This document shows positions 1 to 64,000 of a stretch of DNA of 64,000 nt, one piece after another. The notes beneath the pieces were generated by a model that was given only the letters and a program-made list of their open reading frames with translations, ran no database searches and had not been told where the DNA came from. This DNA is from Treponema ruminis. GTDB lineage: Bacteria > Spirochaetota > Spirochaetia > Treponematales > Treponemataceae. The translations under genes were made by a program, and so were the position numbers. How positions within the stretch are numbered: the first letter of the stretch is position 1; the number at the start of each line of letters is the position of its first letter. The stretch covers positions 310,001 through 374,000 of the forward strand of contig CP031518.1 in NCBI GenBank assembly GCA_017161305.1, in the 5' to 3' direction.

Positions 1-83
1 CGGGGATGGGTAAACTTAATAAGATAAGGCAGGCAGAATTTCCCGCCATTAAAAAAAGTGTCAAAAAGCTCTGCGTCTGTCAT
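1..83 (-). CDS. Phage distal tail/baseplate-region protein, N-terminus only
   Basis: The coding frame enters from the left edge; only the first 27 residues are visible, beginning MTDAELFDTFFNGGKF. The start is supported by a one-base TAATG overlap with the stop of the preceding minus-strand gene at 83, the coupling used by several other junctions in this prophage. It lies downstream of tape measure and a small tail protein, where siphophage genomes carry distal-tail or tail-tip genes, so a tail role is inferred from position. I do not recognise the family from so short a piece. Confidence 0.5.
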   Translation of the reverse strand, partial: MTDAELFDTFFNGGKFCLPYLIKFTHP

Positions 84-424
84 TAATAAACCTCCTCGAT
101 AGTCATGGAAAGGACACGGAACTTCTGGTTTGTATCCTGTGGCTCAGGGATTTCAGCAAACCTATAGTATCTGCTGCCGAGTATCGGACAAGTAAAAACC
201 CCGGAAAGTCCGCCAAGCTCATCATTAAACCATGCCCAGAAGGCTTCAAGCTCGGTTTTTGAGAGCTGGAGACTGCACGAGAATGTCATTATGTTGCGAG
301 TGTTTGCCTGATAGGCAGTGACGCGTCCGGAAAGATATTTCGTTTCTATTGTGTTTTTCTTCGGCCTCTCATTAAAGCCGAAGAAATTTGAGTTTACGCT
401 TTCACTCCAATTTGTTATTGTCAT
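83..424 (-). CDS. Putative minor tail protein (113 aa)
   Basis: A 113-residue protein directly downstream of the tape measure gene, overlapping it by 4 nt (ATGA). It has a Trp/Phe-rich centre (FWAWFNDELGG) and a C-terminal part containing YYRF and ending IEEVY. This size, position and pattern fit the small distal-tail proteins that follow tape measure in siphophages. No catalytic motif, signal peptide or membrane segment is visible. The tail assignment is by synteny; the exact family is not recognised. Confidence 0.55.
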   Translation of the reverse strand: MTITNWSESVNSNFFGFNERPKKNTIETKYLSGRVTAYQANTRNIMTFSCSLQLSKTELEAFWAWFNDELGGLSGVFTCPILGSRYYRFAEIPEPQDTNQKFRVLSMTIEEVY

Positions 425-3135
425 AGGTATCTTACCCCCTGAGATTGTGACTGAGCGATATTCATTGAATCTGTGTATTTCCCCTGCTGCATGGACGAAT
501 TGACAATTTTATCAATTGTTACGATAAGGCCTTCCGGAGAAAGCCGGGCATTGCTTCTGACTTCGTTTGAAGTGTTGTTTATGACTTTAACATTCATGCT
601 GACGTCACCTTTTACGGCTCCATTTCCGATGCTTTCCCAGAGAGCTTTCTGCTGGGCTGCATTCAGCACCATTTCGCCGTTCCGTGCGTGAATGTAGGTG
701 TTGTCTTCACCGCTGGAAGCCCCAACGAATCCGCCGACAACACCGCCGGTTGCGAATGATGGAGGTATCGGCTTGCTTTGAATTGCCGTTGCAAGCTGAA
801 CCCCGCCCAAAATCCCGATCATTGCCGCCATTGCAGGGCCTGCATAAGGGCCTCCCTCCGCAAGTGCCTTAACGACGGCAAGTGCAGTCTGTGCCTGGAT
901 GTTAAGGATATTCGCGCTCCATTCCCACATCTGAGCCTTGTACTTTTTTTCAGCAGATTCATTTTCGATTTTTTCCTTCATTTCGGCATATTCTTCTTCA
1001 GAAATTTTCCCGGCTTCAAGCTGCTTGTCGAGTTCGGCTATTTTTACGGCCGATTCGTTCTCAGCGTTTTTTGCAACTAAGTCCGAAATGCCCGACATGA
1101 TTTCTGCATACTTTCCGGCAAACTCAGAGGCAATCTGAAATTTCTGCTCGTGCAACTTCGCCCATTCCTGCACTTCTGTTTCATTGTTTACGGCGGCAAT
1201 TTCCTTTTCTTTCTCCAAAACTTCATCCAGAAAGCCCGACAACCGGAGAATTTGCGTAGAGTAATATTCCCATTCAGCAGAGCCCTGTTTTACAGAGCCT
1301 TTCATTTCCTCAAGTTTTTGGATTGATGCAGAAATTGACTCGGAAAGTTTAGTCTCGTCGAATACTCCGAGGAATTTCTTTGCCTCTTCGGTGAGCTTTT
1401 CCGTTTCTACCTTAAGGGCTTTTATTGCATCCTTGTCTTTTTCCGCCGCTGCCTTTTTCTTTATGGCTTCCGTTATTTCCTCATAGCCTTGTTTAATGTC
1501 GTTGAGCCTGGCACGTGCGACGGAATTGTTTTGAGTCACAACAGAGGCATCCTCAGAAATCAATTTCAAATAGGCGCTTTCTTTAACAGAAAGAATTTCC
1601 TGTTTTTCCGCAAGTTCATCAATCTTCTTTCCCTCGGACTTCATAAGCTCATATTTCTGCTTTATGGCTTCGATATTCTTCTGGAGCTCGGCGTTGTTTT
1701 TGGTGATGATGTCGAGTGCTTTTTTGTCGGCTTCTGAAACTGTTCCTTCCCCTGCGTTTTTTTGAGCTTCCGTAAGTTTTTCCTGAGCCTCAGAAAGCTG
1801 CTTTGTTACAGAATCAATGTCCCTTTGCAGTCTGTTGCTCGACCCGTTCCATCCGTTTTGAAAAGCCGAATTAAGTTTCAAGAATTCAGCGTTTGCGTTT
1901 TTATATTTTTTTTCAATTTCGCTGACATTCTTTATTTCAGAATTAGCGTATTCATCAGCGGTAAACTTTGCTTCTTTATATTCAGCGGTTGCATCCGCAA
2001 TCGAATCTGCGTATTTACTGTAAATTCGAGTCGTCTCTTCTATTCCTGAACTATTAAGGAGTTCTGCCTGCCGCTGAGATTCCAGTGCTTCCTTATTGAT
2101 TCTTAGCTGACTCTCAACATTTCGCAATTCTTCCAGATGTGTCTTATATGCAGATTTTGACTCTTCCCATTCTTTTTTGAGGTCTTTTGTCCATTTGCTC
2201 TGGTCAGAATTTGCAGCTTTTTGAACTCTCTGCATTTCTTCCAAATCTTCTGTCAATTGATTTACCACGCCTTCCAAGTCTGCGACACTTGCCTTTTCAT
2301 CTTTGAGGGTGGCTGTGATGTTGAGTTTCTTCTTGAATTCTTCGGCTTCTTTTCCTGCGCTTTGTAACTTTTCAATGACAGTGCCGAAAAAATTATTGAG
2401 TACTTTTCCGGCGGAATTTTGCAGGCTCATAAAAGCGGAGCCGATAACCTCTTTTAAGTCTCCGAATGTGTTCTTGAACTGCTGCCAGCCGCCTGTAGAT
2501 TCTGCGACACTTTTGGCAATGCCGGAATATTGTTCCTTAAGGATTTTGACGGCATCACCGTTTTTTAGTTCATCAGCCGAAAGAGCTTTTACAGCACCAC
2601 TCATCTGGCTGAGTCTTCCTGCGCTTCCAGAATATGTAGTGTTGAGTTGCTTTACTGCCGTATCAAGCGAGATTGCCTCTGTCGCCGACATGTTCAAAGC
2701 CGTTGTCATAATGTCCTGGATCTCGCTTTGAGTCCTTCCGGCGACGGCAAGCTGAGCCATCATCGGCAGAAGTTCCTCATCACCTACGGTTGAGATTGAC
2801 TGCAATTCGCCTGCATACGCCTTAAGCTGCTGAACTGAATATTCTGAAAGATAAGGATTGTTTTTTGCGGCGGCCTCAAGCTGTTTTTCTGCCGTGATTT
2901 GAACTCTAGATGCTTCCGTAACATCTGAAATGGCCCCGGAAACCTTATTGATTATTCCTGTAGCTACATGAAAAGCACCGCCCAACATTGTGACGGATTT
3001 GCTGAGTTTTGTTATTGGATTTTTCTCTACGTCTTTTGCCAGCTTGTTTAAGGAAGATGTTACTTTTGAGATTCCGCTCTCGGCTTCCTTTGTGTCAGCC
3101 TTGAATTTCATCGTTACATGCTTATCTTTTGCCAT
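421..3135 (-). CDS. Phage tail tape measure protein
   Basis: A 904-residue protein, the largest in the prophage. The N-terminal ~70 residues are basic, a long alpha-helical/coiled-coil stretch rich in Glu, Lys and Ala covers roughly residues 250-720, and a hydrophobic Ala/Gly-rich segment lies at about 745-810 (around GPAMAAMIGILGGVQ). This is the usual design of tape measure proteins, which fix tail length and leave the tail with the DNA. It follows the Gp15-family gene and precedes small tail genes, the expected order. The start is MAKDKHV at 3135 with AAAGGA upstream; the conserved 12-bp phage motif lies 18 nt before the start. Confidence 0.88.
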   Translation of the reverse strand: MAKDKHVTMKFKADTKEAESGISKVTSSLNKLAKDVEKNPITKLSKSVTMLGGAFHVATGIINKVSGAISDVTEASRVQITAEKQLEAAAKNNPYLSEYSVQQLKAYAGELQSISTVGDEELLPMMAQLAVAGRTQSEIQDIMTTALNMSATEAISLDTAVKQLNTTYSGSAGRLSQMSGAVKALSADELKNGDAVKILKEQYSGIAKSVAESTGGWQQFKNTFGDLKEVIGSAFMSLQNSAGKVLNNFFGTVIEKLQSAGKEAEEFKKKLNITATLKDEKASVADLEGVVNQLTEDLEEMQRVQKAANSDQSKWTKDLKKEWEESKSAYKTHLEELRNVESQLRINKEALESQRQAELLNSSGIEETTRIYSKYADSIADATAEYKEAKFTADEYANSEIKNVSEIEKKYKNANAEFLKLNSAFQNGWNGSSNRLQRDIDSVTKQLSEAQEKLTEAQKNAGEGTVSEADKKALDIITKNNAELQKNIEAIKQKYELMKSEGKKIDELAEKQEILSVKESAYLKLISEDASVVTQNNSVARARLNDIKQGYEEITEAIKKKAAAEKDKDAIKALKVETEKLTEEAKKFLGVFDETKLSESISASIQKLEEMKGSVKQGSAEWEYYSTQILRLSGFLDEVLEKEKEIAAVNNETEVQEWAKLHEQKFQIASEFAGKYAEIMSGISDLVAKNAENESAVKIAELDKQLEAGKISEEEYAEMKEKIENESAEKKYKAQMWEWSANILNIQAQTALAVVKALAEGGPYAGPAMAAMIGILGGVQLATAIQSKPIPPSFATGGVVGGFVGASSGEDNTYIHARNGEMVLNAAQQKALWESIGNGAVKGDVSMNVKVINNTSNEVRSNARLSPEGLIVTIDKIVNSSMQQGKYTDSMNIAQSQSQGVRYL

Positions 3136-3153
3136 TTATAAATTCCTTTACAA

Positions 3154-3165
3154 TACAGTCATTTT
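3154..3165 (-). repeat. Start-associated 12-bp phage motif, copy a
   Basis: The minus strand reads AAAATGACTGTA, one of eight copies in this prophage, all oriented with the downstream gene. This copy is 18 nt before the tape measure start, the looser spacing. It is preceded by CTACAGTGTAAGCC, which partly mirrors the motif. Confidence 0.75.
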
Positions 3166-3301
3166 AGGCTTACACTGTAGGCATGATAGGCATTGTTTTA
3201 TTCTTGCTTTTTATCGTCCTTTTTTCTGTGGCTCAGAAGGGCACAAAAAATCTTCCCGACGAGCAGGAAGATGAGGATTTTGTCGTGCCTCTGGAAATGC
3301 T

Positions 3302-3868
3302 TTAGCCCTTCTTTTCTAAAAGGCGGTCAAATTCATCAGCCGCTTTTTTTTCTTCGGCTGTGACTTTTTCGGGAAGCTCCCAGCGTTTCCTGTTCATAAT
3401 CTGCGCCTGCTTCCATTCCGTTCTGTCGTTTTCGTCAAAGCATCGGAAAGCCATTATCTCATTCAGTTTCGTGCCGTGAAGCCCCGAAAGAAGGGCCTTG
3501 AACTTCCACCAGTGCAGGCGCGTCTTTTCATCAAGCAAGTCGATTTTGTACTGCTCGTAAAATGCAGCATAAATCAATTCCGCGTCCAGCTCATAATCAA
3601 GCACATTTTTATTGTCGTTTTCCTCAAGGATGCGGGGAAGCTCTTTTTTATTGATGAAGAAATCAAGCAGGGCATCAAAACCCGCTTTTCTGTCTTCCGG
3701 AATCTGCCATTGATTCTGATAAAGAAAATCAAAATCAGCAAAGCAGGATTCCTGCGAAGTAAGCAGGCGGGAAAACATGAGCCAAAATCTGAAATCTGTT
3801 TTGATTGGATAAAACACCCCGGCAACCGTTACGGCTTCCGGGGCATTTGCTTTTGCAAGGTCAAGCAC
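3302..3868 (-). CDS. Gp15-family phage tail assembly protein
   Basis: 188 residues with features typical of the bacteriophage Gp15 family: an early segment of aromatic residues and Asp (KTDFRFWLMFSRLL), then acidic, Trp-containing helices (LHWWKFKALLSGLHG) and a charged Lys/Glu-rich C-terminus. Gp15 proteins lie just before the tape measure gene in siphophages and are thought to act as tail assembly chaperones. The order here, tail tube then Gp15 then tape measure, fits. The downstream 166 nt has open reading in other frames, so a frameshifted extension is possible but unproven. Confidence 0.75.
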   Translation of the reverse strand: MLDLAKANAPEAVTVAGVFYPIKTDFRFWLMFSRLLTSQESCFADFDFLYQNQWQIPEDRKAGFDALLDFFINKKELPRILEENDNKNVLDYELDAELIYAAFYEQYKIDLLDEKTRLHWWKFKALLSGLHGTKLNEIMAFRCFDENDRTEWKQAQIMNRKRWELPEKVTAEEKKAADEFDRLLEKKG

Positions 3869-3870
3869 TC

Positions 3871-4527
3871 TTAGTCCGCCCTGTAGTAAGTGTCAGCGGC
3901 AAAAGTTGGAGCTTCCGCACCTGTCACGGCGGCATACACATCGCCGTCCTTGGTGTAATAGTCCGTGTAATTTGTTGCCCAATCGTCCGGCTCAGATGCC
4001 AGAAGGCTGAAAGTCGGAAGACCGCCCTCGTGTGGCGTGAAAGTCACTTCGCCGTTTTCGATGGTGATGTAACCTTCTGTCGGAGTGCCGTTTGCGTTGA
4101 TTGTGACATCAATGACGGTGCCGGTTGTGTTGAAGTCGTTGACAACGATTGTCGAATTCCATTTCTGGGCGAAATACTTGACGGTATCGCCGACCTGCAC
4201 CTTGTCAAAAAGATAGGCCAGGAGCAATTCTTTCTGAGCGTCTGAACCGACATAGCGGTTTTTGTAGAGCTTGTAGAAAAGCTCAAAATCGGGCTGTCCC
4301 TTGTAGGTTGTAACGCCATAAGCGACATTCATCTTGTATGAAATAAGCTCGGTTGTCGGCTGTTCGTCCGAGATGTAGTCACGGTCCTCTGTCTGAGGAT
4401 TCATGTTGACAGTGTTTTCTGTCGCCTTCTTGATCTGAACCCACGCTGGCACGGCTGGCGTGCCGTCGTTGAGGAACGGCCGGATAAGATGCTTTTTGAT
4501 AAGCGTTGTTGGCTGCTGTTCTGGCAT
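3871..4527 (-). CDS. Phage major tail (tube) protein
   Basis: 218 residues, mostly beta-strand-like, starting MPEQQPTTLIKK with AAGGAG upstream. It lies between a tail-completion gene and the Gp15 gene, where the tail tube gene is expected. The central part has alternating hydrophobic and Thr/Val residues (VIDVTINANGT, GYITIENGEVTF), consistent with a tube beta-sandwich. The C-terminal ~40 residues (YTDYYTKDG, then ADTYYRAD) look like an add-on common on tail tube proteins. Identification rests on position and length. Confidence 0.7.
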   Translation of the reverse strand: MPEQQPTTLIKKHLIRPFLNDGTPAVPAWVQIKKATENTVNMNPQTEDRDYISDEQPTTELISYKMNVAYGVTTYKGQPDFELFYKLYKNRYVGSDAQKELLLAYLFDKVQVGDTVKYFAQKWNSTIVVNDFNTTGTVIDVTINANGTPTEGYITIENGEVTFTPHEGGLPTFSLLASEPDDWATNYTDYYTKDGDVYAAVTGAEAPTFAADTYYRAD

Positions 4528-4541
4528 TTTTTACTCCTTAA

Positions 4542-5006
4542 TTAAAGTTCGATTTCGTCTTCGGTTATGACTGTCAGCGAGATTTCCACGGCGGTCATTT
4601 GCTTCTCAACCGTTCCTGCATCGGTAAAGAAATTGCGCCGTCCGATTTCTGCCTGTTCGACCGTCCCATTCAAAGACACATCATCAAGCACTGCCCGGCG
4701 AAATGCCGCGCCATACCTGCACATCTGGCGGACAAGTACATCCTGGGCATAACCTCGACATAAAAAAGAAACGGTGAAATCGGAGCTTTCTTTGTCTGCT
4801 CCTATTTCCGCTTCTTCATCATCCTCGCTATCGGGAACGATTGCACAGACAATCTTGTCAGTGTAGCGGGACAAATCCACCGCCCCGAAAACGATGTTCT
4901 TTTCTTCGATTGCGTTCATCGGCGTATTTTCATCTGCATATTCTGGAAGATAGCCGTTCACGGTCGAAAGAATGAATTGCTTTATGTAATTGAAAATTGA
5001 TTCCAT
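4542..5006 (-). CDS. Phage tail completion/terminator-type protein
   Basis: 154 residues if started at MESIFNYIKQF (5006). The frame is open upstream, but those codons overlap the methylase gene, and AAGG plus the conserved phage motif sit directly before 5006. Length and order (after connector and gp10-like genes, before the tail tube) match tail terminator or completion proteins of HK97-like phages. An acidic patch (DSEDDEEAEIG) lies at about residues 62-72. No enzymatic motif is seen; the role is inferred from synteny. Confidence 0.6.
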   Translation of the reverse strand: MESIFNYIKQFILSTVNGYLPEYADENTPMNAIEEKNIVFGAVDLSRYTDKIVCAIVPDSEDDEEAEIGADKESSDFTVSFLCRGYAQDVLVRQMCRYGAAFRRAVLDDVSLNGTVEQAEIGRRNFFTDAGTVEKQMTAVEISLTVITEDEIEL

Positions 5007-5011
5007 ATCCT

Positions 5012-5023
5012 TACAGTCATTTT
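5012..5023 (-). repeat. Start-associated 12-bp phage motif, copy b
   Basis: The minus strand reads AAAATGACTGTA, then AGGAT, then the start codon at 5006: the 5-nt spacing shared by five copies. It lies just after the methylase stop codon. Confidence 0.8.
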
Positions 5024-5031
5024 TGTGCGGA

Positions 5032-6258
5032 TTATCCAAAATTAAATTCAAGCTGTTTATAGGAACGCGGTTTTGTTTGCTGCCATAAGTCCAGCTGATG
5101 TTCTGGAATAAATAATTTTTCCTTGATTTTCTTGCCAGCGCCAGAACTCAAAAGCTGCCTTTTGCTGAATTCAGCAACGCACACAAATCCTTCCGGCATT
5201 ACATATTCGGAAATGATGACAAGCTCTTTTTGCATTCCGCACCACTTGTAAAATTCTGAGTGGTTAAATCCTCCGGCATATCCAGAGGTGCCCTTATAAG
5301 GAATATCGCAATAAATTAAAGAATCTGACTTGATTTTTACTTCCCTGTAGTCGCCCCGTAAAACTTCCAGGCTTTGCAGGCTTTGCAGTCTTTCCAGTCT
5401 TTCCAGGCTTTCCAGGCTTTGCAGGCTTTGCAGTCTTTCCAGTCTTTCCAGGCTTTCCAGGCTTTGCAGGCTTTGCAGGCTTTGCAGAAGTTCCTGTAAG
5501 CCGTAGATTTCATTATAATTCCGGGGCAGATACAAAAAGCCCTGCAATTTCTCATAAACTTCCCTTGTCGGAAATTCCCACTGAGACCTGCTAAAATAAT
5601 GACCCGCCATGCCGTTGGTGCCCAAAAACCTGTCAACATCGCAAGGACGTTTGTTTGCTCTTTTCAGCCCTTCGAGAAGATAAGAGCGCAACTCATCGCT
5701 GTTGTGCTCTATGCGTTCCGTCAGATTCTTCTGGAGTTCAAGGACATCAAGAGAAGAATGCAGGACAGTCGAGCAGTACCAGATGATATATTTCTTCTTG
5801 TATTCGTCCATGTTCCGTTTTATGTCCGCCCCTGTGCCGTCAGTCTTTATTCCGAATTGCTCCATGAGAGATAAGTCGCCGAAAACGCGGGCATAATGCA
5901 GGGCTTTCTTCCACGGCTCGACTTCCTTCGAGTAAAGATAATTGTCGCCGCTGTTCCCGAAGCTCCAGCAATAGCGGATATAAGGCTCTGAATCTTTCAG
6001 CCTGTAAAAATCTTCACGGCTTATCCATCTTTTCTCGTTCCCGAACTTGCCCGCTATGGCTTCAAGAAAAACAGAGGGATAGTCCGAGATGTCGTTAGCC
6101 GTGAATGTCTCAAACTTTCCCGAAAGCATGGCTCCGTGAGTGACTGCGCATCCGCCGCAAAACAAATCATAGAAGTTTTCTTTTTGTGGAAATAAATCAA
6201 TTATTTTTTTGACGATTTGATTTTTAGAACCTTTATATGGGAGTCCGTAGTTTTTCAT
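5032..6258 (-). CDS. Phage DNA adenine methyltransferase (D12/Dam class)
   Basis: 408 residues. The N-terminal YKGSKNQI is the FxGxK-type SAM loop of D12 adenine methylases, DLFCGG is motif I, and DIPYKGT near residue 320 is the catalytic DPPY motif with Ile in place of the first Pro. The product should methylate N6 of adenine, probably protecting phage DNA or affecting expression. No nuclease gene accompanies it, so it is an orphan methylase placed among head-tail genes. Residues about 257-299 are a three-residue leucine repeat (LQS/LES/LER) encoded by a 9-bp tandem repeat, in the region expected to recognise the target. Confidence 0.87.
   Translation of the reverse strand: MKNYGLPYKGSKNQIVKKIIDLFPQKENFYDLFCGGCAVTHGAMLSGKFETFTANDISDYPSVFLEAIAGKFGNEKRWISREDFYRLKDSEPYIRYCWSFGNSGDNYLYSKEVEPWKKALHYARVFGDLSLMEQFGIKTDGTGADIKRNMDEYKKKYIIWYCSTVLHSSLDVLELQKNLTERIEHNSDELRSYLLEGLKRANKRPCDVDRFLGTNGMAGHYFSRSQWEFPTREVYEKLQGFLYLPRNYNEIYGLQELLQSLQSLQSLESLERLERLQSLQSLESLERLERLQSLQSLEVLRGDYREVKIKSDSLIYCDIPYKGTSGYAGGFNHSEFYKWCGMQKELVIISEYVMPEGFVCVAEFSKRQLLSSGAGKKIKEKLFIPEHQLDLWQQTKPRSYKQLEFNFG
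5364..5487 (-). repeat. 9-bp tandem repeat with perfect 45-bp duplication inside the methylase gene
   Basis: About 14 units of a 9-bp motif (plus strand CTTTGCAGG or CTTTCCAGT type). Two adjacent 45-bp blocks, 5371-5415 and 5416-5460, are identical. Each unit encodes three residues, so unit gain or loss keeps the frame. Confidence 0.92.
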
Positions 6259-6265
6259 ATAAAGA

Positions 6266-6277
6266 TACAGTCATTTT
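6266..6277 (-). repeat. Start-associated 12-bp phage motif, copy c
   Basis: AAAATGACTGTA on the minus strand begins right after the TGA of the gp10-like gene and is followed by 7 nt and the methylase start at 6258. The intergenic gap is essentially the motif alone. Confidence 0.78.
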
Positions 6278-6278
6278 T

Positions 6279-6701
6279 TCAGCTCCAATATTTGGCGAGT
6301 TCCCTGTCAATCATCCTGTCAATGCTGGCTTCGTATTCAGAGCCCTCAATGAAGTTGTTGCCCTTTTGCACGAACCCGCGAGGACGGAGCCGTCCGTTTT
6401 CCGTGCCGTAGCTTAATGCCATGACTTTGGAAAAAATATTCTCTCCCTTTATTCCTTTCGGGAAGACATTCATTTCCGAGCCGTCTTTCTTGACTTTGTA
6501 GCGGTAAGAGCGCAAAAGCTCTCCGCTTCGCCGTTTTGTCGTTGCCCGGATTTCTTTTTTTACGACGTCAACGGTGCCGCGCCCGATTATTCCGAGCGTT
6601 TGGCGCGAGATTGACACAAGGCTTTTTGAAGTGCCCGAAAGGGCGGCCTGTGCCCTGCTGATGTCGAGCTCAACGGAAAGAAATTGCCCTGTCTTTGCCA
6701 T
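6279..6701 (-). CDS. HK97 gp10-like head-tail joining protein
   Basis: 140 residues with a basic central region (KKEIRATTKRRSGELLRSYRYKVKKDG) and an Asp/Arg-containing helical C-terminus. The segment TTKRRSGELLRSY followed by a beta-rich region and YGTENGRLRPR is characteristic of the HK97 gp10/minor capsid family, which takes part in head-tail joining. It follows the connector gene with a one-base TAATG overlap at 6701. Order and family pattern agree. Confidence 0.75.
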   Translation of the reverse strand: MAKTGQFLSVELDISRAQAALSGTSKSLVSISRQTLGIIGRGTVDVVKKEIRATTKRRSGELLRSYRYKVKKDGSEMNVFPKGIKGENIFSKVMALSYGTENGRLRPRGFVQKGNNFIEGSEYEASIDRMIDRELAKYWS

Positions 6702-7240
6702 CAGTAATCAACCTTTGCAAGTTTGTATTTGCCTATGTTCGGCTCTAGAAAACGGTCAGGCTTGAAAGACTGGAATGTCCGGCTTGCCGAATCAAGATAG
6801 CTCGTGCTCGTGACGGAAACATTGCCGCCTGCACTTTCCCAAAGTAAAGACGCAATCTGCAAGGCTGCCGTAACAATCGGAGCGGGAACAGTGCTGAAAC
6901 CCGCCGTATAATTGACGGTGTATTTTACGCCGTCAAGGAATTTAGAATCATCGTCGAATGCAATGTAATTTGTGTTTTTTACCACACGGATTTGTGAAAG
7001 ATCCACTGTTTCCCCATCCTGTGTGACTGAGGTAATCTCCGTGACTGGCTTTGCCTCAAGCGGGAAAAAGTGGGAGTTAATACCACGCGCCGAAGTCTCA
7101 TAATTCTGTGATTCCGGGCTGTAGCCTAGATAATCCTCAATGATTTTTTCAGCAGAGTCACAATAATTCTGCAAAAGCGATTCATCAGAAGGAAATTTGT
7201 CAGAGAATTTTTTCAAGTCTTCGGGTGTGATATATGCCAT
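6701..7240 (-). CDS. Phage head-tail connector (gp6-like)
   Basis: 179 residues. The N-terminal helical part (ITPEDLKKFSDKFPSDESLL, then AEKIIEDYLGYSP) matches the gp6/Phage_connect family, which forms the ring below the portal. A beta-rich middle follows, and the C-terminal half contains YTAGFSTVPAPIVTAALQIA, another hallmark. It overlaps both neighbours by one base (TAATG), so it is translationally coupled with the 64-residue protein and the gp10-like gene. Confidence 0.82.
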   Translation of the reverse strand: MAYITPEDLKKFSDKFPSDESLLQNYCDSAEKIIEDYLGYSPESQNYETSARGINSHFFPLEAKPVTEITSVTQDGETVDLSQIRVVKNTNYIAFDDDSKFLDGVKYTVNYTAGFSTVPAPIVTAALQIASLLWESAGGNVSVTSTSYLDSASRTFQSFKPDRFLEPNIGKYKLAKVDY

Positions 7241-7434
7241 TATTTACTCTCTTCTGCGTTGCCGTTTTTGATGAGAAGGTCTGCAAGTTTAGCATTAAGC
7301 TCGTAAACACTTCCCGCAAGGAATGTGCCTTCCGGGCGGCAAATAAGGTTTTTAATTTTTACCCTTTTTTTGCCTGGAGTTTCAGAAGAAGAAACGGCTT
7401 CTCCTGTTCCTTTTAAATTCTGTTTATTTGCCAT
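7240..7434 (-). CDS. Small phage structural-region protein (64 aa)
   Basis: 64 residues between capsid and connector, coupled to the connector by TAATG. The N-terminus is polar (MANKQNLKGTGEA); the rest, KIKNLICRPEGTFLAGSVYELNA, has a small beta-domain look like the short head decoration or connector-associated proteins often found here. No family is recognised. The upstream region contains the strong hairpin at 7458-7484. Confidence 0.6.
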   Translation of the reverse strand: MANKQNLKGTGEAVSSSETPGKKRVKIKNLICRPEGTFLAGSVYELNAKLADLLIKNGNAEESK

Positions 7435-7457
7435 TACTGATATGCTCCTGTATCAAG

Positions 7458-7493
7458 GCAGAGTGTCAGTGTATGGCACTCTGCTTTTTTTTT
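7458..7493. terminator. Strong hairpin with T-run between capsid and connector genes
   Basis: An 8-bp perfect stem (GCAGAGTG/CACTCTGC) with an 11-nt loop is followed on the plus strand by nine T. It would terminate plus-strand transcripts. On the coding minus strand it lies just after the capsid stop and lacks a U-tract, so there it more likely acts as an mRNA-stabilising or processing hairpin that raises capsid yield. Confidence 0.55.
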
Positions 7494-7495
7494 AG

Positions 7496-8656
7496 TTACT
7501 CACCAGTTCCGACTTTGATTCGTGCGAATGCTTCCGCGAGAACCGGCGCACCGTCAGCGTATGCGATGCCCTTGAAGCCGATCTGATTTTTAAGAGCGAA
7601 AAGCTCATAAAGGTTTTTGACTTCAAGCCCTTCGACATAAGCCCACCAGTAATAGCTAAAATCACCGAGAACAGCAATATAGCTTCCTGATGTTTTTACA
7701 GAAGGAGCGTAAGCCGATTCGATAACCGGGAGACCGAGCAGACGGTCCGGCTCGCCCTCTGTAAGACCCGGCCGCCAGATATACTGGTCGTCTTTGTCTT
7801 TGAGCAAGAAACAGTCGGTGAGGATTGTCGTTGACATTACCCAGCGGGCACGGCGACGATAAGCAGGTTTCAAGCTCATCTTTGTCTTGATGAGGTCGTC
7901 AGCTGTAAGTGCTGCGCCTGCTGTTGTAACATCACGCGATGTTGGGACGCCGTTTGCCGAAGCCGTGAAAACACCGAGCGGCTGGCCTGAGCCTGTGCCG
8001 GCTGTAATTCCGTTTTCAAAAGCGGCAATGAGTTTCTCAGTGATTTTCTCACGGACAATTCTCTCAATCGGGAGGGCTGAGACCTTGACGAGTTTGTCAG
8101 AAATCTTGATCAGCTTGACGAGAGTGTTTGGTGAGAGCTCACGCAACGAATATGCGAGGGTTGCATCAGCGGAAATGTCACTTGCAGGGACTTCTGCGGT
8201 CCAGGAAGCATCACTTGCATCTGCTGACTCATACGGTGCCCCGAGAGATTTCGCCTCAGTTAGAGGGAACTTGCGGACAAGGCCGTAAAGCGGAGATTCA
8301 TCCTCTACGCTCTTGATGATTTCGGCGACATATTCCTGTGGGGAAAGTGCGCCACCTCCGGAACCGACCGAAATATCACGCTTCTCGCCTTTAAGGTAAG
8401 CGCGGAATTCCTTCATCTTTTCGGAGATTTCACCGCGGGTTTCACCCTCGTCTTTTGGCAGTTCTGTTGAAAAACCGTTGAGCGTTGCCTCACGCTCTTC
8501 TGCGGCAATTTCAAGAGAGAGCTTTCGGACTTCTGCCTCTTTGTCGGCAAAAATCTTTGACTCTTCATCAGAAAAAGCGCGGTTTTCTTTCTGTGCAAGC
8601 TCGTGCATTGCACGGAGCTCAGCTATAAGTTTTGCACGCTGTTCTTTTTTGTTCAT
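7496..8656 (-). CDS. HK97-family phage major capsid protein
   Basis: 386 residues. The first ~100 are a helical, charged delta domain (KKEQRAKLIAELRAMHELAQ) that the adjacent protease would remove; the shell domain begins after a Gly/Ser-rich linker (SVGSGGGALSPQEYV) near residue 100. Segments GNENGITAGTGSGQP-like (FENGITAGTGSGQPLG) and ARWVMS are typical of HK97-fold capsids. It follows the prohead protease, the standard order. The start at 8656 (MNKKEQRAK) has an upstream GAAGGAT-type Shine-Dalgarno. Confidence 0.92.
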   Translation of the reverse strand: MNKKEQRAKLIAELRAMHELAQKENRAFSDEESKIFADKEAEVRKLSLEIAAEEREATLNGFSTELPKDEGETRGEISEKMKEFRAYLKGEKRDISVGSGGGALSPQEYVAEIIKSVEDESPLYGLVRKFPLTEAKSLGAPYESADASDASWTAEVPASDISADATLAYSLRELSPNTLVKLIKISDKLVKVSALPIERIVREKITEKLIAAFENGITAGTGSGQPLGVFTASANGVPTSRDVTTAGAALTADDLIKTKMSLKPAYRRRARWVMSTTILTDCFLLKDKDDQYIWRPGLTEGEPDRLLGLPVIESAYAPSVKTSGSYIAVLGDFSYYWWAYVEGLEVKNLYELFALKNQIGFKGIAYADGAPVLAEAFARIKVGTGE

Positions 8657-8667
8657 TTTTCAATCCT

Positions 8668-9351
8668 TCAGTTAGATTCAAATTCAAGCAGCGCAAGCTC
8701 ACGCTCACGCTCATCCGATTCAAGTTTACGGCGTTTTTCGGTTTCCTCAGCTTTAAGTCGCTCCGCTTCAAGCCCTGCGATAACTCCCTCGCACCAGCTT
8801 CGGGCTGAGATTTCCGTGCCGTCGTTTGCAGGTGACGAAACGGCAGAAACATCGTAAACCTTCTCAAAATCCGTGATTGTACGGATATAGATTCTTTTTC
8901 CTGTTGCTTCGTCTTTGATTGATTCCATCCGCTCCCCGCGCACGACAAAACCGAAGCTCATTTTTGTCGTGTAGCCGCCTTTGATTTCCTCAAAAAGCGA
9001 ACGTCCTTCACCAGTGCCGCCAAGGTTGGCTTTGATGAAAAGGCCGTGCCCGTCTGGCCTTACTTCGAGAGTCTTGTTTGAGATTCGGGCATAAACCCGC
9101 CCGACATGGTTGTACTGGAAAATGACGTCAGAAAGATCGCACTTGTCAAAAGCCCTTGAATCAATCTGCTCTTTGAAAATGTAATAATCTTCTTCCCAGA
9201 GGATATAAGGCTCGTTGAATGTTGCCGCATATCCTTCGACGATTCTTTCCTCACTGTCAGGCGTCCCCATTTCACGACACTCAAGTTTCATTGAGCGATA
9301 CTGCCGCCCCTGAAGAAGTTTTTTTGAGATTTTTTCAAGTTCTTCATCCAT
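8668..9351 (-). CDS. HK97-family prohead protease
   Basis: 227 residues. The pattern RIVEGYAATFNEPY near residue 36, FQYNHVGRVYARI with the catalytic His, LFEEIKGGYTTKMSFGF, and a late SAVSSPANDGTEIS segment is the classic caudoviral prohead protease. It cleaves the capsid delta domain during maturation. The C-terminal ~45 residues are a charged helix. It sits between portal and capsid. The 12-bp phage motif is 19 nt before the start, with AGGAG in between. Confidence 0.9.
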   Translation of the reverse strand: MDEELEKISKKLLQGRQYRSMKLECREMGTPDSEERIVEGYAATFNEPYILWEEDYYIFKEQIDSRAFDKCDLSDVIFQYNHVGRVYARISNKTLEVRPDGHGLFIKANLGGTGEGRSLFEEIKGGYTTKMSFGFVVRGERMESIKDEATGKRIYIRTITDFEKVYDVSAVSSPANDGTEISARSWCEGVIAGLEAERLKAEETEKRRKLESDERERELALLEFESN

Positions 9352-9370
9352 TTTTCTTTTCTCCTAAGAA

Positions 9371-9382
9371 TACAGTCATTTT
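9371..9382 (-). repeat. Start-associated 12-bp phage motif, copy d
   Basis: AAAATGACTGTA on the minus strand, 19 nt before the protease start; an AGGAG Shine-Dalgarno lies between, so here the motif is separate from ribosome binding. Confidence 0.75.
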
Positions 9383-9424
9383 TATTTTTTCAGCCCAATA
9401 AAATATTATGATTTTTTTTCCATA

Positions 9425-10732
9425 TTATTCTTCTTGTTTAGGATTAGAAAAATCATTGTTTTCATTGGGATTTACTTCTTTTGGCTCCTGATTGTCGGGA
9501 TTGTCTGAATCTGAGCTCGTGCCGTTCCCGTCAATCGGTGCCATGTTGACCTGCATGTAATGCTTTTCTGCGAAAGGCTCATCAACCCTCGGCAAATTCT
9601 CCATCGCATAAATCTGATTGAGCGTGTAGATGCCGTTTGTAAGGCCCTTGATGTAATTGTTGAAGCGGGTGTTTGCATCAGCCCGAAGAATTGTGTTCGG
9701 ATCAAATTCTGCATAGCAGTCATCCTGCATCCATGAAGGGATAAGCTGAGAAAAATACTGATTCAAAAGGACAAGCCAAGGCGTAAGGGTGTGCTGCAGG
9801 AAGAAAGTATTGAACTGCTCCATGTTCGTGAACTTCGCGGAGTCTTTGCCCAGCATGAACAGAGGAACCCTGTAGATTTTTGCGATTTCCTTCTCAGAAA
9901 AAGCCCTTAACTCCACAAGCTGGCTGTCAGTATTCCCTCCCAGCTGGAGCGGTTGCGCTGTAAGTCCTTTGTTTAAAATAACCGGCTTGTTTGCGTTTTC
10001 CTTGCCGCCGTAGCTTTTTAAGAACCGTTCTGCAAGCTCATCACTGTTTTCCTTGGTCCAGTTCGTCACTTCTTTTGGTACGGTGAGAATCATTTTTGAA
10101 TGTATTCCGCCGTCAAAGTAGGTCGCCGTGTATTCGTCAAGCTCCAGCCCTGTCTTGGCTGAATGGGTGGCATATTCAATCGGCGAAAATCCTTTAAGCC
10201 TGTTGTAACGGATGGCCGGAATGTGAAGGATTGTGTCTCGATTGTATTTATATGTGCCGGTGCTTGTGTGGTAAATGTAATAGATTTCCCCTTCCGGCGT
10301 TTTCTTGATGTCAACGCTTGAAGGGTCAAGTGTATAAAGTGCGGTTGGATTATAGTTTCTGTCACGCTCAACGAAGATAAAAGCGTTTCCTTTCAAGAGA
10401 AGGTGAAGGAGTACTTTCTTTTTGAAAATAAAAGGCGTGTCGTCTGGATTCGGGCGGCGGGTCAAAAGGCGGTAAAGCGGCAGATCAAGGGCACGCTCCC
10501 GGCTGCCGTTTACATTCCTGTAGACATTAAAGGACAGTGAGGCGACTGCATCAGAAATGATGTAAACACAGCTTGCAAGCGTTGTGTTTGCGAGCATTTC
10601 CCCGACTGTCATGTAAGGCGAGAAATAGAAAATATCTCCGCCGTCATAATGAGACAGCGGGATTGAATCTGTATCATTTTTAACCGTCGTATTTGACGGA
10701 GTTTTGCGGATTTCAAAGCCAAATAGTTTCAT
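9425..10732 (-). CDS. HK97-family phage portal protein
   Basis: 435 residues with the HK97 portal pattern: an N-terminal segment with YDGGDIFYFSPYMTVGEML, LYRLLTRRPNPDDTPFIFKK, a membrane-proximal GNAFIFVERDRNYNPTALY, LHIPAIRYNRLKGFSPIEYA, and the C-terminal IPSWMQDDCYAEFDP followed by an Asn/Asp-rich tail. The portal is the head vertex ring for DNA entry and exit. A large terminase gene would normally precede it but is not there; a DUF261 gene is instead. Confidence 0.93.
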   Translation of the reverse strand: MKLFGFEIRKTPSNTTVKNDTDSIPLSHYDGGDIFYFSPYMTVGEMLANTTLASCVYIISDAVASLSFNVYRNVNGSRERALDLPLYRLLTRRPNPDDTPFIFKKKVLLHLLLKGNAFIFVERDRNYNPTALYTLDPSSVDIKKTPEGEIYYIYHTSTGTYKYNRDTILHIPAIRYNRLKGFSPIEYATHSAKTGLELDEYTATYFDGGIHSKMILTVPKEVTNWTKENSDELAERFLKSYGGKENANKPVILNKGLTAQPLQLGGNTDSQLVELRAFSEKEIAKIYRVPLFMLGKDSAKFTNMEQFNTFFLQHTLTPWLVLLNQYFSQLIPSWMQDDCYAEFDPNTILRADANTRFNNYIKGLTNGIYTLNQIYAMENLPRVDEPFAEKHYMQVNMAPIDGNGTSSDSDNPDNQEPKEVNPNENNDFSNPKQEE

Positions 10733-10737
10733 ACTGT

Positions 10738-10749
10738 TACAGTCATTTT
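10738..10749 (-). repeat. Start-associated 12-bp phage motif, copy e
   Basis: AAAATGACTGTA on the minus strand, then ACAGT, then the portal start (5-nt spacing). Its first bases overlap the TAA stop of the DUF261 gene. A five-codon frame from the motif's own ATG ends at a TGA overlapping the portal ATG. Confidence 0.8.
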
Positions 10750-11161
10750 ATTTATAAAGCGTGATAATTCTTGCACTTGCAGGTTTTCCAATCTTCACGC
10801 AGACGGAATTAGAGATAGAGTTGAAGACAATCTTTCCGTCTTCCACTACAACCCAGTGCCCGTGCTCTTTTCCCTTTTCATCGAAATAAACATACCTCAC
10901 GGGCGTGGGCCCTTTAATCCTGCTTATATCCTTGATTTCTTTCTTTTCGACATGCCAATTTTTCCCCGTGAAGAAGTGGAGCAAAGCCGAAGCATTAAGG
11001 ACGGTGCACTCTTCATCGAGCAGGCCCTTATCCATTGCCGTTGAAATGTGCTTGATCATCTCCCCCTCAGATTCCGGGATAATTCCCATGCAATAGAGAT
11101 AGCACATGGCAAGGCATCCATATTTTCCAATCATCAAAGCCCTGGTCTGCGGATTTTTCAT
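10748..11161 (-). CDS. DUF261-family protein with papain/C39-like layout
   Basis: 137 residues. YGCLAMCYLYCMG near the N-terminus and HGHWVVVEDGKIVFNSISNS near residue 105 resemble the Cys and His regions of C39/papain-like folds and match my memory of DUF261 proteins from Borrelia plasmids and Treponema phages. A Cys-peptidase or amidase role is possible but unproven. It occupies the place just before the portal where a terminase gene is usual. The family call comes from pattern memory only. Confidence 0.6.
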   Translation of the reverse strand: MKNPQTRALMIGKYGCLAMCYLYCMGIIPESEGEMIKHISTAMDKGLLDEECTVLNASALLHFFTGKNWHVEKKEIKDISRIKGPTPVRYVYFDEKGKEHGHWVVVEDGKIVFNSISNSVCVKIGKPASARIITLYK

Positions 11162-11173
11162 TTTTTCACCTCG

Positions 11174-11659
11174 CTATTTATAGATTTGTCGGATTCTGAC
11201 TAATCCCTCAATTATTTCCCTGGTCCAGTTGTTCATCCGTTGTTTAAATTCTTTCGTCTGGAATTCAGGCTTTACATGCAGGCTATATACCAAAGCACAT
11301 ATTTTTTCCTGCTTTATTTCGATATATGCGGAATTCAGATTTAAATGATTAAACGTCACCCAATCCACAACTTCATCGTAAACTCTCTCAAGAATGAATT
11401 TCGTGAAATACCCATTGTATTGATTTGTTGCAGGCGTGATTTTCGATTCCAGCGACATGATATAAATATGCGCCCACTCCACTTGCTGCCTTATGATGTT
11501 CCTTTCTTTTTCTCCGTTGCCGACTCTCAGATGATTCGAGCTGAAAGAAAAAAAACCGTTTCTTACTTCATGAATGAAAATGACAATGACTACAAAAACA
11601 AAGCAAAGCACGAGCCACGAGTTTTTGTCAGTCAAGATTTTTTCGATTGCTTCCCACAT
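11174..11659 (-). CDS. Single-pass membrane protein of the prophage (161 aa)
   Basis: A hydrophobic segment (WLVLCFVFVVIVIFIH, about residues 15-30) is followed by a ~130-residue soluble domain with regular helices (RNIIRQQVEWAHIYIMSLE, and later MNNWTREIIEGLVRIRQIY). This is an N-in, single-anchor design. I do not recognise the family; a late-lysis or superinfection-exclusion role is conceivable but has no direct support. The start is fixed by the 12-bp motif 5 nt upstream, with no Shine-Dalgarno. Confidence 0.55.
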   Translation of the reverse strand: MWEAIEKILTDKNSWLVLCFVFVVIVIFIHEVRNGFFSFSSNHLRVGNGEKERNIIRQQVEWAHIYIMSLESKITPATNQYNGYFTKFILERVYDEVVDWVTFNHLNLNSAYIEIKQEKICALVYSLHVKPEFQTKEFKQRMNNWTREIIEGLVRIRQIYK

Positions 11660-11664
11660 ACTTT

Positions 11665-11676
11665 TACAGTCATTTT
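11665..11676 (-). repeat. Start-associated 12-bp phage motif, copy f
   Basis: AAAATGACTGTA on the minus strand, then AAAGT, then the start at 11659 (5-nt spacing). It starts inside the TAA stop of the rusA-like gene. Confidence 0.8.
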
Positions 11677-12053
11677 TATTTGTAGTCTGTGATTCTTATG
11701 GTGCACGACGGCTCGTTTTTTTTGTAAAGGTTTTCGACTGTAATTTTTCGGCAGAAATGCCATGTGTCGTCTTCGATGATGTTTGAATCCATGAGCGTAT
11801 CGAGGATAGAACTTGTGGCATTGTCACCGTCTCTGCGCCTGAAATCTCCATGAGTGAGGGTAATTTCTATATGAAGTTCCTGATTCAACGGTTTTTCTAA
11901 TTTTTGCGATTTTCTTTGAAAAATAAGCGAAAAAAGGGCCATTTCGTGCCATTTCTGATAGTTTTTTGAAGGAATTGTCTTTTTATTTGGCAGCGTTTGG
12001 CGGTTGTTTTTTTTCGCCGGAACCTCGCCCCGCAATGTGAAAATATAATTCAT
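11676..12053 (-). CDS. RusA-family Holliday junction resolvase
   Basis: 125 residues. The core DGDNATSSILDTLMDSNIIEDD near residues 76-97 carries the paired acidic residues of RusA catalytic sites, preceded by the FRRRDGDN turn; the N-terminus has a Lys-rich KKNNRQTLPNKKTIPSKNY segment as in RusA. It would cut four-way or branched DNA during phage recombination or packaging. It is the first minus-strand gene of the phage block and faces a plus-strand lysis-like unit across a 36-bp divergent region. Confidence 0.85.
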   Translation of the reverse strand: MNYIFTLRGEVPAKKNNRQTLPNKKTIPSKNYQKWHEMALFSLIFQRKSQKLEKPLNQELHIEITLTHGDFRRRDGDNATSSILDTLMDSNIIEDDTWHFCRKITVENLYKKNEPSCTIRITDYK

Positions 12054-12057
12054 ATAC

Positions 12058-12085
12058 TTACAGTCAGCTTTAAAAATGACTGTAA
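12058..12085. promoter_or_regulatory. Divergent phage control region with two inverted copies of the 12-bp motif
   Basis: TTACAGTCA at 12058-12066 and TGACTGTAA at 12077-12085 form a 9-bp inverted repeat spaced by 10 bp. Each half is the end of a start-associated motif, one 5 nt before the rusA start (12053), the other 5 nt before the plus-strand start at 12090. A shared operator for both directions is the simplest reading. Confidence 0.7.
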
Positions 12086-12089
12086 AGTC

Positions 12090-12299
12090 ATGTTGAAAAA
12101 AAGATTGCTGCTAAAACTTACCAGCGTAAAAAATCAGCTTACTTATTGGAGCTGCTTTTTAATTTCCTATATCGTCATAAAAAACAAAGTCGATTTCTAC
12201 GGAATTGCGCTTGCCTTGTGCGGTGTCATTCTCAGCTACTTTGCCGTCTCTGAGGTGCAGAAGCATCTGGAAGCAAAAAAAGGAGATAAAAGTGAATGA
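12090..12299 (+). CDS. Small two-TM phage membrane protein, holin-like
   Basis: 69 residues when started at MLKKRLLLK (12090), 5 nt after the conserved phage motif; a longer upstream open frame overlaps the rusA gene and is not used. Two hydrophobic segments, about residues 18-35 and 40-58, are joined by a short polar turn, with a charged C-terminus ending KGDKSE. Size and topology suit a small holin. It overlaps the next gene by 4 nt (ATGA), so the two form one unit. The function is inferred. Confidence 0.55.
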   Translation: MLKKRLLLKLTSVKNQLTYWSCFLISYIVIKNKVDFYGIALALCGVILSYFAVSEVQKHLEAKKGDKSE

Positions 12300-12616
12300 A
12301 AAAATCAAATCATTTTTTGAAAAGGTCGGCTTGTGTCTGTCTGCTCTTTTTCTTTTCGTGCTCGGCCTGCTTGTCAGAAACTGTTTTCAAAATAAAGGAA
12401 AGCGAGTTGAACCGGATTCAGCAGGAAACGGAAAACTTGACGAAAATCGTGAGCGAGCAGAACAGTCAGCTCTTACAATTACAGAAATTATCCAGCGAGT
12501 TAAGGAACGAGGCGGAGAGCGAGAGGAAGAAAGCCCAGCTTTATAAGGGCATTGCAATCGGAGCTTGCGCTTCTTCAATAATCCTCGGCGGAGCCTTATT
12601 TTTGTCTCATAAATAA
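12296..12616 (+). CDS. Signal/anchor-coiled-coil phage protein, spanin-like
   Basis: 106 residues: a basic N-terminus, a hydrophobic stretch ending in Ser-Cys-Ser-Ala-Cys (about residues 12-26) that could be a lipoprotein or signal segment, a coiled coil (ELNRIQQETENLTKIV, about 37-80), and a C-terminal hydrophobic segment (GIAIGACASSIILGGALFL). It is coupled to the upstream holin-like gene. Two hydrophobic ends around a periplasmic-type coiled coil recall spanin or Rz-like proteins. No catalytic motif is present. Confidence 0.5.
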   Translation: MKKSNHFLKRSACVCLLFFFSCSACLSETVFKIKESELNRIQQETENLTKIVSEQNSQLLQLQKLSSELRNEAESERKKAQLYKGIAIGACASSIILGGALFLSHK

Positions 12617-12640
12617 AAGTGTCACATAAAAGTGTCACAT
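12615..12640 (+). repeat. 13-bp tandem direct repeat next to the attachment site
   Basis: Two perfect adjacent copies of AAAAGTGTCACAT follow the stop codon of the last phage gene, about 150 bp from the tRNA-Ala fragment. Position and size suit arm-type integrase or excisionase binding sites, but this is inferred. Confidence 0.6.
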
Positions 12641-12788
12641 AAAACGCATATTTTATATAGCATCAGATATAGCGGGATAACGCTAAAATCACAAGCAAAA
12701 ATAAAAAGTCTCTTGCAATTCTTTATATTTCAATGATATACTAATGCTAAATAGTGTTGTATAATACTATATAAGTGACTAGCTAAAA

Positions 12789-12832
12789 GATTCGCAATCA
12801 AAGGGTGGCCGGTTCGAGTCCGGTCGTCTCCA
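12789..12832 (+). tRNA. 3' half of tRNA-Ala(CGC): prophage attachment site remnant
   Basis: The anticodon loop TTCGCAA (anticodon CGC), a complete T-arm (GCCGG TTCGAGT CCGGT) and the acceptor 3' strand CGTCTCC plus discriminator A are present; the D-arm, the 5' acceptor strand and the true 5' anticodon stem are not. U at position 70 would pair with G3, the tRNA-Ala identity element. A half tRNA directly next to phage genes marks recombination into a tRNA gene; the restored complete tRNA should lie at the prophage's other end, left of the window. Confidence 0.8.
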
Positions 12833-12833
12833 G

Positions 12834-12864
12834 AAAAATCCTGCTAAGTGCAGGATTTTTTATT
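12834..12864 (+). terminator. Intrinsic terminator after the tRNA-Ala fragment
   Basis: AATCCTGC-TAAGT-GCAGGATT followed by a T-rich run: an 8-bp stem with a 5-nt loop. It is probably the native terminator of the tRNA gene. The 54 bp to the nrdG stop codon show nothing else. Confidence 0.85.
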
Positions 12865-12918
12865 TATAAATTGATTTTTTTTTCTAGCAAGCGAACCGTC
12901 CTCCGATTATAGCTTCTT

Positions 12919-13425
12919 TTACAGCTTCATTAAGCAGTTGTGCTCCAGGTCGATTATTCGCTGGTTGCGGCTTCCTCGGAAGTTGAGCGTTAAGTCCCGC
13001 TCTTTTTCGATGTAGGGGCCGTCAATCAGAACGTTGATGCAGGCCAGCATTCGGTTTGTGAAAGGAGTGTGCTTGCGTCCGTCGGCCGGCAGCAAGTCCT
13101 TGTCGTAAAGATAGCCTGTGTAGCACCAGATGTTTTTGTTTGGCAGTTCTTTTTTGACCCGCTCCAAAAATGGCGCGAGAACTTCCTGATTTTCTTCTTC
13201 AAATGGCTCTCCGCCAAGAACCGTGAGTCCTGCGATGTGGGCCGGTTTGAGGGCTTCCATGATTTCATCCTCGGTCTCTTTTGTGAAGGGCTTTCCGAAG
13301 TTAAAATCCCAGGTAATCTGATTGTGGCAGCCCTTGCAGTGATTGCGGCAGCCAGAGACAAAAAGTGAAACGCGAACACCCAAGCCGTCCGCAATGTCGA
13401 TTTTTTTAATTATTCCGTAATTCAT
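12919..13425 (-). CDS. nrdG: Anaerobic ribonucleotide reductase activating enzyme
   Basis: 168 residues starting MNYGIIKKIDIADG; an upstream in-frame extension overlaps the nrdD end and is not used. CRNHCKGCHN near residue 28 is the CxxxCxxC radical-SAM cluster motif. VLGGEPFEEEN gives the GGEP SAM-binding segment and WCYTGYLYD the later beta strand of NrdG. The enzyme makes the glycyl radical on NrdD using SAM and a 4Fe-4S cluster. It lies just downstream of nrdD on the same strand, separated by a hairpin terminator. Confidence 0.93.
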   Translation of the reverse strand: MNYGIIKKIDIADGLGVRVSLFVSGCRNHCKGCHNQITWDFNFGKPFTKETEDEIMEALKPAHIAGLTVLGGEPFEEENQEVLAPFLERVKKELPNKNIWCYTGYLYDKDLLPADGRKHTPFTNRMLACINVLIDGPYIEKERDLTLNFRGSRNQRIIDLEHNCLMKL

Positions 13426-13435
13426 AATATTTTTT

Positions 13436-13467
13436 ATAAAAAGATTGCCTGGCAGAACCAGGCAATC
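13436..13467 (-). terminator. Terminator or attenuator between nrdD and nrdG
   Basis: A perfect 10-bp stem (GATTGCCTGG/CCAGGCAATC) with a 5-nt loop, followed on the minus strand by TTTTTAT. It would reduce nrdG transcription relative to nrdD, fitting the need for little activase. Confidence 0.7.
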
Positions 13468-13495
13468 AAGTATTTTTAGATTGGTCAGAAAATCT

Positions 13496-15673
13496 TTACA
13501 AGTGAAGGACTCGTTCTTTGATTTCCTGAGTGCGGCCCTGGTTCCAGTACTGTGTGCCGATGTAACCACAAGTGCGGCGGGCTACGTTCATTGTTGCCTG
13601 GTCTTTGTTGCCGCAGTTAGGGCACTGCCAGACCAGCTTGTTGTCGCTGTCAGTTACAATCTGGATTTCGCCAGTGTAACCGCATTTCTGGCAGCAGTCT
13701 GATTTGGTGTTAAGCTCGGCGTACATGATGTTCTCGTAGATGTGCTTGAGAAGGGTCATGACAGCCGGGATGTTGTTTTCCATGTTTGGAACTTCAACAT
13801 AGCTTACAGCCCCGCCCGGGCTAAGCTCCTGGAACTGGCTTTCGAAGCTGAGCTTGGTGAATGCGTCCATCTTTTCTGTAACGTGAACGTGGTAGCTGTT
13901 TGTGATGTAGTTTTTGTCTGTAACGCCCTCGATTTCACCGAATCGCTTTTTGAGGCATTTTGCAAACTTGTATGTAGTTGACTCAAGCGGTGTACCGTAG
14001 AGTGAGAATGCGATGTTTGACGCAGCCTTCCACTCGGCGCACTTTTCGTTGAGGTGCTTCATGATTTCGATTGCGAATGGTGTAGCATCCGGGTCTGTGT
14101 GAGGTTTGCCTGTCATGTAGCGGACACACTCGCAGAGACCTGCATAGCCCAAAGAAATTGTTGAGTAGCCGCCGAAAAGAAGCTTGTCGATTTTCTCGCC
14201 TTTTTCGAGGCGGGCAAGGGCACCGTGCTGCCAGAGGATTGGAGCAACGTCGCTTGGAGTGCCCAGCAATCGCTGGTGTCGGCGCATGAGGGCCTTGTGG
14301 CAGAGCTCGAGGCGCTCGTCGAAGATTTCCCAGAATACCTTGTAGTCACCGCCAGAAGAACATGCTACGTCAACGAGGTTGATTGTAACTACGCCTTGGT
14401 TGAAGCGGCCGTAATATTTTGGTTTGCCCTGCTCGTCGGTGTATGGAGTGAGGAATGAGCGGCAGCCCATGCAAGGGTAGCAGTTTCCTTTGCCGTTTGC
14501 ATCGACTTTGAGTTCGAGCATTTTCTTTTCGGAAATGTAATCAGGAACAAGACGGCGGGCTGTACATTTTGCAGCAAGTTCTGTGAGTGCGTAATATTTT
14601 GAGCCCGGCTCGATGTTGTCTTCTTCGAGAACGTAAATGAGTTTTGGGAAGGCTGGTGTAACCCAGAATCCCTTTTCGTTTTTAACGCCCTGATAGCGCT
14701 GCTTGAGCATTTCTTCGATAATCATGGCGAGGTCGGCCTTTTCCTGCTCGTTCTTTGCCTCGTTGAGGTACATGAAGACAGTGATGAAAGGAGACTGACC
14801 GTTTGTTGTCATGAGTGTGACAACCTGATACTGAATTGTCTGAACGCCGCGGGTGATTTCGTCGCGGATTCTCATTTCTACGATTTTGTTGAACTGTTCG
14901 TCGCTGAATTTTACGCCTGTCTGCTCTTCAACGCGCATTGTCTCACGCTGGAACTTTTTGCGGCTTACATCTACGAACGGAGCCAGGTGAGCCAGAGAAA
15001 TTGACTGACCGCCGTACTGAGAAGAAGCAACCTGAGCGATAATCTGTGTGGCGATGTTGCAGGCTGTTGAGAATGAATGTGGTGTGTCGATTTTGGTTCC
15101 TGAAATGACTGTGCCGTTCTGGAGCATGTCCTCAAGGTTGACCAGATCGCAGTTGTGCATGTGCTGTGCGAAGTAGTCTGCATCGTGGAAGTGGATGAGT
15201 CCTTCGTCGTGAGCCTTTACGATGTCTTCGTCGAGAAGGAATCGCTTTGTGATGTCTTTTGAAACTTCACCGGCCATGTAGTCACGCTGAACTGAAACGA
15301 CTGTTGAGTTTTTGTTTGAGTTTTCCTGTTTAACTTCCTCGTTGTTGCATTCAAGAAGAGAAAGAATCTGCGAGTCCGTAGAATTGGCACGACGCATGAG
15401 CTGATGCTGGTAGCGGTATGTAATGTATTTTTTGGCGATGTCGAATGCACCTGCCTTCATGATTGCCTTTTCGACCAAATCCTGAATGGCTTCAACATTC
15501 ATCTCGTGATTTTCTGCAGCACACTGTTTTTCGATATTTTCCGCAATACTGTTGATTGTGCTGTTTGCCAACTGCTCCGACGGTGGAACTTCATTGTTCG
15601 CTTTTGAAATTGCCGTAATGATTTTTTTAAGATCGAAGACGACTTCTTCACCGTTGCGTTTAATAATTTTCAT
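13496..15673 (-). CDS. nrdD: Anaerobic ribonucleoside-triphosphate reductase
   Basis: 725 residues, the usual size. An N-terminal ATP-cone (MKIIKRNGEEVVFDLKKI, residues 1-95) provides allosteric control. The C-terminal zinc site has Cys pairs near 661/664 and 684/687, and RRTCGYIG places the glycyl radical at about Gly703. It reduces NTPs to dNTPs without oxygen. The anaerobic class III enzyme fits an obligate or facultative anaerobe. The start at 15673 lies 70-130 bp from two NrdR-box-like sequences. Confidence 0.96.
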   Translation of the reverse strand: MKIIKRNGEEVVFDLKKIITAISKANNEVPPSEQLANSTINSIAENIEKQCAAENHEMNVEAIQDLVEKAIMKAGAFDIAKKYITYRYQHQLMRRANSTDSQILSLLECNNEEVKQENSNKNSTVVSVQRDYMAGEVSKDITKRFLLDEDIVKAHDEGLIHFHDADYFAQHMHNCDLVNLEDMLQNGTVISGTKIDTPHSFSTACNIATQIIAQVASSQYGGQSISLAHLAPFVDVSRKKFQRETMRVEEQTGVKFSDEQFNKIVEMRIRDEITRGVQTIQYQVVTLMTTNGQSPFITVFMYLNEAKNEQEKADLAMIIEEMLKQRYQGVKNEKGFWVTPAFPKLIYVLEEDNIEPGSKYYALTELAAKCTARRLVPDYISEKKMLELKVDANGKGNCYPCMGCRSFLTPYTDEQGKPKYYGRFNQGVVTINLVDVACSSGGDYKVFWEIFDERLELCHKALMRRHQRLLGTPSDVAPILWQHGALARLEKGEKIDKLLFGGYSTISLGYAGLCECVRYMTGKPHTDPDATPFAIEIMKHLNEKCAEWKAASNIAFSLYGTPLESTTYKFAKCLKKRFGEIEGVTDKNYITNSYHVHVTEKMDAFTKLSFESQFQELSPGGAVSYVEVPNMENNIPAVMTLLKHIYENIMYAELNTKSDCCQKCGYTGEIQIVTDSDNKLVWQCPNCGNKDQATMNVARRTCGYIGTQYWNQGRTQEIKERVLHL

Positions 15674-15744
15674 GCCATTACCCCTCCAGACATCACATTT
15701 GAGAATTTTTTAGTTTTTTTGAAAAAAAATGCTTGACAAATTCG

Positions 15745-15803
15745 AATTTGTGTGTAGTGTCTGACACCGTTATTATCGGTTAAATCTACACTACCTATAG
15801 CGT
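15745..15803. promoter_or_regulatory. Two NrdR-box-like sequences upstream of nrdD
   Basis: The sequence at 15788-15803 (ACACTACCTATAGCGT) matches the NrdR consensus well; 15745-15760 (AATTTGTGTGTAGTGT) is a weaker match. Their centres are about 43 bp apart, close to four helical turns, so both would face the same side. No nrdR gene is in the window. This region is otherwise the ~300-bp intergenic gap between nrdD and the ammonia-lyase gene. Confidence 0.4.
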
Positions 15804-15916
15804 TTTTTTTATTAACTTTTCAAATGATAATTTTACATGCGAATTAAGTCAACCGTTTTTTTACAGAAAGTCAGTAAAATCAAAAAATGTCGCTTTTTTC
15901 TAATCAAGTGGAAAAC

Positions 15917-15963
15917 AGAAAAAAAATAAAAAAATCCCCGCTGTTTTTTAATTTCAGCAGGGA
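15917..15963 (-). terminator. Terminator of the ammonia-lyase gene
   Basis: On the minus strand a 9-position stem (TCCCTGCTG/CAGCGGGGA, one mismatch) around an A/T-rich loop is followed by a long T-run (15934 down to 15917). It starts 13 nt after the hutH stop. Confidence 0.8.
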
Positions 15964-15976
15964 TAAGAATTTATGT

Positions 15977-17551
15977 TTATTCAAAAAGATTTGTTGATTT
16001 GAGCCATCGGGCGACGGTCTCGGCTTCTTTGTCCAAAGGCCTGTCATCCTCAACGAACGCGCTCATTTTTCGCACCTCGTCATGAACTTTTTGGGTGAAC
16101 GGCGCAAAGTCTTTGATACCCGCAAGATCGACCGCCTGCATTGCCGCAAGAAGGTGTGTCGCGAACTGGAGGAAGACAAGCTCAATCTGCTCGGTGAATT
16201 TTCGTGCCGAGATTGTGCCCATGGAAACTTTGTCCTGATTGAGTGCTTCGGTTGGAGCCGAAGTGAGCGAAACCGGGAAGCAGTAGGTGGCAACTTCGCC
16301 GCGGATTGCAGAAATCGTAATCTGAGCCGCCTTGAACCCGAGTCGTAATCCCGCGCGCGGATGGTCAGCCGGCGTGTAAGGAATCAGGTTTTCGGTAAGT
16401 CCGTTGAATTTTCCGTCGATGATGATTTCAGCCTGCTTGTCGCTCAAATCCGCGATATTTGCAAGTGCAGTCCTCATGTAATCGCAGGCCGCACAAATGT
16501 GTCCTCCGTAGAAATTTCCTGTGTTGTAAAGACGACCTGTATCAATGTCCACAAGCGGATTATCGTTGGCGGAATTAAGTTCTTCTGTAATCATTTCGCG
16601 GGCAAAACGCAATGTGTCACGGTAAACGCCGTTAATCTGAGGTGCGCAGCGGATTGAATATCTGTCCTGGATTTTATTCTGCTGGGCGACAAAGCCTTTT
16701 CCGTCAAGCTTTTCAATCTGATTCTTCAAAAAGTCCTCGTATTTCCAGACTCGTTTTGATTCTAAAATAATGTTGTGGACGTAAACTGCGCTTTCCATCT
16801 GGCCACGGTGATTTTTAAGCTGGCTCACTTTGGTGACGAAAGGCGTGTCCTTGCCGCGTGTGATTTCTGATGTTACCGCCGTGAGAAAGTCGGAGATGTT
16901 TGCAAGACGCTGGGCCTTTTTCCAGGCGAGGCAGGCAACTGCTGTCATGACGCTGGTTCCGTTCATCAAAGCAAGTCCTTCTTTTGCTTCGATTGGGAGC
17001 GGATCCAGACCTTCGGCTTTTAGTGCCTCTGCTGCGGGAACAATTTTTCCTTTATAATAAGCTTCCCTCTGACCCATGATAACGGCCGCAAGATATGAAA
17101 GAGGGGTGAGGTCCCCGGAAGCACCCACTGAGCCGAGCTGTGGAATCACCGGGATTATGTCGTGGTTCAAAAGATTTACCATCATGCGGGCAAGTTCCGG
17201 CCTGATTGCCGAATGACCGCCCTTTACGTTCCCGTTCAGGCGGGCAAGAATAACGGCACGGCCAGTCTCATGATCGAATTTGGGGCCGAGACCGATTCCG
17301 TGATAAGCACAGATAACGCGCTGTAATTCTCCGGCTTTTTCCACGCTTATCTGATTATGGCAGCTGTCGCCGAAGTCAGTTGTTACGCCGTAAGTTGGCA
17401 CGCCGGTCGCAATGTAATCTTCAAGGAATTTTCGTGATTTTTCCAGAGTCTCCCAGAATTTTTTGTCAGTCGGGAGTGCGACTTCTTCATTTTTATAGGC
17501 AACGTCGCAGACATCTTCAATAGTAAGTTCATTTCCGTTGATGGTTTTCAT
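15977..17551 (-). CDS. hutH: Aromatic amino acid ammonia-lyase, probably histidine ammonia-lyase
   Basis: 524 residues. GSVGASGDLTPLSYLA carries Ala144-Ser145-Gly146, which cyclise to the MIO electrophile of the HAL/PAL/TAL family. The early YGVTTDFGDSCH, LNGNVKGGHSAIRP and late FYGGHICAACDY segments are conserved. The reaction removes ammonia from histidine (to urocanate) or another aromatic amino acid. The selectivity-loop residues read AYHG (His84); the other substrate-pocket residues are not clearly diagnostic, so tyrosine or phenylalanine activity cannot be excluded. No other hut genes are adjacent. Confidence 0.82.
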   Translation of the reverse strand: MKTINGNELTIEDVCDVAYKNEEVALPTDKKFWETLEKSRKFLEDYIATGVPTYGVTTDFGDSCHNQISVEKAGELQRVICAYHGIGLGPKFDHETGRAVILARLNGNVKGGHSAIRPELARMMVNLLNHDIIPVIPQLGSVGASGDLTPLSYLAAVIMGQREAYYKGKIVPAAEALKAEGLDPLPIEAKEGLALMNGTSVMTAVACLAWKKAQRLANISDFLTAVTSEITRGKDTPFVTKVSQLKNHRGQMESAVYVHNIILESKRVWKYEDFLKNQIEKLDGKGFVAQQNKIQDRYSIRCAPQINGVYRDTLRFAREMITEELNSANDNPLVDIDTGRLYNTGNFYGGHICAACDYMRTALANIADLSDKQAEIIIDGKFNGLTENLIPYTPADHPRAGLRLGFKAAQITISAIRGEVATYCFPVSLTSAPTEALNQDKVSMGTISARKFTEQIELVFLQFATHLLAAMQAVDLAGIKDFAPFTQKVHDEVRKMSAFVEDDRPLDKEAETVARWLKSTNLFE

Positions 17552-17664
17552 AATGCTTTAAGTTTAGAGATTTTTTGTTAAGTGGTAAATTGTTTTTATG
17601 GATAAAATTCTGCATTTTTGCTACAATTTTCGAAATTATCTTAAAACTGAGTACGGAGTAAAAT

Positions 17665-18009
17665 ATGAAAATAGCAAAAATCCTTACAATTACAGCAGCA
17701 TCGCTTTTTATGATTTCGGCTGTTCCTGCGTTTTCTGCAAAAAAATCTGATTCCGCTTCACAGAAAGTTGAAAAGTCAGCAAAAGACAAAAAAAAGGCAA
17801 CAAAATCTTCTAAAAAAGAGGCAGAATCTAAAGTGGATGATTCTAACGAAGAATTTGCGGAAGCTGGAAAAGCTGTAGGCAACGCCGGAAAGGAAGTCGG
17901 CCATGCTGCCAAAAAAGCTGGAAAGGAGATCGGTTCAGCAGCAAAGTCTTTCGGCAAAAGCTTCAAAGAAGCATTTTCTTCTGATTCATCTGATTCTAAC
18001 AAAGACTAG
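17665..18009 (+). CDS. Secreted Lys/Ala-rich amphipathic protein
   Basis: 114 residues with a clear signal peptide (MKIAKILTITAASLFMISAV, cleavage likely after PAFSA). The mature part is very rich in Lys, Ser and Ala, with an 11-residue-type amphipathic repeat around AGKAVGNAGKEVGHAAKKAG and an acidic Ser/Asp tail. It resembles apolipoprotein-like or YtxH-like helical proteins of low complexity. No enzymatic motif. Start chosen at ATG 17665, with GGAG (ACGGAGTAAAAT) upstream. A long antisense frame over it is an artefact of its composition. Confidence 0.7.
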   Translation: MKIAKILTITAASLFMISAVPAFSAKKSDSASQKVEKSAKDKKKATKSSKKEAESKVDDSNEEFAEAGKAVGNAGKEVGHAAKKAGKEIGSAAKSFGKSFKEAFSSDSSDSNKD

Positions 18010-18010
18010 C

Positions 18011-18031
18011 TTGTCAGGCTCTTCCTGACAA
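18011..18031 (+). terminator. Short hairpin between the secreted protein gene and kduI
   Basis: TTGTCAGG/CCTGACAA with a small loop directly after the stop codon. There is no U-tract, so it may attenuate or protect mRNA rather than terminate. Confidence 0.45.
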
Positions 18032-18055
18032 CAGCAATCTTTCAGGAGATTTTAC

Positions 18056-18898
18056 ATGGATATTCGTTACTCAACAGGAAAAGAGCCGTTCAAAAGAATG
18101 ACTACAGAAGAAATTCGTGATGAATTTCTCATCGAAAACATTTTCATCAAAAATGACGTTACTGCGGTTTACAGCCACATCGACCGAATCGTAACTTTGG
18201 GCTGTATGCCTGTTGACGAGACAGTTAAGCTCGACAAAAACATCGACGCAATGAAAGACTTTGGCGTTGACTTTTTCTTGCAGCGTCGTGAGCTTGGCAT
18301 GATTAACATCGGCGGTGACGGCCTTGTCGTTGCAGACGGAAAAACTTACGAAATCAAGCACTACGATGCACTTTATCTCGGTGCCGGCACAAAAGAAGTT
18401 ACACTGGCTTCAAAAGATGCAAAAAATCCAGCCAAATTCTACATGAACTCAACACCAGCTCACTGCACTTACCCAAGCCGAATCATCACTTATGAGCAGG
18501 CAAATCATGTTCACATGGGAAGCCAGGCTGAGTCAAACGACCGCACAATCAACCAGTACATTCACCCGTCAATCCTTGACACCTGCCAGCTTTCAATGGG
18601 CATGACACACCTGGAGACAGGCTCAGTCTGGAACACAATGCCGGCTCACACACACGAGCGCCGCATGGAAGTTTACTTCTACTTTGACTTCCCAGAGGAT
18701 CAGATTGTATTCCACTTCATGGGCGAGCCAAACCAGACACGCCACATCGTAATGCACAACGACGAAGCCGTAATCAACCCAAGCTGGTCAATCCACTCAG
18801 GCTGCGGTACAAGCAACTACACCTTCATCTGGAGCATGGGCGGCGAAAACCGTACATACACAGACCAGGACTGGATCCGCACTCCTGACCTGCGATAG
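18056..18898 (+). CDS. kduI: 5-dehydro-4-deoxy-D-glucuronate isomerase
   Basis: 280 residues, the family's normal length. The cupin zinc site is complete: His198 and His200 and Glu205 in AHTHERRMEVYF, and His247 in SIHSGCG, matching the E. coli residues at an offset of two. It converts 4-deoxy-L-threo-5-hexulose uronate to 3-deoxy-D-glycero-2,5-hexodiulosonate in pectin or uronate breakdown. GGAG precedes the start. No other pectin genes are next to it, so it stands alone here. Confidence 0.95.
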   Translation: MDIRYSTGKEPFKRMTTEEIRDEFLIENIFIKNDVTAVYSHIDRIVTLGCMPVDETVKLDKNIDAMKDFGVDFFLQRRELGMINIGGDGLVVADGKTYEIKHYDALYLGAGTKEVTLASKDAKNPAKFYMNSTPAHCTYPSRIITYEQANHVHMGSQAESNDRTINQYIHPSILDTCQLSMGMTHLETGSVWNTMPAHTHERRMEVYFYFDFPEDQIVFHFMGEPNQTRHIVMHNDEAVINPSWSIHSGCGTSNYTFIWSMGGENRTYTDQDWIRTPDLR

Positions 18899-19080
18899 CA
18901 GGGCGGGAGAAGTTCAATAACTTCCTTGCAGGACGAGGCGGCTTGTCCGCCTCATACGCACACCGGATTTGCGCTAGGCTATGTAGCCCCGAAGTTGCCA
19001 GCTTGCTGGCAATGAGCGTGAGCGAAGGGCGGAACAGCCGGCCCGCGCCAGCGGGAAGCGCCCTGAAATTATCTATAGCC
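18899..19080. repeat. Hairpin-rich intergenic stretch after kduI
   Basis: About 180 bp without a credible gene, more GC-rich than its surroundings. It holds several hairpins: GAGGCGG/CCGCCTC near 18937-18953, TTGCCAGC/GCTGGCAA near 18993-19011, and a GC-rich imperfect one near 19040-19060. Phrases such as GAGCGTGAGCGAAGGG recall dispersed repeats seen elsewhere in the island (36.4 and 40.9 kb), but similarity is in style only. Confidence 0.45.
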
Positions 19081-19136
19081 AAAAGCCCTTCTTTCCGATA
19101 TACTTAAAAGGTCGTGCTTTTGCTTGTGGGCAAATC

Positions 19137-19230
19137 GCGGCTCTCTGGAGAGTTTCCATTGCACCAAATGGAACACCGAAGGGTTAAGGTTATTACAACC
19201 GATATCTCAGGTAAAACGGACAGGGCATCA
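19137..19230 (+). ncRNA. Glycine riboswitch, single aptamer
   Basis: The core has the signature CTCTGGAGAG-type start (19140-19152), ACACCGAAGGG (19173-19183) and ATCTCAGGTAAAACGGACAGG (19204-19224) in the right order and spacing. P1 can form between GCTCT (19140-19144) and AGGGC (19222-19226). Only one aptamer is seen. It precedes an alanine/glycine:cation symporter gene, a known gene class for this riboswitch. Confidence 0.9.
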
Positions 19231-19248
19231 CAAAATGTTCTAACCACT

Positions 19249-19287
19249 CTAGAGAGCTGAACAGGTCGTTCAGCTCTATTTCTTTTT
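19249..19287 (+). terminator. Riboswitch expression platform: terminator competing with an anti-terminator
   Basis: GAGCTGAAC (19254-19262) pairs with GTTCAGCTC (19268-19276), followed by a T-rich run. The 5' arm can instead pair with the aptamer: GCTCTCT (19140-19146) is fully complementary to AGAGAGC (19251-19257). Glycine binding would hold GCTCT in P1 and free the terminator arm, predicting an OFF switch. Confidence 0.75.
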
Positions 19288-19300
19288 AAAGGGGAACAAA

Positions 19301-20728
19301 ATGTTCTCAACCATTAACAACATTCTTAACACCATTGATGACGTGGTTTGGGGAATCCCGACAATTGCGCTCATTCTCATCACGGGAATCGTAGTCACAG
19401 TTTCAACTCGGGGTATTCAGTTCACAAAGCTGGGAAGAGCTTTCAAGAGCATCTTCAAGGAAAACGAAGGTCACGGTGAGCTTTCAGGATTTGCCGCCCT
19501 CTGTACAGCTCTTTCTGCAACAATCGGTACAGGAAACATTGTCGGTGTTTCTACAGCCGTTCTCGCAGGTGGTCCTGGCGCCCTCTTCTGGATGTGGCTT
19601 GCCGCAATTCTTGGAACTGCAACAAAATATGCAGAATGTATGCTCGCAATCAAATACCGCGAGGTAGCTTCTGACGGACACATCCTCGGCGGTCCTTTCT
19701 ATACAATCGAAAAAGGCATGGGTCCGAAATGGAAGTGGCTCGCAGTTCTTTTCGCAATCTTCGGAACTCTCGTAGGTCTCCTTGGTATCGGAACATTTAC
19801 ACAGATCAACGGTATCTGTGGTGCAATTCAGAACGCATTCGACCCTGAAAACGCAAACATCGCTTTCTATATCGGTGAGCACGCTTATTCATGGGCAACA
19901 GTAATCGGTGGTGCAATCATTACTGTAAGTGCAGCCCTCGTAATCATTGGCGGCCTCAAACGAATCGCAAAAGTTGCAGAAAAAGTCGTTCCTGCAATGG
20001 CTTTCATCTATATCTTCCTCGGTCTCGCAGTCCTCATCATGAACGCAACAAAAATCCCGGCTGCTTTCGAGCTTATCTTCAAAGGCGCATTCGGTGCACA
20101 GACAGGCCTCAAGGCTCTCGAAGGTGCCGCTTTGGGCGTTGTCCTCAAGACAGCAATGCAGAAAGGTATCGCACGCGGTATCTTCTCAAACGAAGCTGGC
20201 TTGGGTTCTGCTCCAATCGCAGCAGCTGCCGTTCAGACAAACGAGCCTGTTGAGCAGGGTATGGTAAACATGACAGGTACAGTAATCGACACACTGATTA
20301 TCTGTACAATGACAGGTCTTTCAATCATCATCGCTGGCGGTGACGTATGGAACAGCGGAGCAAGCGGTGCTGCCCTCACAGCAAAGGCATTCTCAACAAT
20401 CCTCGGCGGTGACGGAAAGAGCATCCAGTTCCTTCTCATGCTCTGTTTGATTTTCTTCGCATTCACGACAATTTTGGGCTGGGACTACTACTCAGAGCGC
20501 TGTCTTGAATACTTGAGCAAGGGCAACCAGACAGTCGTAAAGGCTTACCGATGGCTTTACATCATTGCAGTTGCAATCGGACCTTACATGACAATTTCTG
20601 CAGTTTGGACAATCGCCGACATCACAAACGGTCTCATGGCAATTCCTAACTGTATCTCCCTCATCGTATTGAGCGGAGTAATCGCAAAGGAAACAGAATC
20701 TTACTTCAATAAATATCCGAAACTGTAG
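19301..20728 (+). CDS. Alanine/glycine:cation symporter (AgcS/AlsT family)
   Basis: 475 residues with about 10-11 membrane segments. GFAALCTALSATIGTGNIVGVSTA near residue 62 is the family signature, and ARGIFSNEAGLGSAPIAAAA near residue 290 is the other strongly conserved region. It imports alanine or glycine with sodium or protons. Control by a glycine riboswitch argues that glycine is the physiological substrate. GGGG lies 8 nt before the ATG. A terminator follows. Confidence 0.94.
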   Translation: MFSTINNILNTIDDVVWGIPTIALILITGIVVTVSTRGIQFTKLGRAFKSIFKENEGHGELSGFAALCTALSATIGTGNIVGVSTAVLAGGPGALFWMWLAAILGTATKYAECMLAIKYREVASDGHILGGPFYTIEKGMGPKWKWLAVLFAIFGTLVGLLGIGTFTQINGICGAIQNAFDPENANIAFYIGEHAYSWATVIGGAIITVSAALVIIGGLKRIAKVAEKVVPAMAFIYIFLGLAVLIMNATKIPAAFELIFKGAFGAQTGLKALEGAALGVVLKTAMQKGIARGIFSNEAGLGSAPIAAAAVQTNEPVEQGMVNMTGTVIDTLIICTMTGLSIIIAGGDVWNSGASGAALTAKAFSTILGGDGKSIQFLLMLCLIFFAFTTILGWDYYSERCLEYLSKGNQTVVKAYRWLYIIAVAIGPYMTISAVWTIADITNGLMAIPNCISLIVLSGVIAKETESYFNKYPKL

Positions 20729-20746
20729 GAAAATCTGATTCCTCTT

Positions 20747-20779
20747 CAAAGCCCGTCGGTCTCAATCGGCGGGCTTTTT
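20747..20779 (+). terminator. Terminator of the symporter gene
   Basis: A GC-rich stem (GCCCGTCG with CGGCGGGC, one wobble) is preceded by A and followed by TTTTT. Confidence 0.85.
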
Positions 20780-20782
20780 CAT

Positions 20783-20818
20783 TGTAAAAGTTGCAAAAAT
20801 TCGCTAAAATCTTCCATA
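20783..20818 (+). promoter_or_regulatory. Candidate hisD promoter giving a leaderless or very short-leader mRNA
   Basis: TTGTAA (20783-20788), 16 bp, TAAAAT (20805-20810), then 7 nt to the ATG at 20818. The predicted start of transcription coincides with the start codon, and no Shine-Dalgarno is visible. Confidence 0.5.
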
Positions 20819-22185
20819 TGAAGATGAAAATACAGCTCTATAAAGACATCGAGCCGGAATTCTTTGACGGCCGTGATTTTGGCGGTTCAATTGATATTGT
20901 AAAGGACGTTCTTTCCGACGTAAAAAAGCGCGGAGACAAGGCTCTTGCTGAGTACGGTGCAAAATTTGACCTTTCGGCACCAAGCTCTTTTGAAATTCCA
21001 GAGGCTGAGCTTAAAGCCGCTGCCGAGAAGATGCAGCGCGAAAATCCTGATTTGTACAAGGCAATTGAATACAGCCACGACCTTGCCCTCCGCTTTGCAA
21101 AAAAACAGCGCGAGTCTTTTGATGATTTTGAGGTCGAGCTTGAGCCTGGCGTTTTCACAGGTCAGAAAAATATCGCAGTTGACCGAGCCGGAGCTTATGT
21201 TCCAGCCGGACGATTCCCCCTCGTTTCAAGTGTCGTAATGACAATCACTCCGGCCGTTGCCGCTGGCGTTAAGGAAGTAATTCTCTGCACACCGCCTCGC
21301 GTTCACCCAAGTGACAAGGCCGCTGCCGAAAAACAGGGAACCGGCATTCCGGGCAAACCATTTGTCGGCGGAAAACCTTACGCAGACGAAAACATCATGG
21401 CGGCTGCCTACATCTGTGGCGTTACAAAGGCTTTTGCTTGCGGCGGCTCTCAGGCAGTCGCGGCCATGGCCTTCGGAACGGAATCTGTTCCACGATGTGA
21501 TGTAATCGTCGGTCCCGGCAATAAATTCGTTGCAGAGGCAAAAAAACTCGTTTACGGCACAGTTGGAATCGACATGCTTGCAGGCCCAACCGAAGTCTTC
21601 ATCATTGCTGACAAGAGTGCGAACCCGGCTTGGGTTGCTGCAGACCTTCTTGCCCAGGCTGAACACGACATCGTAGCCCAGCCTGTAATGGCAACAGATT
21701 CAGAAGAACTTGCAAAGGCTGTCGCAGAAGAAATCGAAAAGCAGCTGGCAGTCCTTCCAACAAAAGCAACTGCCGAGCAGAGCGTTCAAAATTACGGAAG
21801 AATCATCGTCTGTGACAATATTGAGCAGGCAGCAGAATGTGCCAACCGCAAGGCTCCTGAGCACCTCGAGCTTGCCATGGAAGAAGGAGCCGTGCGCGAC
21901 AAGATTGAGTCAATCGTCCACAACTACGGCTCGCTTTTCGTCGGTCACGGAAGTGCGGAAGTCTTCGGCGATTATGCCGCTGGCCTCAACCACACATTGC
22001 CGACATCCGGCAGCGCAAGATTCACAGGCGGCCTGAGTGTACGCATGTTCCTCAAGACTGTCACGATTTTGCGCGCAATTCCAGGTTCAAAGGGAGCCGT
22101 AGCTTCGGCAAATGCTTCCGGCACTCTGGGCGATGCAGAAGGACTTGCAGGACACGCCCGTGCGGCAAGAATTCGACTTGCCTAA
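20818..22185 (+). CDS. hisD: Histidinol dehydrogenase
   Basis: 455 residues from ATG 20818 (an ATG at 20824 is an alternative; the further upstream in-frame ATG lies inside the promoter). GPGNKFVAEAKKLVYG, DMLAGPTEVFIIAD and LAQAEHDIVAQ form the HisD signature with zinc and NAD sites, and GGLSVRMFLK is the late conserved segment. It oxidises L-histidinol to L-histidine in two NAD-dependent steps. No other his gene is adjacent; stand-alone hisD homologues sometimes act on other substrates, so the pathway role is inferred. Confidence 0.9.
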   Translation: MKMKIQLYKDIEPEFFDGRDFGGSIDIVKDVLSDVKKRGDKALAEYGAKFDLSAPSSFEIPEAELKAAAEKMQRENPDLYKAIEYSHDLALRFAKKQRESFDDFEVELEPGVFTGQKNIAVDRAGAYVPAGRFPLVSSVVMTITPAVAAGVKEVILCTPPRVHPSDKAAAEKQGTGIPGKPFVGGKPYADENIMAAAYICGVTKAFACGGSQAVAAMAFGTESVPRCDVIVGPGNKFVAEAKKLVYGTVGIDMLAGPTEVFIIADKSANPAWVAADLLAQAEHDIVAQPVMATDSEELAKAVAEEIEKQLAVLPTKATAEQSVQNYGRIIVCDNIEQAAECANRKAPEHLELAMEEGAVRDKIESIVHNYGSLFVGHGSAEVFGDYAAGLNHTLPTSGSARFTGGLSVRMFLKTVTILRAIPGSKGAVASANASGTLGDAEGLAGHARAARIRLA

Positions 22186-22207
22186 AAGCAAAAGATTGGA
22201 GATTAAT

Positions 22208-22783
22208 ATGAAGATTTATAAATTAGGCGAAGAAGTTTTAAGAAAAAAGGCTGTTCCGGTTCAGCCAGAAGATATCAATGATTCTCTCCGCGAGACATTC
22301 AACGAAATGTTCCAGACCATGCTCGATGCAGACGGCGTTGGACTGGCTGCCCCACAGATTGGCGATTCACGAAGATATTTCGTCATCATTTCTGATGATG
22401 ATGTCCGCCGTGTTTTCATCAATCCTCAGATTGTTTCTACAAGCAATGATTTGTGTGATTATGACGAGGGCTGTCTTTCACTCCCTGGCTTCAACGAGAC
22501 CATCAAGCGTCCTTCAAAGGTCACTGTTCAGGCCCTCAACGAAAACGGCAAGCCGTTCACCCTCAGTGCAGACGGTCTTCTGGCCAGAATCATCCAGCAT
22601 GAGTACGACCACCTTGAAGGAATCGTTTACATCGACCGTGGCGACCCGAATTTTGCCGCAGACGTTACCGAAAAAATGAAAAGACGTCTTGAGCGCGCTG
22701 CCAAAAAAGAAGCAGAAAAGGCAAAAAAATCTGCAAAGATTGCGGCAAAGCTTGCAGCAAAAGAAGCCAAGAAAAACAAATAA
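22208..22783 (+). CDS. def: Peptide deformylase
   Basis: 191 residues from MKIYKLGEEVL with GGAG 8 nt upstream; the longer upstream frame lies inside hisD. All three motifs are intact: GVGLAAPQIG (43-52), EGCLSLPG with metal ligand Cys89, and QHEYDHLEG with His131, Glu132 and His135. It removes the N-formyl group from new proteins. The C-terminal ~30 residues are a Lys/Ala-rich tail beyond the core. fmt follows 17 bp later, the classic def-fmt pair. Confidence 0.96.
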   Translation: MKIYKLGEEVLRKKAVPVQPEDINDSLRETFNEMFQTMLDADGVGLAAPQIGDSRRYFVIISDDDVRRVFINPQIVSTSNDLCDYDEGCLSLPGFNETIKRPSKVTVQALNENGKPFTLSADGLLARIIQHEYDHLEGIVYIDRGDPNFAADVTEKMKRRLERAAKKEAEKAKKSAKIAAKLAAKEAKKNK

Positions 22784-22800
22784 GAGGGAGGATTCCCCCA

Positions 22801-23796
22801 GTGCGAAAACTAAAGATAATTTATGCCGGCTCTCCGCTGGCATCCAGCATCGTTCTAAAAGGTCTCATCGCGTCTCAGTCCGAATGTGGATTTGAGATTG
22901 CGGGTGTTCTTACAAATCCTCCGTCTACCCGCGGGCGACATTCTGATTTGATTCCAACCGAAGTTGCACTTGCAGCCCGCGAAAACAATATTCCTGTTTT
23001 TGAATTTGACCATCTTGTAGCCCAAGCCAGAGAGGCAGTTTCTCCTTTGGAAGCTGACTTGCTCGTTTCTTTTGACTACGGACGCATTTTCGGACCAAAA
23101 TTCCTTGCTCTTTTCCCGCTCGGCGGAATCAACCTTCATCCTTCCCTGCTGCCAAAATACCGCGGGTGTACTCCGGTTCCGGCAGCTCTTCTCAATGGTG
23201 ACAAGACTCTGGGCGTAACGGTTCAAAAACTTGCCCTGCAGACTGACGAGGGTGATATTCTTGCCCAGTCAGAAATCAAGCTTGACGGTTCGGAAACAAC
23301 CCTTTCTTTGATGGACGGCGACGGCTCTTCAAGCAGGGTAACGGAAGCAGGACTCAAGCTTCTCAAAAAAGTCCTCAAAGAAGCGGCGAATTCAGATTCA
23401 GAATTAATCGGCAAAAAGCAGTCCGGCGAGACAAGCTACACTCCCTTCCTCAAAAAAGAAGACGGAATCATCGACTGGAACAAGTCCGCTGCCCAAATCG
23501 ACTGCCAGATTCGCGCATACACGCCTTATCCTTTGTGCTTTACTGATTTCAACGGAGTCAAGGTCACGATTTTAAAAGCACGGCCGTCTGACTCAAAAAC
23601 TTCGGAAAAGCCCGGTACGGTTCTTCCTTATCAAAAGTCAGTGGGCATAGAAATTGCCTGCGGAGACGGTTCGGTTCTTGTCGTAACTGAGCTTCAGCAG
23701 GAGAAAAAAAAGGCCATGGATTATAAGTCTTTCCTCAATGGTGCTAGAAATTTTGTCGGTTCTATATTAGGATTAGACACACGAAAAACGGACTAA
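22801..23796 (+). CDS. fmt: Methionyl-tRNA formyltransferase
   Basis: 331 residues starting at GTG 22801 with GAGGGAGG upstream. YAGSPLASSIVLKGL begins the formyltransferase fold, SFDYGRIFG replaces the usual AYG segment, and NLHPSLLPKYRGCTPV carries the catalytic His-containing motif; a C-terminal tRNA-binding domain follows after residue ~205. It formylates Met-tRNAi with 10-formyl-THF. It is in an operon with def and the PASTA gene (4-nt gap). Confidence 0.95.
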   Translation: MRKLKIIYAGSPLASSIVLKGLIASQSECGFEIAGVLTNPPSTRGRHSDLIPTEVALAARENNIPVFEFDHLVAQAREAVSPLEADLLVSFDYGRIFGPKFLALFPLGGINLHPSLLPKYRGCTPVPAALLNGDKTLGVTVQKLALQTDEGDILAQSEIKLDGSETTLSLMDGDGSSSRVTEAGLKLLKKVLKEAANSDSELIGKKQSGETSYTPFLKKEDGIIDWNKSAAQIDCQIRAYTPYPLCFTDFNGVKVTILKARPSDSKTSEKPGTVLPYQKSVGIEIACGDGSVLVVTELQQEKKKAMDYKSFLNGARNFVGSILGLDTRKTD

Positions 23797-23799
23797 AAG

Positions 23800-24816
23800 A
23801 TGAGTAAACTTTCTGAAAAAATCAAAAATAACAGTCTTGAGATTCTTTCTTCGCTCAATAACAATAAAAAAACTTTCCTGGTAGTTGTGATTCTTGCCCT
23901 TGTATTCATGTTCACACTCTGCTGGATTACATTTTTTGCGACTGTCCGCGGTCCAGAGCAGGTCATGGTTCCAAATGTTGAGGGAAAAGAGCTTACAACG
24001 GCACTTCTTGAGCTTCAGGCAAAGGAACTTTATCCAAAAATTCAGCTCAAATACACAGACAATCCTGATGATGCAGGCAAAATCTTAAATCAGAATCCGG
24101 AAGGCGGCTCAATCGTCAAGGCCGGAAGAAGGGTCAACCTCACTGTAAGCCGTGGCGTAATTCTTGATCATGTCGAAAATTACATCGGTCAGAACTACGA
24201 CGACGTTAAAATCAACTTGCAGACCATGTTTACAGGTTCTTCCCGCCCCCTCATTGTTCTTGCTGAGCCAAGCTACAAATCAGACCAGAGCGAGGCGGGC
24301 ACAATTCTTGCCCAGGATCCGCCAGAGGGCACAATCATTTCAAATCCGGTCACAGTAAAACTTATCGTCAGTAAGGGTGCGGAATACGAAAATACCCGCG
24401 TTCCGGCCATCGTCGGCTTTGATTTCCAGAAACTGATTTCTACGATTTCAAGTTCACGCCTTGTTTTCGATTTTACGGCTCATATTGCAGAAAACGGTGA
24501 AAATGAGGGAACGGTCACTTCTCAGGAAACGGCTTCCGGCGAATATGTTCCAAATTATTCTCGAATTTCAGCAGAAATTGCCCTTCCTAAAAAGCAGAGT
24601 GATGACGAGGTAATGGGTCTCTTTACAGCCCAGCTCCCGGAATATCCTTATGCTGTTGAGATGACCCTCGAATCATCTAAAAACGGAGTAAAACAGACAT
24701 TAATCACATTGCGTCACAAAGGCGGAAATGTGACTATTCCATACATCGCAGAAAAAGACAGCGAACTGATTCTTTCAATCGCGGGAAGAAGTGTAGCCCG
24801 ACAAACGGTGGACTAA
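23800..24816 (+). CDS. Membrane-anchored PASTA-domain protein
   Basis: 338 residues: a cytoplasmic ~25-residue N-terminus, one transmembrane helix (FLVVVILALVFMFTLCWITF, about 27-46), then repeated PASTA-like modules (VMVPNVEGKELTTALLEL; IILDHVENYIGQNYDD; TRVPAIVGFDFQKLI), each with the Pro-x-hydrophobic-Gly pattern and a closing Gly-Val-type strand. PASTA modules bind peptidoglycan or muropeptides. There is no kinase or transpeptidase domain, so it is a stand-alone sensor or scaffold. It sits between fmt and nptA in one operon. Confidence 0.82.
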   Translation: MSKLSEKIKNNSLEILSSLNNNKKTFLVVVILALVFMFTLCWITFFATVRGPEQVMVPNVEGKELTTALLELQAKELYPKIQLKYTDNPDDAGKILNQNPEGGSIVKAGRRVNLTVSRGVILDHVENYIGQNYDDVKINLQTMFTGSSRPLIVLAEPSYKSDQSEAGTILAQDPPEGTIISNPVTVKLIVSKGAEYENTRVPAIVGFDFQKLISTISSSRLVFDFTAHIAENGENEGTVTSQETASGEYVPNYSRISAEIALPKKQSDDEVMGLFTAQLPEYPYAVEMTLESSKNGVKQTLITLRHKGGNVTIPYIAEKDSELILSIAGRSVARQTVD

Positions 24817-24817
24817 T

Positions 24818-26497
24818 ATGATATTGAATATTATTAATTTTGCAGGTAGTTTGTGTTTCTTGCTTTACGGCATGAAGCTCATGAGCGACGGAATCCAAAA
24901 GAGTGCCGGTCAGAAGCTTCAGGCTGCACTTGCATTCATGACCGGCAACCGCTTTGTCGGACTTTTGACAGGCTGTATCCTTACGATGATTATTCAGTCA
25001 TCGGGTGCAACTACGGTCATGCTCGTAAGCTTCGTAAACGCAGGACTTCTTTCTGTTGTACAGGGCGTCGGCGTAATCTTCGGTGCGAATATCGGTACTA
25101 CGGTCACAGGCTGGATTGTAGCCCTTGGTTCAAGCTTCGAAATCAAGGACTACGCGATTCCAATCTTCGGTCTGGGCTACATTCTTTACATATTAAAGCG
25201 ATTTAAATCAAAAGAAGGCTTGTGGCTGGCTATCATGGGCTTTGGCCTTCTCTTCTTTGGCTTGGGCGGACTTTCAGACTTCTTTGCAGTCCCACAGGTT
25301 AAAGGTTTTGTAATCAACTTCATCGGCGTCGTAAACAACTTCGGCTTTATCAGCTACGCAATCGGTCTTTTAATCGGTATTTTCCTTACAGCACTTATCC
25401 ATTCTTCTTCGGCAATGTCGGCTATCGTAATCGGTATGGCTGTCGCAATGTCAAAAGAAGGAAACGCAAGCATTGAAGAGCTCAACGAATTCTGGCGCTT
25501 CGGTGCAATAATGATTATCGGAAGTTCGGTCGGCTCAACTGTCGATGCAATTCTGGCGGCAATCGGTGCAAACGCAAATGCAAAACGCACTGCCGCAGTT
25601 CACGTTCTTTTCAACGTTGCCACTGTAATCATCGTCCTTATCTTCTTCCGTCCTTTCATGGCTTTTGTCGAACTTATTTCTCCGGGCCATAATATCGTTT
25701 ACCGGATTGCAATGCTCAACACCGTCTTCAAGGTTATCGGTACGGTAATTTTCATTCCATTTGTAAATCAGATTGCGGCTTTCGTTTCTATCCTTATTAA
25801 AGACGACAAGGAAGACGAAGCAAATATCTACAAGCTTGAATTTAACGAGCGAATGGCAATTGACTCGCCGGAAGGCTGTGTATTCCGAGCCCAGAACGAA
25901 GTCAGGGTCTTTTCTGACAGAGTTGCCCAGATGTTCGATGAGTTGCAGGCTGGCCTTTCAAACTTTAATTCTGATTTCGTGACCGGCGGTTACGAGCGCA
26001 TTGTTCTCCACGAAGATTATTGTGACCAGATGAACGAGCAGCTCACCCAGTATCTTGTCCGCTGTACCCACCTTCACTTGAGTGACTCGGCAAAAGACAA
26101 CGCCGCACTGATGATGCAGCTGATTGCCGAAATGGAAGCTATGGCAGACGGTTGTCTCAACATCGCATACCAGCTCAAAAAGGCAATCGAAAAGGAAATG
26201 ACCTTCAACCAGGAAGACTTCGACAGGCTTCTTCCATATTTTGAGCTTGCACGCCAGCTTATGTACTTTATCTACAAGAATGTTGCGAGAATCCAGAGGC
26301 TTACGCCGGAGCAGTTCCAGTTTGCAAGCGAGCTTGAGCAGCAGATTGATGATGAGCGAAAAGCCCTCAAAAAGATTGCCCGCAAACGACTTGAAAGCGG
26401 AAGTGACGTACGATCCGAGCTTTTGTACATGGACATCATCCGCCAGATTGAAAAAATCGGTGACCGCTGTTTCGACGCAGCCGGTGATTTGAGATAA
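24818..26497 (+). CDS. Na/Pi cotransporter with PhoU-like C-terminal domain
   Basis: 559 residues. The N-terminal ~310 residues hold two inverted sets of membrane segments with QSSGATTVMLVSFVNAG and HSSSAMSAIVIGMA, the paired Q/H-SSS repeats of the NptA family. Residues ~345-555 are a helical PhoU-like domain. It imports phosphate with sodium. The gene begins one base after the PASTA stop. Its last 30 bp are duplicated 135 bp downstream. Confidence 0.93.
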   Translation: MILNIINFAGSLCFLLYGMKLMSDGIQKSAGQKLQAALAFMTGNRFVGLLTGCILTMIIQSSGATTVMLVSFVNAGLLSVVQGVGVIFGANIGTTVTGWIVALGSSFEIKDYAIPIFGLGYILYILKRFKSKEGLWLAIMGFGLLFFGLGGLSDFFAVPQVKGFVINFIGVVNNFGFISYAIGLLIGIFLTALIHSSSAMSAIVIGMAVAMSKEGNASIEELNEFWRFGAIMIIGSSVGSTVDAILAAIGANANAKRTAAVHVLFNVATVIIVLIFFRPFMAFVELISPGHNIVYRIAMLNTVFKVIGTVIFIPFVNQIAAFVSILIKDDKEDEANIYKLEFNERMAIDSPEGCVFRAQNEVRVFSDRVAQMFDELQAGLSNFNSDFVTGGYERIVLHEDYCDQMNEQLTQYLVRCTHLHLSDSAKDNAALMMQLIAEMEAMADGCLNIAYQLKKAIEKEMTFNQEDFDRLLPYFELARQLMYFIYKNVARIQRLTPEQFQFASELEQQIDDERKALKKIARKRLESGSDVRSELLYMDIIRQIEKIGDRCFDAAGDLR

Positions 26498-26632
26498 TAA
26501 AAAAAAATTCCCGCACGGATGCGGGGAAAAAGCAGAGAGAGAAATTTGCCTGCAAATTTCTCGTACGAATCCAAAATTACAAGGATGTAATTTTGGTTCG
26601 AATGTTTCGACGCAGCCGGTGATTTGAGATAA
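26468..26632 (+). repeat. Duplicated 3' end of the Na/Pi gene with two hairpins between copies
   Basis: A perfect 30-bp direct repeat: 26468-26497 (final codons of the transporter) and 26603-26632. Between them lie an 11-bp-arm hairpin, GAGAAATTTGC/GCAAATTTCTC (26539-26562), and an 11-bp-arm hairpin, CCAAAATTACA/TGTAATTTTGG (26571-26596). Confidence 0.85.
26508..26528 (-). terminator. Minus-strand terminator-like hairpin
   Basis: TTCCCGCA/TGCGGGGAA with a 4-nt loop; on the minus strand it is followed by nine T. It would stop transcripts running in from the MCP side. Confidence 0.65.
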
Positions 26633-26652
26633 AATCAAAAGACAAAAAAATA

Positions 26653-26687
26653 CCCCGCACTTCATGTGAAATGCGGGGTTTTGCTTT
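26653..26687. terminator. Bidirectional terminator between the Na/Pi gene and the MCP gene
   Basis: CCCCGCA/TGCGGGG, a 7-bp stem with a 12-nt loop, flanked by T-runs on both strands (TTTTGCTTTTT rightwards, TATTTTTTT leftwards). It separates two convergent genes. Confidence 0.85.
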
Positions 26688-26700
26688 TTAAAGGCAGAGG

Positions 26701-28773
26701 CTAGACCTTGAACTGGTCGACCTGAGTGCCAATCTGAATGATTGATTCTTTAACCTTGCCGGAGATTGTGTTCAATGTGGCTCCGGTTTCGTTGATTTTG
26801 CGTGCGCCGATGGACATTTCTTCCATACTCTGGTTCATGACCGTGGTAGCGTTCTGTAAGTGGCGGACTTCATCAAGAATCATCTTGTTTCCTTCCTCCA
26901 TTTCAGAAGAAGCGTTTCGGACTTCGACCGTGCTGTCGTTCATGTTGTGGAGGGCATCGATAATCTGCTTTGAACCCTCGTTCTGCTCTTCCATAGCCGC
27001 CTTAATTTGCATTACAAGGGCATCTGTTTCCTCAAGCTTCTGTGAAACTGAATCAAAGGCAGTGCTTGCTTCGGTTGAGGCTACAACAACGTCGTTGATT
27101 GAGTTCTTGATGTTGTTGAGCTGGTCGCCGATTGTCTTTGACTGAGCCGTTGAAGTCTCTGAAAGCTTACGGATTTCGTCTGCTACGACTGCGAATCCCT
27201 TTCCGGCTTCACCTGCGTGGGCAGCTTCGATTGCGGCGTTCATAGCAAGAAGGTTTGTCTGGCTTGCGATGGCTGCGATTGCGACGTTTGCTTCCTGAAG
27301 CATGGCCGACTGGGTTTCAATTTCCTTTACGCGCTCGTTAACGACCTTCTGCTTGCTGAATCCAGCCTGGGAATTCATGCGAAGTTCACCGAATGAAGTC
27401 GCCATTTTATCCATTGAAGCGTTAACAGATGAAATGTTACCGATCATCTCTTCAACTGCGGCAGAAGCCTCTGTGACACCGCTCGACTGGCTTTCAATCA
27501 TGCGCTCGAGGGATTCGATGTTTGATGCAATCTCGTTTACGGCACCGGCTGTCTGGTCTACGCTGGACTTCTGGTTTTCAATCTGCTTGTGCATGCTTTC
27601 GATGTTGGCGATAATCTCTGTGATTGAGCTTGCCGTGTCCTGTGAAGCGTAGCTCATGTCGTCACCTGCTACAATCAAATCATCCTTAGAATTCTTTACG
27701 TCACCGATGATTGTCTGGAGCTTTTCGCTGAATTTGTTGAAGCCCTTTACAACGTCACCGATTTCGTCATTTGCACTTGCCTTGAGGCGGCGGGTGAGGT
27801 CTGCATCGCCCGAAGCGATTCCGTTGATTGCATCGCTGACAGTTTTAAGAGGCTTGATTGAGAAGTAAACGATGAAGAAAGTTACTGCACCTGCAACAAC
27901 GAGGGAAATGATTGCGATTAAAATCATTGCCCGCAAGAGGATTGTGATTCCGCTGTAAAAATCATTGTAGGGAGCGACGCAAACTGCTGACCATTCACAT
28001 CCCTGGATTGGCTGGTAGGCAACCGCCATTTTTTCTTTTGCAATTTCATCGTAGTAAACTCCGGCACCAGCATCTCCGGAAAGAATTTTCTGTAGGACTT
28101 CCTTAAATCCCTGTGGAGCAGAGTCTGCAACTACGACTTCGTTCTCTACCAGTTTTTGGTCAGCGTGGGCTACATATTTACCGCTTTTTCGGCTGATTAC
28201 GAATGGGGTAGAGCTTTTTCCGACTGTGATGTGGGATAATGTGGTACACAAAGATGATGCATCGACTACTGCTGTAACTTCACCAATCTGGCGGCCGTTT
28301 GTGTCTGTGAAAGGAACTGCATAGAATGTACTGAGGTGACCGTTGGATTTTGACCAGTTCGGATCCATGAGGGCTTGCTGGCCCTGCATTGAAAGGCGGA
28401 GATATTCCCGCTCGTGCATGTCAGTATAATTGCCGTGTGTACCATATCCGACACCCTTTTCATCGTAACAGCCCATACCCAGGTATTTGTTGTGGTCTTT
28501 GACTGTTGAATTTGCCAGAAGCCATTTATCGTGTAAGTCAACTTCCGGATCCTGAAAGATTGAAGTGTTTGCAATGGTTTCAAGCATTTTGAACTCGCGG
28601 CCATGGATTGTTTCGATTCTTGACGAAACAGTCTTTGCCAGAGCTTCGTTTCCAGCTTCAACAGCCTTGGTAAGTTCATATTTTGACTGTAAATAACTGA
28701 AACTTGCGATTGCTGAGGCTGTAAGGAAAATTAGAGCAAGCATGGCAAGAATGATTTTGGTTTTGATACCCAT
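26701..28773 (-). CDS. Methyl-accepting chemotaxis protein with dCache-type sensor
   Basis: 690 residues: TM1 (about 8-28), a ~250-residue periplasmic double-Cache-type sensor ([19 protein letters not shown], with [17 protein letters not shown] later), TM2 (about 282-305), a HAMP domain ([20 protein letters not shown]), then the cytoplasmic helical hairpin with the tip [29 protein letters not shown]. It senses small ligands outside and controls CheA/CheW. No C-terminal CheR-binding pentapeptide is seen. No che genes are nearby, so it is a stand-alone receptor gene. Confidence 0.94.
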
Positions 28774-28885
28774 GAGATTCTCCTGTAAAAAGTAAATAAG
28801 TCTTAAAATAAATTATAACATAGCTTTAAAAATTTGCAAAAAAAATTCATACAATTTTAAATTCTCTTCTATTATAAAATCTTGT

Positions 28886-28935
28886 TTGCGATATTTTGCC
28901 TAAGATGTTATAATAAGTCACAGACAACAATTGTT
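28886..28935 (+). promoter_or_regulatory. Sigma70-type promoter and palindrome upstream of mntR
   Basis: TTGCGA (28886-28891), 17 bp, TATAAT (28909-28914). The palindrome AACAATTGTT (28926-28935) lies at the predicted start of transcription, a plausible autoregulatory operator. Confidence 0.6.
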
Positions 28936-28957
28936 TCATTAATTAATAGGAGAAAAT

Positions 28958-29323
28958 ATGTACGAGAGTGGAGAAGATTACCTCGAAGCGATATTGAGAT
29001 TACAGATTGAAAACGGTTTTGTCCGTTCAGTTGATGTTGCAAATAAACTGGGAGTTTCACGTCCAAGCGTAAGCCGGGCAATGGGTCTGCTTGAAAAAGA
29101 CGGATTTGTTGAATTCGGCATGGGAAACATGCTTAAACTCACTGAAAAGGGCAAGTCCAAGGCCGAAGATATTTACAACCGCCACAAACTGCTCACTGTT
29201 TTCCTTCAGAAAATCACCGGCTTGAGCGAAGACCAGTGCGAGGAGAATGCCTGCCGCGTTGAGCATCAGGTTGATGCTGATGTCGTGGCCGGAATTCAAA
29301 AATGGGTTGATGAAAACTCATAA
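28958..29323 (+). CDS. MntR/DtxR-family metal-dependent repressor
   Basis: 121 residues. MYESGEDYLEAILRLQ begins the DtxR family; SVDVANKLGVSRPSVSRAMGLLEKDG is the winged helix, and LTVFLQKITGLSEDQCEENACRVEHQVDAD carries metal ligands (Glu, Cys/Glu and His) of the dimerisation domain. It is short, with no SH3 domain, like MntR or TroR. It should repress metal uptake genes in the presence of Mn or Fe. AGGAG precedes the start. No metal transporter is adjacent. Confidence 0.88.
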   Translation: MYESGEDYLEAILRLQIENGFVRSVDVANKLGVSRPSVSRAMGLLEKDGFVEFGMGNMLKLTEKGKSKAEDIYNRHKLLTVFLQKITGLSEDQCEENACRVEHQVDADVVAGIQKWVDENS

Positions 29324-29358
29324 TGCTTGTAGAATTTAAAAAATAAGGAGTCCATATT

Positions 29359-30663
29359 ATGGAAAAGTTTTTTAAACTTAAGGAGCGTGGAACAAGTGTA
29401 AGCCGCGAAATCATCGGTGGTATTACAACATTCCTCGCTATGTCTTACATTCTCGCAGTTAACCCGGGAATTCTTTCAGCTGCAGGATTGCAGTGGGGAT
29501 CACTCTTTACGGCTACAGCAATTTCAGCCGCAATCGCAACCCTGGTTATGGCATTCTGTGCAAACCTTCCAGTCGCTCTGGCACCTGGATTGGGCTTGAA
29601 CGCTTTCTTCACTTACACAGTCGTTCTCGGCATGAAGTGTTCACCGGCATTTGCCCTCACAGCTGTTTTGCTTGAAGGTATTCTCTTCATTCTTCTTTCT
29701 CTTTTTGGAATCCGTGAAGCAATCATTAAATCAATTCCGGTCAATTTGCGAAAAGCAGTTGCAGTCGGTATCGGTCTTTTCATCACTTTGATTGGTCTTG
29801 CAAACGCAGGAATCATCACTGGTGATGCCGGAACACCTCTTGCTTTCGTAAATTTTGACATGAAGCACGCATCTGCAATCGTTGCAATGCTGGGCCTCGT
29901 AATCACAGTCATCCTTTATACACTCAAAGTTCCTGGAGCAATCCTTGTCGGCATCATCATCACGACAATCATCGGAATTCCTTTCGGCGTAACTTCTATT
30001 CCAAAGGATTTCTCACCGGTTTCAACTCCGGCAACTCCACACCTCTTCATGTTTGAATGGGGCAGCGTACTCACAGTAAAATTCTTCGTCGTATTCTTCA
30101 CATTCCTTTTCACTGATTTGTTTGATACAATCGGCACTTTGCTTGGCGTTGCAGAACAGGCAAACCTCAAGGACAAAGACGGAAACGTAGTTAACGCAAA
30201 GGGCGCCCTTCTTTCTGATGCTATCGGTACAGTCGTTGGTGCTTGTTTGGGAACTTCAACAGTCACAAGCTTCGTAGAAAGTTCTTCTGGTGTTGCAGCA
30301 GGTGCACGCACAGGTTTGGCTTCGGTCGTAACAGCCCTGCTTTTCCTGGTAGCCCTCTTCCTCAGCCCACTCTTCGCCTTGATTCCAGCCGCAGCTACAG
30401 CTCCAGCCTTGATTTTCGTAGGCTTCCTCATGATGCGCGCTGTAATGGGAATCGATTTCAGAGACATTTCAGAAGGAATCCCGGCTTTCATCACAATCAT
30501 CGCAATGCCATTCTCTTACTCAATTTCAAAGGGCATCACATTCGGTATCATTTCATACGTTTTGTGCAAAGTCGTTTCAAAAAAAGCAAAGGACATTCCT
30601 TGCGTCACATGGATTTTGGCAATCGTATTCTTGTTCGATATCTTTTTTGAGGCAATAAAATAG
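29359..30663 (+). CDS. NCS2-family purine (adenine/guanine/hypoxanthine) permease
   Basis: 434 residues with about 12 membrane segments. REIIGGITTFLAMSYILAVNPGIL at the N-terminus, LAPGLGLNAFFTYTVVLGM near residue 75, FTFLFTDLFDTIGTLLGVAEQA near 245 and GTSTVTSFVESSSGVAAGARTGLASV near 300 are diagnostic of the AzgA/PbuG branch. It imports purine bases with protons. It follows mntR with a 35-bp gap and AAGGAG before the start, so co-transcription is possible. Confidence 0.93.
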   Translation: MEKFFKLKERGTSVSREIIGGITTFLAMSYILAVNPGILSAAGLQWGSLFTATAISAAIATLVMAFCANLPVALAPGLGLNAFFTYTVVLGMKCSPAFALTAVLLEGILFILLSLFGIREAIIKSIPVNLRKAVAVGIGLFITLIGLANAGIITGDAGTPLAFVNFDMKHASAIVAMLGLVITVILYTLKVPGAILVGIIITTIIGIPFGVTSIPKDFSPVSTPATPHLFMFEWGSVLTVKFFVVFFTFLFTDLFDTIGTLLGVAEQANLKDKDGNVVNAKGALLSDAIGTVVGACLGTSTVTSFVESSSGVAAGARTGLASVVTALLFLVALFLSPLFALIPAAATAPALIFVGFLMMRAVMGIDFRDISEGIPAFITIIAMPFSYSISKGITFGIISYVLCKVVSKKAKDIPCVTWILAIVFLFDIFFEAIK

Positions 30664-30756
30664 GACATCCTGTCCTGACGAGAATTTACCGGTCTGTGAC
30701 CGCTAAATTCTCGCAATCCTCTTGCTTTATGCCGCATCCGTGCGGCAATTTTTTTA
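30663..30756. terminator. Hairpin cluster and terminator between NCS2 permease and trmN6-like gene
   Basis: AGGAC/GTCCT, then a long stem GAGAATTTA/TAAATTCTC (30681-30712) enclosing CGGTC/GACCG, then GCCGCAtccgTGCGGC followed by a T-run (about 30729-30750). The last is a good plus-strand terminator. The middle stem resembles the hairpin at 26539. Confidence 0.75.
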
Positions 30757-31509
30757 TTATTTATAATTCTTGTAAATCTTTTTAACTGACTCGGAGTATT
30801 CTCCCTGCGACTTGTAAATCACGAGCGTAGGGAGAATTTTTATTTCCGGGCGGGCATTTTTCCGGCCTTCGATTAGAATCATCGTCGCCGCTGAATCTGA
30901 ATAAGGCTGAACCAGCTGCAAGGTCTTTGGCTCCAGTTTGTATTTTGCAAACATGACAAAGATTTCAGAAAGGCGTTCCGGCCGGTGAATCATGAAAAAG
31001 CTTCCGTTTGATTTTAAAAGATAACTTGCAGCCGAAACGACATCTTCCAGATTGCAAAGGATTTCGTGTCGGGCGATATTTTTACTTTCATTGGGATTTT
31101 TGCGTACAGCGTTTGCCTTGGCGTAGGGCGGATTACTGGTCACTACATCGGCAGCTTCCGGCGGAAAAAGACTTCGCACATCCTTTATGTCTCCGCAGAC
31201 GACTTGGATTTTTTCTTCAAGCTGATTTTTTTCAACATTAAGGCTTGCAAGGGCACTGGCTTCCTTTTGGATTTCAAGGGCCGTAAAGTGAGAGGCCTGG
31301 GAAGTCCGGCTCATCAGAAGAGGGATTATTCCGTTCCCGCTTCCCAAATCGAAAACCTGAGCCTTATTTTTGACACGCGCAAAATCAGACAGAAGGACGG
31401 CATCGATTCCAAAGCAGAAAGCCGACTTGTCCTGCATGATTGTGAGATTGATTTTTGGAAATGTGGCCGTGGAAAGTTCGGCGCAGGGAAGGTCTGGGGG
31501 ATTAGTCAT
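30757..31509 (-). CDS. TrmN6/YfiC-like tRNA adenine-N6 methyltransferase
   Basis: 250 residues from MTNPPDLPCAEL; the upstream extension overlaps another gene and looks non-coding. QDKSAFCFGIDAVLLSDFA is the family's N-terminal signature, VFDLGSGNGIIPLLMS the SAM motif, and VVTSNPPYAKANAVRKNP the catalytic NPPY. Members methylate A37 of tRNA1(Val) in E. coli. The start overlaps the end of a 59-residue protein gene, indicating coupling. Confidence 0.85.
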   Translation of the reverse strand: MTNPPDLPCAELSTATFPKINLTIMQDKSAFCFGIDAVLLSDFARVKNKAQVFDLGSGNGIIPLLMSRTSQASHFTALEIQKEASALASLNVEKNQLEEKIQVVCGDIKDVRSLFPPEAADVVTSNPPYAKANAVRKNPNESKNIARHEILCNLEDVVSAASYLLKSNGSFFMIHRPERLSEIFVMFAKYKLEPKTLQLVQPYSDSAATMILIEGRKNARPEIKILPTLVIYKSQGEYSESVKKIYKNYK

Positions 31510-31681
31510 CGAGCCGGTCGTACTTTTCACTCCAGTCCTTTTTGCTCTTCCAGGAAGAGGACTTTTCCTGCAGCATCTGGGCATCTTCGCGCCCCTGAAA
31601 AACCCGCCACTCGTCATATTTTTCAGAAGGCGGCAGGGAATCCTTATTCTTTTCGCGTAAATCTTCTTCACCGTTTGCCAT
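31502..31681 (-). CDS. Small charged protein (59 aa) coupled to the tRNA methyltransferase
   Basis: 59 residues from MANGEEDLREKNKD to YDRLDD, rich in Glu, Lys, Ser and Trp (YDEWRVFQG, SSSWKSKKDWSEKY). It overlaps the methyltransferase start by 8 nt. The coupling and the lack of other space argue that it is real. The family is not recognised. Confidence 0.55.
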   Translation of the reverse strand: MANGEEDLREKNKDSLPPSEKYDEWRVFQGREDAQMLQEKSSSWKSKKDWSEKYDRLDD

Positions 31682-31727
31682 GAGAAAAGTATATTGCAAA
31701 CAGCGGAAATTGTCATTCAAATCAAAT

Positions 31728-31906
31728 CTCGAGTTTTGAATTAACGTGCAAAGCACAAATCATGCTTCCAGCAAGAACCGCCCCTTAGGAATCCACGGTT
31801 GTGCGTATTTGGAAATTGGACTCGCTGCGCTCGCCCGCACAAAGTGGATTCAGGGTCGAACCTTGCTTCCGCATGATTTGTAGTTTACTGGTAAATAGAA
31901 CTCGAG
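31728..31906. repeat. 179-bp imperfect palindrome
   Basis: The two halves mirror each other in blocks: CTCGAGTT at both ends, then ACAAATCATGC, AGCAAG, GAATCCAC and GTGCG on the left, each with its reverse complement on the right in mirrored order. The centre is GC-rich (GACTCGCTGCGCTCG). No gene fits. It may form one long stem and is probably a mobile or regulatory repeat between trmN6 and the Nudix gene. Confidence 0.75.
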
Positions 31907-31916
31907 GTTTGTTCTT

Positions 31917-32321
31917 TTACAAAATAGCTTCTATCTTATCCAGAATCAGCTGGTCGGCGGGGAGCCAGTTTACGGAGCGAAGCGTTTCGCGTGTGAGCCA
32001 GCAGGCGGCTTCGTGTTCCAGGAGTTTTGGTTCGCCGGAGACAATCGTGCATAAAATGCAGTGCATGGTCAGATGGAAAGTGGGGTAGTCGTATTCCACC
32101 ACGCCGAGAATCTTTTCCGCGTGCACTTCCGTTGCAAGTTCCTCACGGATTTCGCGTTCAATGCACTGCTCGGGAGTTTCGCCGGGCTCAAGCTTTCCGC
32201 CGGGGATTTCCCACCAGCCCTTCCAGTCGCCATACCCGCGCTGGGTGGCGAAGACTTCGGTTTGGTGGGTGCGGGGATTGGTGCGGAGGATGATGGCGCC
32301 GGAGACTGTTATTTGTTTCAT
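31917..32321 (-). CDS. MutT-like Nudix hydrolase
   Basis: 134 residues from MKQITVSGAIIL with GAGG upstream; a longer in-frame extension lies inside the helicase gene. GGKLEPGETPEQCIEREIREEL is the Nudix box (GX5EX7REUXEEXGU) with all Glu residues. The closest pattern is MutT/NUDT1-like (WEIPGGKLEPGE), which hydrolyses oxidised dNTPs. Its start is 19 nt downstream of the helicase stop. Confidence 0.9.
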   Translation of the reverse strand: MKQITVSGAIILRTNPRTHQTEVFATQRGYGDWKGWWEIPGGKLEPGETPEQCIEREIREELATEVHAEKILGVVEYDYPTFHLTMHCILCTIVSGEPKLLEHEAACWLTRETLRSVNWLPADQLILDKIEAIL

Positions 32322-32340
32322 TTTAAATTCCTCAGTTATG

Positions 32341-35286
32341 TTAATCTGATTCAGATTCTTTTCCAAGTGCATCTGTTCGTGTTTTGAAGTCCAAATATAA
32401 TTCATCTGGTACAGGATTTTCAAGAGCAAAATGAATTGTAATAGGCTTGTTTCCTTCGGCACTATCAGAAAAAGGAACGACTTTTCCAAGATAAACGAAC
32501 GGCTGGGTAACGCCTTCGACTTCCTCAAATTTGCGAACAAAAAGATGCAGGTTTATTCCGCGCTTGTAGCTGAAAATAATGTTCTGTCCGACTTCCGAAT
32601 CCTGAGTTGTACTGTTCGGTGACTGCCACTGAAATACTCCCTGAGAAATGAATTTATCTTTGTAATTGATGGATTCCTTGATGTTTGCATTTTTGTGAAG
32701 GTTTACAAAGATAAAATAATCCGGTTTGGCAGAAGTCAAAAGCCCCTGTCCGCGGAAAGAAGAATGAATCTTCTTGTAATTGCAGAGAAGCGCTGTGTCT
32801 CGCATTGAATATTCGTAATATGGCTTTAGGAACGGGAAGCCATAATCTGAACTGCCGAAGTCATCCTGGTAGCGCATGAGGTTGTATTGAATCAAATCTT
32901 CGAACCAGACTTTTGAGTTCTTATTTTCAAAAAGAGCTGATTTTACTTCGTCTTTGAAAGAGACTGTTTTACCGTCAAATTCCAACAGGCATTTTACGTA
33001 ACGGTTCAATTCGCTTGAGTCAAAATATTTTCCACTCAAAGTCTCAGCTGCATGAATTATGTTTTCTTTTTTAACAAGTTCAAGATATTTCTGTGCCTGA
33101 TTTTCAACCTGTTCAAGGGCAACTGAACCGTCCGTGCTGTTTAAAAGACATTCTGCAATTACAAATTCTTCAATTCGCTTTGCTGGCGTATAAAAAGTAA
33201 AAAGACGCAAGAGTTGTTTAAAGCTTTCGTTTTCAAGAAGAAGTGAAAGTTCCGGATGCGTTTCCTTTTCCATGTATGCGGAAAATTCAAGATATGTTTT
33301 GTAAGTCGGATTGAAAGATGAAAAACGTAGGGGATCAACGCTGCCGTCATGTTTAAGGTAATCAATCAGCATTGGAACTTTACCACCGCAGACGTGCTTA
33401 AAATTCAGATATGATTCTTTCATGTACTTCATGGACATAAATCGTTCGCTTTCCAGCTGATGAAGAATCTGCTGCTTTGTAATCTTGTCCATGTGAATGT
33501 AAGTTCCATTCGGTAAATCCGCAAAATCGGTTTCAACTTCAACTTTAAGAGAATCCTTGTCAAAGTTCTGTTTTCCGTTCAAGGCAATTGCCATTAGGAA
33601 TGACTTGTTGTAGTTACCGATAAAATCAAGAACCGTAACAAATTCCTTATCCGCAAGTTTTCGTAAACCTCGTCCCAGCTGCTGAATGAATATAATAGAA
33701 GATTCTGTTGGACGTAGCATCAAAATCGTATTTACGGACGGAATATCAATACCTTCGTTAAAGAGGTCAACCGTAAAAATAACTTGCAGTTCATCATCAT
33801 CGTTTTCAAGACGCTTTGTAAATGCAATGCGCTCATCAATACTCTTGTTGTCTTCGCTTGAAAGGGCAACGGAAGGGATTCCACGTTTACAAAATTCTTC
33901 TGCCATGTATTTTGCATGTTTTACTGTCTGGCAGAATCCAAGAACCTTAGCTTTTTGACCGTCGTGTCCGTAAAATTTCATTTTTTTGATAATGTAATCA
34001 ACACGGTGGCCGACCATCAACATTTTCGCAATGGAGTCAGTGTATTCAGATGTGCCTGGTTCCGCAGTAATTTTTGAATAGTCAATTCCTTCTGCATCGG
34101 TAAGTCCAAAGTAATGGAAAGGACAAATCAAATTGTATTCCAGTGCCTGACGCAAGCGGATCTCTACGGCAATGTTATTGTCAAAGAGGGCGTAAATGTC
34201 TCCGTTGTCGCTGCGTTCAGGAGTTGCCGTAAGTCCAAGCAAAAAGTCAGGCTTAAAATGAGAAAGTATTTTCTGGTAGCTTTCGCTTGATGCGTGATGG
34301 GCTTCGTCAATTACAATGTAGTCAAAAGCGTTTGGTGAAAATTCTTCGTAATGACGGCTCATCGTGTCGCGGGTTGCAAACAGATACGTACAGTCTGTGT
34401 CCTTTTGATTTCCCGTATAAAAACCTGAAACATAATTTTTTTCTGTTGCACCGCAGATTGTATCAAAAGATTCCTTTGCTTTTTTAAGAATATCTTCGCG
34501 GTGGACAATGAACAGAAGTTTTTTAGGTTTGACCTGTAGCGCATCAAAGACAGACATGTAAGTTTTTCCGCTGCCTGTAGCTGCAATTGCAAGAGCCTTT
34601 GTCGCCCCCGTTTTCCTCAGGCGATCAAGTTTTACGATTGCTTCCTGCTGCATTTCATTCGGCTGGATTGCCTGAGAACGCTCGTATGTAAAAAGCTCGT
34701 TGATCTTTTTGACCTTAACATCTTTTTTTATTCGTGCGAGATAGTCACGGTATGAAATAAGAAAATCATCCGAGTATTCTTTAGCCCAGGGACTTTTCCA
34801 AAGCTGTTCGAATTCATCAAGGACGGATTTTGCAAAGACTCCTGGTTCCTGTGCTTGCTGCGTAGGTTCGTTCTGGAGTACATTCCATTCAACATTCGTC
34901 TTGAGTGCCCGCCCGGTTATGTTTGAAGAGCCAATTATTACAGTCCACTGGTCTTTGCCGCTGAATGATTTGTGAAAAAGATACCCCTTTGCATGAAATC
35001 CTTCCTTTTCCGTGGGAGGAACATAAACTTTAATCTTGATGTTCGGGAATTCAGAAAGACGTTTTAAGACTTCCGGAGTCGTCATGTTTTGGTAAGTTGT
35101 TGTCAGTATTTCACCTGGAATCTTTCGCTCGGAAAGAGCCTGCAAAGTTTCAAGCAGCACCTGAAGCCCACCGTAAGTGATGAAAGCAACGCTTATTTTG
35201 AATTCAGAACATTGCTGAAGGTTTTCTACAAGAGTGTTAAAGAAACTTCGAGTTCGTCCGTTGTAAATGAATTGAGTAGATTCCAT
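32341..35286 (-). CDS. PLD-nuclease/DEAD-helicase/DUF3427 defence-type protein
   Basis: 981 residues. The N-terminal ~170 residues are a phospholipase-D-like (HKD) nuclease domain (FHAKGYLFHK...IIGSSNITGRAL). Then an SF2 helicase: AIAATGSGKTYMS (Walker A), VIDEAHH (DEAH-type Walker B), LGLTATPER, and QQLGRGLRKL (motif VI). The C-terminal ~300 residues fit DUF3427. This fusion is common in defence islands next to restriction systems and is thought to act on DNA ends. It opens the island, transcribed away from the RM module. Confidence 0.85.
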   Translation of the reverse strand: MESTQFIYNGRTRSFFNTLVENLQQCSEFKISVAFITYGGLQVLLETLQALSERKIPGEILTTTYQNMTTPEVLKRLSEFPNIKIKVYVPPTEKEGFHAKGYLFHKSFSGKDQWTVIIGSSNITGRALKTNVEWNVLQNEPTQQAQEPGVFAKSVLDEFEQLWKSPWAKEYSDDFLISYRDYLARIKKDVKVKKINELFTYERSQAIQPNEMQQEAIVKLDRLRKTGATKALAIAATGSGKTYMSVFDALQVKPKKLLFIVHREDILKKAKESFDTICGATEKNYVSGFYTGNQKDTDCTYLFATRDTMSRHYEEFSPNAFDYIVIDEAHHASSESYQKILSHFKPDFLLGLTATPERSDNGDIYALFDNNIAVEIRLRQALEYNLICPFHYFGLTDAEGIDYSKITAEPGTSEYTDSIAKMLMVGHRVDYIIKKMKFYGHDGQKAKVLGFCQTVKHAKYMAEEFCKRGIPSVALSSEDNKSIDERIAFTKRLENDDDELQVIFTVDLFNEGIDIPSVNTILMLRPTESSIIFIQQLGRGLRKLADKEFVTVLDFIGNYNKSFLMAIALNGKQNFDKDSLKVEVETDFADLPNGTYIHMDKITKQQILHQLESERFMSMKYMKESYLNFKHVCGGKVPMLIDYLKHDGSVDPLRFSSFNPTYKTYLEFSAYMEKETHPELSLLLENESFKQLLRLFTFYTPAKRIEEFVIAECLLNSTDGSVALEQVENQAQKYLELVKKENIIHAAETLSGKYFDSSELNRYVKCLLEFDGKTVSFKDEVKSALFENKNSKVWFEDLIQYNLMRYQDDFGSSDYGFPFLKPYYEYSMRDTALLCNYKKIHSSFRGQGLLTSAKPDYFIFVNLHKNANIKESINYKDKFISQGVFQWQSPNSTTQDSEVGQNIIFSYKRGINLHLFVRKFEEVEGVTQPFVYLGKVVPFSDSAEGNKPITIHFALENPVPDELYLDFKTRTDALGKESESD

Positions 35287-35375
35287 GCAAAGCCACCTGT
35301 AAGTTTATGCAAAAAAGTGCCACAAAAAACGGTCGTTTTTGGTGATGTTTTTTTCTTCTTTATTCATATCGTTAC

Positions 35376-35594
35376 TCATTGAAGTTTTCCTGTTTTTATT
35401 TCGTTCTTTAAATAGTCGTATACATAAAGCGGACTTTGAAAGTAAAGCCCTGTTTTTGGATCACAAAGTTTTTGATAGAGCTGGGAATTGTACACAGCTC
35501 TTAAAGCCTGCTCAACATCAAAAGAAAAATCCCTTACAAGATACGTGGCAAGGTCTCTCGTGGTACATTCAATCTGATATTCAACGTCATTCAT
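35376..35594 (-). CDS. Small partner protein of the DUF3990 operon (72 aa)
   Basis: 72 residues (MNDVEYQIECTTRDLATYLV...LYVYDYLKNEIK), last gene of the operon, overlapping the DUF3990 gene by 8 nt. The compact helical pattern with QALRAVYNSQLYQKL resembles the small proteins that accompany DUF3990 genes in other bacteria. A toxin-antitoxin partner role is inferred from operon structure only. Confidence 0.6.
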   Translation of the reverse strand: MNDVEYQIECTTRDLATYLVRDFSFDVEQALRAVYNSQLYQKLCDPKTGLYFQSPLYVYDYLKNEIKTGKLQ

Positions 35595-36078
35595 TGCAGA
35601 GCCCCTTGTTTACCAGCGTTTGAATTGCTTTTTCTGTACCGAAAAAATACTGAAAGGTAATCCCCTTCATATATTTTAGTCTTTCCAAAAAGGTATCAAA
35701 AGTAATGTCACCTTCAACAAAACGGCGGATTTGAGCACCGACTCTATCATTCGCGATTGGACCGGTTACTATATCATAATCGTGAGTAAAATCTTGATTC
35801 TCCTGATTGCGGTTTTTAAAGACAAAATCTGCCCATTCCTTTGAGTATTCAGAAAATGACAGAACTTTTAAGTTTCCGTTTTTCAAAAGATTTTCATCAA
35901 ATTCGAATTTTGTTATATAAGGTTCTGTCACAAACAATCCGGCCTTATACTTTGCCATTTCATAAGCCTGTTCAAAATTGTCAGAAAGATAAAATCCTTT
36001 TCCAAAATCTTTATTCGGCTTGGAAAGATTTAAGTCAATTTCTTTTATTTCTACAGTTGAACCATGATACAAAGTCAT
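35587..36078 (-). CDS. DUF3990 protein, ADP-ribosyltransferase-like
   Basis: 163 residues from MTLYHGSTVEIKEID (36078), which overlaps the upstream stop as TAATG. YHGS near the start, GKGFYLSDNFEQAYEMA and a later VGAQIRRFVEGDITFDTFL match DUF3990, whose H...Y..F layout resembles mono-ADP-ribosyltransferases. If so, it may modify a cellular target as a toxin. The DUF3791 gene before it is its usual neighbour. Confidence 0.72.
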   Translation of the reverse strand: MTLYHGSTVEIKEIDLNLSKPNKDFGKGFYLSDNFEQAYEMAKYKAGLFVTEPYITKFEFDENLLKNGNLKVLSFSEYSKEWADFVFKNRNQENQDFTHDYDIVTGPIANDRVGAQIRRFVEGDITFDTFLERLKYMKGITFQYFFGTEKAIQTLVNKGLCNE

Positions 36079-36302
36079 TACAAATTTCCTCCCCGATTTT
36101 TGCAATAGAGTGCTAAATCATCAAGAATTTCTTTATACGGGAGTGTATGCGTAATATTGTAATGCTGGTTTATAAAATCAATTGCATTAAATCTGTCAAG
36201 ATAATTAAAAGCCTGTGTTGTAGAAAGCGAATGCTTTTTTGCAAAGTCGCTCACAAGAGAAACCGTGTATTCGATTTTATCCTTTTCTGACACACGCTGC
36301 AT
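36078..36302 (-). CDS. DUF3791 protein, probable antitoxin-like partner
   Basis: 74 residues: EKDKIEYTVSLVSDFAKKHSLSTTQAFNYLDRFNAIDFINQHY matches DUF3791, regularly found before DUF3990 genes. AGGAGG precedes the start. Being small, helical and first in the operon, it may be an antitoxin or adaptor. TAATG overlap couples it to DUF3990. Confidence 0.7.
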   Translation of the reverse strand: MQRVSEKDKIEYTVSLVSDFAKKHSLSTTQAFNYLDRFNAIDFINQHYNITHTLPYKEILDDLALYCKNRGGNL

Positions 36303-36370
36303 GTTCGCCTCCTAAACACAGTATTGTAACACTTTTTAGCCCAATAGGGTAGCACCAAAAACGACCGTTT

Positions 36371-36467
36371 AAAGTGCGCTCCAGAAGGGGAAAGCCTTCC
36401 CCTCGCTACAGCCGCTAACGCGTCTTTCGCTACCCCTTCTGCGGGGGACACCCCCGCAACGCCCCCG
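36371..36467 (-). repeat. GC-rich hairpin repeat, left copy, next to the RM module
   Basis: Read on the minus strand it begins GGCGTTGCGGG, forms GCGGGGGtgtCCCCCGC, continues AGAAGGGGTAGCG and ends with a GGGGAAGG/CCTTCCCC-type hairpin. A related copy in opposite orientation lies at 40858-41005. It replaces the expected first codons of the methylase gene. Confidence 0.75.
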
Positions 36468-37958
36468 ATTCGATTAGCAACTGTTTTCAGTGGAATTGGA
36501 GCAATAGAACATGCATTAGAAAGAATGAATCTCAAAAACAAAATAATTTTTGCATGTGATAACGGAGATGTAGATGTTCTTTCAAAAAAAATACCTGAAG
36601 ACATTAATGAAATCGAAAAAGAACTCTCTGCATTAACAACAGAAATCAACAAAATTGAAGTTCAAAATGACGAAGATGATCTGTATAAAAATGAACTAAA
36701 CCTAATTCTTGAAAGAACTAACCAAGAAGTAAAGATTTACAAAAAAATGAATCTTGAAAACTCGACAGAAAACAAAATTAATCGACAGATAAAAGATATA
36801 TGCCAAAGAACTGGAATGTTACATGAAAAAATTAATTCTTTCCGTGTTTTAAAAGAGCTTTCTAAAATTGAATCGTATGAAAAACAAAAAGAATATGTGG
36901 ATTCTCTTTATAAAAATAGAGAAGACAGTAACAAAGTAAAGAAAACTTATATGGCGAATTACTCTCTTGATAATAAAGATTTTCATTGGAATGTTTCTTT
37001 TTTAGATGGAAATCAATACAAGGGAAATGTAGATCTATTTGTTGGGGGAAGTCCATGCCAATCTTTCAGTTTGGTTGGAAAACAACGTGGACTTGCAGAT
37101 ACTCGCGGAACACTTTTTTACGAATATGCCCGTTTAGTAAAAGAAATTCGTCCTAAAATATTTATTTATGAAAATGTAAAAGCATTACTCAGTAATGATG
37201 AAGGAAGAACCTGGGAAACTATTTCTAAAGTATTTACTGATTTAGATTACACATGGAAAAAAGCTGTTCTCAATGCAAAAGATTATGGAATCCCGCAAAA
37301 CAGAGAAAGAGTTTTTGTAGTTGGTTTCAGAAAGGACTTGAAGCTTGAAAAAGAATTTGAATTTCCAAAACCGATCGAACTCAAAAAGAAAATGCAGGAT
37401 TTTCTAATCGATAACGCTCCAGGCGGTTATTTTCTTCCTGAAAAAGGTGTTGATTTTGTAACTGCTGAGAAAAATCTTACAAAACGATATACGCAAATTG
37501 ATGGAGAAATCCAGCTGTGTCAAAAAAAGAACCAACAGTTTAATTGGCATGGAGATTTTGTTTTCCAAAGCGAAAAAGAAGCTAAAGAAAAAATAAAAGA
37601 AAATCTTGAAAAGTATTTTCTCTCAGAAAAAGTAAGAAAATATGTTCTAGCAACCGGAACTAAAAATTTCTATTCAAAACCCAAAACTGATTTGGAAGTA
37701 GCCCGTCCATTGCTTACAACTATGCACAAAATGCATCGTGCTGGAGTTGACAATTATGTAACTACAGACGGTCGATTGAGAAAACTTACCCCAAGAGAAT
37801 GTTTCAGGCTCATGGGATTCAGTGATTCTTTCAAAATTCCAGTTTCAGATACTTCTGCCTATCAACAAGCAGGAAATTCAATTGTTGTTGATGTCTTGAT
37901 TCACATAATGGAATCAATTTTGGAAAGCTATCCACAACTCTTGAAAGGAGAAGAATAA
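36468..37958 (+). CDS. C5 DNA cytosine methyltransferase of a LlaJI-like RM system; start codon missing
   Basis: Motif I (FSGIGAIEHALERM) is encoded from 36486, upstream of the first in-frame ATG (36525). The open frame runs back to a TAG at 36345 with no ATG, GTG or TTG; the only weak option is ATT at 36468. Further motifs are intact: GGSPCQSFSLVGKQRG with the catalytic Cys, ENVKALLS, QNRERVFVVGF, RKLTPRECFRLMGF and YQQAGNSI. The native start seems to have been removed by the GC-rich repeat. It overlaps the McrB-like gene by one base. It methylates C5 of cytosine if still made. Confidence 0.85.
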   Translation: MRLATVFSGIGAIEHALERMNLKNKIIFACDNGDVDVLSKKIPEDINEIEKELSALTTEINKIEVQNDEDDLYKNELNLILERTNQEVKIYKKMNLENSTENKINRQIKDICQRTGMLHEKINSFRVLKELSKIESYEKQKEYVDSLYKNREDSNKVKKTYMANYSLDNKDFHWNVSFLDGNQYKGNVDLFVGGSPCQSFSLVGKQRGLADTRGTLFYEYARLVKEIRPKIFIYENVKALLSNDEGRTWETISKVFTDLDYTWKKAVLNAKDYGIPQNRERVFVVGFRKDLKLEKEFEFPKPIELKKKMQDFLIDNAPGGYFLPEKGVDFVTAEKNLTKRYTQIDGEIQLCQKKNQQFNWHGDFVFQSEKEAKEKIKENLEKYFLSEKVRKYVLATGTKNFYSKPKTDLEVARPLLTTMHKMHRAGVDNYVTTDGRLRKLTPRECFRLMGFSDSFKIPVSDTSAYQQAGNSIVVDVLIHIMESILESYPQLLKGEE

Positions 37959-39565
37959 TGGCTGATCCAATATGCAGGTGGCGTAATGCGACTCCAAAAA
38001 CAATTTGTGAAATTGTAGAAACACTTCCTAAAGCAGAAATGGCGGCAGAAGACTTTAAAAAAGAAATGGCTAAATCTAAATGGGGAGAGTCTTTTGCAAA
38101 AACGGTTTACCAATTTGCATCTCAAACAGCACTGTATTACATCGATGAAAATAATATCTATCATCCACGTTTTTCTTCGAATATTTCTGAAACTGACGCT
38201 GAATCTTACCTGCGAAATTGGTTTAAAAATTATTATGTTCCAAACCCATATACAAGAGGTTTTGAAAAATTAGACAAACCCATTTTTATAGTAGCAACTT
38301 TAGAGGAAGAACTGAGATGCGATCCGACTTTTAATAATTTTAAGCAATTGTGTGAAAAAATTCTAAAGGATTCTGTTGGCGAACTTGATATTTTCAAAAA
38401 TGTAATAAATCGATATTCAGGATCATTGAAAATAGAAAATGACAAAATCAACATAATTCCATCAGGAGAAAGAAAAATGGAAGTAAATGTAAATCGAAAT
38501 GATAAAAAAGCTTTTTTTGAGAATTTTAATAATGAAAAAAATTCATCTTCCTACACCCAAAACTTTTCCCAAATCATCTACTACGGTGTTCCAGGCTCTG
38601 GCAAGTCCCACAAAATCAACGAGCAAACAAAATCACTTCCTGATGAGCAGAAAATGCGTGTTGTGTTCCACCCTGAATATACAAACGCGGATTTCGTTGG
38701 TCAGATTCTACCTGTTCAGACAAATGGCGGATTGGAATATCCATTTAAGGCTGGTCCTTTTACCCGAATTTTGAAACGTGCTTTGAAGAATCCTGACAAA
38801 CCTTATTATCTGATAATCGAAGAAATAAACCGCGGAAATGCGGCGGCAATATTCGGCGACTTGTTCCAACTGCTTGACAGAAATTCTGACGGATGGAGTT
38901 CATATTCAATAGAAAACTTGGATATAAATGCTTTTATTCGAAGTGAGGATGAACGTTATTCCGATAAAACTCCACCGACAACAAAGAAAGTCGGAAATAT
39001 TGAATTCAACGAAAACACCTCTCTCCGTCTTCCTCCAAATCTATCTCTCCTCGCTACAATGAACACAAGCGACCAGAATGTATTCACACTCGACAACGCA
39101 TTTCAGCGACGTTGGGATATGAGGCTTGTTGAAAATCAATTTGATGATAAAGATGAAAATGCAAAAATTCAGCGTACTGCAGAAATTGGTGGAACAAATG
39201 TAACATGGGAGCAGTTCCAGACGCACATCAATAAGAGAATCGGTGAAATGTCTTCTTCGATGGGAATGAGCAGCATGGAGGACAAACGGCTTGGCTGTTG
39301 GTTTGTAAAGGCCGAAGACGGAAAAATTTCGAAAGAGCAGTTCGCAGAGAAAGTCCTCAAATATCTTTGGGATGATGCATTCAAATTCAGCCGGGAAGAA
39401 ATATTTGACATAAAGGATAAAACTTCTAGTCTTGAATCAATTGTTTCTGCTTTCAAAAACGGAGATGAAAGTGCTCCGTGTAACTGGACTATCTTTAAGA
39501 ATACAAGTTTTATATCGCAACTGGATAACGTGCAAGCAGAATCTGATGTAGGTGAGACAGAATAA
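37958..39565 (+). CDS. McrB-like AAA+ GTPase subunit of the LlaJI-type restriction enzyme
   Basis: 535 residues. The N-terminal ~190 residues are a separate domain, probably for DNA recognition. Then YYGVPGSGKSH (Walker A), YYLIIEEINRGNAAAIFGDLFQLLDR (Walker B and McrB signature) and MNTSDQNVFTLDNAFQRRWDM (sensor/arginine finger region). It should translocate or remodel DNA with GTP and activate the nuclease encoded next. It is coupled on both sides by TAATG-type overlaps. Confidence 0.9.
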   Translation: MADPICRWRNATPKTICEIVETLPKAEMAAEDFKKEMAKSKWGESFAKTVYQFASQTALYYIDENNIYHPRFSSNISETDAESYLRNWFKNYYVPNPYTRGFEKLDKPIFIVATLEEELRCDPTFNNFKQLCEKILKDSVGELDIFKNVINRYSGSLKIENDKINIIPSGERKMEVNVNRNDKKAFFENFNNEKNSSSYTQNFSQIIYYGVPGSGKSHKINEQTKSLPDEQKMRVVFHPEYTNADFVGQILPVQTNGGLEYPFKAGPFTRILKRALKNPDKPYYLIIEEINRGNAAAIFGDLFQLLDRNSDGWSSYSIENLDINAFIRSEDERYSDKTPPTTKKVGNIEFNENTSLRLPPNLSLLATMNTSDQNVFTLDNAFQRRWDMRLVENQFDDKDENAKIQRTAEIGGTNVTWEQFQTHINKRIGEMSSSMGMSSMEDKRLGCWFVKAEDGKISKEQFAEKVLKYLWDDAFKFSREEIFDIKDKTSSLESIVSAFKNGDESAPCNWTIFKNTSFISQLDNVQAESDVGETE

Positions 39566-40878
39566 TGCTTGCAAATGAGGCCGAATTAAACACTTCTGAA
39601 GTCTCTCTAAAAGATGCATGTGTATACGATGCAAAACTGAATGGAGATGAATTTGTTGGTCTCAAACATAAAAATGGAAAATTTTCTATAAATTTTCCGC
39701 TGGGCTACAGAAAGTCGGACGATGAGAAAGAAATCCGCAAGAATATTCTGAATCTGATTTCTGTTCTTTCAACATTCTGCGAGCATGAAGATTCTTTTAT
39801 ACTCGGTTCGTCTTCAAAAAATCAGACCTCTCAGTTTCCGATTCATGCATATATGTTTTTGATTTCTGATTTTATGAACAACGGCTATTACTCAGAAAAT
39901 GAAGCGGTTTACAGGCATTCTTCTTCTGGAAAAATCAACTGGAGCAGGACAATAAAACAGATTCGCCCGCAGATTGTTCAGGATTCAGCCGTATATCTGG
40001 AATTCATAACTAGAAGAACAAATCACAACGAAAATGAACTCATAAGCCAGATTCACAAAACTCTCGTCTACGAAAGCTTTTCAAAAATTGGCTGGATTTT
40101 TTCTTCGTTCATGCCGCAGAAAGGAAAACTTGCCTTTAATGCAAATCTTTTTAGGGCTGTCGTAAAATCCAAAATCGCGCATAGTTTTGATGAAAAAAGG
40201 CTGATGCTTTTTCACAACATGCTTCTTGTAATTGATTATATGGATTCTTCGAGCGATACAAAAAATTTCTATTTTGGTACAGAGCATTTTGAAGGTGTTT
40301 GGGAGCGGCTTGTTGATACTGTGTTCGGAGAGCCTGACAAGGAAAAATTTTATCCAAAATGTCACTGGTTCATTGAGGGGAAAGGACAGGCAAATTTTAG
40401 CAATGATGTTTACAAAAAGTATTCACTCCGTCCTGATACAATAATGATTACAGATCGCGGAAAAGAAAATCAAAAGATTTTCATCCTCGATTCAAAATAT
40501 TACAAATATGGCGTTTCAAAATTTGATTACGATTTACCGGGAACAGGTTCGATTGTAAAGCAGTTTGCATACGCAGAATATGTTGAAAATTCACCTTCTT
40601 CACTTCCAGCAGATGTAAAAGATGTTCTCAATACGAATGAAATCTATAATGCTTTCATTCTTCCCGGAGAAATTGAAAGCGGATCAAATCTGCAATATTT
40701 TGGATATTCCTATGCTGATTATAAAAATGAAACAGAGAAATCTTATTCAAAAATATATGGATTTACTTTGGATATAAAATCAATTATGTCCAAGCACATT
40801 CCAAAAGATAAAAAGCTTATTGAAGAACTTACTAATCTAATTACAAAAAATTCAGCAGGCGTTGCGGGCGGCGTTTGA
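39565..40878 (+). CDS. LlaJI-family restriction endonuclease subunit
   Basis: 437 residues. The C-terminal half holds a PD-(D/E)xK-like core, LRPDTIMITDRG...KIFILDSKYYKYG (about residues 290-315), as in LlaJI R2 and McrC-like nucleases. Together with the McrB-like gene and a C5 methylase it forms a LlaJI-type system. The usual second methylase is absent. The last six residues (GVAGGV) and the stop are encoded inside the flanking GC-rich repeat, so the natural C-terminus is altered. Confidence 0.85.
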   Translation: MLANEAELNTSEVSLKDACVYDAKLNGDEFVGLKHKNGKFSINFPLGYRKSDDEKEIRKNILNLISVLSTFCEHEDSFILGSSSKNQTSQFPIHAYMFLISDFMNNGYYSENEAVYRHSSSGKINWSRTIKQIRPQIVQDSAVYLEFITRRTNHNENELISQIHKTLVYESFSKIGWIFSSFMPQKGKLAFNANLFRAVVKSKIAHSFDEKRLMLFHNMLLVIDYMDSSSDTKNFYFGTEHFEGVWERLVDTVFGEPDKEKFYPKCHWFIEGKGQANFSNDVYKKYSLRPDTIMITDRGKENQKIFILDSKYYKYGVSKFDYDLPGTGSIVKQFAYAEYVENSPSSLPADVKDVLNTNEIYNAFILPGEIESGSNLQYFGYSYADYKNETEKSYSKIYGFTLDIKSIMSKHIPKDKKLIEELTNLITKNSAGVAGGV

Positions 40879-41005
40879 GCCCGCAGAGAGGGTAGCGGAA
40901 ATACCCGAACGGAGAGAAAGTGACCAAGCTTGCTTGGGCATTTTCGCGTAGTGAGAGGTATTGGAGCGAGGGGGAGACTTCCCCCTCCTTGTTCCTTTTG
41001 CATAT
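40858..41005 (+). repeat. GC-rich hairpin repeat, right copy, next to the RM module
   Basis: Begins GGCGTTGCGGG, forms GCGGGC/GCCCGC, continues AGAGAGGGTAGCG and ends GAGCGAGGGGGAGACTTCCCCCTC. It shares start, order and hairpin layout with the copy at 36371-36467 but in the opposite orientation. Confidence 0.75.
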
Positions 41006-41042
41006 TCTTATGCGAACTATCAGCTCTAATTTTGCTCTCCCG

Positions 41043-42332
41043 CTACACCACGCACACTGCATAAAGCGGAATATTCGTCATCCAGTCCTGCTCTCGATAT
41101 GGAAGCAGCGAAAAGCGGACGGAGTGTTTGGGCTTGAATTTTTCGTGGAAGGCTTTGAGGCTTTGGGAGTGGACGTTTGTTTCTGCCTTTACTTCAATTG
41201 GGACGATTGAGTTTTCTTTTTGTATGAGGAAGTCCTGTTCAAAAGTTGATTTTTCTGTGCCGTAATAAAACGGAGTGTACTGAGTTGTGCCTATGAGTTC
41301 CTGAAGGACAAACTGTTCTGTAAGCGCACCCTTGAATTCAACAAATAGCGAATTGCCTTCAAGAATCGTGCGGGCATCAAGTTCTGCCATTGCACACAAA
41401 AGTCCTACGTCAAGAACAAAAAGCTTGTATGCAGAAAAATCCCTGTATGACGAAAGCGGAATGTGAGGTTCATTTACACGGCTTACTTTATGGACAAGTC
41501 CGCTGTCTAAAAGCCACTGAATCGCAAGTTCAAATTCGCTGCTTCGTGCTCCTTTTTTTATGTTTCCAAAAAAGAATTTTTTATTTTCTTTTGCAAGCTG
41601 CATGGGAATGGAATCCCAAACCATGTTTATTCTTGGAAGTTCACGTGGTTCTGCGTGCTTTCCAAAATCTCCGCGGTACTGCGCTATGATGTTTTTTTGA
41701 ATCGAACGTACTTCAGTATAATCAGTGTGAAGTGCAAAGTTTTTTACAGCTTCAGGCATTCCGCCGACATAATAATAATTCTTTAAGTGATAGATGTATT
41801 TTTGTGCAAAGCCGTCAATAAGCGAAAAGTCTTTTGTCAAAAGAGCGTCTGCAAGCGGCTTTTCATTCATTGCATAAAGATATTCGCGGAAGCTAAGGGG
41901 ATGAAGATTGAGCAGTTCAACCTTGCCCACAGGATATGACACTCCCTGATGAAGTGCAACGCCAAGCAAAGAACCAGCCGCCGTTATATGATATTCGCTG
42001 GCATCTTCGCAAAAATATTTTAGCGACTCAAACGCCTTTGGTGCATTCTGAATTTCGTCAAAAATAATCAAGGTATCTTCCGGAGTAATTGGAAAGCCGA
42101 CTTCAATATTCAGGTATGAAAGAATCCGCTTTATGTCGTAATCAGATTCAAAGACCTGCTTCATTGCATTGTTGTTGTAAAAAGAAATGTAAGCAACTTT
42201 CTTGTAAAAACGCCTGCCGAATTCCTGCATGAGCCATGTTTTTCCAACCTGACGGGCACCCATCACGACAAGAGGCTTTCTGTCAGCTTTTTCCTTCCAG
42301 TTTTTAAGTTCATCAATTGCAAATCGTTCCAC
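41043..42332 (-). CDS. AAA ATPase with DUF4143 domain
   Basis: 429 residues. VVMGARQVGKTWLMQEF is the Walker A, DTLIIFDEIQNAPKAFESLKY the Walker B, and AAGSLLGVAL the sensor segment of the AAA_14 family; residues from ~200 fit DUF4143, ending with a PD-(D/E)xK-like stretch (DFLIQKENSIVPIEVKAET). The family is widespread in anaerobes and its function is unknown. It is transcribed towards the RM module. Confidence 0.88.
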   Translation of the reverse strand: MERFAIDELKNWKEKADRKPLVVMGARQVGKTWLMQEFGRRFYKKVAYISFYNNNAMKQVFESDYDIKRILSYLNIEVGFPITPEDTLIIFDEIQNAPKAFESLKYFCEDASEYHITAAGSLLGVALHQGVSYPVGKVELLNLHPLSFREYLYAMNEKPLADALLTKDFSLIDGFAQKYIYHLKNYYYVGGMPEAVKNFALHTDYTEVRSIQKNIIAQYRGDFGKHAEPRELPRINMVWDSIPMQLAKENKKFFFGNIKKGARSSEFELAIQWLLDSGLVHKVSRVNEPHIPLSSYRDFSAYKLFVLDVGLLCAMAELDARTILEGNSLFVEFKGALTEQFVLQELIGTTQYTPFYYGTEKSTFEQDFLIQKENSIVPIEVKAETNVHSQSLKAFHEKFKPKHSVRFSLLPYREQDWMTNIPLYAVCVV

Positions 42333-42472
42333 AATATTAGATTAACACTTTTTCTGGCCCGAAACAAGTAAAAATACACATTTTTTCGTGGCTTAAACTA
42401 CTCAAATTTAACATTTTTTCGGGGCTTGTTATTACCCTTACCCATTTGCCGCTTCTGCGCTATACTTTCTTT

Positions 42473-42928
42473 ATGGACACCCTCTCTCCTGCCAGCCGTC
42501 ATTTGAACATGTCTCGCATCCGTTCCAGGGACACTTCGCCTGAAAGGACTATTCGTCGGGCTCTTTTTAAGGCGGGGTTTCGGTATCGGATTTGTGACAA
42601 GCGGTATCCGGGTAAGCCTGACCTTATTTTTCCGCGCTATTATGCGGTGATTTTTATTAACGGCTGCTTCTGGCACGCGCATGAGGGGTGTCAGTATTTT
42701 CGTTTTCCTAAGTCGAATCAGGCTTTCTGGCAGAAAAAGTTTTCGCGGAACAGGGAACGCGATGCTGAAAACCTCAAATACTATCAGGATCAGTGCTGGC
42801 GGGTCTGTTTTGTCTGGGAGTGCGCCATCCGTGGGAAAAACTCGCGCAGGAAAATCGATGAGGTCACGGAGCAGATCAGCAGATGGCTTGAAGAGGCGGG
42901 CGAGCCTTTTCTTGAAATCAGGGGATAG
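42473..42928 (+). CDS. vsr: Very short patch repair endonuclease
   Basis: 151 residues from MDTLSPASRHLNMSRI. MSRIRSRDTSPERTIRRALF, then GKPDLIFPRYYAVIFINGCFWHAH with the catalytic Asp and zinc-region His, are diagnostic. Vsr nicks next to T in T:G mismatches made by deamination of 5-methylcytosine and usually accompanies a C5 methylase, so it probably serves the methylase at 36.5 kb. It overlaps the DUF72 gene end by 11 nt (convergent). Confidence 0.93.
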   Translation: MDTLSPASRHLNMSRIRSRDTSPERTIRRALFKAGFRYRICDKRYPGKPDLIFPRYYAVIFINGCFWHAHEGCQYFRFPKSNQAFWQKKFSRNRERDAENLKYYQDQCWRVCFVWECAIRGKNSRRKIDEVTEQISRWLEEAGEPFLEIRG

Positions 42929-43775
42929 GGGCGAGCAGGTCTTTGAGGCGTTTTGCGTTTTTGGCGCCGCTTCCGTCGGGGTGGTTGTTGAAAAAGACCT
43001 GCGTTTTCTTTCCTTCGCTCATTGCTTTTGAAATGACCGGGACGAAGCTTTCTAATTCTGAATCGGAATAATCATAACAATATCTTGCGCTGCCGTTCTG
43101 TCGCTCTGAACTTGCATACCAGGCTCCGGCGTTTCTTCCGTGCAGGCGGATGTAGGCGTTTGGGCCGATGAAGGGGGATTTTACTGTCTTGCCGTCGGGA
43201 AGGTTCCTTAGCTGGGGCATATCGCAGTAGACTAATCCGGCGCCGCGTTTTTCCAGCCCCTCAAAGACTGATTCCCGAATCCATCCTGCGTGGCGGAATT
43301 CTATCAGGACCGGAAATGCTTCAAAATCTTCTATTAAATTTGCAAGATAGATTCGATTGTCTGGCGTGTAGTGGAAGTTTTGCGGGAACTGAAAAAGGAC
43401 TGCGCTCAGGCTGGCTTTTTCCAAAAGAGGGGTGAGGGCCTGCTTGAAGTCGTCCGCGGTCTTTTGCCATTCTGATGTGACTTCATGGGTGAGAAGCCGG
43501 TTTGCCTTTACACTGAACTGCAATCGGCCTTCGCTCCGCTCGTAAAATGAAAGAAGCCTCTCAGCGGTGGGCATGTTGTAAAAAGTGTTGTTGAGCTCCA
43601 GGGCGTTGAACTGAGTAGCATAATAGGAAAGAAAATCTGCGCGCTTTACTTCTGGCGGATAAAAAACGCCTTTCCACTCCGGGTAGTCGTAGCCACTGGT
43701 GCCGATGAGGATGCTGGACTTGGGATTTGTGTGGCTCTTGGGGGCGTTGGGGCTGGCCGGACTTTCTTCTACCAA
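42918..43775 (-). CDS. DUF72 (YecE-like) protein
   Basis: 285 residues. SILIGTSGYDYPEWKGVFYP, FNALELNNTFYNMPT, FQFPQNFHYTPDNR, VLIEFRHAGWI and YIRLHGRNAGAWYA are the classic DUF72 blocks (TIM-barrel-like fold). The biochemical function is unknown. It is coupled to arfB by a 7-nt overlap. Confidence 0.92.
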   Translation of the reverse strand: MVEESPASPNAPKSHTNPKSSILIGTSGYDYPEWKGVFYPPEVKRADFLSYYATQFNALELNNTFYNMPTAERLLSFYERSEGRLQFSVKANRLLTHEVTSEWQKTADDFKQALTPLLEKASLSAVLFQFPQNFHYTPDNRIYLANLIEDFEAFPVLIEFRHAGWIRESVFEGLEKRGAGLVYCDMPQLRNLPDGKTVKSPFIGPNAYIRLHGRNAGAWYASSERQNGSARYCYDYSDSELESFVPVISKAMSEGKKTQVFFNNHPDGSGAKNAKRLKDLLAPIP

Positions 43776-44179
43776 ATCTTCCCCCTCATTTTTTTAATTT
43801 CGCTGCGGATTTTCTTGAGCTTTAGTTTTCGTTCCTTGCTGGCACGGGTCGGCTTGGTTTTGATTCGTTTTTTGGGGACAACAAGTGCCTGGACGATTCT
43901 GCTTTCGAGACGGGAAAGTGCGATTTCGCGGTTGCGTTCCTGATAGCGTTCGTCGTCGACATCGAGAAAAAGGCAGTCTTCCTTATTGATGATGCCGGAA
44001 AGTTTTGCGCGCAGGCGGACAATTTCTGCATCAGTGAGGCCTGCGAGGGAAGTGATGGCAATGGCAAGATGGACTTTCGTGTTCACCTTGTTTACGTTCT
44101 GACCGCCGTTTCCACCGCTCCGGGCAAAAGTGACTTGAGAATTATTGATGATTGATTCGTGAAGTTGCGTTCTGTTCAT
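43769..44179 (-). CDS. arfB: ArfB-type peptidyl-tRNA hydrolase, copy 1
   Basis: 136 residues. ARSGGNGGQNVNKVNTKVHL places the catalytic GGQ at residues 25-27; the basic C-terminal tail (KRIKTKPTRASKERKLKLKK) inserts into the mRNA channel of stalled ribosomes in ArfB. It releases peptides from non-stop ribosomes. A second, very similar copy lies at 51016-51426. Confidence 0.92.
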   Translation of the reverse strand: MNRTQLHESIINNSQVTFARSGGNGGQNVNKVNTKVHLAIAITSLAGLTDAEIVRLRAKLSGIINKEDCLFLDVDDERYQERNREIALSRLESRIVQALVVPKKRIKTKPTRASKERKLKLKKIRSEIKKMRGKIW

Positions 44180-44259
44180 TTTGCGATTTGAAATTCAATT
44201 TAGCAAAAAAAGTTGGCTTTGTCATTAAGTTTCTAGTTTAAAGAATTTCTTTGGACATG

Positions 44260-44276
44260 TGATATAATGGTGGGCA
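44260..44276 (+). promoter_or_regulatory. Extended -10 promoter of the macrodomain gene, near-leaderless
   Basis: TGATATAAT (44260-44268) followed by 7 nt and the ATG at 44276, the same geometry as at hisD. No Shine-Dalgarno fits. Confidence 0.5.
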
Positions 44277-44797
44277 TGGGAAAAATCAAAATTATCAAAG
44301 GTGACATAACAAAACTTAGCTGCGATGCAATCGTAAATGCCGCAAATTCTTCTCTTCTCGGAGGCAGTGGTGTTGACGGTGCAATTCATTACGCTGCCGG
44401 CCCGGAACTTCTCGCTGAATGCCGTATTCTCGGCGGCTGCAAAACCGGTCAGGCGAAAATCACAAAAGGCTACAATCTTCCGTCCCGATTCGTGATTCAC
44501 ACCGTCGGCCCGATTTATTACGAGCACAGCCCGGCAGAGGCAGAGTCGCTGCTAACGTCCTGCTACAAAAATTCCTTGAACCTCGCAAAAGAAAAAGGCC
44601 TTAAGACAATCGCCTTTCCGCTGATTTCAGCCGGAGTTTACGGCTATCCGCAGAGGGAAGCGATTAAGGTCGCGGTGGAGACGATGAAAGTACACCAGGG
44701 GGAGTTTGATGAGATTACGCTGATTCTCTTTGGAGCACGGGAATTTGGAATGGCGCAAGAGGATTATGGGGAGTATGTAGGGGGGGCAGGGGCTTGA
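44276..44797 (+). CDS. Macrodomain ADP-ribose hydrolase (YmdB-type)
   Basis: 173 residues. [31 protein letters not shown] and the later [15 protein letters not shown] are the two ADP-ribose loops of YmdB/MacroD proteins, which remove O-acetyl-ADP-ribose or mono-ADP-ribose. The C-terminal VGGAGA is encoded in a tRNA-like fragment, so the end may have been altered. It may counter ADP-ribosylating toxins such as the DUF3990 protein, but that is speculation. Confidence 0.9.
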
Positions 44798-44820
44798 ACC
44801 TACGGCCTCCGGGTTATGAG
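44783..44820 (-). tRNA. tRNA-Met-like 3' fragment at a repeat border
   Basis: The minus strand reads CTCATAACCCGG, then AGGCC, then GTAGGTTCAAGC: an anticodon loop with CAT, the 3' anticodon stem and a T-arm. The T-stem has one extra base and the acceptor does not close, and the 5' half is missing. It looks like a broken tRNA-Met whose anticodon loop is the junction with the 255-bp repeat. Confidence 0.5.
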
Positions 44821-45067
44821 AAGGTCAAAAGAGTCTTCGCTAGTATCACACCCCTTCAGAATGTTGCATTTTTCGCATTATACACCAACTCTTTCCAAAA
44901 AAAACAACACAGATTGCAACAGTAAATTTCAGTTAAAAATTGCGTTTTGTTTAAAGTTTTTGGTTAGAATTTCGACCTTCAGAGTTTTAACCCGTAGGCC
45001 GAAATTTACGCTATTTTTACAGTTTTAGATGAGGCCTTAGGGCTGTTGTCCCGAAGATTTTTATACT
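44812..45067 (+). repeat. ~255-bp direct repeat, copy 1
   Basis: From GGTTATGAGAAGG to TTTTTATACTG, about 95% identical to 52671-52926. It contains an internal hairpin AATTTCGACCT/AGGCCGAAATT and AGGCCTTAGGGC. There is no open frame of note. Its right end overlaps the last codons of the AlbA_2 gene. Confidence 0.9.
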
Positions 45068-46527
45068 GTAACGATTTTTTCTCGATTTGATAAATATTCA
45101 GAACTTTTACCTTCCTTACTCTCAATAAGAAATCCATCCTTCACTAAAACATCGAGGATTTCTTTTCTAAAATATGTAGATGCTTTTATTCCAAGATAGT
45201 CTGCTATTTCTTTTGCTGTATGGGCTTTTGCAAAACAGAATGATAAAATTGCCTTGTCATTTTTTCCTGTAACAATGCCATTTACATTAATATTTGGAAT
45301 TGAGTTTTCATCAATAACGCCATTTGAATATGTAAGGTTTGGTAATGTTAGTGTAAATGAATTGCCATTTGAAGAAATAAACGGCTTGAAAGATTCTCCC
45401 TTACCTGCATAATCCTGTTCAATTTTATCGAAGCCAGAGCCTTTTGATTCCATATAGCGAAGATATTCCAAAATATTGCAGATAACTTCATTTCGTCGGC
45501 GAGGAATGATGGATGAAATATTTTTTTCTTTTTGCAAAGCTACAACGCCCAGCAATGCTCCTGGGGAAGTGATTTCAAGTCGATCCTTAAACATATTTAT
45601 TTCAATCTGACTTCCCTGGATGAAGTAATTTCTGTGAGCTATAGCATTAACGATACCTTCTGTAATAGAACGTGCCGGGTATGAAAAATAATCAATACGG
45701 CTTTCATCAACTTTCTTAAATCCTGTTACAGAATGACTCTGAATGAAGTGAGTTGCAAACTTAATTGAATCAATTAGATTTCCTTCAAATTCTTCAGAAG
45801 CCAAGACTATAGAACTTCCTTTGGTTATTTCTGGCCAAACTGTACATACAATTTTCGTTCTTTCATTTTTGTAATTATCAGAAAAAAGCTGTGCTCCTTT
45901 AGAAAGTTTTTTGTCTGAATTAATAAAGCCTGCGGAAATTAAAGCTTTTTCTGTAAGTTCTGACTCATTTCTTTCTTTGTACAAATCAAAAATCTGTTTG
46001 AAATTGTTTTTATCAAAGATTTCTTCTGTAAATGGCTGGTCGAAAGGATTGTTATCACTTAAGAGAATTAATTCTCGAATCTGTTCTGGAGTAGCCAGCA
46101 GGGAACTTCCGTAACTTCGAATATAGATTCCGAGGAGATTTTCTTCATGCAAAGTGACAGGCAGTATTGTATTTTTCTCTACAGAAATTTTTAAAATATA
46201 TCTTGTAGATTTTTCCGCTTCTTTAATTGGGATGGTATCTATTGAATATGAAATAGATGGTTCAATTCTCTGTTTAATCTGGCGGTTTATCATCAAAATT
46301 GTTTTATCAGCTGCATCATGATCCAAAGAAATTATTTTATGAGTATTGTTATCGACTCCGATATACAAAGTGCCGCCAAATGTATTTGCAAAAGCCGCAA
46401 TTGTTTTTAGCCAGCCAATCTCTTTTGACTTTCCAGAATCTTCGGATTTTCCTTCTTCAATGATTCTTTTAAACTCATTTTGAGTATCTTCAATGTTTAT
46501 TCCGGGAATTAATTCTTCAATCAGCAT
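45061..46527 (-). CDS. AlbA_2/Schlafen-type ATP-binding protein, copy 1
   Basis: 488 residues from MLIEELIPGI (GAGG 5 nt upstream). ENEFKR-like QNEFKRIIEEG, GWLKTIAAFANTFGGTLYIGVD is the AlbA_2 (Schlafen AAA_4) domain; ITEGIVNAIAHRNYFIQGSQIEI and MFKDRLEITSPGAL form the GHKL-like half; a C-terminal winged helix (AKEIADYLGIKASTYFRKEILDVLVKDGFL) should bind DNA. Probably a transcription regulator of its own cluster. A paralogue lies at 52943-54382. Confidence 0.85.
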   Translation of the reverse strand: MLIEELIPGINIEDTQNEFKRIIEEGKSEDSGKSKEIGWLKTIAAFANTFGGTLYIGVDNNTHKIISLDHDAADKTILMINRQIKQRIEPSISYSIDTIPIKEAEKSTRYILKISVEKNTILPVTLHEENLLGIYIRSYGSSLLATPEQIRELILLSDNNPFDQPFTEEIFDKNNFKQIFDLYKERNESELTEKALISAGFINSDKKLSKGAQLFSDNYKNERTKIVCTVWPEITKGSSIVLASEEFEGNLIDSIKFATHFIQSHSVTGFKKVDESRIDYFSYPARSITEGIVNAIAHRNYFIQGSQIEINMFKDRLEITSPGALLGVVALQKEKNISSIIPRRRNEVICNILEYLRYMESKGSGFDKIEQDYAGKGESFKPFISSNGNSFTLTLPNLTYSNGVIDENSIPNINVNGIVTGKNDKAILSFCFAKAHTAKEIADYLGIKASTYFRKEILDVLVKDGFLIESKEGKSSEYLSNREKIVTV

Positions 46528-46557
46528 AAGCACCTCTTAATTCCACTTTACTATAAA

Positions 46558-46629
46558 TGAAGTTTTTAGTGAAGTAGAGTGAAGTATTACTTCATTTCAC
46601 TTCACTATCTTTTTCGCATATTGTGAAGT
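46558..46629. promoter_or_regulatory. TGAAGT/ACTTCA operator array before AlbA_2 copy 1
   Basis: Six hexamers: TGAAGT at 46558, 46570, 46580 and 46624, ACTTCA at 46589 and 46599. TGAAGTATTACTTCA (46580-46594) is a perfect 15-bp palindrome. Spacing is near one helical turn. The array lies between the divergent AlbA_2 and XRE genes and may control both. Confidence 0.75.
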
Positions 46630-46687
46630 AATTTTTTTAAACTAACAGTTTACTATTCTTTTTGTGAAATCTTATTATAATGAACTT

Positions 46688-47107
46688 ATGGAGTATTCCT
46701 ATTCACTTAAACCAACAAAACGGACAGTTGTTGATATTCCAGCAACTTCGAGACTCTTAAAAGAACTGCGTAATAAAAACGGCTATAGCGTAAAGCAGCT
46801 GCAGGAAATATTCGGATTTGAGACACCTGTAGCAATTTATGCTTGGGAAAATGAGAAGTGTAAGAATATTCCGTGCATCGAAAACTTTGATCTCCTATCT
46901 AAACTTTATAAATGTCATGTTGAAGAACTGTATGTTCTGAAGCAAGTTGATTTTTCAGGTTTGGAAGTTCATGAAGATATTCCTGAGTATAAAACATATA
47001 GGAGTCTTGTTAATCATCTGCTTGAAGGTTTGGCTGATATTGAGGAAGGTAAGATTCAGGATTTTCATGAAGCGATGAAAGAGATTCGTGAAGAGCTTGA
47101 AATTTAA
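46688..47107 (+). CDS. XRE-type helix-turn-helix regulator 1
   Basis: 139 residues from MEYSYSLKPTKR. SRLLKELRNKNGYSVKQLQEIFGFETPVAIYAWENEK is the HTH, of the same subtype as XRE 2. The C-terminal ~50 residues are helical and acidic. It is divergent from the AlbA_2 gene, sharing the operator array, and upstream of the RNA-repair cassette, which it may regulate. Confidence 0.8.
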   Translation: MEYSYSLKPTKRTVVDIPATSRLLKELRNKNGYSVKQLQEIFGFETPVAIYAWENEKCKNIPCIENFDLLSKLYKCHVEELYVLKQVDFSGLEVHEDIPEYKTYRSLVNHLLEGLADIEEGKIQDFHEAMKEIREELEI

Positions 47108-47172
47108 ACTACAACTTTAATGACAAATGAAAATTTATTTGTTAAAGTGAAAATACAAAACACAAATTAAAG

Positions 47173-47252
47173 TCGCTGGCCCTAAGAAGCCGAGCGCCGT
47201 GTCTCAATGGTTTTGCAAACCGGAGACAAAAACCCGATACGCCGTTGGCGTA
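47173..47252 (+). ncRNA. Candidate structured leader RNA
   Basis: Three consecutive hairpins: GCTGGC/GCCgAGC (47175-47196), TGTCTC/GAGACA enclosing GGTTT/AAACC (47200-47227), and ACGCC/GGCGT (47239-47251), about 20 nt before a strong AAAAGGAG ribosome site. I do not match it to a known riboswitch. The surrounding 170-bp gap is otherwise AT-rich. Confidence 0.4.
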
Positions 47253-47281
47253 AAAATTATCTTTTATAAAAGGAGTGCGTA

Positions 47282-47443
47282 ATGAGCACAGACACATTTG
47301 ACATTACAAAATTATCTCGTGCAATGATTCTACGCACACTTTGGAATTACAAAATGCCTGGGCAGGCAATAAAAGATAATGGAGTTTTTGTTAATGGAGA
47401 AAAATCATATGAGGACCGTAACTATTCAAAGGCCGGTTGTTGA
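47282..47443 (+). CDS. Small protein (53 aa) overlapping XRE 2
   Basis: MSTDTFDITKLSRAMILRTL to YSKAGC, preceded by AAAAGGAGTGCGTA, the best ribosome site in this stretch. It overlaps the XRE 2 start by 35 nt. Basic and helical; not recognised. It could be a leader or partner peptide of the regulator. Confidence 0.5.
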   Translation: MSTDTFDITKLSRAMILRTLWNYKMPGQAIKDNGVFVNGEKSYEDRNYSKAGC

Positions 47444-47738
47444 TCTGAAAGCAACCGGTGTACAAATTAAATCACTCAGAATCAAAAGTGGATACACTGT
47501 TCACGATATTCAGGCCGTATTCGGTTTTGAATATCCGCAGGCTGTGTATGCATGGGAATGCGGAAAATCTATTCCTACAATCGACAACTTGCTTGTGCTT
47601 GCCCACTTGTTTGACGTTTCAGTCGAAGAGATTGTAATCCAGCGCATGATTGAAATTGAAGTTTCGTGCGTTTCAAACAAGATTGAGAAGCTATGCAACA
47701 AGAATTGTAACGATTGCAAATTGCGGCTGAGTGCCTAA
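47409..47738 (+). CDS. XRE-type helix-turn-helix regulator 2
   Basis: 109 residues from MRTVTIQRPVVDLKATG (GGAG 9 nt upstream). QIKSLRIKSGYTVHDIQAVFGFEYPQAVYAWECGKSIPTIDNL is a clear XRE HTH. The C-terminus carries a Cys-rich tail (CVSNKIEKLCNKNCNDCKL) with four Cys, possibly a metal or redox sensor. Just upstream of the RNA ligase gene, it is a good candidate for its regulator. Confidence 0.85.
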   Translation: MRTVTIQRPVVDLKATGVQIKSLRIKSGYTVHDIQAVFGFEYPQAVYAWECGKSIPTIDNLLVLAHLFDVSVEEIVIQRMIEIEVSCVSNKIEKLCNKNCNDCKLRLSA

Positions 47739-47745
47739 TCTTTTC

Positions 47746-47787
47746 TGTCTGTAAGCCATCTTTTTAAATTAATGGTTTACAGACAGA
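47746..47787. promoter_or_regulatory. Long hairpin between XRE 2 and RNA ligase genes
   Basis: CTGTCTGTAAGCCAT (47746-47760) pairs with ATGGTTTACAGACAG (47773-47787), 14 of 15 positions. No U-tract follows. It may be a terminator-like attenuator or a dyad operator. Confidence 0.6.
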
Positions 47788-47873
47788 CTGAAAATCCAAT
47801 CATACAATTAAAACATCGCTACCAAATAAAAAAGGGTTCCGTTACGCCCTTATTGTAATCAAAGGAAAATATC

Positions 47874-48926
47874 ATGAGAAAATTAGCAAGTGTCCAGACT
47901 ATCTGGGACGTACAGTCGATAGAAGGGGCCGACAGGATAGAAGTCGTTTCCGTTTTGGGATGGAAATGTGTTACCAAAAAGGGCGTATTTAAGAAATACG
48001 ATTTATGCGTTTATTTTGAAGTAGATGCATTTTTGCCAGTGAAGCCTGAGTTTGAGTTTTTGCGAGACGGATGTTACAGATGCAATGAATTGAACGGCGA
48101 AGGCTTTTTGATGAAGACGAGAAACTTCCGAGGACAGGTTTCACAGGGTCTTGTTTTGCCACTTTCAATTCTGGATGGAATCGAACCGCTCGATGGCCAT
48201 GCCTGGAAGACTGGTGATATTGTAAGCGAACAACTTGGTGTAAAGAAGTGGGAAGTTGCAGAAATTGCCACTGGTAGCGGACGAGTTATCGGGGATTTTC
48301 CACACGGTATTCCAAAGACTGACGAAATCCGAGTTCAGGCAGAACCTGGATTGATTGACGAGTTCAAGGGCGTTCCATATTACATCTCAACCAAGATGGA
48401 TGGAACCAGCGTGACTATGTATCTGATTGACGGTGACTTTGGAGTCTGCTCAAGGAATTACGAAATTGCTGATGATGAGACTAGCCCGGCATGGAAGTTT
48501 GTTCATAAGCACAATGTGATTGAGAAAATCAAAAAGGGAGCTGAGGCTATTGGATTGAAAAATGTAGCGGTTCAGGGTGAGTTCTGTGGAGAAGGCATCC
48601 AGAAAAATCCGCTTAAGCTTGTAACTGCCGAATGGTACGTTTTCACTTTGCGTGATATGGATCAGGGAAAAAGACTTGGTCTGAAAACCATGCAGGCCTT
48701 TTGTGACGTTGCCGGTTTGAACATGGTTCCTGTTGAGGAAACAGGAGACAATCTTCCTTACAAAACTGTAGATGAGTTCATCGAAAGGGCAAAAGGAAAG
48801 TATGCCAGCGGTAATCACAAGGAAGGAATTGTCATCAGGCCAATCGAACCTGTTTACAGCAAAATCCTTGAAGGTCCGCTTTCTATGAAGGTGATTAACA
48901 ACGATTACCTTTTGAAGCAGAAGTAA
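47874..48926 (+). CDS. RNA ligase, DRB0094 (Rnl5) type
   Basis: 350 residues. The N-terminal ~120 residues form the OB-fold-like domain typical of DRB0094 ligases (ASVQTIWDVQSIEGADRIEVVSVLGW). The adenylyltransferase domain has motif I STKMDGTSVTMY with nucleophile Lys174, motif IIIa/IV EFCGEGIQ and KEGIVIRP, and motif V SMKVINNDYLLK. Such ligases seal 3'-OH/5'-PO4 RNA, preferring 3'-OH on a DNA template or nicked RNA. It heads a one-direction set with two phosphoesterases and ArfB. Confidence 0.9.
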   Translation: MRKLASVQTIWDVQSIEGADRIEVVSVLGWKCVTKKGVFKKYDLCVYFEVDAFLPVKPEFEFLRDGCYRCNELNGEGFLMKTRNFRGQVSQGLVLPLSILDGIEPLDGHAWKTGDIVSEQLGVKKWEVAEIATGSGRVIGDFPHGIPKTDEIRVQAEPGLIDEFKGVPYYISTKMDGTSVTMYLIDGDFGVCSRNYEIADDETSPAWKFVHKHNVIEKIKKGAEAIGLKNVAVQGEFCGEGIQKNPLKLVTAEWYVFTLRDMDQGKRLGLKTMQAFCDVAGLNMVPVEETGDNLPYKTVDEFIERAKGKYASGNHKEGIVIRPIEPVYSKILEGPLSMKVINNDYLLKQK

Positions 48927-48933
48927 CAAAAAA

Positions 48934-48962
48934 TACCTGTATGAGTAATTCATACAGGTAAA
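48934..48962. terminator. Hairpin after the RNA ligase gene
   Basis: ACCTGTATGA/TCATACAGGT, a 10-bp stem with a short loop, flanked by A-runs. It lacks a plus-strand U-tract, so it may be a processing or stability element within the cassette rather than a terminator. Confidence 0.5.
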
Positions 48963-48985
48963 AAATTTAATTATAGGAAAAATAT

Positions 48986-49504
48986 ATGAGTGTTGATATT
49001 ATAGCTCCCATCATAGCTGAAAAATTAAACGACAAAGAAGAAAAATATTCATACGTTGGCCATTTTAATGCAAATTTCCTTCACAATCACTTAGATATAG
49101 CTTTCGATTGGCAAGATGAAGCTTCAGAAGAACTCACAGAAGCATTTTGGAGTTTTCAAGAAGAAAAGTATCAAATTTTGGGTTTATTCGTACTAACCAC
49201 AAAAAAACTCCAGGATTATATTGATGATATTGAAGCAGATATCACCCAAATCAAATTTGATCGAGAAAATGATTATTATATTGTCCATACATCGAAATCA
49301 AGGAATGCTGTAGAAAGAGCAATGAAACGAATTGCCTGGACGAAAGGTGCTATTGAATCTCGAAGAAAAGATATTGCTGAAGTGAATTATTATAAGGTTG
49401 GATTAGAATTTGTATCTGTATTACTAGCAAATTATGATTATGATTTTTCTGAAAAGTGTTCCAAACGAACCCAAGAAATACATTGTCTTTTAGAGTATCG
49501 ATAA
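48986..49504 (+). CDS. Unknown protein of the RNA-repair cassette (172 aa)
   Basis: 172 residues, acidic and helical (MSVDIIAPIIAEKLNDKEEK; SRNAVERAMKRIAWTKGAIESRRKDIAE). No signal or membrane segment and no known motif. It is placed between the RNA ligase and the phosphoesterases with short gaps (59 and 18 bp), so a shared function is likely. Confidence 0.65.
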   Translation: MSVDIIAPIIAEKLNDKEEKYSYVGHFNANFLHNHLDIAFDWQDEASEELTEAFWSFQEEKYQILGLFVLTTKKLQDYIDDIEADITQIKFDRENDYYIVHTSKSRNAVERAMKRIAWTKGAIESRRKDIAEVNYYKVGLEFVSVLLANYDYDFSEKCSKRTQEIHCLLEYR

Positions 49505-49522
49505 TTTATCTGGAGTTTTAAT

Positions 49523-50353
49523 ATGAAAATCTACATGACAAGCGACCTGCATGTTGATCATTACATAAATCATCGTGTGAGTCTAGAAAACTACATAAAC
49601 AATGCTCTCAAACCAGCGGATGTGCTTTGTGTCGCAGGGGACACTTGTGATGATCCGAATCTGTTTGTTGAATTTTACAAGATGGTTTCACCACGTTACA
49701 AAAAGATTTTTGTTGTTTTTGGAAATCATGATTTGACAGTTGGGAACTTGTCCTATTTTCGAAATAATCCGTTTACAGAAACTCAGCCAAAACTAGATTT
49801 TCTGAAGGCAGAAGTTTCGAAGCTGGGTAATGTTTCCATTCTCGATGGTACAGTTGAAGAGTTTGAAGGCGTAAAGTTTGGCGGCACAATGGCGTTTAAT
49901 GATTTTTGCTGGGCTTATAAAATTGATCCAGAGCCGGAAGGAAACATGGCAAAATTTCTTTGCCACTGGAGAGACTGGTTTGATTACCGCCACTGGGAAT
50001 ACATGGGAAATGTTCACAAAGACATTCTTGATTCTCAAATGAAAAAACTGGATTATGTGATTTCCCAAAAGCCTGATATCATAATGACTCATTACATTCC
50101 GCTCTTTTTTGGAGTTGAGGAGATTTATAAAAATGATATCTACACGACTTTTTTCTATTTTGATGGACAGAAATATCTGGACCAGCTGAAAGATAATTGT
50201 ATCTGGCTAGCTGGTCATACTCACTCTGTCCGAACTAAGGATCTAGTAGAAGGTGATGGAAGGACAATTCATCTGAAGCTAAATCCGGTTGGTTATCCCG
50301 ATGAGGATTCTGGAAATGCAGAAAGGATGGATGAGTTTTTGTTGGAGAAATAG
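49523..50353 (+). CDS. Calcineurin-like metallophosphoesterase 1
   Basis: 276 residues with all five metal motifs: SDLHVDH (Asp8, His10), VAGDT (Asp40), FGNHDL, MTHYIP and AGHTHS. The family hydrolyses phosphoesters; cassette context with an RNA ligase suggests 2',3'-cyclic or end phosphates of RNA, an inference. GGAG precedes the start. Confidence 0.88.
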   Translation: MKIYMTSDLHVDHYINHRVSLENYINNALKPADVLCVAGDTCDDPNLFVEFYKMVSPRYKKIFVVFGNHDLTVGNLSYFRNNPFTETQPKLDFLKAEVSKLGNVSILDGTVEEFEGVKFGGTMAFNDFCWAYKIDPEPEGNMAKFLCHWRDWFDYRHWEYMGNVHKDILDSQMKKLDYVISQKPDIIMTHYIPLFFGVEEIYKNDIYTTFFYFDGQKYLDQLKDNCIWLAGHTHSVRTKDLVEGDGRTIHLKLNPVGYPDEDSGNAERMDEFLLEK

Positions 50354-50354
50354 T

Positions 50355-50993
50355 ATGAAACAGATAACAAAAGAGGATTTTCTGCAGGGATATTCACCTG
50401 ATAATATTTTTGTTACAAGCGATTTGCACCTGTATCATACAAATATAATCAAGTATTGCAATCGTCAATTTGATTATTCCCCGGAAGGCTGTTCTCAAAT
50501 GAATGAGTTTATACTTAAAAAATTTGATTCACTTCCGGAGGATTGTCTGATTTGGAATTTAGGTGATGTATATTTGAATCTAAGACTTGAGGAATCCCGA
50601 ATTATGAATGACATAATGAGAATGAAGAAAAATCGAAAGATGAATTTAATTCTTGGAAATCATGATCTCAGAGCAAAAAAGAAACCATTTTCAAATTATA
50701 TAGAGTATTTCGAGCATCTTGGTTTTGATAAAGTTTATAAAGGACCTTTTCAGTTTGAAAATATTGTGCTTTCGCATGAACCTGTATTTATCGATTCTAT
50801 AAGTTCACTTGTAAACATTCATGGCCATACTCATGATACTATGGTGACTGAAGATTATTTTACTGGAGAATACAACACGAGTTATCCAAAGCAGAAAGTG
50901 GATCCAGCAAAGTATATCAATGTTTGTATGGATGCTAATAATTGTCGCATTATGAGCTTAAAAGAAATACTGAGTAAAATTGAGAATTCCTAA
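50355..50993 (+). CDS. Calcineurin-like metallophosphoesterase 2
   Basis: 212 residues from MKQITKEDFLQGYSP, starting one base after the stop of phosphoesterase 1. TSDLHLYHTNIIKYCNRQF, NLGDVY, ILGNHDLRAK, LSHEPV and HGHTHD give the complete motif set. The TSDxHxxHxxII pattern is that of the phage and plasmid-borne subgroup. A partner of phosphoesterase 1; two different ones side by side suggest two end-processing steps. Confidence 0.88.
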   Translation: MKQITKEDFLQGYSPDNIFVTSDLHLYHTNIIKYCNRQFDYSPEGCSQMNEFILKKFDSLPEDCLIWNLGDVYLNLRLEESRIMNDIMRMKKNRKMNLILGNHDLRAKKKPFSNYIEYFEHLGFDKVYKGPFQFENIVLSHEPVFIDSISSLVNIHGHTHDTMVTEDYFTGEYNTSYPKQKVDPAKYINVCMDANNCRIMSLKEILSKIENS

Positions 50994-51015
50994 AGAAATG
51001 ACTACAATAGAGAAA

Positions 51016-51426
51016 ATGAACCGAGCAAAGCTTCACGAATCCATAATCAATAATTCTCAAATGACTTTTGCCCGCAGCGGTGGAAACGGCGGTCAGAATG
51101 TAAACAAGGTGAACACAAAAGTTCATCTTGTTGTTCCTGTTACATCGCTTGGTGGCCTTACAGATGCAGAAGTTATTCGGCTTCGTTCAAAACTGGCTGC
51201 CATCATCAATAAAGAAGACTGTATTTTCCTCGACGTTGATGATGAACGTTATCAGGAACGCAATCGAGAAATTGCACTTTCCCGCCTTGAAAACAGAATT
51301 TTGCAGGCTCTTGTTATTCCTAAAAAACGAATAAAAACTAAGCCGACTCGTGCCAGTAAAGAGCGTAAATTAAAGCTCAAGAAAATCCGTAGCGAGATTA
51401 AAAAGAAACGGGGAAAGATCTGGTAA
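51016..51426 (+). CDS. ArfB-type peptidyl-tRNA hydrolase, copy 2
   Basis: 136 residues from MNRAKLHESIIN (ATG at 50998 is a possible alternative). GGNGGQNVNKVNTKVHL carries the GGQ, and the basic tail is intact. About 85-90% identical to copy 1 at 43769-44179 by eye, so a recent duplicate or parallel import. Last gene of the RNA-repair cassette, fitting rescue of ribosomes on cut mRNA. Confidence 0.92.
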   Translation: MNRAKLHESIINNSQMTFARSGGNGGQNVNKVNTKVHLVVPVTSLGGLTDAEVIRLRSKLAAIINKEDCIFLDVDDERYQERNREIALSRLENRILQALVIPKKRIKTKPTRASKERKLKLKKIRSEIKKKRGKIW

Positions 51427-51427
51427 T

Positions 51428-51835
51428 CTAATATGAAGATTTTTCATCTTCATACTTGGGAAGTTTGTCTATTTTTTCCTGAATTGGTTTTGTAGGAAAA
51501 TCATCTTTTTTTAAGCCCATTTTGTAGAAGTTTCCTAATTGATGTTCTAGTCTCAATCGAATCTTCATAATATGCAACTGTGTCTGTACATCATAATGCT
51601 AAAGGCTTTTGTCAGTCCAAGTTGCAATTAAAGCATTTTCTTTTCGTTCTTCTTCAATAGATTTAAATCCTTCATCTAGTTTTTGTTCCAGTTCTTCGAC
51701 GGACGTAACAATGAATCTAGGTTTCTTATAATCCTTTTGCATACTGTCCACAAGTTCTTTTAAGTAAAGCACTTTTTGATCCGGTGTCATATAATGCATT
51801 TCCATACTATAACCGATAAAATCATCATCTTTCAT
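51428..51835 (-). pseudogene. Unknown gene split by an in-frame TAG
   Basis: The 78-residue part (MKDDDFIGYSMEMHYMTPDQ to TWTDKSL) ends at a TAG (51599-51601), and the same frame stays open for 56 more codons (DVQTQLHIMKIRLRLEHQLG to EDEKSSY) to 51428. Either a nonsense mutation or a readthrough gene. Not recognised; helical and acidic. Its start lies directly after the RhuM-like fragment's stop. Confidence 0.55.
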
Positions 51836-52333
51836 TTAGACCTCTTTGTTTTTCAATATTTCAAATAGTTCATTTTCAAAATTTTGAATATTGGGATTAG
51901 CACATGATTTCTTTAAGTCGAGAGTTTCATAATAAGTTTGCTTTGAAAAATAGACTTTGTTTTCAATAATCGATTTCAAATCGCTGTTATGCTTCAAATC
52001 AAAAAGAAGATTGAAATAATAAATCCAGTCATCCATTACGAGAGGAATCTTGGTGGAAAGTTTTTTATTGGCAATTCTCAGATAGAAAGCAAAAAGTAAT
52101 TTTTTATCCTCTTCAGTCAGAGAAATAGTCAAACGTGAAAGTTTTTGAAAAAATTGATGTGTAATCAAACTTGCTTTGTCATAATCATACGCTGTTGCAA
52201 ATAAATCTGTTATTTTTTGTATGAATGAACGTTTAGAGACGGCAATCTCATTATATTCATCTTGAAGTCTTATAAAGTAATCATCATCGAAAATCTGGCC
52301 GCAATTTTTAAGCCGTGTTAGAGTTCGCCGATT
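51836..52333 (-). pseudogene. RhuM-like protein, C-terminal fragment
   Basis: The frame is open from an in-frame TGA near 52339. KNCGQIFDDDYFIRLQDEYNEIA followed by FIQKITDLFATAYDYDKAS and FF resembles the C-terminal half of RhuM virulence-type proteins. The 5' part is absent, cut where the IS21-like sequence begins (~52325). An internal ATG at 52168 could still give 110 residues. Confidence 0.5.
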
Positions 52334-52670
52334 TCAGCCACACCTAAGTCCAGCGGAAATCGCCAAAATCTAGTTCAAATAAAAAAGCCATTATCAAATC
52401 ATATAAAACTCTCTAAACTGAATAGTAACCAGAAACTCAGTCAGGGAGGAATATGAAAAATGATAATGACTCTATAGTCAGTTTAGCACAAGCGCTCCAA
52501 GATATGAAGACAGAGCAAGGCGAAAGTTTTGACCTTGCGAAAGTCAATCTTGCGGAGCTGGAACGGAGATGCGGAATCAGCCGCGCAAAACTCCGGCGAT
52601 TAAAATCCAACAATTTCAAGGAAACTCCTCACGCACTTACGGGAAGAAAAGCTTTGAAGACCGTAATGAC
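52325..52670 (+). mobile_element. IS21-type element remnant, left end and transposase start
   Basis: GCCGATTTCAGCCACACC at ~52328, with a mirrored GGAAATCGCC at ~52357, resembles IS21-family ends. The transposase N-terminus follows. The element stops abruptly where the 255-bp repeat begins, so it is a deletion remnant. Confidence 0.55.
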
Positions 52671-52794
52671 AGGTTATGAGAAGGTCAAAAGAGTCTCCGC
52701 TAGTATCACACCCCTTCAGAATGTTGCATTTCTTGCATTATACATCACCTTTTTCCAAAAAACAACACAGATTGCAACAGTAAATTTCAGTTAA
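52453..52794 (+). pseudogene. Truncated IS21-family transposase (IstA) N-terminus
   Basis: 113 codons; the first ~76 residues (LAELERRCGISRAKLRRLKSNNFKE, then PHALTGRKA) match the helix-turn-helix N-terminus of an IS21 IstA. From GYEKVKRV on, the frame runs into the 255-bp repeat and loses resemblance. GGGAGG precedes the start. No catalytic DDE domain. Confidence 0.7.
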
Positions 52795-52926
52795 AAATTG
52801 CGTTTTGTTTAAAGTTTTTGGTTAGAATTTCGACCTTCAGAGTTTTAACCCGCAGGCCGAAATTTACGCTATTATTACAGTTTTAGATGAGGCCTTAGGG
52901 CTGTTGTCCCGAAGATTTTTATACTG
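52671..52926 (+). repeat. ~255-bp direct repeat, copy 2
   Basis: Near-identical to 44812-45067, in the same orientation, beginning GGTTATGAGAAGG in the transposase frame and ending TTTTTATACTG just downstream of AlbA_2 copy 2. The two copies bracket 7.6 kb. Confidence 0.9.
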
Positions 52927-52942
52927 AGTATATAAAACTTTA

Positions 52943-54382
52943 CTAGACTTTTACCTTTTTTATATCTGTCTTATAAGCTTTTGCGTTTCCTTGTTTATTC
53001 GTTATCAAATAACCCGAACTTACGAGGACATCAAGTATTTTGGTTCTGAAATATGTAGAATCTGATATTCCAAGATAATTTGCTATCTCACTTGCTTTTC
53101 GAGGTGCATTACAGCAAAAGGCAAGGATTTTTTCATCATGCTCGGAAACTGGAGGCGCTGGCAAAACATCAATTGCTGGAATGCTGTCATTCTTAATACC
53201 TAAAGAATAGGTTAAATCTGGAAGAACGAGTGTAAAATGGTCTGATGATGAGAAAATATATGGTTTATGATTTTCGTCTGCATCTGCATAATCTGAAACA
53301 ATTTTATCGAATCCGGTTCCGGCAGCTTCCATTACATTGCATTTTACAAAAACTTTACAAATTAATTCATTTCGGCGCATTGAAATAATATTGGAAAGAT
53401 CATAAGTCTTTGATATTTTTTCTCCCTGATAAAAACTTCCTGGGGAAGAAATTTCCATTCTGTCTTTAAACATATCAATCTGAATCTGTGTCCCCTCAAG
53501 AAAATAATCCCTATGAGCCAGGGCATTGATTACTCCTTCAAAAAGTGCACGCTCTGGATATGCATCTAAATCGATTCTTGAATCTGGAAGTTTTACCATT
53601 GCATGATTCATACGTAGGTTTACAAATTCCATTATAAAATTTATAGAATCAATAAGATTTCCGCTAAATCTGTTAATTGTTATAATTCTTTCACTACCTT
53701 TAGTAAAACCTGCGAAAAGAGAACATTGAATTTGAGTTCTTTCTCCAGAATAATCATCAGAAAAAAGAACAGCACCATTCTTTAATATTTTTTCATTTGT
53801 AAAGAATCCCATTGACTGCAATGCTTTGTCAGTTAATTCTTTGCCAGAATTATGTTCACTGTAAAATGAAAGCAACTTTGTAAAGTTTTCCCGCTTATAT
53901 TCATAACCAGAATCAAGTACATCAAACTGTGTATTGTGGCTTTTTATACTCATTGCGATTATTTCTTCGTAAGTTGCACCATTTGTGAACCCCTCACGAC
54001 GCATATAAATAGAAGGAACATTCTTAAATTTCAGGATTATCGGTTTTATTGGAGATTCAGAAACATCTATTTTGATTATAAAAAGTTCTTTATCATGAAT
54101 CTGATAGCTTATAAATGAAAGTTTGTATATTGGACGAGGAAATATGTGTTCATTAATCTGATTATTAAAGAAATTGCGTTCATTATCAGCTTCTTTGCGC
54201 GTGAAGCCTATAAGTTTATTTGATTTATCTTCAACTCCAATAAAAAAAGAACCACCTTCTGCATTAGAAAAGCCAGCTATAGTTTTAAGCCATCCTTCTG
54301 TATTCTCTCGGTTCAAGCGAGATTTACATTCAATATTTACACTTTCCATTGCTGAGATTTTTATAATATCATCGAGAAGCAT
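52943..54382 (-). CDS. AlbA_2/Schlafen-type ATP-binding protein, copy 2
   Basis: 479 residues. ESVNIECKSRLNRENTEGWLKTIAGFSNAEGGSFFIGVED is the AlbA_2 domain; FEGVINALAHRDYFLEGTQIQI and MFKDRMEISSPGSF the GHKL-like half; ASEIANYLGISDSTYFRTKILDVLVSSGYL a winged helix. It is clearly paralogous to copy 1 but much more diverged than the flanking repeat. The start is MLLDDIIKIS with AGGAGG upstream. Confidence 0.85.
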   Translation of the reverse strand: MLLDDIIKISAMESVNIECKSRLNRENTEGWLKTIAGFSNAEGGSFFIGVEDKSNKLIGFTRKEADNERNFFNNQINEHIFPRPIYKLSFISYQIHDKELFIIKIDVSESPIKPIILKFKNVPSIYMRREGFTNGATYEEIIAMSIKSHNTQFDVLDSGYEYKRENFTKLLSFYSEHNSGKELTDKALQSMGFFTNEKILKNGAVLFSDDYSGERTQIQCSLFAGFTKGSERIITINRFSGNLIDSINFIMEFVNLRMNHAMVKLPDSRIDLDAYPERALFEGVINALAHRDYFLEGTQIQIDMFKDRMEISSPGSFYQGEKISKTYDLSNIISMRRNELICKVFVKCNVMEAAGTGFDKIVSDYADADENHKPYIFSSSDHFTLVLPDLTYSLGIKNDSIPAIDVLPAPPVSEHDEKILAFCCNAPRKASEIANYLGISDSTYFRTKILDVLVSSGYLITNKQGNAKAYKTDIKKVKV

Positions 54383-54414
54383 GACACCAATCCTCCTGAT
54401 AAGTTCAAGGTGTT

Positions 54415-54487
54415 TGAAGTTGACTTTGAACTTACTTCAGAGTCTACTTCAAAGTCACTTCAAAGTCAACTTCAAAGTCAGTGAAGT
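54415..54487. promoter_or_regulatory. ACTTCA iteron array before AlbA_2 copy 2
   Basis: ACTTCA at 54434, 54446, 54457 and 54469 (spacing 12, 11, 12), bounded by TGAAGT at 54415 and 54482. The same hexamers precede copy 1. Helical phasing suggests cooperative binding, plausibly by the AlbA_2 protein itself. Confidence 0.75.
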
Positions 54488-54509
54488 AATTTCATGTTAT
54501 TCTACTACC

Positions 54510-54725
54510 ATGACCTTCAAATCAATCGTCTCTCCAGAAAGCCTTCATCCACAGCCAGAAGCCTTCAAGGATGCTGAAATTGCTGAAGAAAGCCCTGCCG
54601 CCGTCCTCGGAAAAAATACTCTACCTGAGTTTTCGATGATTAGGTTGACGACCCTCCAAAATTTGACGGTCGTTATACTTAAACTTTTTGCATTATTATA
54701 TATTGTTTCAAATAATTTTTCTTGA
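54510..54725 (+). pseudogene. Short truncated ORF running into a 36-bp repeat
   Basis: ATG 54510 opens MTFKSIVSPESLHPQPEAFK and stays open through the first 36-bp repeat to 54725. The first ~44 residues look like real coding sequence, acidic and Pro-rich; the remainder is repeat-encoded and AT-rich junk. Probably a gene start cut off by the array's first repeat. Not recognised. Confidence 0.4.
54643..54678 (+). repeat. 36-bp imperfect palindrome R1
   Basis: Begins GGTTGACGACC and ends GGTCGTTATAC, with CTCCAAAATTTGA between. First of five copies in 2.8 kb. ACGACC/GGTCGT arms can pair. Confidence 0.92.
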
Positions 54726-54808
54726 AGCCTATAAAAAATTAGTAAAAAAAGATTCTTTTTTATAAAATTTTATATTTTTTGTTAATCTTTTACATAATTT
54801 AAGTATAA

Positions 54809-55381
54809 ATGGATGATACTATGAAAAGATATGAAGTTCAGAAAGATACAGTTGATATGTTCTTGAAGGCCTATTATACTTGGCGTAATGAGCCTGGAGA
54901 TGACGAACTTGGTGAGCCCTTTGAGAATAAAGAGCTTTTTGATAAACTTAGCAAAATTTTTTCTGTAAAAGTAAAATATACTAAAGGCGGCGCTTTTATA
55001 GAATATCCAAACGCTTATGTTAAGTTTCTTAAAATGGACTATTACGATAGAAAGACTTCTTTCAAATATAAGTTTCGTCAGTGGGTATATGATAGAGGTA
55101 TTTTTAAGAGTGGACAGTATCTTTTTAAGATTCTTGATTTTACAAATTACCCAAAGATGTATCAGAAAATGTGCATTAAGTTTCAGCAAATTGGTCTTCT
55201 TGAAGAAGATTACAATTTTATATTTAATAAGGCTAAAGAAAAAAATAATTGGGTTTCAAGCTATCAATATAATCTTGAAACCCTCTATAGAACTATTCTT
55301 GGTAGAAATGATATTTTTACTGAAAATACAACAGTATGGTTTTACATTAAAAATATCATAAAATATATTTTCACCGCTTAG
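54809..55381 (+). CDS. Unknown array gene (190 aa)
   Basis: 190 residues (MDDTMKRYEVQKDTVDMFLK...), rich in Lys, Tyr and Phe; the C-terminal ~25 residues are hydrophobic-aromatic (VWFYIKNIIKYIFTA), possibly membrane associated. The TAG stop uses the first G of repeat R2. Very AT-rich. No Shine-Dalgarno of strength; ATG 54821 is an alternative start. Not recognised. Confidence 0.6.
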   Translation: MDDTMKRYEVQKDTVDMFLKAYYTWRNEPGDDELGEPFENKELFDKLSKIFSVKVKYTKGGAFIEYPNAYVKFLKMDYYDRKTSFKYKFRQWVYDRGIFKSGQYLFKILDFTNYPKMYQKMCIKFQQIGLLEEDYNFIFNKAKEKNNWVSSYQYNLETLYRTILGRNDIFTENTTVWFYIKNIIKYIFTA

Positions 55382-55416
55382 GTTGACGACCCTCCAAAAT
55401 TTGACGGTCGTTATAC
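55381..55416 (+). repeat. 36-bp imperfect palindrome R2
   Basis: Identical in sequence to R1. It abuts the stop of the upstream plus-strand gene and lies 26 bp after the stop of the next minus-strand gene. Confidence 0.92.
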
Positions 55417-55442
55417 GAACATATTAAAACTAAAAAAGCTGC

Positions 55443-55793
55443 CTAGACTAATTCTTTATATTTTTTAATAAAAGAGAAAAATTCTTGCTTAGCAAAGGTA
55501 TATTGATCTTGATATGGCCAATATACCTTTTTTTTATCTAAATCTTTTATGATATTATTGCAATCTGATAAAATGCTTTTTATTGTTTCTTTCTTATAAT
55601 AAGATTCTGGACTATTAAGTAGTTTCTTATATTGACCTATTGTTTCATTAAGAGTGCCAGATGTATTTTTAAAAGTATTTTTATTTTCGAGATAGGTAGC
55701 CTGATAAAGTTCATTTAATATGAGCTCTAAAGTTAAAAGTGCTTTAGAGTTAAATTTAATCTGATTATTCTTATTAAAAATCATATTATACAC
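55443..55793 (-). CDS. Unknown array gene (116 aa)
   Basis: 116 residues (MYNMIFNKNNQIKFNSKALL...KKYKELV), helical and Lys/Asn-rich, with KFNSKALLTLELILNELYQATYL near the N-terminus. Resembles the layout of the 120-residue array proteins (short N-terminal FN-S-LF/LL start, then helices). R2 follows its stop on the minus strand. Not recognised. Confidence 0.6.
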   Translation of the reverse strand: MYNMIFNKNNQIKFNSKALLTLELILNELYQATYLENKNTFKNTSGTLNETIGQYKKLLNSPESYYKKETIKSILSDCNNIIKDLDKKKVYWPYQDQYTFAKQEFFSFIKKYKELV

Positions 55794-55890
55794 CTTACAT
55801 TATATAATATATAAAAAGTATATAGAAAATATAAAATTATAAAAAAATACTCACTAGCTATATCACGCTCATCTTCAAACCAAAATAGAG

Positions 55891-56097
55891 TTATGGTTGA
55901 CGAACCTCCAAAATTTGACGGTCGTTATACATAATAGCTAATTTTGAGAAGTCTTCATAATCTCTCATAGCCTTATAAAAGAGAGTGTCAGCTTCGGTTC
56001 TAATATCTTCCATGCTTTCACCGGCAGCATGAATATGTATATGTTTCAAATCGTTGGCAAAAAGTGCCGCATAATATGCTAATTTAGAATATTCCAT
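55891..56097 (-). CDS. Unknown array gene (68 aa), C-terminus encoded by repeat R3
   Basis: 68 residues. MEYSKLAYYAALFANDLKHIHIHAAGESMEDI forms two helices; the last 13 residues (MYNDRQILEVRQP) are translated from the 36-bp repeat itself, so the original end was probably replaced. Not recognised. Confidence 0.55.
   Translation of the reverse strand: MEYSKLAYYAALFANDLKHIHIHAAGESMEDIRTEADTLFYKAMRDYEDFSKLAIMYNDRQILEVRQP
55895..55930 (+). repeat. 36-bp imperfect palindrome R3
   Basis: Differs from R1 at one position (GACGAACC). It encodes the end of the overlapping minus-strand gene. Confidence 0.92.
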
Positions 56098-56214
56098 AAA
56101 GAAATTAGTAGAAATAATTACAAATTATATAATTACAAATTTTATATTAAATTTTGTTAATCTTTTATATATTTTCTAAAAAAGCTATATATTATAAATA
56201 TAAAGGAGACTATT

Positions 56215-56577
56215 ATGGCTAAGACTATAAAGTTTAATAATAGCGCACTTTTTAATCTACAAACTCTTAATGGTTTAATTATGTCTACATGGGGCATGCA
56301 TTATGATGAGCCAGAAGAAAAAATTGAAGATGCTTTTCAACGTGGCATTATTGATTTTAATCATGTTAAAAATAGATATGATGCAGTTTTTAATATGAAA
56401 AATGGTCCCTTCGATTATGATATAAATTATGAAAAAAGTTTATTAAATAAATTAAATGAAGAATTCAAAAAAGTGAGATCTTATAAATTACCATGGTTTA
56501 TGAAAACTTATACGGACTTTATTGAAGAAAAATTTAATGAACTTATGGTAATATATAAAAATGGCGGATGGAAATAA
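56215..56577 (+). CDS. Unknown array gene (120 aa), paralogue of 58596-58958
   Basis: 120 residues: MAKTIKFNNSALFNLQTLNG, WGMHYDEPEEKIEDAF, then FDYDINYEKSLLNKLN and a C-terminus FIEEKFNELMVIYKNGGWK. AAGGAG precedes the start. About 85% identical to the inverted copy 2.4 kb away. Acidic and soluble; not recognised. The following 169 bp hold only a decayed minus-strand fragment (about 56611-56719, SLEWYLKNLKFVDMNNIHN). Confidence 0.65.
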   Translation: MAKTIKFNNSALFNLQTLNGLIMSTWGMHYDEPEEKIEDAFQRGIIDFNHVKNRYDAVFNMKNGPFDYDINYEKSLLNKLNEEFKKVRSYKLPWFMKTYTDFIEEKFNELMVIYKNGGWK

Positions 56578-56746
56578 AAATAAGGGCCTTATTTTAAGGG
56601 TGGTTTGCGATTTATGCTGCAAAAGCATTATGAATATTATTCATATCAACAAATTTTAAATTTTTAAGATACCATTCTAAACTTAAATCATCTAATTCTA
56701 TTTTTTCATGATTACCAATAGATTATAAATCTAAGCCTGGGTATGT

Positions 56747-57061
56747 TTAATTATAATCAAAAAATCTAATTTCTTCGCCGCCATTAGATAGAAAATATGC
56801 TTTTAAAATATTATATTCTTCTTTAGTCATAAAAGAAGCACTAGCTCCAATATATAATCCACCATCGCTACCCCTTAAAAGAGCAGCTTTTCTTAGGCCA
56901 GTTAATATATCATAACTACCCTTAAAATTAGGATCATTTTTAGCAGCGTTAGAAGAAATAATTACAAAGTCTTTAGTCATTCTAAACTTTGAACAAAAAT
57001 CATTTATATTCAAATGACAATTTGGTTTCTTAAAAAAATTAAAAATATTCATAGTTATCAC
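56747..57061 (-). CDS. Unknown array gene (104 aa)
   Basis: 104 residues (MITMNIFNFFKKPNCHLNIN...EEIRFFDYN), start possibly at the second ATG, MNIFNFF. The middle has FVIISSNAAKNDPNFKGSYDILTGLRKAALLRGSDGGLYIG, a compact alpha/beta pattern. R4 lies upstream of its start, not after its stop. Not recognised. Confidence 0.6.
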   Translation of the reverse strand: MITMNIFNFFKKPNCHLNINDFCSKFRMTKDFVIISSNAAKNDPNFKGSYDILTGLRKAALLRGSDGGLYIGASASFMTKEEYNILKAYFLSNGGEEIRFFDYN

Positions 57062-57071
57062 CTACTATTAG

Positions 57072-57107
57072 GGTTGACGCCCCTCCAAAATTTGACGGTC
57101 GTTATAC
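57072..57107 (+). repeat. 36-bp imperfect palindrome R4
   Basis: Differs from R1 at one position (GACGCCCC). The next minus-strand gene ends 64 bp to its right. Confidence 0.92.
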
Positions 57108-57171
57108 AAAAAATGTAGAAGTGAAGAAAAAAGATACTTTTAAGTATAATATAGAAGGCTTAAAGAAGAAA

Positions 57172-57420
57172 TTACAGGCTTTCTTGAATACGCTTGTTTA
57201 GGCTTTCTACTATAGGCGCTTCATCTTTATATTCTTCATCTTGCTGAGTGTAAACTGACCTAATTAAAATATTTCTTTCTTTACCAATTTTTACTGCTTC
57301 ATCAAATGAAACTTTTTCAAGAGTTGGAAAGCCCCTTTTAAGAATATTAAACTTTTCATCATTCTTTTCCAAAAAGAGCTCGCCATTATCTAATTTATCA
57401 TATATAACAAAATATTCCAT
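57172..57420 (-). CDS. Unknown array gene (82 aa)
   Basis: 82 residues (MEYFVIYDKLDNGELFLEKN...SLNKRIQESL). The pattern of FVIYDKLDNGELF and SFDEAVKIGKERNILI resembles the 74-residue protein next door (FDEAVKIGKERN versus IKEGLTIAKKYN), so the two may be related. AGGAGG precedes the start. Not recognised. Confidence 0.6.
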   Translation of the reverse strand: MEYFVIYDKLDNGELFLEKNDEKFNILKRGFPTLEKVSFDEAVKIGKERNILIRSVYTQQDEEYKDEAPIVESLNKRIQESL

Positions 57421-57435
57421 AACTAGCCTCCTTCA

Positions 57436-57471
57436 GGTTGACGACCCTCCAAAATTGGAGGGTCGTCAACC
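57436..57471 (+). repeat. Near-perfect 36-bp palindrome R5
   Basis: The left half equals R1; the right half is the left half's reverse complement (17 of 18 positions). It looks like two left halves joined head to head, marking a change of orientation. Confidence 0.92.
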
Positions 57472-57481
57472 ACACCAATTA

Positions 57482-57706
57482 TTATATAATTGATTTTAAA
57501 TAGTCTCTAACATTTTTTGCGTTAGGATTATTACTATCATAATCTAACCTACTATTATATTTTTTTGCGATAGTAAGTCCCTCTTTTATAGAAAGCATTG
57601 GAAAACAACTAATAGTAACAGTATCTTTTGGCGAAACCATAAGAATAGAATAATTTTCTGGCAAATATTGAAAAATATATTCTTCATTAATCTTTTCTAA
57701 ATCCAT
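57482..57706 (-). CDS. Unknown array gene (74 aa)
   Basis: 74 residues (MDLEKINEEYIFQYLPENYS...VRDYLKSII). SPKDTVTISCFPMLSIKEGLTIAKKYN resembles part of the 82-residue neighbour. R5 follows its stop by 10 bp on the minus strand. GGAGG precedes the start. Not recognised. Confidence 0.6.
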   Translation of the reverse strand: MDLEKINEEYIFQYLPENYSILMVSPKDTVTISCFPMLSIKEGLTIAKKYNSRLDYDSNNPNAKNVRDYLKSII

Positions 57707-57724
57707 AGCTGGCCTCCTTCATAA

Positions 57725-58057
57725 TTATAATATGTAGAAATGACAGCTAAAGCAAACTCTGTTTCTTAGTACACGGATTCTATCAAATCTTGTCTGCAAA
57801 TATTTGATATTTCTTTGAGCCGCAGGAACGCCTCTAAAACAAGTTTTAATGATTTTACTCTGGAAAGATGCCTGAGAATACCTTGGGGTAAGAAACGATG
57901 TCCAAAAACCAAATGTTAACTCAGAAATAATTCTGTCATGAGTAACTGGCTTTCCTTTTTTCTGAATCTTATGCTTTGCATCATTATTATTCTTCATTGA
58001 TGTAGAATCAAGTGTCAGAATGTCATACCAGTTATCTGCTCCTGCTACTGTACACAA
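57725..58057 (-). pseudogene. Abi_2-like abortive infection protein fragment
   Basis: THDRIISELTFGFWTSFLTP, later RFDRIRVLRNRV, is the C-terminal signature of Abi-like (Abi_2) proteins (ELTFGFW...IRxLRNRI). The N-terminal half is missing and the end diverges before the usual HHE, so both ends are damaged. A relic of an abortive-infection gene. Confidence 0.5.
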
Positions 58058-58074
58058 AATTTTAATTATATCTT

Positions 58075-58605
58075 TTACCTCTGGTCATTATTCAATATGT
58101 TCCACATATCATCATAAGAACTCAGATATTTCCACTGTAAAAATTCAAAGTCATCTTTATTAAGATTTTCTATCAGTTCTGTTCTGATTCCTTTTTCATC
58201 ATGGATGAACACATACTTGCATATTTTATTTTTTTCCGGGAAATCAAGTATATCATCGTCTGGATAGTAAACAGCCCAATTAAGAAAACCTGCTTTATTA
58301 AGAGAAGGTAAATGCAATTTTTTGGCAACATGCCTCTTGTTTATTCTAGGCTTATAACCCAGTTTGTGCAAAATGAAAGCTTCAAAGGTATCTAAATCCT
58401 GTTCTTTATAGACACCCTTGAAAAACGGCTTTCTGTTATTTTGATTTCGAGCCTCATAATGATATACTTTGCCGCCTTTTACCCATAAAAAATGTTTTGC
58501 GCCATTATTCCACTTCTTGGGCAAATAAATAATCTTCACATTTTTCGGGTCTTTTATCCATGCTTTTAGAGCTTCTACCAAACAATTGCTATAGTTCATT
58601 TCCAT
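58075..58605 (-). CDS. Unknown protein (176 aa) coupled to the 120-aa paralogue
   Basis: 176 residues (MEMNYSNCLVEALKAWIKDP...NILNNDQR), Trp/Tyr-rich and basic in the middle (KRHVAKKLHLPSLNKAGFLNWAVYYPDDDILDF). It overlaps the upstream 120-residue gene by 10 nt, so the two are one operon. Soluble; not recognised. A toxin or effector is possible but unproven. Confidence 0.6.
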   Translation of the reverse strand: MEMNYSNCLVEALKAWIKDPKNVKIIYLPKKWNNGAKHFLWVKGGKVYHYEARNQNNRKPFFKGVYKEQDLDTFEAFILHKLGYKPRINKRHVAKKLHLPSLNKAGFLNWAVYYPDDDILDFPEKNKICKYVFIHDEKGIRTELIENLNKDDFEFLQWKYLSSYDDMWNILNNDQR

Positions 58606-58958
58606 CCGCCATTTTTGTAGATTACCATAAGTTCATTAAATTTTTCCTCGATAAAGTCGGTATAAGTTTTCATGAACCATGGTAATTTGTATGACCTTAC
58701 TGTTTTAAACTCTTCATTTAGTTTACTAAGTAATTTTTTTTCATAATCTATATCATAATCAAAAGGGCCATTTTTCATATTAAAAGTTTCGTCATATCTA
58801 TTTTTAACATGATCAAAATCAACAATGCCCCGTTGAAAAGCATCTTCAATTTTTTCTTCTGACTCATCATAGTGCATGCCCCATGTTGTCCTAATAATGC
58901 CATTTAGAGTTTGTAAATTAAACAATGCACAGTTATTAAATTTTATAGTTTTATTCAA
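58596..58958 (-). CDS. Unknown array protein (120 aa), paralogue of 56215-56577
   Basis: 120 residues: MNKTIKFNNCALFNLQTLNG, WGMHYDESEEKIEDAF, ending in the same NGGWK as its paralogue. Here it is followed by a 176-residue gene in overlap, which the other copy lacks. This suggests a two-gene unit of which the other copy kept only the first gene, possibly an antitoxin-like member. Confidence 0.65.
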   Translation of the reverse strand: MNKTIKFNNCALFNLQTLNGIIRTTWGMHYDESEEKIEDAFQRGIVDFDHVKNRYDETFNMKNGPFDYDIDYEKKLLSKLNEEFKTVRSYKLPWFMKTYTDFIEEKFNELMVIYKNGGWK

Positions 58959-59146
58959 AAATACATCTCCTTCATAAGTAATATATGAAGTTTATTTAGA
59001 AAGTATAGAAAAGATTAACAAATTTTTTCCCCATTTTTTTACTCTTCTTTTTATACAAATAAAACATTTTTTACATATTATAACTAGCGCAAAGCTTTCG
59101 CCAGATAGTTCTTTGACATATACGCTGGGGGTACAAGCACGCTGTA

Positions 59147-59356
59147 ATGGAACGTCGGGCTACAATCGTTTATGCAAAATATCGCGGCAAGTACAAAATA
59201 TGCATAGAGGTCACTCCCCAGTTTGATGTACGCCAGGCTCTTGGTCCCTCGAACAGCAAGCTTTCTGGCAATGCGCTGGAAGCCTTTATCGAATGGTGCG
59301 ACAAAAAGGACATCCGGCGCACACATGTTTTTGGGCGGGTACGCGGGGCACCGTAG
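59147..59356 (+). CDS. Possible small protein (69 aa)
   Basis: MERRATIVYAKYRGKYKICI to FGRVRGAP, basic and compact, more GC-rich than its surroundings. No clear ribosome site. An 80-codon frame on the other strand overlaps it almost completely; the plus-strand frame has the more protein-like composition. Weak support. The 190 bp before it hold nothing else. Confidence 0.35.
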   Translation: MERRATIVYAKYRGKYKICIEVTPQFDVRQALGPSNSKLSGNALEAFIEWCDKKDIRRTHVFGRVRGAP

Positions 59357-59371
59357 GTTTTGTTACTTAAC

Positions 59372-60094
59372 TTACTTGCCTCGTGGATTTCTGCAAAAGA
59401 TTATTTCATCGATTAAACCGTGCTTTTCCTTCCATTCAATTATCATTTCTGTATAATACCGTTGATGAATATATTTTCTGCAGGACGCATCTTTTGTTTG
59501 GCAATGACAACACCATTTGTAGAATTTTTCGTCCAGAGCTTTAGAGGACAGATGATCTTTATTATACTTTTTAATATCGTCTATTTTTATTTTATTTTCT
59601 GGATTGTTTTTAGGATTTCTTTTGCCCTCTTTGAGAACATAATTACTTTTCAGGCAATCTGATTCTGCAAGTTTCTTGAGCAAAAATTTCCACGCATTAA
59701 ATAAACCAAGTTTATCGATTTTCCCGTCTGCTATCTTTTGATTCTTAGCAATGTACCTTAATTTGTGTAATTCTTTGTCAAATCTTTCCGAATAGCTTTC
59801 TTTAAAAACAAGATGATTTCTAACATATTTGCGTAAGTTTTCCTTTTCCTCTATCGGGTAAATTCCGAGTATCTTAGCATCTCTTTCTCTTCCAGATTTC
59901 AAAATCATAACAGGAATATTGTCTGTATATTTTCTGTGATTCCCAAGCTTATATCTTTTAAGAATGTTTTCTTTGTGACTTTCCCAAACCTCTAAAGACC
60001 ACCTTTCTTGTTGTTTTTTTGCATACTCCTTATGGTAGTTATCCAGAAACTTTCTGCTGACACCAATGATTTTTGCATAGTCTTTTGCATTCAT
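59372..60094 (-). CDS. Unknown HTH-like protein with Cys/His cluster (240 aa)
   Basis: 240 residues. MNAKDYAKIIGVSRKFLDNYHKEYAKK is a helix-turn-helix-like start; the middle is very Lys-rich; CCHCQTKDASCRKYIHQRYYTEM near residue 200 could bind a metal. The C-terminus (EIIFCRNPRGK) runs to near 59372. Possibly DNA-binding. Not recognised. Confidence 0.6.
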   Translation of the reverse strand: MNAKDYAKIIGVSRKFLDNYHKEYAKKQQERWSLEVWESHKENILKRYKLGNHRKYTDNIPVMILKSGRERDAKILGIYPIEEKENLRKYVRNHLVFKESYSERFDKELHKLRYIAKNQKIADGKIDKLGLFNAWKFLLKKLAESDCLKSNYVLKEGKRNPKNNPENKIKIDDIKKYNKDHLSSKALDEKFYKWCCHCQTKDASCRKYIHQRYYTEMIIEWKEKHGLIDEIIFCRNPRGK

Positions 60095-60122
60095 ATTTTC
60101 ATATTATCCTCATTTTGATACA

Positions 60123-60172
60123 CAGTCCACCTTTTTTTTACTTTTTATATATAGCAGTCATAGGAGGTTAAT
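60123..60172 (+). promoter_or_regulatory. Bipartite upstream motif of the right-end operon, copy 1
   Basis: CAGTCCACCTTTT (60123-60135) then CTTTTTATATATAG and AGGAGG before the start at 60173. The first 13 bp recur exactly at 60573. Confidence 0.6.
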
Positions 60173-60541
60173 ATGGCAAAATTATTGGTTTGTGGTAGTC
60201 GTTCAATTACGGACTCTGCTTGGATTTTTTCTCAAATTGAGCAGTACATCTCTGAGAAAAATTTGGAAATGTCATCGCTCGTTATTATCGAAGGAGGGGC
60301 AAAGGGTGTTGATTCAGTGGCTGGTAATTGGGCCCAGTCACACGGGGTTACGGTCGAAGTTCATAATGCTGACTGGGCCCGCTATGGCAGGGGGGCCGGC
60401 ATTCGTCGTAACGAAGAAATGGTTGCTGCGGCCGACTTCGTTTTGGTTCTTTGGGATGGTTCTTCACGCGGTACAAAAAATGACATTGATTTGTGCAGAA
60501 GAAACTTTAAGACTTTTAAAGTCGTAAAAAAGTTGTCATAA
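60173..60541 (+). CDS. DUF2493/YpsA-related SLOG-family protein
   Basis: 122 residues. LVCGSRSITDSAWIFSQIE, VIIEGGAKGVDSVAGNWAQ and GIRRNEEMVAAADFVLVLWDGSSRGTKNDI are the SLOG/DUF2493 motifs: a Rossmann-like nucleotide-binding fold. Members sense or bind nucleotides and are common on phages and plasmids. AGGAGG precedes the start. First gene of the operon. Confidence 0.88.
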   Translation: MAKLLVCGSRSITDSAWIFSQIEQYISEKNLEMSSLVIIEGGAKGVDSVAGNWAQSHGVTVEVHNADWARYGRGAGIRRNEEMVAAADFVLVLWDGSSRGTKNDIDLCRRNFKTFKVVKKLS

Positions 60542-60549
60542 AAAATCCT

Positions 60550-60599
60550 TATAACTGCCCTGCCTCATGGGGCAGTCCACCTTTTCGTTACATATTCTT
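60550..60599 (+). promoter_or_regulatory. Hairpin and bipartite upstream motif, copy 2
   Basis: ACTGCC/GGCAGT hairpin (60553-60577), then CAGTCCACCTTTT (60573-60585) and TTCTTTTTATCGG, ending in AGAGG before 60627. The hairpin and the motif overlap. Confidence 0.55.
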
Positions 60600-60626
60600 T
60601 TTATCGGCAATAGTAAAGAGGCCAAA

Positions 60627-61262
60627 ATGACAAAGTTCCACACAACAAAAATTCTTTCCGCTCAGGAAGAAATCGAGTATGCAAAACTTGCTGCGGCAGG
60701 TGATATGGCTGCACGCGAAAAACTGATTGTGTCAAACATTCCGTTTGTTAGATCGCTTGCAAAGTCTTTTCGGGGGTATGGAGTAGGTACTGAGGATTTG
60801 GTTGCGGAAGGTATTCTTGGTTTGGTTGAGGCTGTTGATCGATTTGATTATTCAAGGGGCTTTAAGCTTATAACCTATGCGAAGTCGTGGATCTGGCTGT
60901 TCATGCAAAAGGCTGTAGATCAGCGTAGAAGAAAAAAATGCCGGCTTGTTTCGCTTGACGCTCCCCTTGATCCTGATGGTGATGAAGAATCTTTTGGATC
61001 CGGTCTTGCGGATACAGAAAATCTTTCTGTTGAAGAAGTGTGCGAAAACAATATTGCAACAGAACGGCTTTTGAAGGCTCTTTTTTCTCTTAAAGCAAAT
61101 GAACGCGAAGTCTTAATCCTTCATCACGGTTTGTTTAACGAAGAAGAACATAGTTTTGAAGCAATCGGGGCAATGAAGGGTAGAACTCGCTCTCGAATGC
61201 AGCAGATTGAAAAAAATGCCGTTGAGCACCTTCGTGAAAATCTTGAGCGCTTTGTCGGCTAA
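60627..61262 (+). CDS. Sigma70-family sigma factor
   Basis: 211 residues from MTKFHTTKILSAQEEIEYAK (AGAGGCC upstream). KLIVSNIPFVRSLAKSFRGYGVGTEDLVAEGILGLVEAVDRFDYSRGFKLITYAKSWIW is sigma region 2, with region 3 shortened and region 4 as LLKALFSLKANEREVLILHHGLF...RTRSRMQQIE. It is short, lacks region 1, and resembles phage or plasmid-borne sigma factors. It shares an upstream motif with the DUF2493 gene, so it may drive its own operon. Confidence 0.9.
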   Translation: MTKFHTTKILSAQEEIEYAKLAAAGDMAAREKLIVSNIPFVRSLAKSFRGYGVGTEDLVAEGILGLVEAVDRFDYSRGFKLITYAKSWIWLFMQKAVDQRRRKKCRLVSLDAPLDPDGDEESFGSGLADTENLSVEEVCENNIATERLLKALFSLKANEREVLILHHGLFNEEEHSFEAIGAMKGRTRSRMQQIEKNAVEHLRENLERFVG

Positions 61263-61312
61263 TAAAAAAATGCAGGCCCATGCGGGCTTGCACACATACA
61301 CGAGGAGGAAAA

Positions 61313-62653
61313 ATGAACAATACAAATTTCATGCGGGACCTGATGCTTACAGGCTTTGAATTAAGCAAGATTTCGGGTGTTCCAATGCTTTATCTTGGAA
61401 ATCCTGGAATGGGTAAAACTACAATCGTTAATTTGTGGGCAAAACGAAACGGATATCATGTGGAAAGCCTGATTGGAAGCGCATTTGACCGTAGCGAGAT
61501 TCTTGGCTACATGGTGAATGACGGAGCGGGTACGAACTACCTTCGAACAAAGGCGCCGGAATGGTTTCATACAATCACTGAGCTTGAAAAAGACGGCCTT
61601 CCTTCAGTTCTTTTTATTGATGAAATCGCGGGTGCTCCAAAAGATGTTCAGGCCAGCTTGTACCGCCTGATTTTCGAGCGCACAATCGGAAACGGTCAGA
61701 AGCTTCCGGAATCAACAATTATCGCAAGCGCCAGCAACTACAAGGACAATCTTCCGCCGATGTGCGATATAACCTCTCCAAATCTGAACCGCTTTTGTGT
61801 GGTGAACTTCGGGCCTCAGTCTTTTGAAGGACTTTATTCCGAGTTTCTTCAGGATGTGGATGAGTTTGAGAAGGATTTACCAGAATTTGAACATCGCAAG
61901 CTTACTGATGAAATCAAGGAAAAGACCCTGGCGGCTGTTCGTGGAATTTTTGAAAAAATCAATTCAACTTACAGCATTAAGGACAATACAAAAGGCTCTC
62001 TGAATGTTGAAAACAAACGCCTGAACAATGTTTTTTCAGCAGATTATTCAAAAAACGGTGAGGTTTACAATTTTATTTCAGGCAGAACAATCGGCTACTT
62101 CAAAAATATTTTCCGGGCAATGTATTCTATCAAGCTTACTAAGCCTGATTATATTGGAAAGTTTCTGGACGGACTTATAGGGCTTGGCTTTAATTCTTTT
62201 TCTGATATCCAGGAGCTCAATGCCTTCAGAAAGTTTATTCGCGAGCTTACAAAAGATGCCCTTCAGGAATTAGATGGCAAGAAAAAAGAGAAAAAATCTC
62301 TGGCTTACAATCATGAACTCAGCCTTGCTGAAAATATAGAAGCCGTTCTTGCCTTTGAAGATAAGCTTGAAGTTGCAGATCTTTCAAAAGTCTGTATGGA
62401 AATCTATTCAGAAATTGAACAGAAGTTTAAGACCGATACAGAAGGTCTTTCAAAAATCCTTTTAAGCAATAAAAACTCTAAGGAAGACCTTATCAGCTTG
62501 AGAAAGGATTATGACGCAGTTGAGATTTTTTCATTACTCGCTTCAGAGCATATTCCTAGGTCGAAAAAAGAGTGTGTAAGCTCAAAACTGGATGAAATTA
62601 TCACAACTTATAAGTTTTATATGAACACCTGTATTCAAACGGAGGCCGCTTAA
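61313..62653 (+). CDS. MoxR-type AAA+ ATPase
   Basis: 446 residues from MNNTNFMRDLMLTGF (GAGGAGG upstream). LYLGNPGMGKTTIVNLW is Walker A, VLFIDEIAGAPKDVQASLYRLI Walker B, and STIIASASNYKDNLPPMCDITSPNLNRFCVVNF sensor 1 with an Asn/Arg finger. MoxR proteins act as chaperones with VWA partners, and one follows here. It overlaps the next gene by one base. Confidence 0.88.
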   Translation: MNNTNFMRDLMLTGFELSKISGVPMLYLGNPGMGKTTIVNLWAKRNGYHVESLIGSAFDRSEILGYMVNDGAGTNYLRTKAPEWFHTITELEKDGLPSVLFIDEIAGAPKDVQASLYRLIFERTIGNGQKLPESTIIASASNYKDNLPPMCDITSPNLNRFCVVNFGPQSFEGLYSEFLQDVDEFEKDLPEFEHRKLTDEIKEKTLAAVRGIFEKINSTYSIKDNTKGSLNVENKRLNNVFSADYSKNGEVYNFISGRTIGYFKNIFRAMYSIKLTKPDYIGKFLDGLIGLGFNSFSDIQELNAFRKFIRELTKDALQELDGKKKEKKSLAYNHELSLAENIEAVLAFEDKLEVADLSKVCMEIYSEIEQKFKTDTEGLSKILLSNKNSKEDLISLRKDYDAVEIFSLLASEHIPRSKKECVSSKLDEIITTYKFYMNTCIQTEAA

Positions 62654-62925
62654 TGAAAATAAATGAAATGGAAGGGATTGTACTTGCAAAGCTTAAAGAA
62701 AGCTCCAAATTGTATAACAAGACAAAGCAATATTACAAGCTTGGAATTAATAATAAAAATATATTCCTTATTGAGGATGAGCTTTCTGGGGGCGAACCTT
62801 CTGTTAAGCCTATCAGTAGGTACGACCTTTTATGCATATACAAGCTTGAAAACGGTCATGTAAAAACTGTCGCTGCGGATGAATTTTTCGGAAATCTATT
62901 CGGATTATATTACTACATAGATTGA
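62653..62925 (+). CDS. Unknown operon protein (90 aa)
   Basis: 90 residues (MKINEMEGIVLAKLKESSKL...LFGLYYYID), overlapping the MoxR gene stop as TAATG. Compact, with the SRYDLLCIYKLENGHVKTV middle. Not recognised. Translational coupling suggests it is part of the MoxR-VWA complex. Confidence 0.65.
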   Translation: MKINEMEGIVLAKLKESSKLYNKTKQYYKLGINNKNIFLIEDELSGGEPSVKPISRYDLLCIYKLENGHVKTVAADEFFGNLFGLYYYID

Positions 62926-62950
62926 AAAATTAATGGGGGAAAATTGATTT

Positions 62951-64000
62951 ATGAAACATGAATATAAGCATTTTTCAGAATTAAAAAAGAAATTGCGGCT
63001 TATTGTTTGTACCCATAATAAGCTTCCCAAGGCGGGCTTGGCAAATGAGGCACTTGCTCTGGTCACAAGAAGCGGAAATGCAAACAGCTGTTATAAAATA
63101 TACACCTCGGAATTTTGTAGCGGAAAATCCTTTTTGATGCATGAAATCGGACATATTGTTTTTCAGCATCTCCGTTATGAAGAAGCCCTAAATCAGCAGA
63201 TTGAAGCAAAGCTGAGGGGGACATGGAAAAGCTTTTCAAAGTATATTTCGTTTGCAAGAGCTACCGAACTTCGAACAATGAAGAGTCTTATTCATCTCTT
63301 AAAAAATTATGCTATGGATATGGAGGTTAACAGCAAGGTTTTTGATGAAGGTGAAAAGCAATTTGTTCTGGAAGAATTGAATCTGGCTGAAAGAAAACGA
63401 TTATCTTTTATTGTAGATAATAAACTTCCCGGTCGTTCGATTGCAGCAAAAAAGCTTGCCCTGTATTTTTATGCAAGGCAAAGAAACCCAAAAGCCTATC
63501 TTATAACTCCTGTTTTTGCAGAAGATTATGGCTTTCCACGGGGGCTTTCCTGGCAGCATTACATAGACTTAATCATTATGAATCCTGACTCTGTTATGCA
63601 AAGAATTTGTGAAAGATTACGCAGCGAGCAGAGACAATTATTAGAAAAGGGAAGCAAAATTCCAGGTGAAGTTATTCGAAGGGCTGCTTGTACTTCAGAT
63701 ATGGCTGATGAGCTTTCGGCAGAAGTATTAAGAAAAACGGAAGGAGAAAGTACAGGAATTCAGCCTGGAAAAACAAAAAGCTTTACAATTAACAAGCTTG
63801 GCCCGGAAGTAAGCCGTTTTATAACGGATCGCGCGGTTGATAATTTTGAAGATATCAGAACTGATTATCTGTATCTTGCAAATCGAGGAAAGGCTGGCAA
63901 CATCCTGCGGGGAAAAACAATCGAACATAGTGATTATGTGCAGGGAAATGTTCACGTCATCGTTGATACAAGCGGTTCGGTAAAAGAAGAAAGCCTTGCC
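62951..64000 (+). CDS. VWA-like (DUF2201) protein with zinc-protease-like N-terminal part, cut at window end
   Basis: 350 codons visible, no stop. MHEIGHIVFQH near residue 60 is a zinc-metallopeptidase-like HExxH; the DUF2201 pattern continues with RTDYLYLANRGK and HVIVDTSGSVKEESLA, the start of a VWA domain with a DxSxS metal site. MoxR-VWA (COG3864-type) pairs act together on a shared target. The C-terminus lies beyond the window. Confidence 0.82.
   Translation, partial: MKHEYKHFSELKKKLRLIVCTHNKLPKAGLANEALALVTRSGNANSCYKIYTSEFCSGKSFLMHEIGHIVFQHLRYEEALNQQIEAKLRGTWKSFSKYISFARATELRTMKSLIHLLKNYAMDMEVNSKVFDEGEKQFVLEELNLAERKRLSFIVDNKLPGRSIAAKKLALYFYARQRNPKAYLITPVFAEDYGFPRGLSWQHYIDLIIMNPDSVMQRICERLRSEQRQLLEKGSKIPGEVIRRAACTSDMADELSAEVLRKTEGESTGIQPGKTKSFTINKLGPEVSRFITDRAVDNFEDIRTDYLYLANRGKAGNILRGKTIEHSDYVQGNVHVIVDTSGSVKEESLA

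Follow-up and report, generated by a model that had tools for sequence, protein, structure and literature searches.

The locus is a recombining Treponema island made of two modules, not one fixed system. It lies in the window, a 64,000-nucleotide stretch of Treponema ruminis contig CP031518.1 (positions 310,001 to 374,000) whose own numbering is used here. Direct observations cover the genes present and their order, their linkage, the exchange of modules, the palindrome they share and the intactness of the catalytic motifs. Module A consists of a conserved leader, a small ORF, an XRE gene and often a ligase gene, while module B consists of MPE1, a swappable middle gene and then ArfB; the two modules differ in divergence. 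The cassette may help the cell survive RNA-cutting attacks, and we favor, at somewhat short of an even chance, a response to RNA damage that is built on ArfB, is rich in phosphoesterases and is carried by a shuffled gut-Treponema island, working similarly to RtcB2-PrfH without being a member of it.

The named cassette genes are open, intact frames that all lie on the + strand and carry the expected domains in profile searches of the window, in line with the co-directional set of the original prediction; its enzyme identities (RNA ligase, two metallophosphoesterases and ArfB) likewise agree with the profile matches. Both of its XRE regulators exist, but only HTH_B (47379..47738, start perhaps 47409; PF01381, 8.7e-7) lies inside the predicted cassette, HTH_A (46664..47107; PF01381, 1.5e-7) being located upstream. 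HTH_B is overlapped by sm53 (47282..47443), a small ORF with no Pfam or NCBIfam match, and is followed by the Rnl5-type ATP-dependent RNA ligase Rnl (47874..48926; PF09414, 4.6e-24; PF21189, 1e-30), a 172-aa orphan protein with no Pfam or NCBIfam match (48986..49504), the metallophosphoesterase MPE1 (49523..50353; PF00149, 1.3e-10), a second metallophosphoesterase of the PHROG 547 type, MPE2 (50355..50993; PF00149, 3.9e-8; phrog_547, 1.4e-36), and the ribosome-rescue peptidyl-tRNA hydrolase ArfB2 (50998..51426; NF006718, 117.6 bits, cut-off 100). The most likely starts of MPE2 and ArfB2 are the ATG codons at 50355 and 50998, longer TTG starts being disfavored. The interval from the XRE gene to ArfB yielded no terminator-like call on the + strand, yet the XRE-ligase and ligase-172-aa gaps each hold strong predicted hairpins, so that, judged from sequence, a single transcript is plausible.

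Upstream of sm53 lies a leader with three predicted hairpins (47160..47281, + strand) that is 90-98% identical in seven related loci. Across relatives, zero base pairs of this fold are changed on both sides, leaving it without covariation support, and an Rfam scan returned one match, below the gathering score and outside the leader. The sm53 frame is open in seven distinct relatives (L100 and L284, being the same contig, were counted once), as expected for the small overlapping protein first proposed, and since it survives in-frame length changes (variants of 53, 62 or 73 codons), sm53 probably codes for protein. HTH_B is 91-93% identical at the DNA level in relatives that have the full-length gene. 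Within Rnl, PF21189 spans residues 4-97 (the N-terminal OB domain) and PF09414 residues 168-327 (the nucleotidyltransferase), and motif I (K174-M-D-G), EGIVIR and SMK are conserved in alignment A1; Rnl therefore has the features that define Rnl5, namely the OB domain, the nucleotidyltransferase, the KxDG motif I and motifs IV and V. It shares this architecture with the Naegleria gruberi RNA ligase, matched over its full length (3.5e-49; 5cot), and with DraRnl (DRB0094). Unlike these Rnl5 ligases, it sits in an XRE-regulated island and scores below the TIGR02306 cut-off (137.7 against 151.15 bits), which makes it a relative of, rather than a member inside, that equivalog model.

The metal-site motifs of module B's phosphoesterases are invariant across 10 homologues for MPE1 and eight for MPE2. 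Neither enzyme reaches the cut-off of an NCBIfam PdeM/YfcE/SbcD-type model, the top scores being 27.4 of 148.25 for MPE1 (TIGR03729) and 27.2 of 150 for MPE2 (TIGR04123). The predicted MPE1 structure (pLDDT just 71) has as its top fold match a phosphopantetheinyl hydrolase, a small-molecule hydrolase, with MPPED2 next and the other matches generic for the superfamily; confidence in these matches is low. ArfB2 has the GGQ catalytic motif and a basic C-terminal tail and matches E. coli ArfB structures; it scores 17.5 bits against the 166.65 of the PrfH model TIGR03072, matching the ArfB model instead. The slot between MPE1 and ArfB2 may hold MPE2 (two of eight MPE1-ArfB2 loci), a PHP phosphoesterase (one of eight), a 106-aa protein, or nothing. 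Phages often carry MPE2-like genes (323 records), so no enrichment is claimed. Of 196 congeneric genomes, only that of the window has the orphan gene, which is also found at none of 160 ligase loci.

ArfB follows MPE1 at short spacing in all eight intact close orthologues, with the ligase upstream in four of these loci and absent from the other four. One related locus (L097) preserves the order Rnl-MPE1-MPE2-ArfB2 without the orphan gene, so the proposed gene set does recur elsewhere in its enzymes, but not in the orphan. The exact set is not supported as a unit: its orphan is confined to one genome, its MPE2 slot is variable, its ligase is missing from half of the loci, and the linkage does not extend beyond Treponema. 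Co-occurrence in relatives, on which the original prediction depended, was found and exceeds chance: among 118 congeneric genomes, seven have a close MPE1 orthologue, six have Rnl and four have both (hypergeometric 6.6e-5, or 7e-4 minus the window's own genome, both uncorrected for relatedness). When all 160 ligase loci were searched by tblastn, MPE1 was near the ligase in four and ArfB2 in three of the 80 bacterial loci (11 of which have <1.5 kb downstream), all from Treponema, and neither MPE1 nor ArfB was near it in the 80 viral loci. A general Rnl-MPE linkage was rejected beyond Treponema, where no MPE1 or ArfB lies near the ligase; the leftover cases are another MPE 75 nt downstream (L139), an MPE-like ORF 2.3 kb away (L214) and a match of 25% identity (L130), and seven of the 80 viral loci have MPE2-like matches of 23-27% identity at least 1 kb from the ligase. 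ArfB relatives were absent from 50,697 phage records. A 355-kb viral (jumbo-phage) contig (L280) carries a 33%-identical MPE1 homologue between Thg1 and a CCA/poly(A)-polymerase-type gene, with a Macro gene beside it.

At the left edge of the repeat-bounded segment, a tRNA-Met gene survives as a 3'-half remnant (44790..44820, tRNA on the - strand; one mismatch to the pattern, 0 expected in shuffles), and an intact tRNA-Met adjoins the related islands L010, L026, L029 and L030. The left copy of a direct repeat (~257 nt, 44812..45068) begins within the tRNA anticodon-loop sequence, and the right copy (52672..52926) is 96% identical to it over 257 nt; the genome holds these two copies only. No integrase was recognised among the scanned genes between the repeats. 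On the - strand are AlbA1, a Schlafen/AlbA_2 and HATPase_c_4 protein (45061..46533; PF04326, 1.5e-19; PF13749, 5.2e-21) with an 89% identical counterpart in L028, and, convergent with the cassette, o49/o78 and a shortened RhuM-like gene (51428..52300; PF13310, 1.3e-11, partial model), of which L010 has a 278-aa version. Just outside the repeat lies a Macro-domain gene of the ADP-ribose hydrolase type (44267..44797, + strand; PF01661, 1e-46); Macro genes recur in related islands (L027, L028, L030, L097, L281, L286) and adjoin ArfB in four of 30 ArfB loci. A second ArfB, ArfB1 (43769..44179, - strand; NF006718, 119.9 bits), is 87% identical to ArfB2 and adjoins a DUF72 gene (PF01904). Some islands carry PTH2-type peptidyl-tRNA hydrolases (L027, L030), and LlaJI-type restriction genes are near by. 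PADLOC found no defence system, returning weak single-domain matches for 10 proteins. The exchangeable genes and ordered slots recall an integron gene-cassette array; unlike an integron host, this genome has no integron integrase over the cut-off (10 TIGR02249 matches below it, 0 above), sub-cut-off matches also occur in the 14 control genomes, and the integron reading was rejected.

The island's genes share a palindrome, an element new to this analysis. The exact 15-bp form, TAAACTAACAGTTTA, lies upstream of HTH_A (46638..46652) with TATAAT 23 nt downstream, and is present in a single copy in its own 2.9-Mb genome. The 11 island loci (165 kb; two come from one genome) contain 15 exact copies, and the 154 other ligase loci (1.63 Mb) contain none. 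A -10-like TANNNT hexamer stands 23-24 nt downstream of 14 of 16 exact copies, and the palindrome stands before a number of island genes that are unrelated to one another, including both XRE genes. The copy before the leader is exact or near-exact at the equivalent place in relatives and degenerate in the window (47105..47119, three mismatches to the 15-mer). In a viral collection, a 17-nt form of the palindrome gave three matches and the leader pattern none, so neither indicates a phage, and a phage origin of the control element was rejected.

These observations suggest a working model in which the lambda-repressor-type XRE regulators would probably act at the palindrome and switch the island genes together, the palindrome centre lying ~43 bases before the transcription start, as estimated from the position of the -10-like hexamer. 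The phosphoesterases would clean phosphate-blocked 3' ends or clear released cyclic nucleotides, the ligase would seal 3'-OH/5'-phosphate breaks, and ArfB2 would release the peptides of ribosomes stranded on broken mRNA. Co-transcription, the direction of regulation, the enzyme substrates, a joint pathway and its trigger are parts of the model that we infer. Part of the RNA-repair and ribosome-rescue reading of the original prediction keeps its footing, through the constant MPE1-ArfB order, the ligase in half of the loci and the tRNA-enzyme context of the viral MPE1 homologue. In favor of the working model we also counted L097, the slot exchange, PTH2, Macro, the palindrome, the intact ligase and ArfB motifs, the LlaJI-type genes and the published precedents of RtcB2-PrfH and the jumbo-phage phosphatases. 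Against it stand the loci without ligase, the sparse linkage at ligase loci, the divergence of the modules, distant MPE1 copies (L031, L032, L033, L283) with no ArfB beside them, the small-molecule hydrolase fold match of MPE1, a genome in which the island copy is the sole ArfB (G109) and the degenerate palindrome before the window's leader. Its heal-and-seal part is further weakened by the lack of a kinase domain for 5'-OH ends among the cassette proteins, as the ends left by most ribotoxins need a 5'-kinase before sealing. A bolder version, in which the island is a mobile, XRE-controlled ArfB counterpart of RtcB2-PrfH, with a dedicated ArfB, paired metallophosphoesterases, Rnl5 as a frequent partner and the structured leader as a possible sensor, jointly repairing RNA breaks and clearing stalled ribosomes, we consider unlikely.

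The same genes could be passengers, gathered independently at a tRNA-Met hot spot and sharing regulation or neighborhood without a joint pathway. The repeat-bounded segment at the tRNA-Met remnant, the slot content that varies among relatives, the intermixed DUF2442, RhuM, YhcG, AlbA and orphan genes, the restriction of the 172-aa gene to one genome and the unlike divergence of the modules would all follow; the invariant MPE1-ArfB2 order, the replacement of one phosphoesterase by another in the slot and the repeated appearance of enzymes acting on RNA ends or in translation (Macro, PTH2, ArfB, ligase) would not, and we judge this account somewhat unlikely. Alternatively, MPE1, MPE2, PHP and Macro may degrade cyclic or ADP-ribose-type nucleotides, as defence signals or toxic metabolites, with ligase and ArfB incidental. 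This would suit the distant MPE1/MPE2 copies, which lie beside SLOG-type genes (L033, L037), further phosphoesterases (L032, L037) or, in another genus, PHP and TatD genes (L283); it would also suit the fold matches of the MPE1 model and the counter-nucleotide functions given to jumbo-phage gene sets in two reviews (PMC7824862, PMC9503650). We regard it as quite improbable, since it leaves the constant ArfB2 and the ligase unexplained and the L280 context is one of tRNA repair. Least probable, in our estimate, is an ordinary role for ArfB2 as a backup rescue factor of the genome, accessory in the genus, with the hot spot adjoining. Of the 118 congeneric genomes, 66 give an ArfB match (five by weak partial matches only), and no ArfB besides the island copy was found in G109 (98% complete), G024 (83%) and G138 (79%), which would suit this account; however, the window, G086 and G128 have two ArfB genes each, and the adjacency to MPE1, at short spacing in every intact orthologue, also speaks against it.

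The favored reading, a damage response built around ArfB, has its closest parallel in RtcB2-PrfH (RFH), a sporadic, accessory pair in which an RNA ligase gene is linked to a gene of the GGQ release-factor family and which has been shown to protect E. coli from colicin E3 (PMC9223846). In contrast to that pair, the Treponema island has an ATP-dependent Rnl5 ligase (PF09414) instead of RtcB, ArfB instead of a PrfH with a codon-recognition domain, phosphoesterases and a loose ligase linkage. Jumbo-phage gene sets also combine Macro, calcineurin-like phosphoesterases and ATP-dependent ligases, as in L280 and in two reviews (PMC7824862, PMC9503650), the former of which proposes an RNA-repair role for the calcineurin-like phosphatases of a few jumbo phages; the Treponema locus differs in being a chromosomal island with ArfB. 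T4-type Pnkp/Rnl1 and bacterial Pnkp/Hen1 embody the same idea of end-healing with ATP-dependent sealing, but the Treponema cassette genes include no kinase or methyltransferase domain. The phosphatase of bacterial Pnkp belongs to the metallophosphoesterase superfamily. In the open-licence literature we found no RNA ligase-metallophosphoesterase RNA-repair operon, in Treponema or generally, and no paper joining ArfB, a mobile genetic element and RNA repair; a 2019 survey describes ArfB as stand-alone, without extensive conserved neighborhood except a pseudouridine synthase gene (PMC6514570). If the proposal is true, ArfB would gain a second life within a mobile damage response, and the island palindrome and leader would provide a handle on its trigger; if it is false, the locus would still illustrate clearly how hot spots beside tRNA genes in gut spirochaetes exchange enzymes of RNA ends and of translation.

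On the + strand of the window, between 46664 and 51426, lie genes for two XRE regulators, HTH_A (46664-47107) and HTH_B (47379-47738), a small ORF (47282-47443) overlapping the latter, an Rnl5-type RNA ligase (47874-48926), a 172-aa orphan protein (48986-49504), two metallophosphoesterases, MPE1 (49523-50353) and MPE2 (50355-50993), and an ArfB, termed ArfB2 (50998-51426), confirming the gene list and single strand of the original prediction. One base separates MPE1 from MPE2, and four bases separate MPE2 from ArfB2 if the latter's start is taken as 50998. The ligase matches the Naegleria gruberi RNA ligase of solved structure over its full length (E 3.5e-49) and keeps the KMDG, EGIVIR and SMK motifs; ArfB2 matches E. 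coli ArfB structures and possesses the GGQ motif and a basic tail. Metal-site motifs are kept in every homologue aligned to MPE1 (10 rows) and MPE2 (8 rows). The window is carried by a single 2.9-Mb contig, and no prior description of the cassette's gene set was found in the open-licence literature.

Gene order was compared across eight loci with intact MPE1 orthologues of at least 82% identity, excluding L030, which has the ligase and a shortened MPE1 without ArfB, and L282, where MPE1 is 72% identical, MPE2 adjoins it and the contig ends. The T. porcinum type strain carries leader, XRE gene and ligase together with a truncated MPE1. The window reads ligase, orphan, MPE1, MPE2, ArfB, and L097 reads ligase, MPE1, MPE2, ArfB. 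L010 and L026 both read ligase, 201-aa gene, MPE1, ArfB, the former with two additional divergent small genes, and L028 reads AlbA, the 201-aa gene as a remnant of 61 aa, MPE1, ArfB. An XRE gene opens the remaining three, which continue with MPE1, a 106-aa gene and ArfB (L027), a 392-aa gene, MPE1, the 106-aa gene and ArfB (L029), or MPE1, a PHP phosphoesterase and ArfB (L281). ArfB is therefore downstream of MPE1 in all eight loci, and the ligase upstream in four. The expectation that the same set would recur elsewhere thus held for ligase-MPE1-MPE2-ArfB in L097, but not for the orphan, present in 1/196 congeneric genomes, nor for the ligase beyond half of the loci.

Distant MPE1 copies (46-49% identity; L031, L032, L033 and L283) have no adjoining ArfB, and MPE2 is near three of these four (L032, L033 and L283). 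One such MPE2-MPE1 pair, L032, is a second pair in the window's own genome (C1:1244828-1246254); it lacks ligase and ArfB, and a third phosphoesterase-like gene, weaker than these two, comes next. In L033 and L037, the gene just upstream of the MPE1 or MPE2 relative is of SLOG type (YAcAr). A Macro-domain gene directly adjoins ArfB in 4/30 congeneric ArfB loci (L069, L070, L073 and L062), immediately upstream on the same strand in three.

Among 118 congeneric genomes, the ligase is present in 6, MPE1 in 9 (7 with close orthologues), MPE2 in 16 (several matched weakly) and ArfB in 66 (5 by weak partial matches only); phylum-wide, MPE1 occurs in 7/392 genomes and 2/166 genera (E limit 1e-20). 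Neighbours of the ligase were counted by tblastn in the best 80 of 173 loci from named genomes and the best 80 of 200 viral loci, with less than 1.5 kb of sequence past the ligase in 11 of the 80 bacterial loci. In these 80 bacterial and 80 viral loci, MPE1 is near the ligase in 4 and 0, ArfB2 in 3 and 0, and the orphan in 0 and 0; the bacterial MPE1 and ArfB2 cases are Treponema without exception. MPE2 matches lie near 2 bacterial ligases, one of them at 25% identity, and near 7 viral ones, at 23-27%. An Oscillospiraceae ligase locus (L139) has a different metallophosphoesterase 75 nt downstream. Only one viral contig (355 kb) has an MPE1 relative (33%), which sits between Thg1, itself preceded by Macro, and a CCA/poly(A)-polymerase-type gene. 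Named phages hold few MPE1 relatives (8 records, 23-27% identity): in GAP32 and Kaldavass the relative adjoins a DNA ligase gene or lies a single gene away from it, and in phage G no ligase is among its annotated neighbours. A search of phage records found no ArfB relatives; one Treponema plasmid carries an ArfB relative without island-type neighbours.

The cassette lies in a 7.86-kb segment (44812-52671) flanked by direct repeats of ~257 nt, 96% identical and found within the genome only at these borders. The left repeat runs on into tRNA-Met sequence (3' half), and intact tRNA-Met genes adjoin four of nine related or comparison loci scanned (L010, L026, L029 and L030), the last with a second tRNA-Met 3' fragment at the island's far side; tRNA was absent from six further loci scanned alongside L283 and L286, the latter two excepted. 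None of the genes scanned from one repeat to the other was recognised as encoding a recombinase, and no integron integrase scored above cut-off genome-wide. Two AlbA-type genes (45061-46533 and 52943-54382), whose proteins are only 41% identical, have the direct repeat in common as a nearly identical 3' flank. Between 54643 and 57492, a ~36-nt repeat (GGTTGACGACCCTCC...) occurs five times, interspersed with small genes; four copies have one right half and the fifth is a perfect palindrome, and the repeat looks like a recombination or transposon-end site. Elsewhere in the window, two genes of ~120 aa (56213-56578 and 58595-58960) form an inverted pair; they are 86% alike and have no Pfam match. 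A restriction system near the island comprises a C5 methylase, AAA_5 and one LlaJI-type restriction gene (36525-40878), and a 9-bp tandem repeat lies within a 408-aa ORF (5338-5523).

The palindrome TAAACTAACAGTTTA is single-copy in the window's own genome. It has 15 exact copies in the 164,851 bases of 11 island loci, two of which (L029 and L286) come from one genome, and none in 154 other ligase loci of other organisms (1,627,421 bases). It lies upstream of HTH_A, the HTH_B leader, RhuM-type genes and other unrelated genes. TANNNT starts 23 or 24 nt past 14 of 16 exact copies, which places the palindrome centre near -43; since lambda CI acts from about -42 when it activates PRM, activation by the XRE proteins from the palindrome is a fair guess. 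Two observations count against this guess: one-mismatch forms in the own genome are at background (16 vs 17 in the control), and the window copy before the leader is degenerate. This leader (47160-47281), preceding the small ORF and XRE gene, is nearly invariant with three predicted hairpins; no base pair has changed on both sides among the relatives compared.

In the preferred though tentative reading, phosphate clean-up by the phosphoesterases, RNA ligation by the ligase and ribosome rescue by ArfB2 would act jointly, much as RtcB2-PrfH works in outline, but with another ligase and another release factor than those that define that system. Such a scheme would require 5'-phosphate ends, as left by VapC (PIN) type RNases, or a kinase encoded elsewhere; most ribotoxins leave 5'-OH ends. 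That the genes are instead passengers on an island is somewhat less likely. Clearance of a nucleotide signal seems improbable; it would fit the SLOG, PHP, TatD and further phosphoesterase genes adjoining distant MPE1 or MPE2 genes, and the predicted MPE1 fold (model pLDDT 71), which matches PptH at TM 0.60-0.65, with lower scores for MPPED2 (0.49-0.52) and for Dbr1, an RNA debranching enzyme (0.39-0.40). Less likely again is that ArfB2 serves as an ordinary ArfB.

The joint scheme would draw on two modules, A (leader, small ORF, XRE gene and often the ligase) and B (MPE1, a swappable middle gene and ArfB2), whose DNA identities to the window differ. Identity is 90-98% for the leader (7 loci), 91-93% for full-length XRE genes and 88-93% for the ligase of 6 loci, with the ligases of L011 and L104 at 75-76%; it is 82-86% for MPE1, 81-87% for ArfB2 and 77-81% for Macro. 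Anaerobic ribonucleotide reductase, taken as a core gene for comparison, gave 74-86% identity in 7/10 of these genomes and no match in three (G128, G071 and G080). Because ligase identity exceeds core identity in G024 (91 vs 78), G138 (93 vs 81) and G104 (89 vs 74), these comparisons suggest that module A has been recently exchanged horizontally. Module B is nearer core values (in G109, core 86 and MPE1 82), and may therefore be older or differently inherited.
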